Shown in pieces: positions 1 to 32,228 of a stretch of 32,228 nt of DNA (the stretch's first letter is position 1; each line of letters begins with the position of its first letter). The position numbers and the translations under genes are program-made. Below the pieces are notes generated by a model. It was given only the letters and a program-made list of their open reading frames with translations. It did no database searches and was not told where the DNA came from. Source of the DNA: Sphingobacteriaceae bacterium (lineage in GTDB: Bacteria > Bacteroidota > Bacteroidia > Sphingobacteriales > Sphingobacteriaceae); contig CANKAT010000034.1 of NCBI GenBank assembly GCA_947479815.1, forward strand, positions 1-32,228. Direction: 5' to 3'.

Positions 1-161
1 GCATGGTTAATATTATTAAAAGCCCATAGGCTAAACTGCTAAAATATCTCATTATTGATTTTTCTATTTTTTTATTCAATTAAAACAGACCATCTGATGC
101 TTGAATTCTGTTTGAATTTTTAAAAAGTGCAAAAAGCTATTTTCTTACAATTGATATTGCT

Positions 162-800
162 CTAAATCCTCTTTTTAAGTTTTGCAGTTAGTACGCCTTT
201 TTTAGAGGAATTATCAACTGGTTTACTATTCCTAACATTGGTGTAAATTTTATAGGTTTCTGTACGTTCTAAATGTTTCTCTTCTAATATTTCAAATTCA
301 GGGAAGTGTTCATTTATAAAGTTCCAGCTCATGGTTTGAGGCTCTGTTAATGTGGGCATGGTATGTATATCCACCATTAACAGAAACAATCCATTATTCT
401 TTAAGGTTCTTTTTATTTCTTTGCATGCAGTTTCTATGTTATCCACATGATCCAAAGAATTAAATGAGCAAATCACATCAAAATAGTTATCAGGGAATGG
501 AATATTTTCAACGTATGCTTTGATATAAGTCATGTTATGATCTTTAGCACCCATTTTGAGGTATTGTTCTGCTAAAGGATCTAGGCCGATTCTCTCTTTT
601 GCCATTTCTGCCCATTCTAATGAGCCCCTCGGACCGCAACCGATATCAAGAATGCTTTTATCGGTATAAAATTCTTCGGAGAGGGCGAAATTGCTGGTAT
701 AAAAATATTTGTAATGAGAGTTATTATTCAGGTTATTAGAAATAAGCTTAACTATTTTCCAATAGCCTAATTCAAAAAACTCTTTGAAGGATAAAGACAT
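162..800 (-). CDS. Class I SAM-dependent methyltransferase
   Basis: A 212-residue soluble protein with a Methyltransf_11-type Rossmann core. Motif I, LDIGCGPRGS, lies at residues 51-60 and binds the SAM methionine. An acidic strand-2 end follows (GLDP), then the post-II segment PFPDNYFDVICSFNSLDHV and a LKNNGLFLLMVD strand typical of small-molecule methyltransferases. There is no signal peptide or membrane segment, so it should be cytosolic. The methyl acceptor cannot be predicted. It is a single gene, read away from the amidohydrolase pair and separated from it by a terminator, so it is probably independently transcribed. The fold is clear; the function is open. Confidence 0.85.
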   Translation of the reverse strand: MSLSFKEFFELGYWKIVKLISNNLNNNSHYKYFYTSNFALSEEFYTDKSILDIGCGPRGSLEWAEMAKERIGLDPLAEQYLKMGAKDHNMTYIKAYVENIPFPDNYFDVICSFNSLDHVDNIETACKEIKRTLKNNGLFLLMVDIHTMPTLTEPQTMSWNFINEHFPEFEILEEKHLERTETYKIYTNVRNSKPVDNSSKKGVLTAKLKKRI

Positions 801-876
801 AGATAAATTAGAGAAATTAATTTGTAACCCTGTTAAAGATTTTTAGAAATCTCTTTATTGGGATTCCAATTTTATT

Positions 877-884
877 CAAATTTA
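877..884 (-). promoter_or_regulatory. Possible Bacteroidota -7 promoter element for the methyltransferase
   Basis: The minus strand reads TAAATTTG, matching the TAnnTTTG consensus of Bacteroidota housekeeping promoters. It lies about 77 bases before the methyltransferase start. No TTG-type -33 element sits at the expected distance, so this is a weak prediction. Confidence 0.3.
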
Positions 885-1073
885 TAATCTTTTTTAGTTT
901 AGAGCTCTGTTTTATTTTGTTAAACTAATATTAATTACCTGTTTCTGCAGAATTGGGTTTTTAGGAGCTATCTCATCACTGTATTATTTTAAAATTGATT
1001 TTATTATTAGCGTCAATTAAATTCCGTCATTCAACAGAATATTTATTTACTATGCTTAACGGATTGGGTGTAA

Positions 1074-1108
1074 ATAAAAAGGCAGATCGCGAAAATTTCG
1101 GATCTGCC
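1074..1108 (-). terminator. Rho-independent terminator after amidohydrolase A
   Basis: GGCAGATC (1081-1088) pairs with GATCTGCC (1101-1108) around a 12-base loop that can itself partly pair. On the minus strand the stem is followed by a T-rich tract (TTTTTATTT). It lies about 30 bases past the stop codon of the minus-strand amidohydrolase and probably ends the two-gene amidohydrolase operon. Confidence 0.8.
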
Positions 1109-1137
1109 TATAATTTTGATCTAATTGATCTTACTAA

Positions 1138-2445
1138 TTATTTTGCTAAAGGAGCACTCAATGCATTCAAGTCCCAAACTACACGGCCACTGCGTAAAGT
1201 TAATTCTGCTTCTAGTTTTTGTTTCCCTCTCAAGGCCATTCCACTGGCATCGATGTATCCAAAGTCTCCTTCACGTAGTCTAAATACTGCAATATCAGCA
1301 TCGCTACCCACACTCAAGCTACCCAATTCGGTACGTTGAATTACTTTTGCAGCATTCCAGGTTGATGCTGCAATGACATCAGCCAATGGCATGCCTAGAA
1401 CCAGGAATTTAGAGGCTAGGTTTGCCATGTCTTTGAAACCGGCATTCATACTTCCAGTGTGCAAATCAGAACTTAAAACATCTGGCTGGAAACCCTGCTC
1501 CATGGCAGGAACAGCCTGGCTCCAGTTAAAGCTTCCACCACCATGGCCTACGTCAAAAATCAAGCCTTTTTTGCGTGCTTCCCAAACAAAGGGTTTTACT
1601 TTTTTGGTTTTTACATCTACAATTGCTTGTTTATGTTCTAGCATTTTTCCGTTTTTATCATATTCTTGATCATAACGGTATGCATGGGTTAAAATATCGC
1701 CTGGGCGTAAATGTTTTAATAATAAATCTTCAAGAGGAAGCGGAGGAAGCGATTTTCCAAAATCCACCATTACCGGAATACTGGCTAATTTGCCTGCTTC
1801 TACTGCCTTATCTGTTGGCTCCCAATCATGACCGATATAATGTGCAAGTTTAATTCCAACAACTATATCCTTATTTTTTAACGCAACAGAACTAGTGAGT
1901 TTAGCATCCATATCAGTTTCATCCTGCTCGTACGATTCTACTCCACGCATTCCTCCACCTACAATGTTCATAAATGCAAGTACACGAGTTTTAGAGTGCT
2001 CAACAATGTTCTTTCTAAACAAGTCAATGTTTTTCCACCCTGCACCACCGGCATCTACCACAGTTGTTACTCCCGCACGGAAAGTGAATCCATCTGGAGG
2101 AAGGGCATCTAGGCTATTGCTTAGGTAATTATTATCAGTGCCGTGAAATACGTGTCCGTGAATGTCAAGAAGCCCCGGAGTTACATAAAGTCCGCTAACA
2201 TTAACAGTTTTTTTCGCCGAACTTGCCGGAATATCAGCTGCTACCCGAAAAACTTTACCGTCTTTTACAGCCACATCCATTTTGCCATTGATTTTATTTT
2301 TGGCATCGATTACATGTCCGCCTTTTAGCAGAAGGTCGATTTCCTGAGCGGATGAAACAAAAGGGCTAAATAAAGCAGTCATTATCAATAGTAGGCTTAA
2401 GCTAATAGAGGACATACTTTTCTTAGAATTGAGTTGGATATTCAT
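1138..2445 (-). CDS. Exported COG3964-type metal-dependent amidohydrolase/deacetylase (paralogue A)
   Basis: A 435-residue amidohydrolase-superfamily enzyme with a signal peptide ending near SSAQE, so periplasmic. It opens with the LLLKGGHVIDAKN beta-sandwich segment of this family. The predicted binuclear metal site is complete: HxH at His96/His98 (DIHGH), carboxylated Lys199 (VGIKLAH), His254 (LTHAY), His301 (DVGHGGG) and Asp327 (SSDLH). Members are often mislabelled dihydroorotase. The few characterised COG3964 proteins (Atu3266, Oant2987) hydrolyse acetylated alpha-hydroxy acids, so an acyl-removing role is plausible but the substrate is unknown. It starts 28 bases after paralogue B stops, indicating a two-gene operon, and ends at a good terminator. 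Confidence 0.88.
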   Translation of the reverse strand: MNIQLNSKKSMSSISLSLLLIMTALFSPFVSSAQEIDLLLKGGHVIDAKNKINGKMDVAVKDGKVFRVAADIPASSAKKTVNVSGLYVTPGLLDIHGHVFHGTDNNYLSNSLDALPPDGFTFRAGVTTVVDAGGAGWKNIDLFRKNIVEHSKTRVLAFMNIVGGGMRGVESYEQDETDMDAKLTSSVALKNKDIVVGIKLAHYIGHDWEPTDKAVEAGKLASIPVMVDFGKSLPPLPLEDLLLKHLRPGDILTHAYRYDQEYDKNGKMLEHKQAIVDVKTKKVKPFVWEARKKGLIFDVGHGGGSFNWSQAVPAMEQGFQPDVLSSDLHTGSMNAGFKDMANLASKFLVLGMPLADVIAASTWNAAKVIQRTELGSLSVGSDADIAVFRLREGDFGYIDASGMALRGKQKLEAELTLRSGRVVWDLNALSAPLAK

Positions 2446-2473
2446 TGTTTAAAATTTATAGTTTTTTTAATTA

Positions 2474-3757
2474 TTATTTGGTAGAAATAGCCTGTGGAGA
2501 ATCCCAGATAGGTCCGCTAACACCGTTCAAATCCCAAACAATTTTGCCAGCACGGATGGTTAATTCTGCATCCAGCTTTTGAGTTCCTTTTAGCGTATTT
2601 CTACGTACATCAGTAAATCCAAATTCTCCTTTTTTAAGACTAAAAACTGCAACGTCAGCTTCAGAACCTATGCTCAGGTTACCCAGCTCAGGTCTGTTAA
2701 TTACTCTGGCCGGGCTAGCAGTTGATTTTTCGATTACTTCTTCTAAAGTAAGTCCGATATTCAGAAATTTAGACATCACATTAGCCATATCTTTCATTCC
2801 ACCGTTCATACTATCAGAGTGTAGGTCGGTACTGATTACATCCGGTTTGAATCCCTGTTTGATAGCTGGAACAGCTTGGCGCCATAAAAATGCACCACCA
2901 CCATGGCCTACATCAAACAAAATTCCTTTTTTCTGGGCTTCAAAAATAAAAGGCTTAACTATTCCGTCATCATCTACTACGGTTTCACGGTCTTTTGGTC
3001 CGTAAGCAAAGGTATGGGTGAATATATCACCGGGACGAAGATGTTCCAGAAATAAAGATTTAATCGAATTGGTAGGCTGATGTTCACCGAAATCAACCAT
3101 TACGGGTACTTTAGCCAGTTTTCCTGCGGCTACAGCACGGTCAACCTGTGTAAAATCACCCCAGTAATGAGCGGCTTTGATTCCAACTATAATTTTTGGA
3201 TAAAGCTTGGTAATCATATAAGCAGTCATTTCAGGGTTGAAATCAGTTTTATCCTGTTCCTCAAAACGGCCATACATTCCATTACCGGTAATATTTAAAA
3301 GGGCAAGGATTCGAGTCTGGGAGCGGTCTATGTTTTGCTCTTTGAAAAGCCTGAAGTTTCTCCATCCTGATGATCCGGCATCTACCACAGTAGTTACACC
3401 CGCTCTGAATGTAAAGGCATCTGCAGGTACAGCGGTTTGACCATCTGCAATGTAAGAACCAAGGTCATTCCCTTGAAATACATGGGTATGCATATCAATT
3501 ATTCCGGGAGTAACGTATAAACCACTAACATCAACTGTTTTTTTAGCGGTATTAGCTGGGATGTTAACAGCAACTTTTACAATTTTACCTCCCGAAATGG
3601 CAACATCCATGTTGGCATTGATCTTGTTTTTTGGGTCAATAACATGACCTCCTTTTAACAGAAGATCGATTTCCTGAGCACTGACAGTTAAGCTGCCCAA
3701 GATTAAAATAAAGGTCAGTAGCGATAAATAGGGATATCCCTTTTTTGTAGTTTTCAT
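2474..3757 (-). CDS. Exported COG3964-type metal-dependent amidohydrolase/deacetylase (paralogue B)
   Basis: This is the first gene of the amidohydrolase pair and a clear paralogue of its downstream neighbour. I prefer the ATG at 3757, which gives a standard signal peptide (MKTTKKGYPYL then a hydrophobic core ending SAQE). An in-frame ATG at 3787 would add ten residues with an acidic start. Numbered from 3757, the metal ligands are His90/His92 (DMHTH), Lys194 (VGIKAAH), His248 (FTHTF), His285 (DVGHGGG) and Asp311 (STDLH), all present. The C-terminus carries a short extra tail (WDSPQAISTK) compared with A and C. It is divergent from the sialidase gene across a 227-base region containing an imperfect dyad. 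The metal-dependent hydrolase call is firm; the substrate is unknown. Confidence 0.86.
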   Translation of the reverse strand: MKTTKKGYPYLSLLTFILILGSLTVSAQEIDLLLKGGHVIDPKNKINANMDVAISGGKIVKVAVNIPANTAKKTVDVSGLYVTPGIIDMHTHVFQGNDLGSYIADGQTAVPADAFTFRAGVTTVVDAGSSGWRNFRLFKEQNIDRSQTRILALLNITGNGMYGRFEEQDKTDFNPEMTAYMITKLYPKIIVGIKAAHYWGDFTQVDRAVAAGKLAKVPVMVDFGEHQPTNSIKSLFLEHLRPGDIFTHTFAYGPKDRETVVDDDGIVKPFIFEAQKKGILFDVGHGGGAFLWRQAVPAIKQGFKPDVISTDLHSDSMNGGMKDMANVMSKFLNIGLTLEEVIEKSTASPARVINRPELGNLSIGSEADVAVFSLKKGEFGFTDVRRNTLKGTQKLDAELTIRAGKIVWDLNGVSGPIWDSPQAISTK

Positions 3758-3905
3758 CAAGTATGTGATTTGTAAATTATTCTCCAATATAATGCAAGAT
3801 TTTTAATCAAAAGAATGACATTGGAAATTTGTAGTATTAGATTAATGAAAAGGCCATTAGGGCTAATTTTTTAATGAATTCGATTTTATAACAAGTTTAT
3901 TACAT

Positions 3906-3938
3906 TTATATGCTGCAATATATTTTCCAGCAGTATAA
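3906..3938. promoter_or_regulatory. Imperfect inverted repeat between divergent genes
   Basis: TTATATGCTG (3906-3915) faces CAGCAGTATAA (3928-3938). The arms are complementary apart from one bulge and one shifted position. It lies between the divergent amidohydrolase B and sialidase genes and 47 bases before the sialidase start, where an operator would be expected. No regulator gene is in the window, so the role is conjecture. Confidence 0.3.
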
Positions 3939-3984
3939 TTTTTACACGGTTCAGTCAAAGTTCAATGCAAAGTAAAAATCCATC

Positions 3985-5073
3985 ATGAATAAAATAATAA
4001 TTGGCTGCCTTCTCCTGATTGCGATTTCAAAGAATGCATTAAGTCAGGTTAGCGGTTTAGCCGAAGGCCTTATCTCATCTCAGGACCTGTTTAATACTTC
4101 AATGAATAGCAATGTGTTTTGTTATCGTATTCCATCCTTATTAAAAGCGCCGAATGGTGATCTTATTGCCGCGATAGATGAACGGAATTTATCCTGTGCA
4201 GATTTGAAGGGAAATGAAAATATCAATATTGTAATCAGGAAAAGTGCTGATAATGGAAAAAGCTGGTCTAAAATCCGGACCATTATTGACTTTCCTTTGG
4301 GAAAATCAGCGTCTGATCCTTCCATGATTTCAGATAATCAAACAGGCACTATTTTCTTGTTTTATAATTATATGGACCTAAATAAAGAAAAGGATATCTA
4401 TTATATCCACGTGATTAAAAGCAAGGATAATGGAGAAACATGGTCAAAACCAGAAGATATTACCTCCCAGATCAGTAAGCCTGAATGGAAGAAGAATTTT
4501 AAATTCGTTACTTCTGGTAAGGGTACGCAAACAGCATCAGGCCTATTATTGCATACCTTGGTTAATTTAAACAAGGGACTTCATATTTTTGGATCTAACG
4601 ATCATGGTAAGACCTGGTTTTTAAAAGATACCCCGATCATGTCTGCTGATGAATCAAAGATCATTGAATTAAATGATGGAAGCTGGATGGTCAATTCTCG
4701 TGTAAATAAATTAGGTATGCGTGTGGTTCATATCTCAAAGGATGAAGGAAAAACATGGGTAAGCAGAAATGAAACTAGCTTGATTGATCCGGCTTGTAAT
4801 GGTGCTATAGTTAGGTGTCAATCAAAAAAGTATGGTAATCTGTTATTGTTCTCAAATGCCAATTCAAAGGATGGGCGTAAAAATCTGACCGTCAAGGTGA
4901 GTGCTGATGAAGGCAAGACATGGACTGCAGGTAAAACGATCTATGCGGGTGCTGCAGCCTATTCAGATATTGAAGTTTTAAAGAATGGGGATATAGGTCT
5001 GTTTTTCGAAAAGGAAGAGTATAAGCAAAATGTTTTTGTTCGGTTTTCTATGAAATGGTTAATGGGGAACTAG
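3985..5073 (+). CDS. Secreted GH33 exo-alpha-sialidase
   Basis: A 362-residue sialidase with a signal peptide (cleavage near ALSQV). The six-bladed propeller signature is plain: YRIP at residues 47-50 and five Asp boxes (S-x-D-x-G-x-[ST]-W) near residues 87, 146, 204, 251 and 306. Catalytic residues are recognisable: the arginine triad Arg48, Arg239 (NSR) and Arg298 (GRKNLTV), the acid/base Asp65 (IDERN), Tyr326 in AAYSDIE, and its partner Glu in the DESKIIEL segment. It should release terminal sialic acids from glycans in the periplasm or outside. It stands alone; no sialic-acid transporter, NanA lyase or NanE is adjacent, although two AGE-family proteins lie 17 kb away. Confidence 0.9.
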   Translation: MNKIIIGCLLLIAISKNALSQVSGLAEGLISSQDLFNTSMNSNVFCYRIPSLLKAPNGDLIAAIDERNLSCADLKGNENINIVIRKSADNGKSWSKIRTIIDFPLGKSASDPSMISDNQTGTIFLFYNYMDLNKEKDIYYIHVIKSKDNGETWSKPEDITSQISKPEWKKNFKFVTSGKGTQTASGLLLHTLVNLNKGLHIFGSNDHGKTWFLKDTPIMSADESKIIELNDGSWMVNSRVNKLGMRVVHISKDEGKTWVSRNETSLIDPACNGAIVRCQSKKYGNLLLFSNANSKDGRKNLTVKVSADEGKTWTAGKTIYAGAAAYSDIEVLKNGDIGLFFEKEEYKQNVFVRFSMKWLMGN

Positions 5074-5229
5074 ATTTTTTAAACTTTATTGTTTAGAATT
5101 TTCTTATTCAGATCATTTTGAATGAGTTAAGATAAGCGCTTACATTAGTCGTCTTAATAAATATTCTTATTGTTACTTTCTATTCTTCTTCTTTTTTTTT
5201 AATTTCGATTTAAATCAAAATAATAAGAT

Positions 5230-5688
5230 ATGGCCATTTATAAACTTCAGGTTAACGGAAAGACTCTCCAGGCTGATGTTGAAGCAGATACCCCTCTATT
5301 ATGGGTATTGCGTGATCATTTGGGGTTAGTAGGAACCAAGTATGGTTGCGGAATAGCACAATGTGGAGCTTGTACAGTTCATGTGAACGGTTCAGCCACA
5401 CGTTCTTGTGTTTATCCTGTATCGGCAGTAGGTACTTCGCAGGTAATCACTATTGAAGGTTTATCTGAAAAAGGAGATCATCCACTTCAAAAAGCATGGG
5501 ATGAAATTGATGTGGCTCAGTGCGGTTATTGCCAGGCAGGTCAAATTATGACTGCAGCGGCATTGCTTAAGCAAAATCCAAAGCCTAGCATGGATGAAAT
5601 CGAAGTAACCATGAATGGCAATATTTGTCGTTGTGGTGCTTATCATCGTATACGTGAAGCAGTTAAATTGGCCAGCACTAAAATTTGA
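5230..5688 (+). CDS. iorA: 2Fe-2S subunit of a xanthine-oxidase-family molybdenum hydroxylase (IorA/CoxS type)
   Basis: A 152-residue protein with the two iron-sulfur clusters of the small subunit. The N-terminal plant-ferredoxin-type cluster uses Cys40, Cys45, Cys48 and Cys60. The C-terminal helical cluster uses Cys98, Cys101, Cys133 and Cys135 (CGYC and CRC). It passes electrons from the molybdenum site of the following subunit, whose gene starts 5 bases after this stop codon. There is no signal peptide, so it should cross the membrane by hitch-hiking on the Tat signal of the large subunit, as known for related exported hydroxylases. The substrate (isoquinoline, aldehyde or other N-heterocycle) is not determined by sequence. 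Confidence 0.92.
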
Positions 5689-5693
5689 TTGAT

Positions 5694-7835
5694 ATGAAAA
5701 GTACAACAACAAATAGCAGGCGTGATTTTTTAAAAATGAGCGCAATAACCGGGGGTGGCCTGGTACTCGGATTCAATTGGTTTAGCGCTGAAGCCAGTGC
5801 GCCTGTGGTGTTCAGCAGTGTAATTGCTGGAGATATTAATTTTAACAGTTACTTATCAATTGCAACTGATGGTGCTATAACCATTATGTCGCCGAATCCT
5901 GAATTAGGACAAAATATTATTACATCATTTCCGATGGTGGTAGCTGAAGAGCTAGAAGCCGATTGGAAAATGGTAAAGATAGTGCAAGCCAATCTCGACA
6001 ATAAGTTTGACCGCCAGCTTACTGGGGGTAGTGGTGCAGTTCCGCATTCTTGGAAATTATTAAGAAATGCAGGTGCTACAGCTAAATTCATGTTAATTGA
6101 GGCTGCTGCCAAGAAATGGGCTGTTCCTGCCTCAGAATGTATTGCGGCGAATAGTTTTGTAAACCATAGCCGTAGTGGCAAAAAATTAGGTTTCGGAGAG
6201 CTTGCTGAAGCAGCTTCAAAGATTCCTGTTCCTGCAACAGTTAAGTTGAAAGACCGGAAAGACTTTAAATTAATCGGCAAATCATCGGTAAGGAATGTAG
6301 AAAATCTTAAAATAGTAACAGGCAAGCCTTTATTTGGTTTAGATTTTTACCGTGATGGGATGGTCTTTGCGATGATTCAGCGTCCGGAGCAATTCGGAAT
6401 GAAGCTCAAATCATTTGATGGTTCTATCGCTAAATCAATGCCGGGTATCATTGATGTGGTTTCTTTTAAAAACAATGTCGCTGTTGTAGGTAAATCAACT
6501 TGGCAAGTACTCAAAGCAAGGAAAATGTTAAAGATCGAATATGAAAAAGAATTCGCGCTAGAGAGTACTGAAGATCATGATAAATTATTCCTGAATTTGA
6601 TGGATAATGGTCAGGCCACGGTTAGACGTAAGGATGGGGATGTAGATGCTGCATTTAAAAATGCAGCCAAAGTAATTAAAGGAGAGTATCAGTGTCCGTT
6701 TATTTCTCATAGTCCGATGGAACCTATGAATTTTTTCGCGCATGTTCGCCCAGATGGTGTTGAACTTGTTGGACCAACACAAACTCCAGGCAGAGCACGA
6801 GCCGAAATTTCTAAACTATTGAACATTCCTGAAGATAAAATCACCGTGCAGATAACCCGCTTAGGTGGTGGCTTTGGAAGAAGACTGTATAACGATTTTG
6901 CACTTGAAGCGGCTGAATTGTCAAGCATTATTAAAGCTCCGGTAAAATTGATCTGGACCAAAGAAGACGACATGACAGCTGGCACTTATCGCCCCGCGGT
7001 ACGTTATCGTTTTGAAGCAGCATTGGATGCATCAGGGAACCTAACAGGATATAAATTAAGAGGAGTAGGGATCAATTCAGGTAACCCAACCAGGGAACAT
7101 AATTTTCCATCTGGTTCAGTTGAAAACCTGTTAATTGACTCAGTTGAACATAAATCGCCAATCACAACCGGAGCATGGCGCGCTCCAATAACCAACTTCC
7201 TTGCTTTTGCAGAGCAGGCCTTTATTGATGAGGTTGCTCAAGCAGCGGGTAAGGACCCAGTACAATTCAGATTGGATCTTCTTGCAAAGGCAAAGAAATC
7301 ACCAGTTGGTGATATCCGCTATGATATCAGCAGGATGGAAGGCGTCATTAAAATGGTTGCAGAAAAGTCTGGCTGGGGTAAGAAAAAAGATGTTTCACAA
7401 GGGTTTTCTGTCTATTTCTCACACGCATCTTATGTAGCTCAGGTTGCTGATGTAGTGATGAGAGCAGGCTTGCCTGTTGTTAAAAAGATCTATGCAGTTT
7501 CTGATTGCGGGCAGGTAGTTAGTCTAAATGGAGCTAGCCATCAGGTAATGGGTGGAATAGTTGACGGACTAGGTCATGCCATGTACAGCAAGTTAAGTTT
7601 CAGAGATGGTGCTGCTGATCAGAACAACTACAATACGTATCGCCTGATCAGAATGAAGGAAGTTCCTGAAATTGAAACCCATTTTGTGGATAATGGAATT
7701 GATCCTACCGGATTGGGTGAGCCCGCACTTCCTCCAACTGGTGGGGCAGTGGCAAATGCTATTTTTAAGGCTACCGGTAAGCGTGTAAGAAATCAGCCTT
7801 TTATTGAGGAAGACGTTTTCAAGACAATTTCATAA
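5694..7835 (+). CDS. iorB: Tat-exported molybdopterin subunit of a xanthine-oxidase-family hydroxylase (IorB type)
   Basis: I choose the ATG at 5694 (713 residues) because it opens a textbook twin-arginine signal (SRRDFLKM) five bases after the upstream stop; a TTG at 5685 is the alternative. The protein has the single-chain IorB layout with duplicated aldehyde-oxidase domains. The molybdopterin motif LGGGFGRR is at residues 390-397. GAWRAP lies near residue 495, and the catalytic glutamate is Glu676 in GLGEPALPP. With the 2Fe-2S subunit it would oxidise an aldehyde or N-heteroaromatic compound in the periplasm. No cytochrome c subunit or XdhC-like chaperone follows; a strong terminator does. 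The cofactor gene moaCB is about 1 kb downstream on the other strand. Confidence 0.92.
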   Translation: MKSTTTNSRRDFLKMSAITGGGLVLGFNWFSAEASAPVVFSSVIAGDINFNSYLSIATDGAITIMSPNPELGQNIITSFPMVVAEELEADWKMVKIVQANLDNKFDRQLTGGSGAVPHSWKLLRNAGATAKFMLIEAAAKKWAVPASECIAANSFVNHSRSGKKLGFGELAEAASKIPVPATVKLKDRKDFKLIGKSSVRNVENLKIVTGKPLFGLDFYRDGMVFAMIQRPEQFGMKLKSFDGSIAKSMPGIIDVVSFKNNVAVVGKSTWQVLKARKMLKIEYEKEFALESTEDHDKLFLNLMDNGQATVRRKDGDVDAAFKNAAKVIKGEYQCPFISHSPMEPMNFFAHVRPDGVELVGPTQTPGRARAEISKLLNIPEDKITVQITRLGGGFGRRLYNDFALEAAELSSIIKAPVKLIWTKEDDMTAGTYRPAVRYRFEAALDASGNLTGYKLRGVGINSGNPTREHNFPSGSVENLLIDSVEHKSPITTGAWRAPITNFLAFAEQAFIDEVAQAAGKDPVQFRLDLLAKAKKSPVGDIRYDISRMEGVIKMVAEKSGWGKKKDVSQGFSVYFSHASYVAQVADVVMRAGLPVVKKIYAVSDCGQVVSLNGASHQVMGGIVDGLGHAMYSKLSFRDGAADQNNYNTYRLIRMKEVPEIETHFVDNGIDPTGLGEPALPPTGGAVANAIFKATGKRVRNQPFIEEDVFKTIS

Positions 7836-7857
7836 TTTCAAACTCTTTGTTTTTAAC

Positions 7858-7888
7858 GCCGGCAGATCAAATCTGCCGGCTTTTTTTT
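7858..7888 (+). terminator. Strong rho-independent terminator after iorB
   Basis: A perfect 10-base-pair stem, GCCGGCAGAT (7858-7867) with ATCTGCCGGC (7871-7880), closes on a three-base CAA loop and is followed by eight T residues. It lies 22 bases past the iorB stop codon and ends the two-gene operon. Confidence 0.93.
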
Positions 7889-8067
7889 GCCTTAAATTAG
7901 GGTTTGATTAGTTGATTACCTTGGGTTTGTATACTAAGTAAATGGGATGGTGATGAGAGGTGATCAGAATGATACATCGCCTGAGCATTCTTATCAAGAT
8001 TTATGCCAATTTTCAGCCGCTATACGACCCTGTTTTTCCTGAATAGCAAAATCTGTTATTAAAACCA

Positions 8068-8075
8068 TACCTTTG
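8068..8075 (+). promoter_or_regulatory. Bacteroidota -7 promoter element for dnaJ-KTSC
   Basis: TACCTTTG followed by C matches the TAnnTTTG consensus exactly. It lies 68 bases before the start codon. A clear -33 TTG is not present at the normal spacing, so strength is uncertain. Confidence 0.5.
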
Positions 8076-8142
8076 CAAAATTATTTTCTGAAGGTCTGCT
8101 TCGTTATATGCAATCTTCTACTGATCATATAAAAATTGAAGC

Positions 8143-8592
8143 ATGAGAAAAATTGTTGATTACAGAAAGATATTAGGAGTTGATAAAAACGCAGAATTGC
8201 AAGAACTGAAAACGGTTTATCGTACCCTAATGAAGAACTGGCATCCTGATAAATTTACTGACTCTGAAGAAAGTAAATTAGAGGCTGAAGAAAAAAGTAA
8301 GACAATAATTGAAGCCTATCATTTTTTAGTCAGTATTGCATCTGAAACTCGTTTACAAACCATTGAGGATTATAAATTGACAACTACTACTTCAGGGATC
8401 GCAGATTTTGAATACAAAAATCAGATATTGACGGTAAGTTTTGCAGATGGTAGTACTTACGAATATTTCGATGTCCCTAAAGCTGTTTATGTCAAGTTGA
8501 TTAATGCTGATTCGCCTGGAAGATTTGCCAGAAGACATATTTACGCGAATTACATCTATAGAAGCACCAGTAAATTGGTTGCTACGGCTTAA
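8143..8592 (+). CDS. J-domain protein with C-terminal KTSC domain
   Basis: A 149-residue cytosolic protein with two parts. Residues 1-65 are a J domain with the HPD tripeptide at 34-36 (KNWHPDKF), which in this family stimulates the ATPase of DnaK-type Hsp70. Residues about 85-145 match the small KTSC domain (VSFADGSTYEYFDVP..., then FARRHIYANYIYRS), a fold reported next to nucleic-acid and Lys-tRNA synthetase domains and of unknown biochemical role. The usual Gly/Phe linker and zinc domain of DnaJ are absent, so this is a specialised co-chaperone that would recruit Hsp70 to whatever KTSC binds. It is single-gene, with its own promoter, and convergent with moaCB. Confidence 0.85.
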   Translation: MRKIVDYRKILGVDKNAELQELKTVYRTLMKNWHPDKFTDSEESKLEAEEKSKTIIEAYHFLVSIASETRLQTIEDYKLTTTTSGIADFEYKNQILTVSFADGSTYEYFDVPKAVYVKLINADSPGRFARRHIYANYIYRSTSKLVATA

Positions 8593-8701
8593 TTAAATAT
8601 ATACTATTGCATCTGCTTCCTTGAAGTGCTATTCAACGAAATAGTGGCTTTTAGCATGATTTTTGAGATATTTTCTTAGCTTAATACACGTAAAATTTAA
8701 T

Positions 8702-8717
8702 AGTTCATTCTTGAACT
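8702..8717 (-). terminator. Weak hairpin after moaCB
   Basis: AGTTCA and TGAACT form a six-base-pair stem with a four-base loop, 9 bases past the moaCB stop on the minus strand. A short run of four T residues comes only several bases later, so termination here is uncertain. Confidence 0.3.
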
Positions 8718-8725
8718 GAAATTAT

Positions 8726-9679
8726 TTAACAATGTCCATCACCTTCCATCATTTTGCGGGCATGGAATACACCAGGTAAAATAGCTTCTAATGATTCTTT
8801 TGCACCATTGGGGCTTCCTGGAAGGGTTACAATCAGAGTTTTGCCAATAGCTCCGGCTACCGAGCGGCTCATCATGGCAAGCGGAGTACGCATTTGTCCA
8901 AATGTGCGCATTGCCTCAGTAATGCCATCAGCATCGCGTTCCAAAATTTCTTTAACCGCACTAACGGTATTGTCACGAGGGCCAAGTCCGGTTCCTCCGG
9001 TTGTAAAAATGAACTGAATATCTTCAGCAGCCCAATCTTTGATCTGTTTCTGAATGGCTTCCTTATCATCAGGAAGTATTTTATAATGAAGAACATTACC
9101 ATTGACCTTTTTTAGCATTTCGGAAATCAACAGCCCACTTTTATCTTCGCGTTCACCTCTTGCTGTTGAATCAGAACAAACAAGTACTGCGCAGGATGGA
9201 GATTCTTCAATATAGCGGTTGCGATCACTTTTGCCACCTTTCTTTTCCAAAAGCCTGACATTGCCAATCTCTAGCTTGGTATCTACGGGCTTTAGCATGT
9301 CGTAAATCTCAAGTGCAGCAATAGAAACAGCAGTTAATGTTTCCATTTCTATTCCTGTGCGCCCAATAGATTTAGCTTCGCCCTGGATCACAATTCCTGT
9401 TTTGTTCAATATGTTCTCATCAAAGAGCTCAGTATGTAGTTCTCTATTAATAAACTCAAATGTGAAATCCATAGCATCAATAGTAACCGGATGGCAATGG
9501 GGAAGAAGCTGAGGGGTTAGCTTTGCTCCTAAAAAACCGGCTGCACGTGCCACATCAAAAAGGTTCCCTTTTGGAAGTGAATTTGATTTGATTAATTCAA
9601 TGCTTTTATCTGAACAAAAAATAATGGCAATAGCCCTTGCGGTACGGAGGGTAATTTGCTTATGACTGATATCGCGCAT
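8726..9679 (-). CDS. moaCB: Bifunctional molybdenum cofactor biosynthesis protein MoaC/MoaB
   Basis: A 317-residue fusion. Residues 1 to about 150 are MoaC (cyclic pyranopterin monophosphate synthase, working with MoaA): Lys53, the LLPHCHP histidines 61/63, the TGIEMETLTAVS block, and Asp127/Lys130 in IYDMLK match the known catalytic residues. Residues about 160-317 are MoaB/MogA-like, with TTGGTGLGPRDNT at 226-238 and LPGSPNGAKESLEAILPG, which adenylates molybdopterin or binds it. The fusion occurs elsewhere in Bacteroidota. No other moa or moe gene is near, but the molybdenum hydroxylase at 5230-7835 is an obvious client. The start codon sits directly against a long simple-repeat tract that forms its leader. 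Confidence 0.93.
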   Translation of the reverse strand: MRDISHKQITLRTARAIAIIFCSDKSIELIKSNSLPKGNLFDVARAAGFLGAKLTPQLLPHCHPVTIDAMDFTFEFINRELHTELFDENILNKTGIVIQGEAKSIGRTGIEMETLTAVSIAALEIYDMLKPVDTKLEIGNVRLLEKKGGKSDRNRYIEESPSCAVLVCSDSTARGEREDKSGLLISEMLKKVNGNVLHYKILPDDKEAIQKQIKDWAAEDIQFIFTTGGTGLGPRDNTVSAVKEILERDADGITEAMRTFGQMRTPLAMMSRSVAGAIGKTLIVTLPGSPNGAKESLEAILPGVFHARKMMEGDGHC

Positions 9680-9680
9680 G

Positions 9681-9787
9681 GGTAGTTGGTTAGTAGTTAG
9701 TAGTTAGTTGTTAGTAGTTAGTTGGTTAGTAGTTAGTTGGTTAGTTGTTAGTAGTTAGTTGGTTAGTAGTTAGTTGGTTAGTAGTTT
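9681..9787. repeat. TAGT-based simple-sequence repeat upstream of moaCB
   Basis: About 105 bases made of TAGT alternating with TGGT, AGT or TGT, giving a higher-order unit close to TTAGTAGTTAGTTGG (15 bases) repeated several times with phase slips. It begins within two bases of the moaCB start codon and therefore forms its 5' leader (ACTAACTAACC on the coding strand). It contains no spacers of CRISPR type and no palindromes. Confidence 0.9.
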
Positions 9788-9930
9788 ATTTATTTAGTAA
9801 ATCTAGTAAGTTATAAGTTGTAAGTTATAAGTACTAAGTAAAAAGTTGTAAGTACTAATTACTAAGATTTGCTTGCTAGTTCCAACCTACTACCTCATAC
9901 TTCCTACCTCATGCCTCATACTTCCTACCT
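9788..9930. repeat. Two further low-complexity repeat blocks reaching the esterase stop codon
   Basis: First block: TAAGTTATAAG occurs at 9807-9817 and again at 9821-9831, with degenerate relatives (AGTTGTAAGTACTAA) to about 9865. Second block: the perfect 16-base direct repeat CTCATACTTCCTACCT at 9894-9909 and 9915-9930, spaced 21 bases. Its second copy runs into the last codons and stop of the minus-strand esterase. No promoter motif is visible in this 245-base gap. Confidence 0.8.
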
Positions 9931-10842
9931 ATAAGACAATAAAAAGTCCCAGGCTGTTTCAAAAGAGTTATAATCCATGTTTTTACCCGAAACCAGTGGT
10001 TTTCCATTTTCCCTTAGGGTTGGGTGTGTATGACCTCCATTGATGATCTTGTAAAGAATCACATCGTTTTTGCCTTTGTAATGATGAACTTCAACGGTTG
10101 ATTTATCCCCAGGTTCTATGTCTGGTAAAAAGGTGATTTTTGCAGTGCTTTTCACGCCGTTTCTTGTTTTCCAGTAAGCGATATTTTCATCTCCTGAAAA
10201 TAGTCTTGGTGTACGGGTTACTTTAACCTGCCCGCCTTCCCATTTAATAATTGAATCTGCAGTGCCGCTAGTAATGATGATGGGAATAGGTTTGGCTGTG
10301 GTAAATTGTTCAGCTACCTGCGGACTAATAGTAGAAACAAATGGAGCTATGGCTCTTATTTTATCAGGAATATCGCAGCTTAAGCGATAGGTCATCATTC
10401 CGCCATTTGAACTTCCTGAGAAGTAAACTCTTTTTGGGTCTGCCTTGAAATCCCGTACAAACAGGTCAATCAGAGAAGTTAAATATCCTACATCATCAAT
10501 TTTATCTGTTAGTGGGTAAGATCCGCCCAGTTTATCATTCCAATGCTTTGAAATGGCATCCGGATAAACTACAATAGCTTTATCGCGTTCAGCACGAGCA
10601 TGGTATTGCGGCCCCAAAACATTGACACCTATCTGAGCACTTGCACCCATTCCATGAAGGAAAAATACTACTGGAACTTTCTCTAGGTTTTCAATTCCTG
10701 CAGGAATATAATACATGTATTTGCGCTGTAAACCTTCATAGCTCAAAGAATCAGTATGTAGTCCGTTACGATGGCTTGATTGCCCAAAAGTGTATTGAGC
10801 TGTAAAAAAACAAATGAAAAGGTATAAATATGTTATTTTCAT
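9925..10842 (-). CDS. Secreted alpha/beta-hydrolase of the LpqC/PHB-depolymerase (CE1-like) family
   Basis: A 305-residue esterase with a signal peptide (cleavage near TFGQS). The oxyanion segment is FLHGMGAS at residues 61-68. The nucleophile elbow is GSSNG with Ser145, the acid is Asp in SGTAD near residue 196, and the histidine lies in NGGHTHP near residue 272. This family includes extracellular poly(3-hydroxybutyrate) depolymerases, feruloyl esterases and acetylxylan esterases. No substrate-binding or carbohydrate-binding module is attached, so I would not choose between polyester and feruloyl/acetyl esters. It is probably transcribed on its own or ahead of moaCB; the 245-base gap between them is entirely simple repeat. 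Confidence 0.85.
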   Translation of the reverse strand: MKITYLYLFICFFTAQYTFGQSSHRNGLHTDSLSYEGLQRKYMYYIPAGIENLEKVPVVFFLHGMGASAQIGVNVLGPQYHARAERDKAIVVYPDAISKHWNDKLGGSYPLTDKIDDVGYLTSLIDLFVRDFKADPKRVYFSGSSNGGMMTYRLSCDIPDKIRAIAPFVSTISPQVAEQFTTAKPIPIIITSGTADSIIKWEGGQVKVTRTPRLFSGDENIAYWKTRNGVKSTAKITFLPDIEPGDKSTVEVHHYKGKNDVILYKIINGGHTHPTLRENGKPLVSGKNMDYNSFETAWDFLLSYR

Positions 10843-10970
10843 AGCTAAAATTTAAGGTTTAAGGTTTTACTTTTCAAGTATCAGAAAATTTCTTGAAAAT
10901 TTCCTTGTTTAACTCATAGAATTCGCTTTTTATCGCTATTAACTTTATAAAAAATGTGTATTTTGTTCTG

Positions 10971-10981
10971 CCAATGATTGG
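10971..10981. promoter_or_regulatory. Short palindrome in the lutA leader (possible operator)
   Basis: CCAATGATTGG is a perfect 5+1+5 palindrome lying 36 bases before lutA and six bases after a TATTTTG element that resembles a -7 box with one base missing. Position suggests an operator for the lut operon, but no lut regulator is in the window. Confidence 0.25.
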
Positions 10982-11016
10982 TGCTGTAGATTTATTATTG
11001 GAATGAATTAAAAAAT

Positions 11017-11763
11017 ATGAAAATCGGTCTTTTTATACCCTGTTATGTTAACCAATTATACCCTAATGCAGCTATAGCAACTCTTGAATTGCTACAGAAA
11101 TTGGGTGCGGAGGTTAGCTATCCCTCTAAACAAACGTGTTGCGGTCAGCCTATGGCAAATTCGGGCTATGAGCATCTTACGCAATCCTGTAATGATCTAT
11201 TTATAGAGAATTTTTCTGGATTTGATTATGTGGTTGCTCCTTCAGCAAGTTGCGTTTTACACATTAAGGACCATTTACATTCACATGCCGATGAAAATGC
11301 AGCTTCAGAGATTAGAGGGAAAATTTATGAGTTAGTCGAATTTTTGACAGATATACTCAAAATAGATACCCTGGATGCATATTTTCCTCATAAAGTAGGT
11401 ATTCACCAAAGTTGTCATGGGCTTAGGGGTTTACATCTTGCTCAGATGTCTGAACTTGTTGCTCCAGATTTTTCAAAACCTAAACAACTATTAAATATGG
11501 TCAAGGGTCTTGAAATAACTGAACTTGATAGGGTAGATGAATGTTGTGGTTTTGGCGGACTATTCTGTATCGCAGAAGAGGCGGTTTCAGTAAAAATGGG
11601 AAAAGACCGTATTACAGATCATACCAATCACGGTGCAGAGTACATTACATCACCCGATCTTTCTTGTTTGATGCATATGGAAGGAATTCTTCAGCGCAAT
11701 AACAGTAAGGTTAAGATTATTCACATAGCAGAAATATTAAACAGTTCATCCATAAAGGTATGA
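11017..11763 (+). CDS. lutA: Lactate utilization protein A (CCG-domain iron-sulfur subunit)
   Basis: A 248-residue cytosolic protein with two CCG (cysteine-rich) domains of the LutA/LldE type. The first has TCCGQP at residues 40-45 and the second ECCGFGG with Cys176/Cys177; further cysteines lie in APSASCV and HQSCHG. These motifs bind an iron-sulfur cluster, as in succinate:quinone reductase-like and heterodisulfide reductase subunits. With LutB and LutC it forms the complex that oxidises L-lactate to pyruvate. The stop codon overlaps the start of lutB (ATGA), showing translational coupling. Length and spacing are typical. Confidence 0.92.
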   Translation: MKIGLFIPCYVNQLYPNAAIATLELLQKLGAEVSYPSKQTCCGQPMANSGYEHLTQSCNDLFIENFSGFDYVVAPSASCVLHIKDHLHSHADENAASEIRGKIYELVEFLTDILKIDTLDAYFPHKVGIHQSCHGLRGLHLAQMSELVAPDFSKPKQLLNMVKGLEITELDRVDECCGFGGLFCIAEEAVSVKMGKDRITDHTNHGAEYITSPDLSCLMHMEGILQRNNSKVKIIHIAEILNSSSIKV

Positions 11764-13136
11764 AAGGCACACAAGATCACGCAACATTAGCAGAAGTATT
11801 CAATAGGGATGAAGACCGTGTCGATTGGCATGATGGCGCCCTTTGGTGGATCAGACAGAAACGCGACCGTTCAGCAAATTTAACTCCTCAGTGGGAAGAG
11901 TTGAGGGAAGCTGCATCAGCAATTAAATCCAATGTAATTTCAAATCTGCACGATTATCTCTTGCAATTTGAAGATAATCTCAAAAAAAATGGGGTCAAAG
12001 TTTATTGGGCAGCAGATGCCGAGGAGCATAATCAGATTGTATATAAAATTTTAAGTGATAAGAATATCAATCAGATGGTTAAGAGCAAGTCAATGCTCAC
12101 TGAAGAATGCCATTTGAATGAATATCTTGCCGACCGCGGAATTGATGTTATTAATTCCGATTTAGGTGAATATATTCAACAAATTGATAATGAGCCACCT
12201 AGTCATATTGTATTGCCATGTATTCATAAAAAAAAGGAAGAAATTGGTGAGTTATTTCATGAGCATTTGGGAACAGAAAAGGGGCTTTCAGATCCTACAT
12301 TATTGACTCGTGTTGCACGTAATCATCTTCGTAATGTATTTATGACCAGGCGTGCTGCATTAACAGGGGTGAACTTTGCAGTTGCTGAAACTGGTGAGTA
12401 TGTGGTATGTACCAATGAGGGTAATGCGGATATGGGAGCTCATTTATGCGAAGTTCAGATCGCTTCTATGGGATTGGAAAAGATCATTCCGGAAAGAAAG
12501 CATCTTGGTGTATTTCTAAGACTTTTGGCAAGAAGTGCCATTGGGCAGCCAATTACTATTTATTCCAGCCATTTTAGAAAACCGCGCCCGGGCCAGGAAA
12601 TGCATTTGATTTTAGTTGATAAGGGTCGAAGTGAATTGCTTGCCCGTCCTGATTTCAGGGACTCACTAAAATGTATAAAATGTGGGAGTTGTATGAATAC
12701 CTGCCCGGTATATAGAAAGAGTGGAGGTTTGAGTTATCATAATACGATATCTGGTCCGATTGGAGCCATTTTAGCTCCAAATCTGGATATGAAAAAACAT
12801 GCTGATCTTCCATTTGCTTCCACCTTATGTGGATCATGTAGCAATGTCTGTCCGGTTAAGATACCTATTCATGAACAGCTTTATAAATGGCGTCAGGTAA
12901 TTGTGAAGGAAGGATATTCTGCAAGCCGTAAAACATTCAGTATGAAGGCAATGGCTCTGACCTTATCCTCTCCTGAGATCTATAATACCGCTGGTAAAAC
13001 TGGTCGATGGATTTTAAATCATGCACCTTTTGCCATCAATAATAAATTCAACCCATGGTATAAACAGCGTGATATGCCCGATAGCCCGGAACAATCTTTT
13101 GGCGAATGGTATTCAAAAAATGTTAAGAAAAGCTGA
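11760..13136 (+). CDS. lutB: Lactate utilization protein B (LUD domain plus two 4Fe-4S clusters)
   Basis: A 458-residue protein. The N-terminal two thirds are a LUD domain (GVNFAVAETGEYV and NEGNADM around residues 205-225). A bacterial ferredoxin-type region follows, with Cys305, Cys308, Cys311, Cys315 (CIKCGSCMNTC) and Cys357, Cys360, Cys364 (CGSCSNVC), then a DUF3390-like C-terminal tail. In the known complex LutB carries electrons between the catalytic site and the acceptor. The start ATG overlaps the lutA stop, and lutC follows after 27 bases. The protein is full length with no missing cysteines. Confidence 0.93.
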   Translation: MKGTQDHATLAEVFNRDEDRVDWHDGALWWIRQKRDRSANLTPQWEELREAASAIKSNVISNLHDYLLQFEDNLKKNGVKVYWAADAEEHNQIVYKILSDKNINQMVKSKSMLTEECHLNEYLADRGIDVINSDLGEYIQQIDNEPPSHIVLPCIHKKKEEIGELFHEHLGTEKGLSDPTLLTRVARNHLRNVFMTRRAALTGVNFAVAETGEYVVCTNEGNADMGAHLCEVQIASMGLEKIIPERKHLGVFLRLLARSAIGQPITIYSSHFRKPRPGQEMHLILVDKGRSELLARPDFRDSLKCIKCGSCMNTCPVYRKSGGLSYHNTISGPIGAILAPNLDMKKHADLPFASTLCGSCSNVCPVKIPIHEQLYKWRQVIVKEGYSASRKTFSMKAMALTLSSPEIYNTAGKTGRWILNHAPFAINNKFNPWYKQRDMPDSPEQSFGEWYSKNVKKS

Positions 13137-13163
13137 GTAATAATTTAAAAAAAATGAAATTAA

Positions 13164-13748
13164 ATGAGCAGCAGAGATAGTATACTGGCGGCAGTTTTAA
13201 AGAATCAGCCCCCTTTAACCGATCTTCCTGATATTTCTGGGTTTAAAGTTCCTGAAGAAGATGTGGTTGAAAAATATAAAAATACATTTTCAGGAATTGG
13301 AGGTTTGGTGTATAGCGCCAAAAATATAGAAGCAATCAAAAACCATATCCGGGAAAACTTTGACACTGGAAAAAGGATAGTCAGCACATTGCCTGCTTTA
13401 AGCGATGTTGCTGAGATTTGTTCTACTTCTGTTGAACCTCAAAGCTTTGAAGATGTAGAACTTTCTATTATTGAATCCCGTTTAGCTGTTGCCGAGAATG
13501 GTGCTGTTTGGTTAACCGAAGAGGTTATGGGACATCGAATAATACCTTATATTTCTCAGCATCTGGCAGTTGTTGTGTATGAATCTAAAATCGTTTCAAC
13601 GATGCATGAGGCTTATGCTAAAATTGCAGATGAAGCCTATGGTTTTGGTGGGTTCATCGGTGGGCCGTCAAAAACGGCTGATATTGAACAGGCCCTAGTT
13701 TTGGGTGCTCATGGCCCACTGAGTATGACTGTTTATTTAATTAAGTGA
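13164..13748 (+). CDS. lutC: Lactate utilization protein C (LUD domain)
   Basis: A 194-residue protein made of one LUD domain, with the ESRLAVAENGAVWLTEE core at about residues 109-125 and the C-terminal GFIGGPSKTADIEQALVLGAHGP block that is diagnostic of LutC. It is the third subunit of the lactate-oxidising complex. An ATG ten bases upstream is out of frame, so the start at 13164 is secure. The stop is 20 bases before the malate synthase ATG, so the latter almost certainly shares the transcript. Confidence 0.92.
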   Translation: MSSRDSILAAVLKNQPPLTDLPDISGFKVPEEDVVEKYKNTFSGIGGLVYSAKNIEAIKNHIRENFDTGKRIVSTLPALSDVAEICSTSVEPQSFEDVELSIIESRLAVAENGAVWLTEEVMGHRIIPYISQHLAVVVYESKIVSTMHEAYAKIADEAYGFGGFIGGPSKTADIEQALVLGAHGPLSMTVYLIK

Positions 13749-13768
13749 TTTTTTGGAATACCCATATT

Positions 13769-15655
13769 ATGAACAACACTACCATCATTATCCGTGATAA
13801 CCTTAAATTAGAATACCAGGATGTATATACAGCCGAAGCAATAGAGGCACTTCAAGCACTTGCTCATTTTAATAAGTCTGTAAAAGGTCTGATGGCCGAA
13901 CGGATCACTAGGAGAAACGAACGTCAAAAGAATAAAACAAGAATTACATTTCATGATCCTGAAAGTTTGATCCCAGGCACTGATATTAAAGTTCAGGATG
14001 CACGGGATGGAAAATTTGAAGGGTCTGTTATACCAAAAGATCTGCAGCGTCAGTGGATACAGGGAACTGGTCCGGCATCAAAACCGAATGCAGGCCTGGA
14101 GAGCAGCATCAGAAATGCAGCCTATGCTCTTTTATCAGGCGCTGACGGTTGGATGTTTGATGGTGAAGATGCTCTGGGTCAAATCGCAAGCATGTCGCTT
14201 GATAATCAACGTAATTTAAAGCTTGCAATATCTAAAGATCCTATATTCTTAAAAGTAGCTGAACAGGTTGCTTCTGAAATGAACCGTTGGTCGGAAGGTT
14301 TTTTGGGCTATCCGATGGTAAAAGACTGGAAGACACAGCTTGACTTTACCACTAAAATCTTCAGATGCCGCGGTCTTCATCTAGATGATCGTCATATACG
14401 TGATTCAGATGGTGTGGCATTGGCGGCTTCAATTGCTGACTTATGTCTTTATGTGGTTAATAATTACAGACAACTTCAGATTTCAGGTTCTTCTATTGTA
14501 CTGTATCTTCCAAAAATACAAACAGCTACAGAGGCAGCTCTTTGGAATAAGATGCTGTCGGCATTGGAGGAACACCTCAAACTTGATATAGGAACTATAA
14601 AAGTTTATCTTCTTGTAGAGCAGCTTGAAGCTACCTATCAACTTATGGAGATTAGGGCTGTACTTGGAAAACATTTTGTGGGGTATAATACAGGCCGTTG
14701 GGATTATATCAATAGTGTTTCTGATGCCATGGCATGGGATAAGTCTTTTATCAATCCCAATATTGAGTCGGTAACCATGACCTATGGGTATATGCGTAAT
14801 TATGAAGACCGAGTTCGAAGAGCGGTTAATACTCCTGATAAAAATGGAAATTGTGCGATTTGGCAGGGTGGGATGGAACCTAATATTCCGGTTGGATCAC
14901 CTGATGGGGTATCAGCAAGTATGAAAAAGGCTTTTTCTGGAGCTGAAAGAGAACAAAGAGAGGGAGCCAGCGGAAAATGGGTTGCACATTGGAAAATGGT
15001 GAATATTGTCAGACCAGTCTGGGAAAAAATTGGAGAAGCGAATCAGGTGGGAAGAAAATTCCAAGCCCTAACCTATAGCCAGCAGGATGCGGATGGTTTA
15101 ATTTTTTTGGAGCCTGCACCAATTACGATCAGGGGTGCTCGAAATCTGTTGAGTGTGGCCATTCAATATGGTAATGCTTTTGCTCAGGGAATGCAGGCAG
15201 CAGCACTTAAGGCCGCAGATGACTTTGGAAACGATGATATTCTTTACCTGATGGAAGATATGGCCACAGGCGAGATTAGATTAAGTATTGTATGGGAATG
15301 GGTGCATAAAGGAGCCAAATTTACAGATGCAGATGTAGAAACTGGAGTAAATGCCGGAGATCTATTTAGTTTTGACCTCCTTAAAAGATTAATTGAAGAG
15401 GAATATGCAAAGCTTTTGAAGGCTGACAATAAGGATGTTTATGATGCTTCAAAAACAACAACACTTCCAATTGCCAGAGAGATCGCTGAGATCTATGTGT
15501 TCAATGAATTTAAGATTCCATGGTTTATTGATCTGTTGAATATCAATCTCAATAATTCTGATTTGCAAATTGCTAAGAAAAGGATCTCGAATTATATTGA
15601 AACCTTTAAGAATGATGGAAGACGTATAACGGAGAATCCTGATTTTGTAGGTTAG
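13769..15655 (+). CDS. aceB: Malate synthase
   Basis: Condenses glyoxylate with acetyl-CoA to malate. I use the ATG at 13769 (628 residues); the upstream GTG at 13745 would overlap lutC. Recognisable motifs in order are CRGLHLDDRH with Arg201, LVEQLEA with Glu284, the GRWDYI block with Asp312 (Mg ligand), and LMEDMATGEI with Asp497, the expected general base. It is roughly 95 residues longer than the usual ~530-residue isoform A, partly in a C-terminal extension. The usual VAHP motif reads VAHW. Its place as fourth gene of a lut operon is notable because no isocitrate lyase is adjacent; glyoxylate may come from elsewhere or from glycolate. The family call is firm; activity on glyoxylate is inferred. 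Confidence 0.85.
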   Translation: MNNTTIIIRDNLKLEYQDVYTAEAIEALQALAHFNKSVKGLMAERITRRNERQKNKTRITFHDPESLIPGTDIKVQDARDGKFEGSVIPKDLQRQWIQGTGPASKPNAGLESSIRNAAYALLSGADGWMFDGEDALGQIASMSLDNQRNLKLAISKDPIFLKVAEQVASEMNRWSEGFLGYPMVKDWKTQLDFTTKIFRCRGLHLDDRHIRDSDGVALAASIADLCLYVVNNYRQLQISGSSIVLYLPKIQTATEAALWNKMLSALEEHLKLDIGTIKVYLLVEQLEATYQLMEIRAVLGKHFVGYNTGRWDYINSVSDAMAWDKSFINPNIESVTMTYGYMRNYEDRVRRAVNTPDKNGNCAIWQGGMEPNIPVGSPDGVSASMKKAFSGAEREQREGASGKWVAHWKMVNIVRPVWEKIGEANQVGRKFQALTYSQQDADGLIFLEPAPITIRGARNLLSVAIQYGNAFAQGMQAAALKAADDFGNDDILYLMEDMATGEIRLSIVWEWVHKGAKFTDADVETGVNAGDLFSFDLLKRLIEEEYAKLLKADNKDVYDASKTTTLPIAREIAEIYVFNEFKIPWFIDLLNINLNNSDLQIAKKRISNYIETFKNDGRRITENPDFVG

Positions 15656-15729
15656 AGAATCGTTAAAGGGCTTTTAATTTATTGGTAATTTTTTAACTGA
15701 ATTTTGATTATTGAATTAAATTATAATTA

Positions 15730-17151
15730 ATGATTCGTTCTAAAAGTCTTTTTGTTCTTATCTACTTCTTTTTGATGCCCTTGTTGGTTTTTTCACAAGC
15801 CAAAAAGCCCAATATCATATTTATTTTAACCGATGATCAGCGTTGGGATGCTCTTCATTTTGCTGGAAATTCAATCATTGAAACTCCAGAAATGGATGCT
15901 TTGGCCAGATCTGGCACTTATTTCAAGAATGCATTCTCAACTACTCCAATCTGTGCAGCAAGCAGGGCTTCCATTCTTACCGGTTTATATGAACGTACTC
16001 ATGCATATACTTTCCAAAAAACCAGGCTCCAGCAACCTTATGCTGATATTATATATCCAAAAATATTAAAAGACAATGGCTATCGCACTGCTCTTTTTGG
16101 CAAATTGGGAGTGATCATGGATAATCCAAAACAATATTTTGATGAGAGTGATTTTTATGATCGAGGGGATAGTCCGGATAGGCGTGGTTATTTTTATAAG
16201 ACTATTAACAAGGATACAGTACATCTTACCAGATATAGTGGATTTCAAGCACAGGAATTCATAAAAAATACCTCAATAGATAAACCATTTTGCCTTTCCA
16301 TATTTTTTAGCGCTCCGCATGCCCAGGACCCTGCGGTTGAACAATACTTTTGGCAGTCAAAGTCAGATTATCGATACAAGGATGCTATGATTCCATCTCC
16401 TGTACTTGCAGATGAAAAATATTTTAACCGTTTGCCATTAGAAGTACGACAAGGTTTTAACAGAACCAGGTGGAAATGGAGGTTTGATACCCCTGAAAAA
16501 TACCAAAATAGTATAAAAGGATATTATCGTATGATTAGTGAAATTGATGATGAAATTGGGATGCTACGAAAATTGTTAAAAGAAAGGGGTTTGGCAGACA
16601 ACACAATTATTATTCTTATGGGTGATAATGGATATTTTACTGGCGATCGCCAGCTGGCTGATAAATGGCTTATGTATGATGCCTCAATCCGTATTCCGCT
16701 AATTATTTACGATCCTAGAAAAATTAATCCTTCAAGTATTGATGCCCTGGTTTTGAATATCGATGTATCTAAAACTATCCTTGAATTTGCAGGTTTACAA
16801 GTGCCCAAAAATTATCAAGGGATAAACCTCGAACCTTTTATTAAAAGAGGCAATATAACTTCTAGGAGAAAATCAATACTGATTGAACACCTTTGGAAGT
16901 TGCCCGAGATACCTTCCAGTGAAGGGATTCGAACATCTCACTATAAATACTTTCGCTACAGACTTATTAATGCTCCTGCAGAATTATATGATCTTAATAA
17001 AGATCCATTGGAAACAATTAATTTGGCTGGAGATATTAAATACAAAAAGGTTCTCAATAAATTAAGTAAGCTGGCTGATTCAAGGTCAGAAAAATTAATC
17101 TCAGAAAAACTTGTTCCAGATGAACCAGATATAGCTGGAATGAAGTTTTGA
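15730..17151 (+). CDS. Secreted S1-family sulfatase
   Basis: A 473-residue sulfatase with a signal peptide (cleavage near VFSQA). The formylglycine site is Cys75-Ala-Ala-Ser-Arg79 followed by ASILTG: the C-x-A-x-R form rather than C-x-P-x-R. Calcium ligands are present in TDDQ (Asp35, Asp36) and GDNGY. A conserved histidine sits in SAPHAQDP. The usual GKWHLG segment is reduced to GKLG, so the substrate pocket differs from the commonest subfamilies. It would remove sulfate esters from glycans in the periplasm. It is followed after 36 bases by a serine hydrolase gene on the same strand and probably co-transcribed with it. I cannot assign the sulfated substrate. Confidence 0.9.
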   Translation: MIRSKSLFVLIYFFLMPLLVFSQAKKPNIIFILTDDQRWDALHFAGNSIIETPEMDALARSGTYFKNAFSTTPICAASRASILTGLYERTHAYTFQKTRLQQPYADIIYPKILKDNGYRTALFGKLGVIMDNPKQYFDESDFYDRGDSPDRRGYFYKTINKDTVHLTRYSGFQAQEFIKNTSIDKPFCLSIFFSAPHAQDPAVEQYFWQSKSDYRYKDAMIPSPVLADEKYFNRLPLEVRQGFNRTRWKWRFDTPEKYQNSIKGYYRMISEIDDEIGMLRKLLKERGLADNTIIILMGDNGYFTGDRQLADKWLMYDASIRIPLIIYDPRKINPSSIDALVLNIDVSKTILEFAGLQVPKNYQGINLEPFIKRGNITSRRKSILIEHLWKLPEIPSSEGIRTSHYKYFRYRLINAPAELYDLNKDPLETINLAGDIKYKKVLNKLSKLADSRSEKLISEKLVPDEPDIAGMKF

Positions 17152-17187
17152 GGCTTTTAAAATCTAACTATTTATCATTAGTTCAAT

Positions 17188-18084
17188 ATGAAAAAAATAC
17201 TGTTTTTAATTAGTTTTTGTTTTATTCAATTAACTGTTGTTGCTCAGTTTTCAGCAAGGGAAATAATAAAACAAAAGACTGAGAATGATTTGAAAGAAAT
17301 CATCGCATCTTCACCTTCATTAACTGGTTTGATGACTATTGATTTAACAAGTGGAGAAACGATTGGTATCAATTCTGATGGGGTATTTACCCAGGCTAGT
17401 GCTATAAAAATTCCAATTCTGATGGAAGTTTATAAGCAAGCGCATGAAAAAAAGTTTGCACTGACAGACATTAAACCCTTACTGCCGTCAAACACAGTTG
17501 CAGGATCAGGAATCCTGAATGCAATGACTGATCCGGTTAATCTGAGTATTCGGAATTATTGTATGTTGATGATTGGACTAAGCGATAATTCAGCCACTAA
17601 CATGCTAATAGAGCTTGTTGGCATGAAAAATGTTACCAATACAATGCTTGCGCTTGGGTTTTCAAATACCAGATTGCAACGCAAGATGATTGACCAGCCA
17701 GCCTCTTTAAGAAATGAGGAAAATATTTCTACTCCGGCCGAAGCAGCTAAAATTTTAAAACTTTTGTTTGATGGAAAGTTTATTGATGCTGCAACATCAA
17801 ATGAAATAGTATCCATGCTTCAAAAGAATCCAATTGAGAATAGTAAGATTGCTGCTGGAGTTCCAGGGAATGTAAAAATTGCATTTAAGACAGGTGGAAT
17901 GGGTGGGGTATCTACCGAATGGGCCATTGTATATCTAAAGAACAGGCCTTATGCGATAACAGTGATGGAAAATTATAAAACTTCAGCAACACCATCTACA
18001 CTAATTAGTTCAATTTCTAAGCGGGTTTTTGATTATTATAGTATGATGAAGGCTACTAAATACGGGGTTTTATTAGAGAATTAA
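17188..18084 (+). CDS. Exported serine hydrolase of the class A beta-lactamase fold
   Basis: A 298-residue protein with a signal peptide (cleavage near VAQFS). The beta-lactamase/transpeptidase motifs are present: Ser71-x-x-Lys74 (SAIK), Ser122-Asp-Asn124 (LSDNSATN) and Lys234-Thr-Gly (FKTGG). The omega-loop ExxLN motif of true class A enzymes is not recognisable; the region reads RKMIDQPASLRNEENISTP. This fits the beta-lactamase2 group of uncharacterised serine hydrolases, so beta-lactam resistance should not be assumed. It lies directly behind the sulfatase gene and may be part of the same transcript. An esterase or peptidase role is equally possible. Confidence 0.8.
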   Translation: MKKILFLISFCFIQLTVVAQFSAREIIKQKTENDLKEIIASSPSLTGLMTIDLTSGETIGINSDGVFTQASAIKIPILMEVYKQAHEKKFALTDIKPLLPSNTVAGSGILNAMTDPVNLSIRNYCMLMIGLSDNSATNMLIELVGMKNVTNTMLALGFSNTRLQRKMIDQPASLRNEENISTPAEAAKILKLLFDGKFIDAATSNEIVSMLQKNPIENSKIAAGVPGNVKIAFKTGGMGGVSTEWAIVYLKNRPYAITVMENYKTSATPSTLISSISKRVFDYYSMMKATKYGVLLEN

Positions 18085-18086
18085 TT

Positions 18087-18106
18087 ATTGATACCCATCA
18101 ATTTTT
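18087..18106 (+). terminator. Weak terminator between the serine hydrolase and the convergent barrel gene
   Basis: ATTGAT (18087-18092) and ATCAAT (18097-18102) form an AT-rich stem with an ACCC loop, followed by five T residues on the plus strand. It lies in the 36-base gap between convergent genes. Confidence 0.4.
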
Positions 18107-18120
18107 ATAAGTTCTCAATT

Positions 18121-20751
18121 TTAATTTTTACTAATAGTTGAACCTCCGAATTTATTCATTCTCAAGGTAAATGTGAGTAAAAAGTATCTTCCTAATCGGT
18201 TGATCTGTCGGTCAACAATTATGTTGTCAAATACATCTCTTGTTATTCCTGTTTCCTGATTCAGTAGGTCATTGCCCTCAAATCGTAAAGACCCAGTATT
18301 GCCTTTTAAAAAACGATATTCGGTATATAATCGAAGAATGGCAGGATTCTTAACGATCCCATTATCAAAACCCGAATTGATTGTTTTTCTGAAATCATAT
18401 CCTAAAGTCAGATCTTTGAAAAAGTAATTTCTACCCCTAAGCTGAAACCTCAGCGTATTTGTTTGACGGTCACTAAAAGTTATCTGTGAATATTCAGTTT
18501 TATTGATCGCATAAGAAGTCTCCAGTCTAAAATCTACCACCTCCTTGATATCGATTTGAAATTCAAGCTCTTGCCTAATCATGTAATTCTTAGCAATATT
18601 TTTATCCATATTGATGAAAGCCACGTTATTATTCAGGTAGGCAGATCCTGAATAGGTTAAGGTGTATTTTCTTTCAGCGAATGGTTTTCCATACGAATAA
18701 TCTCCCCTTAATGAATAGAAACCATCGGTATTCGTATAGCTGGTTACCTGGTTAACTGTATTTGGTATTAAAACTTTTGTGGTTACAATTTTATCCTCTG
18801 TTTTATTATAGTTCAGGTTGGCACTTAAAATATGTCCCATGTTCCAATCTGATTGATTGTATTTGGCATTGATGGTGTGTACAAATTCAGGTTTAAGATT
18901 TGGGTTACCAGTAAGGGTATTCTGGAGGTTGGAATTGTCTGTAATGGGCTGTAATTGAAGGAAACTTGGTTGGTTATTTCGGCCCCAATAATTAACATGT
19001 AATGCCTGCTGTTTGGTAAATCTATAAACCATTCGGGCAGAGGGTATAAAATTAAAGGTTCGATTTTGAGTATTGATTCCTCTGCTTAAATTTTGACCTT
19101 CTAAAAGTGCCGGTTGAGCGTTAAAGCCTAAGGTATAATTATATTTTTCTGCTATATACCTATAGCTAAGTCCTAAGCGGTTGGTTGTGAATTGATATTC
19201 ATAATTATTACTCAGGTCAGTATTGAATTTTTGAATGCCATTAACTATATCATTGGTTGCACGGTCTGCAGTTGTATTTGAATGACTATAACTGTAATTA
19301 AATTCGATAAATGATTTTTTCCACAATGGCTCCATGTAGGTTGCATTTGTCCAAGTTGAAAAATTGTTATTTGTATTGGCAATTAATTGATTTTGTATTC
19401 TAGTAGAGTCAACACCAGCTTGTTTGATCAAGTAATTATTCAATACCTCCCTGTAGTTGTCTCCATTTGAATAGTTTAGGTTTGAGCTCAGGCTCATGTT
19501 TCTTCCTTTTTTATGAAACCGATGGTTATAATAGATATTGTTTCCCAGATTTACTGAGGATGAGTTTGTGCCTGATAAATTATTTCTGAGCGTATTCAGA
19601 CTCGGTTGGCTGATGTCAATTACTCCCTGATTATCTGCATCAGATGAGTTAAAAGAAAATCTTGGTGATATTTTTAAATAGTTTAAAGTATCAGGTTTAT
19701 AGGTTAAGTTACCTGAGAAATCATTGCTGTAGTTATCACTTTTATTATTGGAAACAGAGTTTTCAAGACGAGTATAATTTGACAAGAAGTTCTGGGTATA
19801 GGTTTTTGTAAGCGTGGTATTTTTCCGATTGTTGAAATTAAATCCGGCATCTGCAGAAAGTTTTTTGCTCCATTCATTTCGGTAATTCATACTAGCAGAA
19901 TTGGTACTCGTTATTCCATTATTTGCCCCGCCCCGCATATTAATATTATTCACCGTTCCGTCAAATGAGACTTGACGTTCGCCCTTAAAGTTGTTGCCTC
20001 TGAGTATCGTATTGTATCTGTCATCGTTCCCAAGTCCACCTGAAATTCGTGCAGAATAGCCCCGTTTTTTATCTTCCAGGATAGTAATATTCAAGATCTT
20101 CTCAGCCTCGCCACTTTTTATACCTGTTAAGTTAGCATGGTCTCCATAATCATCAATTATTTGCAGGTTTTTCACAATATCTGCAGGTAAATTTTTAATA
20201 GCTGTGGCTACATCAGTTCCAAAAAAGTCTTTGCCATTGATCCTGATCTTTGTAATTGGTTCTCCCTGAGTTGTAACATTACCATCTGCATCAACTTTAA
20301 CTCCAGGTAGTTTATTCAGTATTTCTTCTACGGCATCACCTTGCCTTACAGGGAATGCAGCAGCATTGAATGTTACGGTATCTTCACTTACCTTGATGGC
20401 GGTAATACCTGTGATTACCACTTCATTAAGGGTATTAGACGCCGTTTTTAAGATGATTGGAGGGATAGTAAGTGTTTTGCCTTCAGTGATTTTGTACGTT
20501 TTCATGAAGGTTTCAAAACCGATGAAAGCAGCTGAAAAGTTAAATTCTGCCCATTTGACATTTTTGAAAGAAAATAGACCGTTGATATCTGCTGATGTAG
20601 CTATACTGTCATTTGCTGATTTTAATTTGATAAGAGTTCCTGTAAGTGGAATGCCCTGCGAATCAAGTACGCTTCCTTTCACGCTAAAGCCTTGAGAATA
20701 ACCTTGCAAAAAACATAAAGTCAAAATTACCCCAAGGAAAATTCTTTTCAT
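18121..20751 (-). CDS. Outer-membrane beta-barrel protein (OMP_b-brl_3, TonB-dependent receptor-like)
   Basis: An 876-residue outer-membrane protein. After a signal peptide (cleavage near GYSQG) comes a carboxypeptidase-regulatory-like domain at about residues 23-108 (VKGSVLDSQGIPLTGTLIKLKS). A short plug follows at about 120-225 (NKLPGVKVDADGNVTTQGEPITKIRINGKDFF is split here only by description; the key part is INGKDFFGTD). The rest is a long Asn/Tyr-rich barrel of alternating strands. This family is distinct from SusC: no SusD gene is near and the plug is small. Transport of a ligand is inferred from fold only. It is a single gene on minus, with a good -7 element upstream, convergent to the sulfatase operon. 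Confidence 0.85.
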   Translation of the reverse strand: MKRIFLGVILTLCFLQGYSQGFSVKGSVLDSQGIPLTGTLIKLKSANDSIATSADINGLFSFKNVKWAEFNFSAAFIGFETFMKTYKITEGKTLTIPPIILKTASNTLNEVVITGITAIKVSEDTVTFNAAAFPVRQGDAVEEILNKLPGVKVDADGNVTTQGEPITKIRINGKDFFGTDVATAIKNLPADIVKNLQIIDDYGDHANLTGIKSGEAEKILNITILEDKKRGYSARISGGLGNDDRYNTILRGNNFKGERQVSFDGTVNNINMRGGANNGITSTNSASMNYRNEWSKKLSADAGFNFNNRKNTTLTKTYTQNFLSNYTRLENSVSNNKSDNYSNDFSGNLTYKPDTLNYLKISPRFSFNSSDADNQGVIDISQPSLNTLRNNLSGTNSSSVNLGNNIYYNHRFHKKGRNMSLSSNLNYSNGDNYREVLNNYLIKQAGVDSTRIQNQLIANTNNNFSTWTNATYMEPLWKKSFIEFNYSYSHSNTTADRATNDIVNGIQKFNTDLSNNYEYQFTTNRLGLSYRYIAEKYNYTLGFNAQPALLEGQNLSRGINTQNRTFNFIPSARMVYRFTKQQALHVNYWGRNNQPSFLQLQPITDNSNLQNTLTGNPNLKPEFVHTINAKYNQSDWNMGHILSANLNYNKTEDKIVTTKVLIPNTVNQVTSYTNTDGFYSLRGDYSYGKPFAERKYTLTYSGSAYLNNNVAFINMDKNIAKNYMIRQELEFQIDIKEVVDFRLETSYAINKTEYSQITFSDRQTNTLRFQLRGRNYFFKDLTLGYDFRKTINSGFDNGIVKNPAILRLYTEYRFLKGNTGSLRFEGNDLLNQETGITRDVFDNIIVDRQINRLGRYFLLTFTLRMNKFGGSTISKN

Positions 20752-20826
20752 ATTACAACATCGGCTTGCTCAGGTTATTAATTAAAATAAACCATTCAAA
20801 GTCTAATTTTCTAGCTATTAAAGCAT

Positions 20827-20834
20827 CAAAGATA
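20827..20834 (-). promoter_or_regulatory. Bacteroidota -7 promoter element for the beta-barrel gene
   Basis: The minus strand reads TATCTTTG, an exact TAnnTTTG match, 76 bases before the start codon of the barrel gene. No clear TTG at the -33 position is seen. Confidence 0.5.
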
Positions 20835-20884
20835 GTCTCCGCTTTTATTTTTTCCTTGAATAATCAGCATTGTTACATTCTTTC

Positions 20885-20918
20885 CAGATTTTTTCAGTGC
20901 CTAACTCCGAAAAAACTG
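20885..20918. repeat. Imperfect inverted repeat in the divergent region
   Basis: CAGATTTTTTC (20885-20895) faces GAAAAAACTG (20909-20918), complementary except for one bulged A, with a 13-base loop. It could be an operator or a terminator-like barrier between divergent units; position alone does not decide. Confidence 0.35.
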
Positions 20919-21103
20919 TAATGATCATTTTAATGAACTCATATTTTATGTTTACGTACCCAATGGTTTTAAATCAAATATTTTACGATAAATAAGATAG
21001 CTAATATCAAAATAATTGTATTTTTAGTTTCGAAGACAGAATTGAATGAGGTGCAGGTTGATTATTAGCTGTCTGTAATTTTAAGGAAACTAAAAAAATC
21101 AAA

Positions 21104-22432
21104 ATGAAAAGGAGACAATTCATGAGTGGCTCGCTTGCAGCGGGTATTGGGAGTTTTAGCCTGGGGGCTTATGGATTTGAAAAAAACTCAAATTTAAATT
21201 TTCCTCTTGAGCATAATAGTACTTCAATTGAAATAAACCTGAGCCTGAAAAAGCTTCAGGATCGTTATCATTCAGATTTGTTCGACGATTTCATCCCTCA
21301 CATGGATCAGTTCGTTATTGATCATCAGAACGGAGGGTTTATGTGTTCAGTTGACATAACCAATGGTAAGCAGGTTAATAGTAATAAAACTGCCTGGTTT
21401 GAGGGAAGAGGAATGTGGACCTATTCTTTTCTCTATAATCATTTCGGTAAAAATCCGAAATATCTTGAGATTGCACGTAAATCCAAAGATTTTATACTAA
21501 AGCTTCAGCCTAAAGATAATAGCTTCTGGACTTCCTCCTTTGACAGGGAGGGAAATCCGTTGAGTGGACCTGGCGATATTTACAGTAGTTTATTTGTGGC
21601 TGAAGGTCTAGCTGAATTTGCAAAAGCATCTGGTGAAAAACAATATTTTACACTCGCCAAGAAAATAATTCTATCATGCCTTGATCGTTACGATAGTCCA
21701 GATTATGATTATTATGTGGCTTATTTAAATCCTGAAGCTCCTAAGATTCCTGCTCCCAGGGTTTTAGGACATTGGATGGTGTTTCTTAGGGCTGCAACAC
21801 AAATTTTGGAAGACGGCCCAGATGCAGATATGCAAAAAGTTGCAGATCGTTGTCTCGATGCCTGTTTAAATCACCATCTTAATCCTGAATACAAGCTGTT
21901 TAATGAGGTTTTGAATCATGATATGAGCAGGCCTACCAATTCTTTTAAAGACTTTTCTTATACCGGCCATGGAATTGAAACTTGCTGGATGCTTTTGTTT
22001 GAAGCCGCCCGAAGAAAGGATAAGGATCTATTTGCTCGAATTGCCGAAATATTTAAGAGACATGTACTTGTTGCTCATGATCAAGTTTATGGGGGCTATT
22101 TTAGAGCGCTAGATCATGTAGGAAATAACACCTGGAAAGTAGATAAAGTGCTTTGGCTGCAAGAAGAAGTGTTAATTGGTAGTTTATTTATTGCCGAGCA
22201 TACAGGAGATAGCTGGGCCCAGAGATGTTTCAAGGAGACACTAGATTACGTTCAACAGAAGTTTGATGTGTCCGGCAATTTGTTTTGGAGCTCTTCTGGC
22301 GACAGGCAGTTAAAGGAATATGCAAAGAACAGGGCTGAACATTATCATCATCCCCGTCATTTGATGCTAAATCTTCTTGCGGTTAATCGTATGTTAAAGC
22401 GCAATGGCCAGGTATCAAATTTATTTGGCTAA
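21104..22432 (+). CDS. Tat-exported AGE-family (N-acylglucosamine 2-epimerase-like) protein 1
   Basis: A 442-residue (alpha/alpha)6-barrel protein of the AGE/cellobiose-epimerase superfamily. It carries a short twin-arginine signal (MKRRQFMSGS followed by a Gly/Ala-rich core). The AGE landmarks are present: AWFEGRGMWTYSFLY at residues 97-111, LGHWM near 221, GHGIETCW with His289, and HYHHPRHLM with His415. The two histidines match the catalytic pair of AGE. Known AGE enzymes epimerise or isomerise sugars in the cytosol, so an exported form is atypical. It is the first gene of a nine-gene run and is followed 41 bases later by a paralogue. Substrate is unknown. Confidence 0.82.
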   Translation: MKRRQFMSGSLAAGIGSFSLGAYGFEKNSNLNFPLEHNSTSIEINLSLKKLQDRYHSDLFDDFIPHMDQFVIDHQNGGFMCSVDITNGKQVNSNKTAWFEGRGMWTYSFLYNHFGKNPKYLEIARKSKDFILKLQPKDNSFWTSSFDREGNPLSGPGDIYSSLFVAEGLAEFAKASGEKQYFTLAKKIILSCLDRYDSPDYDYYVAYLNPEAPKIPAPRVLGHWMVFLRAATQILEDGPDADMQKVADRCLDACLNHHLNPEYKLFNEVLNHDMSRPTNSFKDFSYTGHGIETCWMLLFEAARRKDKDLFARIAEIFKRHVLVAHDQVYGGYFRALDHVGNNTWKVDKVLWLQEEVLIGSLFIAEHTGDSWAQRCFKETLDYVQQKFDVSGNLFWSSSGDRQLKEYAKNRAEHYHHPRHLMLNLLAVNRMLKRNGQVSNLFG

Positions 22433-22473
22433 TTCTAATGATTTTAAAAAATGTATAATAGAATTGATTTATA

Positions 22474-23817
22474 ATGAATAAAGAATATTCAAGAAGAGAT
22501 TTTTTAAGAAAGAATTCAGTTGCTGGATTTGGAATGATAGGTGCAGTTTCATTTGGGGGAACTTTATTAAGCACTGATGCCCTTGCCAAAGACATTGAAA
22601 ATGCTGCCGAAATCAATAAGATCTCAGAACTTAACCTGAAAAAGCTTCGTGATACATACATAGAAGCACTTTTGGGGAAGTTTATTCCTAATATGGATAA
22701 GTATGTAGTTGATCATGAATTAGGTGGATTTATGTGTTCTATTGATATCCGGAGCAGAAAGCTTATCAGTACTACTAAACGTGCTTGGTTTGAAGGTAGA
22801 GGTATTTGGATGTTTTCATTTCTTTATAATACTATTGAAAAAAAACCCCGATATCTTGAAATAGCTACTCAATCAAAGAATTTCATTTTAAAATTATTAC
22901 CAAAGGATGGAAGCTATTATATCTCCTCATTTACCAAAGAAGGTGTTCCGATAGGAAATGTTGAAGGCGACATTTATGGCAATCTATTTGTTGCCGAAGG
23001 CTTAGCTGAATATTCGAAGGCGCTTGGTGATAAGCGGTATTTCGATCAGGCTAAAGATATTATTCTTAAAGCTGTAGAACGTTATGATCGTCCTGATTTT
23101 ACTTATGCATATAAGGCAGAAACCAGACTTGCCGGGCCGCGTATTCTGGGCCATTGGATGATATTATTAAGCCTTTCTACACAAATGTTGCGTCAGTATC
23201 CTGATACAGAAATCAGAGCTCTGGCCGATCGTTGTGTGGATGCAATTATGAATCATCACCTAAACCCTGAATTTAAATTGTTAAATGAAGCATTGGCTCA
23301 TGATATGAGTCTGCTCACTGATCCTGTAGCCTCACAGTATGGTGATATTGGTCATGGGTGTGAAACTTTAGCCTTTGTTATGAATTACGCAGTGCTAATT
23401 AAGGATGCAAAATTGTTTAAAAGAGCCTCGGCAGAGTTTAAAAGACATGTGGATATAGCTTGGGATGATATCTATGGTGGTCATTTTCATGTTTTGGAAA
23501 ATGTCAGTACGAATACCTGGACCTTAAATAAGGTGCGCTGGTTACAGGAGGAGATCCTCATAGGAGCATTGATCCTGATTGAGCATACTGGTGATGAATG
23601 GGCTTTAAATTGTTTTGCCAAGACAGAAGCCTATATTAGAGAAAAATATGTACGATCTGAATATGCCTTTGTTGTTGATAGCGGTGACAGGAAAATGGAA
23701 AAGCATACCAGTGTTCGTGCTGAGCATTATCATTATCCGCGTCAGTTGATGGTATCTATACTGGCAATAGATAGGATTTTGAAAAGAGGAGAAAAGCCTT
23801 CTGGAATTTTTTCGTAA
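22474..23817 (+). CDS. Tat-exported AGE-family (N-acylglucosamine 2-epimerase-like) protein 2
   Basis: A 447-residue tandem paralogue of the preceding gene with a stronger Tat signal (SRRDFLRKN, cleavage after DALA near residue 38). It shares the same blocks: RAWFEGRGIWMFSFLY (103-118), LGHWM, NHHLNPE, GHGCET with His294, and HYHYPRQLM, which keeps the catalytic-type histidine two residues before Pro. Residues around the pocket differ between the copies (GIETCW versus GCETLAF), so they may handle different anomers or products. The downstream gap of 90 bases before the aldo-keto reductase is among the longest in the operon and holds only a weak AATCTG/CAGATT hairpin. Confidence 0.82.
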   Translation: MNKEYSRRDFLRKNSVAGFGMIGAVSFGGTLLSTDALAKDIENAAEINKISELNLKKLRDTYIEALLGKFIPNMDKYVVDHELGGFMCSIDIRSRKLISTTKRAWFEGRGIWMFSFLYNTIEKKPRYLEIATQSKNFILKLLPKDGSYYISSFTKEGVPIGNVEGDIYGNLFVAEGLAEYSKALGDKRYFDQAKDIILKAVERYDRPDFTYAYKAETRLAGPRILGHWMILLSLSTQMLRQYPDTEIRALADRCVDAIMNHHLNPEFKLLNEALAHDMSLLTDPVASQYGDIGHGCETLAFVMNYAVLIKDAKLFKRASAEFKRHVDIAWDDIYGGHFHVLENVSTNTWTLNKVRWLQEEILIGALILIEHTGDEWALNCFAKTEAYIREKYVRSEYAFVVDSGDRKMEKHTSVRAEHYHYPRQLMVSILAIDRILKRGEKPSGIFS

Positions 23818-23907
23818 TAAATACTGAATCTGTTTTTGCAGATTACCCCATTTTTAAAAAAAATATATTCTCCGGAAACGGAAAAAACATAAGCTAATAA
23901 TTCTCAG

Positions 23908-24960
23908 ATGAGTAAAACAGAATATCCTGGTCAGGCATTTTACAATGCTCCGTTTGTTGTCAATTCTTTCAATGATATGCCTTATCGTACCTTGGGCAGA
24001 TCTGGTCTTAAGGTGTCAAATATAGGTTTGGGTACCTGGAAAATGGGTTATCCTGAAAGCGGTGACGATTCACGCATTGATGAAAAGAATTCATTGAGTA
24101 TTCTTGACCGAGCCATTGATTTGGGTGTTACTTTCTGGGATACTGCAAATCGCTACAATAATGCATCAGGCAATAGTGAACGTATTATAGGGAAATGGTT
24201 TAAAAACAATCCTGACCAAAGGCGGAACGTAGTGCTTGCTACAAAAATGGCTGGCACAATGGATGGCTTAAGTCCGAATCATTGTGGGATTTCAAGAGGA
24301 AATATCATGGAATCTGTATATGCAAGTCTCGAAAGGCTTCAAATTGATCATATAGACCTGCTTTATTTTCACAGATTTGATGGAATTACACCTCCTGAAG
24401 AAAGCCTTGAAGCTATTGAAGATCTTGTGAAACAGGACCTTATACGTTATTTTGCTGTTTCAAATGCCAGTGTGGATATTCTCAAAACCTATCAGAATGT
24501 TCAGTCTCAACTCACTGTCAGAAGCCGAATCCTTGCAGTGCAGAATCAGTTTGACTTGTTAGATGGCGAATCAGCAGAAGATAAAGGGGTTTTGGATTAT
24601 GCTTCTGAACAAGGAATCTCATTTATAGGTTGGAGCCCAATGGCAAGGGGGCTTCTAACCAACAGGTATTTAAATCCGATTGTAGCGGGTCCTGGCGATC
24701 GATTGTTCGATGAAGGAGATCTGAAATCGAAGACTAGTCCAGAAAACATGGCTAAACTACATGCTCTTGCCTCTATTTCAAACGAAATGGGAGTTGAACT
24801 TAGTCAGCTTGTTATGGCCTATATGTTAACAATGAAGGGAATGGGACCAATTATTCCATCTTCTTCAAGTGTTAAACAGCTTGAATCAAATGCTGCAGCA
24901 GGAAAGCTTATTCTAACAAATGAGCAGATTGAAAAAGTCAGGAATATTGTAAACTATTAA
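23908..24960 (+). CDS. Aldo-keto reductase
   Basis: A 350-residue NAD(P)H-dependent (beta/alpha)8-barrel reductase. The catalytic tetrad is complete: Asp78 and Tyr83 (WDTANRY), Lys113 (LATKM) and His155 (YFHRFD). The cofactor-binding C-terminal segment IPSSSSVKQLESNAAA is present. The N-terminus has about 23 extra residues before the PYRTLGRSGLKVS start of the family, without a signal peptide, so it is cytosolic, unlike its neighbours. It probably reduces or oxidises a sugar carbonyl in this pathway. The PL10-like gene starts 10 bases downstream, indicating co-transcription. Confidence 0.9.
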   Translation: MSKTEYPGQAFYNAPFVVNSFNDMPYRTLGRSGLKVSNIGLGTWKMGYPESGDDSRIDEKNSLSILDRAIDLGVTFWDTANRYNNASGNSERIIGKWFKNNPDQRRNVVLATKMAGTMDGLSPNHCGISRGNIMESVYASLERLQIDHIDLLYFHRFDGITPPEESLEAIEDLVKQDLIRYFAVSNASVDILKTYQNVQSQLTVRSRILAVQNQFDLLDGESAEDKGVLDYASEQGISFIGWSPMARGLLTNRYLNPIVAGPGDRLFDEGDLKSKTSPENMAKLHALASISNEMGVELSQLVMAYMLTMKGMGPIIPSSSSVKQLESNAAAGKLILTNEQIEKVRNIVNY

Positions 24961-24970
24961 AGAATTTATT

Positions 24971-26533
24971 ATGGCAACTTTCAAATCTATTGTTGGTACT
25001 CTTTCGTTTTTATTGTTATTAGGCTCTACTAGTTTTGCACAGCCTAAAAATCTAAATGAGGATGTTCGCAATGCCATGCTTCGAGCTACTAAATTTATGG
25101 TTGAAAAGGCAAGTACTAATGGTGGATATGTTGCCCATTATTTGCCAGATTTTTCGCGTCGCTGGGGAGAACTGGAAGGATATCAGACTCAGATATGGGT
25201 TCAGGATCCAGGAACAGTGAGCATGGGAAATATTTTTCTGGATGCCTATAATGCAACAGGAAATGAATATTACTATGAAGCTGCAGATAAAGTAGCCTCT
25301 GCACTGATCTGGGGGCAGCGTCCTGAGGGTGGATGGAATTACATGATCGACTTTGCTGGTGATCGTTCTTTAAAACAATGGTATAATACAATAGGTAAAA
25401 ATGCATGGGGTTTTGAAGAATATTATTATTACTATAACAATACCACTTTTGATGATTCCAATACTTCAGGACCAGCAAATTTCCTGTTGAGGATCTATCT
25501 GCAAAAATTGGATATCAAGTATAAACCTGCTTTGGAAAAAGCAATTCAGCTAATTATTGACAGTCAGTATCCTCTTGGAGGATGGCCTCAGCGATATCCT
25601 TTAAAGAATAACCATCCCAAGAATGGGAAAGAAGACTATACATCCTTTTACACGTTCAACGATGAGGTAATCTCTGGAAATATTGATTTTCTTATTCAGT
25701 GTTATGCTACACTCGGAGAAGAGCGTTTTCTGGATCCAATCAGAAGGGGCATGCATTTTTATCTGATTACTCAGCAGGGAAATCCGCAGGGAGGATGGGG
25801 GCAGCAATACAATATGGAACTTCAGCCCACTTATGCACGTAGTTATGAGCCAGCGGCATTAATGCCTGGATTTACATATACCAATGCACTATTATTGTTA
25901 AAATACTACCAGTTAACAGGTGATAGTAAATTCCTTGCCCGCATTCCGGATGCGATAAAATGGCTTGAAAGTACCGTGCTGCCTCCTGATAAAAGTGAAG
26001 GAGGAACACGTACCCATGCTACATTCATTGAAATTGGGACCAATAAGGGACTTTATGCACATCGAAAAGGTAATGGCGTGAGTGAGGGTCATTATTGGGT
26101 TGATTACGACGACAAAAATCTTCTGGCCCATTATGGAGGTAAAGCCAATGTAAATATTCAGCATCTGAAAGATGAGTATAAAAGAGTCAGTTCACTTTCT
26201 GCTGATCAAGCTATTAAGAATTCGCCTTTAAAGGTGAGTATTGTGGAAGGTTTACCTCAAAAACAAGTACTAATAGGTTCAGCAATTAAAACTATCCCAA
26301 ATGAATCATTAATTAATTCTGTTATTAAATCGCTGGATCAGGACCGCTGGCTAGTGAAGCATATTCAAATAAGCAGACCCTATTCCGTTTCAGTAGATGG
26401 TAAGGAAATGAATACAGCTAAATTGAGTGATGAGAATGGTAAAGGTATAGTTGATGCTTCTGAGCAGCAGTATATTTCAACCAGGGAATATGAGAAGAAT
26501 ATGAGTTTATTAATAAAATACCTGGGTAGATAG
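24971..26533 (+). CDS. Secreted PL10-like pectate lyase family protein
   Basis: A 520-residue protein with a Sec signal peptide (cleavage near SFAQP) and the all-alpha toroid typical of the Pec_lyase/PL10 family. Family landmarks are WGQRPEGGWNYMIDF near residue 115, GGWPQRYPL near 203, FNDEVISGNIDFL near 227, GGWGQQYN near 275, and PTYARSYEPAALMPGF near 287, which holds the family's catalytic-type arginine. A C-terminal extension of about 100 residues follows the lyase domain. It should cleave an acidic polysaccharide or uronide by beta-elimination. Its place among amino-sugar-like enzymes makes polygalacturonate only one candidate. The 36-base gap to the next gene fits the operon. Confidence 0.8.
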   Translation: MATFKSIVGTLSFLLLLGSTSFAQPKNLNEDVRNAMLRATKFMVEKASTNGGYVAHYLPDFSRRWGELEGYQTQIWVQDPGTVSMGNIFLDAYNATGNEYYYEAADKVASALIWGQRPEGGWNYMIDFAGDRSLKQWYNTIGKNAWGFEEYYYYYNNTTFDDSNTSGPANFLLRIYLQKLDIKYKPALEKAIQLIIDSQYPLGGWPQRYPLKNNHPKNGKEDYTSFYTFNDEVISGNIDFLIQCYATLGEERFLDPIRRGMHFYLITQQGNPQGGWGQQYNMELQPTYARSYEPAALMPGFTYTNALLLLKYYQLTGDSKFLARIPDAIKWLESTVLPPDKSEGGTRTHATFIEIGTNKGLYAHRKGNGVSEGHYWVDYDDKNLLAHYGGKANVNIQHLKDEYKRVSSLSADQAIKNSPLKVSIVEGLPQKQVLIGSAIKTIPNESLINSVIKSLDQDRWLVKHIQISRPYSVSVDGKEMNTAKLSDENGKGIVDASEQQYISTREYEKNMSLLIKYLGR

Positions 26534-26569
26534 TTTTTAGAGCTTGAAATATTAAAACAGATATATCAA

Positions 26570-28366
26570 ATGATTTTTTATCAAACTATTTCAGCATTTT
26601 TCAAGGCAGAGATCACTAGATTAAAGCTTGTTCTGGTCTTGATCATGGTATTGGTTTATTCCTGTTCAAAGATATCTACCACCTTACCCAAAGCCTCATT
26701 TGACAATGGAGGCCTATTTTTACCAGATAATTTTGAGGCACTGGTAGTGGTTGACAGTATTGGTAAGGCCAGACATCTTACGGTGAATGCGAATGGAGAT
26801 ATCTATGTCAAGTTGACGTATAACCGTGCCATGAAGGGATCTGGAGGTACAGTGGCTTTACGTGATTCCAATAAGGATGGCCGGGCAGATTCGATCGTTT
26901 ATTTTGGAGATTATACGGATATAGGCAGCTCTGCTGTGGGTGTGACCATTCACAATGGTTACCTATATACAAGTACTGTAAATCAGGTATTAAGAAATAA
27001 ATTAAGGCGTGGACAATTGGTTCCTGACAGTAAAACAGAGGTTATACTTACTGATCTTGACCCTCATGTTGCAAAGAACTGGCATACCACCAAACCATTG
27101 GCCTTTGATAAAAAGGGATTGATGTATGTTCCTTTTGGTTCACCATCAGATGCCGGACAGGATATGTCTAAATACGGCCCAACCGGAATACCGGGTGGTA
27201 AAGGTTTAGATCCTTCACCAGAACGAATTGATCATGCCGGAATTTGGCGTTTTGATGCCAATAAAATTGGTCAAACACAAAAGGATGGGTATAAATATGC
27301 TACGGGTATCCGGAGTGTGGTAGGTATGACATGGAACAATGCGGATGACCATTTATATGCTGTGATGAATGGAATTGATAATTTTCGTACCCTTTATCCC
27401 GACCTATATACGGCATGGCAAGCTGCGGTTCTTCCGTCAGAGCCTTTGCTGAAGGTTACTGAAGGTTCAGATTTTGGATGGCCTTATGCTTATTATGATC
27501 AGTTACTGAAAAAGAATATGCTGCAGCCTGGTTATGGTGGAGATGGTAAAATAATTGGTAGAGCAGCCAACTTCGATGTGCCGGTTATTGGTTTTCCTGG
27601 ACACTGGGCACCAATGGATGTTTTATTTTATCAGGGTAATCAGTTTCCAGATCGGTATAAAAAGGGTGCTTTCGTTGCTTTTCATGGTTCTACCGACCGC
27701 TCGCCCTATCCACAGGCCGGTTATATTGTTTGCTTTGTTCCTTTTGAAAACGGGCAACCCAATGGTAAAATGGAGGTATTTGCAGATGGTTTTACCGGTG
27801 TTGATACAGTTGTGAATACAAGTGATGCCGTTTATAGGCCTATGGGGCTTTCAACCGGTCCGGATGGCTCATTATACATTTCAGAATCAAACAAAGGAAA
27901 GATTTGGAGGGTTATGTATAAAGGAGATAAAAACAAATTTGGTGACCCGCAGCTGGCAAAGATGGAGCTTCGTAAGCAGAGGTCTTATATCAAAACACCG
28001 GATGTTGTCAAAGATAATCTGCAACGAGGAGATCGGTTGGCTGGGAGCATTTTATATACTACTTATTGTGCAAGTTGCCATCAAAGTAATGGAAAGGGAG
28101 ACGATAGCAGATTTCCTCCGCTTGCCGGATCAGATTGGGTGATAGGAGATAAAACCAGGCTGATCAATGCTATTCTAAATGGCCTTGAAGGTGAAATTAA
28201 AGTGAATGGACAATCTTGGCAAGGTTTAATGCCTGCCCATGCCAAAATATTGGATGATCATGCAATTGCATCTATATCAACCTATATCCGACAAAGTTTT
28301 GGAAATAAGGCCAGTGCAGTGAGTGCCGTTGAGGTCAGTAAATTAAGAAATGTAACAATGCCATAA
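26570..28366 (+). CDS. Lipoprotein L-sorbosone/aldose-dehydrogenase-like propeller with C-terminal cytochrome c
   Basis: A 598-residue lipoprotein (lipobox LVYSC, Cys32). Residues about 50-465 form a PQQ-dependent sugar-dehydrogenase-like beta-propeller related to sorbosone dehydrogenase and soluble glucose dehydrogenase, with NWHTTKPLAFD, GIRSVVGMTWN and EGSDFGWPYAYYD segments. Residues about 485-585 are a class I cytochrome c: Cys500-x-x-Cys503-His504 and the distal Met554 (GLMPAH). It would oxidise an aldose or aldehyde in the periplasm and hand electrons to the respiratory chain. No acidic outer-surface sorting motif follows the cysteine, so it probably faces the periplasm. No PQQ biosynthesis genes are in the window. 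Confidence 0.87.
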   Translation: MIFYQTISAFFKAEITRLKLVLVLIMVLVYSCSKISTTLPKASFDNGGLFLPDNFEALVVVDSIGKARHLTVNANGDIYVKLTYNRAMKGSGGTVALRDSNKDGRADSIVYFGDYTDIGSSAVGVTIHNGYLYTSTVNQVLRNKLRRGQLVPDSKTEVILTDLDPHVAKNWHTTKPLAFDKKGLMYVPFGSPSDAGQDMSKYGPTGIPGGKGLDPSPERIDHAGIWRFDANKIGQTQKDGYKYATGIRSVVGMTWNNADDHLYAVMNGIDNFRTLYPDLYTAWQAAVLPSEPLLKVTEGSDFGWPYAYYDQLLKKNMLQPGYGGDGKIIGRAANFDVPVIGFPGHWAPMDVLFYQGNQFPDRYKKGAFVAFHGSTDRSPYPQAGYIVCFVPFENGQPNGKMEVFADGFTGVDTVVNTSDAVYRPMGLSTGPDGSLYISESNKGKIWRVMYKGDKNKFGDPQLAKMELRKQRSYIKTPDVVKDNLQRGDRLAGSILYTTYCASCHQSNGKGDDSRFPPLAGSDWVIGDKTRLINAILNGLEGEIKVNGQSWQGLMPAHAKILDDHAIASISTYIRQSFGNKASAVSAVEVSKLRNVTMP

Positions 28367-28371
28367 TGATT

Positions 28372-28388
28372 CCTTATTCACAATAAGG
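28372..28388 (+). repeat. Hairpin between the dehydrogenase and ridA-like genes
   Basis: CCTTATT and AATAAGG form a seven-base-pair stem with a CAC loop just after the dehydrogenase stop. There is no T-tract, so it is more likely an mRNA stability or processing element than a terminator. Confidence 0.45.
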
Positions 28389-28444
28389 GCTTAGTATATT
28401 TATTAGTACATTAGTTTAACCCATCAAAAATCAAACATAAAAAA

Positions 28445-28909
28445 ATGAAATCAACCATCTTAATTGGTTCTTTGCTCGTTTTTGGATTAACTTCCTGCGT
28501 AGGCAATTTGACAAGCGAATCGAAAAATGTTAGCGCTGAACGGAAAAATATTATGCCAGAAGGATATAACCGTGGATTGCCATTCACACCCGGAATTCTG
28601 GTTGATGGTACACTTTATGTAGCAGGATTTAGCGGTGAAGATCCAAAAACCGGTGTTATTCCTGAAGAATTTGAGACCGAAGTTAAGCAGGCACTAGACA
28701 AGATCGGTGTAATTTTAAAGGAAGCAGATATGGATTATAAAGATGTTGTTTCTGTTCAGGTATATCTTACAGATATGGAGCTTTTTGAGCGGATGAATGT
28801 TGTTTATCGCACCTATTTTGATGAGCCACGTCCAACGCGTTCAATTATGGGAATTAAAAGTCTGATTGGCCCTGCAAGAATTGAGATCACGGTAACTGCA
28901 CGTAAATAA
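28445..28909 (+). CDS. Lipoprotein RidA-family enamine/imine deaminase
   Basis: A 154-residue Rid (YjgF/YER057c/UK114) protein preceded by a lipoprotein signal: hydrophobic core, then LTSC with Cys18. The Rid core runs from about residue 40 to the end, with VSVQVYLTDMELFERMN and the signature PTRS holding Arg132, equivalent to the essential Arg105 of RidA, then PARIEITVTA. Rid proteins hydrolyse reactive enamines/imines released by PLP-dependent eliminases, normally in the cytosol. A membrane-anchored, periplasm-facing version next to an exported PLP enzyme gene (two genes downstream) is coherent. The trimeric assembly expected of Rid proteins would still be possible with lipid anchors. Catalytic activity is inferred from Arg132. 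Confidence 0.9.
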   Translation: MKSTILIGSLLVFGLTSCVGNLTSESKNVSAERKNIMPEGYNRGLPFTPGILVDGTLYVAGFSGEDPKTGVIPEEFETEVKQALDKIGVILKEADMDYKDVVSVQVYLTDMELFERMNVVYRTYFDEPRPTRSIMGIKSLIGPARIEITVTARK

Positions 28910-28964
28910 GCGCTCAGCTAATTGAAATTGAGCTAAATAGCAATTGATTAATAATTAATAATTT

Positions 28965-29705
28965 ATGAATATAAATATATCCGATAATCCTGTCGAATTA
29001 GGAAAAGTGTCTGCTGCTGCTGCTGTAGAGGGAATAATTAATGCAATTAAAGAGAAAGGACAGGCTAATGTTATTCTTGCTACTGGTGCAAGTCAGTTTG
29101 AAACGTTAAAGAACTTAGTTGAAAATACAACTATAGATTGGTCAAAGGTGGTGATGTTTCATCTTGATGAATATATCGGCCTTCCTGAAACAGCACCTGC
29201 AAGTTTCAGGAAATACCTGAATGAACGGTTTTTAAATTTGGTAAGTCCGCTTAAAGCCAGTTATCTGGTTAATGGTGAAACAGATCCTGAAGGAGAATGT
29301 AAGCGTTTAAATCAGATCATTACCGATCACCCAATTGATGTGGCATTCGTTGGAATTGGCGAAAATGGGCATCTAGCTTTCAATGATCCTCCTGCTGATT
29401 TTGATACACTCTCACCTTATATTGTTGTAGATCTGGATGAAAAATGTCGTTTGCAACAGTTTAATGAAGGATGGTTTCCCTCATTATCTGAAGTTCCGAA
29501 GAAGGCAATAAGTATGTCAATCAAACAGATTTGCAAATCAAAATTGATTATTTGTTCCGTTCCGGATAGCAGGAAAGCTGAGGCTGTTAAAAATACATTG
29601 GAGAATAAGGTAAGTAATAATGATCCTGCGAGTATTTTACAGACACATGCTAATTGTTTATTCTTTCTGGATAAATCTTCTGCATCCTTGCTTTCAAAAA
29701 ATTAG
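28965..29705 (+). CDS. NagB-like glucosamine-6-phosphate deaminase/isomerase family protein
   Basis: A 246-residue cytosolic protein of the NagB/6-phosphogluconolactonase superfamily. It has LATGAS (phosphate loop, residues 38-43), FHLDEY with the proton-transfer Asp68, and [14 protein letters not shown] with His136. Compared with E. coli NagB, the D-x-H pair reads Asn134-x-His136 and the glutamate of the following N-E-P is Asp141; Asn at the first position also occurs in shorter Bacillus-type enzymes. It probably isomerises and deaminates an amino-sugar phosphate, possibly not GlcN6P itself. It lacks an export signal, so it would act downstream of uptake. It supports an amino-sugar substrate for the operon. 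Confidence 0.85.
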
Positions 29706-29728
29706 TCCCACTAGTATAAAATGGTATC

Positions 29729-30940
29729 ATGAAACGTAGAGAACTGATTAAATATTTATCTGTAGCACCCTTGGCAGGAGGTCTAACTACTGTTCCATTA
29801 ACTACTGCAAGTGCTGCAAGCTCTATTGTTAAGAGAGACCTGATTAAGGAATTAGGTTTAAGAACATTTATCAATGCCTATGGTGTTTATACCACCCATA
29901 CTGCTTCTTTGATGGCTGATGAGGTAATAGAAGCAATAAATGGGGCTTCAAGAAAATATGTTTTGTATAATGACCTACAGGATAAAGTTGGCGAAAAGAT
30001 CGCAGCCATGTGTCATGCTGAATCTGCTATGGTTACTTCTGGTTGTTGGTCGGCATTGGTGTTGGGAACTGCTGGGATCCTCACTGGAATGGACAAGATC
30101 AAAGTAGCCAAGTTGCCAGATGTTACTGATTTTGAACGGAATGAAGTGATTTTGCAGAAAACACATAGCGGTTCTTATGACCATGCCTTAAGTAATACCG
30201 GAATAAAGCGAATTTTCGTTGAAACTGCGGAAGAATTCGAGAAGGCTGTCAATTCTAAAACTGCTATGACCTGGTTCTACAATGAAGCAGCTCCATGGGG
30301 CAAAATAGGACATGATCAGTGGCTTTCTTTATCAAAAAAACATAAAATTCCTGCAATGGTTGATATTGCTGCCGATGTTCCACCTGTTGAGAATCTTTGG
30401 AAATTCAATGATATGGGCTATGACGTGGTTTGTGTTTCAGGAGGAAAAGCTATTCGCGGTCCGCAGAGTGCCGGAATTTTGATGGGAAGAAAAGAAATTA
30501 TTGCAGCCGCCCGTTTGAGTGCTCCTCCAGGAGGAAATAATATTGGTCGCGGAATGAAGGTTAATAAGGAAGAGGTGTTTGGTATGTATGCGGCATTAGA
30601 TCGCTTCATCAATCTTGATCAAGGTAAGGAATGGAAAATGTGGGAAGATCGTGCCCATGTTATTTTAAATGCAGTAAAAAAAGTGAAAGGTGTTCAAGCT
30701 GAGATCTTTGTCCCACCAATAGCCAATGTAACTCCTACCTTGAGAATATCTTGGGACCAATCGCTAATAAAGCTAAGCACCAAAGAGATGACTCTCAATC
30801 TTAGAAATGGTGAACCCTCTATTGAAGCTCCAAAAAGCATTAATGATGCCATGATACTGTCTGTTTGGATGATGCAGACTGGCGAGGAAAAGATTGTGGC
30901 CAAAAGATTTACTGAAGAATTAATTAAAGCATCAGTTTAA
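29729..30940 (+). CDS. Tat-exported SelA-like PLP-dependent enzyme (ammonia-lyase/dehydratase family)
   Basis: A 403-residue fold-type I PLP enzyme of the SelA-related group that includes D-glucosaminate-6-phosphate ammonia-lyase (DgaE). The Schiff-base lysine is Lys240 (VSGGKAIRGPQ), Asp212 of VDIAADVPP pairs with the pyridine nitrogen, and the TSGCWSAL phosphate-side helix is at 103-110. It is not selenocysteine synthase: it lacks that enzyme's N-terminal tRNA-binding region and sits in a sugar operon. Unusually it begins with a Tat-like signal (KRRELIKYL, then a Gly/Ala/Thr core to about residue 30), implying export of folded holoenzyme. SelA-like and COG3964 genes are also neighbours in other phyla (the EF_0837 region of Enterococcus). 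Confidence 0.85.
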   Translation: MKRRELIKYLSVAPLAGGLTTVPLTTASAASSIVKRDLIKELGLRTFINAYGVYTTHTASLMADEVIEAINGASRKYVLYNDLQDKVGEKIAAMCHAESAMVTSGCWSALVLGTAGILTGMDKIKVAKLPDVTDFERNEVILQKTHSGSYDHALSNTGIKRIFVETAEEFEKAVNSKTAMTWFYNEAAPWGKIGHDQWLSLSKKHKIPAMVDIAADVPPVENLWKFNDMGYDVVCVSGGKAIRGPQSAGILMGRKEIIAAARLSAPPGGNNIGRGMKVNKEEVFGMYAALDRFINLDQGKEWKMWEDRAHVILNAVKKVKGVQAEIFVPPIANVTPTLRISWDQSLIKLSTKEMTLNLRNGEPSIEAPKSINDAMILSVWMMQTGEEKIVAKRFTEELIKASV

Positions 30941-30956
30941 GACCTAGCGTATTTAT

Positions 30957-32210
30957 ATGAGCCTCAAAAAATTATTTTTCTTTTCAGTTTTGATATCTTT
31001 CTCTGTTACTGTTCAGGCACAATTGCCTTATCGCTTGTTGATTAAGGGTGGGCACGTAATCGATGCAAAAAACACTATTGATGAAGTGATGGATATTGCA
31101 ATTCAGAATAATAAGATTGTTCGTGTTGCAAAGAATATTGATACGTTAATGGCTCAACAGGTTATTCATGCAGAGGGCATGTACGTTACACCAGGGCTGA
31201 TTGATATTCATGCCCATGTTTTTTATGGTTTTGATCCGGATAGTTATTTAAGTGGAGGAACAGTTGCAGTACTTCCTGATCAATCTACGTTTCGTTCAGG
31301 AGTAACTACAGTGGTTGATGCTGGAGGTGCCGGTTGGAGATCATTCGGGACATTTAAAAAAAATATCATTGATGTTTCAAAAACTAGAGTCCTGTCTTTG
31401 CTAAATATTGTTGGAGAGGGGATGAGAGGAATAGAGCAATATGAGCAAAATGTGAGTGATATGGATGCAAGAAGAACTGCAGATACGGCCCTTGCTCATA
31501 AAAAAGATATCGTGGGGTTTAAGGTTGCCCATTTTACAGGTTCAGAATGGACCCCGGTTCAGCGAGGTGTTGATGCCGGAAAATTTGCCAATATGCCTGT
31601 AATGATTGATCTGAACAGCCTTTATTTTTCAATTGAAGAACTATTTACAAAGTATCTCCGCCCTGGAGATATTTATACACACACCTTTATACAATCTTCA
31701 AGGGGAGTGGTAGATCCAATTGTAGATTTGAAAACCCGCAAGTTAAAACCATTTGTTCTAGAAGCTCAGAAAAAGGGAATTGTATTCGATGTTGGCTTTG
31801 GCGGCGGCAGTTTCAATTTTAATCAGGCCTTGCCTGCCTTAAAAGCAGGATTTTATCCAAATACGATGGGCACTGATCTTCATCAGGGCAGTGTAAATGG
31901 AGCCATGAAAGACCAAATGAACGTTTTATCTATTTTCCTTTCCATGGGTATGAAAATCCCTGAACTCATCAAAGCAAGTACCTGGACACCTGCTCAGGTA
32001 ATCAAGAGAGAAGAACTTGGTAATCTGTCTGAAGGTTCAGTAGCTGATATTGCGATTTTAAGTATGCGTAATGGAAATTTCGGTTTCAGAGATGTTGCAG
32101 GAAATAAATATTGGGGCAAACAAAAGTTTGAATGTGAAATGACCATTAGAGATGGTAAGATTGTCTATGATTTGAATGCGATTGCAGGATTGATTCGTCA
32201 AGTAAAATAA
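30957..32210 (+). CDS. Exported COG3964-type amidohydrolase with an altered metal site (paralogue C)
   Basis: A 417-residue paralogue of the two left-hand amidohydrolases, with a signal peptide (cleavage near TVQAQ). Metal ligands His85/His87 (DIHAH), Lys189 (VGFKVAH), His242 (YTHTF) and Asp307 (GTDLH) are kept. The strand-6 histidine of DVGHGGG is replaced by Phe281 (DVGFGGG, codon TTT). In subtype I amidohydrolases that histidine binds the beta metal, so this enzyme may be mononuclear, have changed specificity, or be inactive. All other conserved blocks are intact, arguing against decay. It starts 16 bases after the SelA-like gene and closes the visible operon; no terminator is seen before the window ends. 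Confidence 0.86.
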   Translation: MSLKKLFFFSVLISFSVTVQAQLPYRLLIKGGHVIDAKNTIDEVMDIAIQNNKIVRVAKNIDTLMAQQVIHAEGMYVTPGLIDIHAHVFYGFDPDSYLSGGTVAVLPDQSTFRSGVTTVVDAGGAGWRSFGTFKKNIIDVSKTRVLSLLNIVGEGMRGIEQYEQNVSDMDARRTADTALAHKKDIVGFKVAHFTGSEWTPVQRGVDAGKFANMPVMIDLNSLYFSIEELFTKYLRPGDIYTHTFIQSSRGVVDPIVDLKTRKLKPFVLEAQKKGIVFDVGFGGGSFNFNQALPALKAGFYPNTMGTDLHQGSVNGAMKDQMNVLSIFLSMGMKIPELIKASTWTPAQVIKREELGNLSEGSVADIAILSMRNGNFGFRDVAGNKYWGKQKFECEMTIRDGKIVYDLNAIAGLIRQVK

Positions 32211-32228
32211 ATTATCGCTTTAATTATA

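Follow-up and report, generated by a model that had tools for sequence, protein, structure and literature searches.

The window, by which we mean the whole stretch of 32,228 nucleotides that was analysed, contains an open reading frame at positions 29729-30940 of the plus strand that begins with ATG and encodes a PLP enzyme of 403 amino acids. The gene belongs to a plus-strand run of two epimerase-like genes, an aldo/keto reductase, a pectate-lyase-like protein, a sugar dehydrogenase-cytochrome c, RidA, a NagB-like protein, the PLP enzyme and an amidohydrolase, in that order, with intergenic gaps of 10 to 90 bases. The features that concern us are the following.

1138-2445, minus strand: exported amidohydrolase of the same family as the one at 30957-32210
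2474-3787, minus strand: exported amidohydrolase, also of the family of 30957-32210
21104-22432, plus strand: N-acylglucosamine 2-epimerase-like protein with a Tat-type leader (MKRRQFM), judged from the sequence
22474-23817, plus strand: second N-acylglucosamine 2-epimerase-like protein with a Tat-type leader (SRRDFLR), judged from the sequence
23908-24960, plus strand: aldo/keto reductase without a signal by our signal heuristic
24971-26533, plus strand: pectate-lyase-like protein with a Sec signal, on the strand and with the spacing of its neighbours
26570-28366, plus strand: exported glucose/sorbosone dehydrogenase-like domain with a C-terminal cytochrome c
28445-28909, plus strand: RidA-family imine/enamine deaminase homologue with a lipoprotein-type signal (LTSC) and Arg132 (PF01042, 86.1 bits, cut-off 27.3)
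28965-29705, plus strand: NagB-like glucosamine-6-phosphate deaminase homologue without a signal, predicted to be cytosolic (TIGR00502, 147.8 bits, below the cut-off of 236.9)
29729-29824, plus strand: predicted twin-arginine signal peptide, about residues 1-32, with RRELIK at residues 3-8 and an A-rich end
29825-30940, plus strand: DgaE/SelA-like PLP enzyme core with Lys240, Asp212, His146 and MKVNKE (from TIGR01437, 7lc0 and Foldseek)
30957-32210, plus strand: Sec-signalled amidohydrolase/deacetylase of the PRK09237/EF_0837 type (NF006689, 407.5 bits, over the cut-off of 371)

A preliminary description had read the PLP protein as a SelA-family enzyme with a twin-arginine signal, and had counted three further Tat-type products in the window, two of them in this operon. 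Those three are recognized from the sequence: one begins at 5685 (SRRDFLK), and the epimerase-like proteins at 21104 and 22474 lie upstream of the PLP gene on the same strand. The reading of the PLP protein itself is borne out by its motif, by alignment with DgaE, by an AlphaFold model and by conservation, as described below.

The leader of the PLP protein is MKRRELIKYLSVAPLAGGLTTVPLTTASAASS. When the protein was aligned with crystallised DgaE, a cytosolic enzyme (chain 7lc0), residues 38-371 matched chain residues 5-335 (E 5.1e-27), and about 34 residues precede the match. A profile of 30 homologues left this boundary nearly unchanged (query residue 40 at chain residue 4). In an AlphaFold model made from the 30-homologue alignment (mean pLDDT 85.3, pTM 0.80), pLDDT fell below 50 solely at residues 1-6 and 8-31. 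Because the DgaE alignment starts at residue 38 or 40 and the model has low confidence at residues 1-6 and 8-31, the first 30 to 34 or so residues are, by alignment and model, extra to the catalytic fold. The contrary idea, that the first 30 residues lie within that fold, fails; they are also missing from the leaderless DgaE relatives that we read. The leader has what is expected of a Tat substrate, namely an RRxFLK-like motif, a moderately hydrophobic h-region and residues additional to the mature fold. On this basis, where the Tat call is that of a script combining motif and hydrophobicity, it is very likely that the PLP enzyme is exported via Tat.

Conservation of the leader points in the same direction. 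One scan of genome contigs gave 65 loci, and an RR pair was present near the start in 64 of them, the remaining one (L065) being masked there. The protein in the window, five of its paralogues and 62 of the loci (three partial or masked loci were dropped) provided 68 short sequences, no two of them identical. All 68 contain the motif RRx[LIVFA][LIVFM][KR], as do 8/8 long relatives. Over the 68 sequences, Arg3 and Arg4 are 100% identical compared with means of 51% for residues 5-33 and 74% for the core, and the conservation of the two arginines in the aligned sequences exceeds chance. Other conserved leader residues are Pro14 (100%) and Gly17 (96%). Among 32 loci from searches of the phylum and the family, seven of whose genes were already within the 65-locus set, the script found the motif in 30, all complete ORFs; the last two, when re-read, carry it too (RRKALK in L114, and RRDLIK in L158, which is cut at the contig end).

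In general, a Tat leader has a lower hydrophobicity than a Sec leader. The median h-region hydrophobicity of the PLP leaders was 1.76 (103 RR-bearing of 108 PLP ORFs, the other five being cut at the locus end or within masked L065), and that of the amidohydrolase leaders from the same loci was 2.74 (103 non-RR of 104 ORFs). Thus, by RR motif and moderate hydrophobicity, the PLP leaders look Tat-like. Our signal heuristic at first used a threshold of 1.5, which labelled 5/10 NagB proteins as 'Sec'; it was redone with RR placement and a threshold of 1.9, a cut-off set after the NagB values were known (highest 1.84). The redone heuristic found a signal in 0/10 NagB proteins and 0/9 aldo/keto reductases. 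TatC is encoded in the genome of the window and in 38/38 carrier genomes tested out of the 65 loci. We rejected this as support for export because 147/148 sampled Bacteroidota carry TatC.

The preliminary description had also placed the start of the enzyme core, with Lys240 and Asp212, after the leader. This holds: both residues align with DgaE (Lys213 and Asp189 of the 7lc0 chain, where the DgaE paper numbers the PLP lysine Lys-217) and, like His146, are invariant in 68/68 short homologues. So are the two lysines of the MKVxKE motif, Lys277 and Lys280. At the level of named families, the protein scored below the cut-offs of TIGR01437, the DgaE family (154 bits, cut-off 385.3), NF047797, D-glucosaminate-6-P ammonia-lyase (130.8 bits, cut-off 600), and the SelA equivalog TIGR00474 (24.9 bits, cut-off 267.9), and where cut-offs were missed the NF and TIGR names are not used here as membership. 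The PF03841 match, at 22.8 bits, is just at its cut-off.

Two differences from DgaE bear on the substrate and on the release of the product. First, DgaE residues Arg301 and Arg332 are described as lying near the substrate phosphate (PMC9529869, available sections). At these two positions (Arg346 was left out of the comparison) Arg occurs in 0/68 sequences: the Arg301 column holds Thr in 43, Ser in 11, Lys in 10, Ala in 3 and Asn in 1, and the Arg332 column holds Met in 28, Ile in 12, Pro in 11, Val in 11 and other residues in 6. Thus, the replacement of both arginines fits a non-phosphorylated substrate, as would be expected outside the cytosol. Second, the proton-donor pair His162-His163 of DgaE is missing from a shorter loop; the His163 column is a gap in 68/68 and His162 is kept in 1/68. 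Some His is found within that loop in 27/68 sequences, so the possible loss of a proton donor is not universal. The same sections of PMC9529869 report that H163A DgaE lets free enamine, a RidA-type substrate, into solution, and cite RidA as the type of enzyme by which such compounds are removed. Given this release and the absence of the His-His pair, the frequent presence of an exported RidA is sensible. A stronger version, in which RidA simply takes the place of the missing His, is weakened because Rhizobium has both the His-His pair and a RidA neighbour; the link is therefore not strict.

The partners of the PLP gene recur across related loci. Within flanks of up to 6 kb in the 65 loci, several on contigs shorter than that, we found an amidohydrolase near the PLP gene in 57, RidA in 48 and a sugar dehydrogenase in 42. 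No amidohydrolase was detected in 8 of the 65 and no RidA in 17, some of these on short contigs. SusC-like and SusD-like genes, named by eye, lie nearby in 20/65 and 16/65, and RraA-type aldolases in 10/65; DgoK, Eda and MFS genes fell within the flanks in only 2, 1 and 1 loci, respectively. The partners carry signals of their own: the amidohydrolases Sec-type signals, the RidA proteins Tat, lipoprotein or Sec signals, and the sugar dehydrogenases are exported. By our heuristic a signal was present in 62 of 64 RidA ORFs, a number that includes three from the genome of the window outside PLP clusters. In 40 of them RR precedes a hydrophobic stretch, and 22 have a leader of the Sec or lipoprotein kind; L036, whose start is probably misplaced, and L049 have neither. 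In the RidA protein of the window, Arg132 occupies what we take to be the position of the catalytic Arg. That Arg is found in 60/65 RidA ORFs shorter than 230 amino acids, the other five being cut by the locus end (60/60 of those that reach the position). A crude check of loose amidohydrolase metal-ligand patterns found DxHxH in 92/95 sequences and three other patterns in 85, 36 and 84, and was discarded as not precise enough.

As a separate observation, the route of RidA export varies by clade, with a lipoprotein in the clade of the window, Tat in most others and Sec in some. Additionally, proteins that by eye resemble RraA-type aldolases with hydrophobic N-terminal signals occur at L124:2465-3388, at L123:6048-6977 and in the 10 related loci mentioned above, adjacent to the exported PLP genes; an exported RraA-type aldolase would be unusual.

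The genome of the window (3.2 Mb) encodes 14 PLP proteins of this DgaE/SelA-like kind, 14/14 of which start with MKRR. A fifteenth, weak match on contig C28 (28.7 bits) was set aside as, by eye, a PLP enzyme of the Cys/Met-metabolism type. The same genome has 18 EF_0837-type amidohydrolases scoring above 170 bits and 15 RidA-domain matches, three of them on one 398-aa frame. Eight of the 14 PLP paralogues are long (529-559 aa; L097, L099, L102, L104 and L105 are contigs C9, C16, C19, C35 and C86). They are longer by about 150 residues, most of these at the C-terminus (NLSGRWDVEV... in L124 is an example), for which no Pfam match was found in the three tested. An extra N-terminal piece in these paralogues of about 550 aa was considered and rejected, as most of the additional length is C-terminal.

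Several clusters bear on the fate of the product. On contig C29 of this genome, three amidohydrolases follow a short paralogue. Behind them come a protein that looks sulfatase-like by eye, a galactonate-dehydratase-like protein with a Tat leader (205.8 bits, below the cut-off of 311), a BNR-repeat protein, a 2-keto-3-deoxygalactonokinase (DgoK; 200 bits for PF05035), an aldolase of the Eda type that passes its cut-off with 173.9 bits, and an MFS protein of the D-galactonate type that stays below its own (237.8 bits, cut-off 395). In the related locus L014 the PLP gene is likewise followed by DgoK, Eda and MFS genes, and on C16 the long paralogues have as neighbours an exported RraA-type aldolase, a transporter of the PanS/SBF type and a further Eda. 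Because of the DgoK, Eda and MFS neighbours on C29 and in L014 and the aldolases and transporter on C16, these genes, which lie near few copies, speak for a product of the 2-keto-3-deoxy sugar acid type. A galactonate-dehydratase-like protein of the enolase superfamily at L123:11729-12970 has the Tat leader MQRRRFLESA and is thus a second sugar-acid enzyme that is apparently exported.

Based on the sequence, the leader, its conservation, the predicted fold and the gene association, all of which are observed, we propose a pathway in which a Tat-exported DgaE/SelA-like ammonia-lyase works with exported partners in the periplasm. We infer transport and localisation, the reaction and the activity, the class of substrate, the sequence of steps and the role of RidA. 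The enzyme would acquire PLP and fold in the cytoplasm before being exported by the Tat translocase. Periplasmic oxidation by the sugar dehydrogenase may turn an N-acetylated amino sugar into its sugar acid, from which the amidohydrolase would cleave the acyl group, leaving a 2-amino-2-deoxy sugar acid. From this compound the PLP enzyme would eliminate the C3 hydroxyl and release an enamine/imine, which RidA would hydrolyse to a 2-keto-3-deoxy sugar acid and ammonia. The product could then be imported, phosphorylated by a DgoK-type kinase and cleaved by a KDPG/KDPGal aldolase. As a whole, we hold this to be the best explanation and reasonably probable; the best supported function, and a fairly probable one, is that of an ammonia-lyase acting on an unphosphorylated 2-amino sugar acid. 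Since an enzyme set that is usually intracellular carries export signals, amino-sugar acids are probably degraded outside the inner membrane. The chances seem even that a complete catabolic PLP pathway has become periplasmic, one in which dehydrogenase, deacetylase, ammonia-lyase and RidA are all exported, joined in some clusters by an RraA-type aldolase, and in which nothing but the 2-keto-3-deoxy acid or what it is cleaved to crosses the inner membrane.

Other substrates or reactions fit less well. The enzyme might be an exported lyase or aldolase for ordinary D-amino or N-acyl-D-amino acids such as D-serine or D-threonine, with RidA clearing 2-aminoacrylate. OngC, an analogous fold-III enzyme, deaminates D-Ser and D-Thr too (PMC9537276, as far as available), the C9 cluster adjoins M81 metallopeptidase and gamma-glutamyltranspeptidase genes, and the number of paralogues suggests several substrates. 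However, the sugar dehydrogenase, galactonate-dehydratase-like, DgoK and Eda neighbours, together with SusC/SusD-like and sulfatase-like ones identified by eye, indicate sugars, and we consider this explanation unlikely. Somewhat less likely still is an O2-dependent oxidative decarboxylase, like Cap15 or PvdN, that would convert a 2-amino-3-hydroxy acid into an amide. In predicted structure Cap15, a biosynthetic enzyme, is as close as DgaE: a Foldseek search with the AlphaFold model ranked Cap15 (8t7j) first (TM 0.79/0.87), followed by DgaE (7lc0; 0.79/0.86) and then SelA. Cap15 and the enzyme of the window share the fold and the MKVxKE motif, the essential Cap15 residues Lys262 and Lys265 (PMC6411801, in the part available) fall at Lys277 and Lys280 when counted on the profile alignment, and PvdN is described as performing such chemistry in the periplasm. 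These lysines do not discriminate between the two, because DgaE has both (Lys245 and Lys248). Moreover, sequence scores favour DgaE over Cap15 (98 vs 69.5 bits, and 156.4 vs 119.1 bits by profile), and the RidA, DgoK, Eda and galactonate-type transporter neighbours suit elimination to a keto acid, not amide formation. That the leader does not function in export and the PLP enzyme stays cytosolic is very improbable: although the leader call is motif-based and leaderless relatives evidently manage without one, the motif is kept in every copy with a readable start, including the 14/14 paralogues, and the partners have their own Sec, lipoprotein or Tat signals where the aldo/keto reductase and NagB of the operon have none (0/19).

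The proposed exported ammonia-lyase resembles several known systems in part. It shares with DgaE the fold, the PLP lysine and the aspartate, and DgaE-type genes likewise pair with PRK09237/EF_0837-type amidohydrolases. In contrast, DgaE is cytosolic, is fed by a PTS, acts on a phosphorylated substrate, lacks a leader and retains the His162-His163 pair and Arg301/332 that are replaced here. PvdN and PtaA of Pseudomonas are PLP enzymes exported folded through Tat, with cofactor loaded in the cytoplasm (PMC6206403, available portion), and are comparable in export route. They differ in serving siderophore tailoring, as a succinamide-forming decarboxylase and a transaminase, and the available portion links them to neither RidA nor a deacetylase. 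In Pseudoalteromonas, the ong cluster (OngB, OngC, OngD) also combines a deacetylase, a PLP deaminase and RidA, all needed for growth on GlcNAc-aldonate, and turns a 2-acetamido aldonic acid into KDG and ammonia; unlike the proteins studied here, OngB and OngC are predicted to be cytoplasmic, and OngC is of fold-type III and not SelA-like (PMC9537276, as far as available). The best matches of the enzyme in the window are DgaE, Cap15 and SelA, not an enzyme of the OngC type.

Both PLP-dependent deamination and the clearing of imines by RidA are usually regarded as cytosolic chemistry. Because PvdN and PtaA already use Tat, the export of a PLP enzyme is, on the sources available, not new in kind. 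What appears to be new, within the literature searched, is a Tat-exported DgaE/SelA-like branch together with an exported RidA and deacetylase. In that literature, which covered few subscription papers, we found no exported DgaE-like enzyme, no exported RidA and no exported DgaE-RidA-deacetylase pathway, and the available text of PMC4433059 mentions neither a signal peptide nor the periplasm. Conserved export of the PLP enzyme, RidA and the deacetylase would put amino-sugar-acid breakdown in the periplasm, and would give a testable function to large, unassigned gene clusters found in Bacteroidota and in one acidobacterium or more. It would also be a natural setting in which to ask why chemistry that generates enamines is separated from cytosolic PLP enzymes; if our proposal is true, keeping the reactive enamine out of the cytosol would protect them.

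The acidobacterium is Granulicella, in which the PLP enzyme, a long PLP paralogue and RidA have RR leaders and the amidohydrolase a Sec-like one. On nine other plasmid records (Rhizobium, Salipiger, Enterococcus, Klebsiella, Haladaptatus, Ensifer, Paraburkholderia, Halorussus and Sinorhizobium medicae) the PLP enzymes that we read have no leader. The leaderless gene adjoins ABC genes and a leaderless RidA in Rhizobium, an amidohydrolase, ABC genes and a leaderless RidA in Salipiger, and PTS and amidohydrolase genes in Enterococcus. We built a tree from 42 selected sequences, in which one branch with support 96/94 separated the 32 leader-bearing sequences from the 10 leaderless ones (the nine plasmid-record enzymes plus the DgaE chain fragment, a small sample outside Bacteroidota). 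A single gain of export is thus admissible from the tree; the exact placing of that branch is unsure because S. medicae and Granulicella are long branches.

With presence in genome surveys defined as E <= 1e-20, the family was found in 3/148 genomes drawn over the phylum, one being that of the window, and in 18/121 genomes (5/25 genera) drawn from Sphingobacteriaceae, compared with 9 of the 13 genomes listed for the genus of the window, with 4 to at least 15 copies, 15 being how many candidates were scored. The family is therefore sparse overall and strongly expanded in this genus. In several of its species a genome has at least a dozen paralogous putative lyases, which may each be adapted to an amino-sugar acid of their own from glycans.

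Elsewhere in the window, positions 5230-7835 encode a ferredoxin-like subunit followed by a Tat-leader protein, by eye a xanthine-dehydrogenase-type large subunit, and are probably a periplasmic molybdoenzyme pair. A single ORF at 8726-9679 resembles, by eye, a MoaC-MoaB fusion of molybdenum cofactor synthesis. Last, a malate synthase A-like protein of 636 aa is encoded at 13745-15655 (230.6 bits, cut-off 594.5), behind genes that by eye resemble lactate-utilisation genes.
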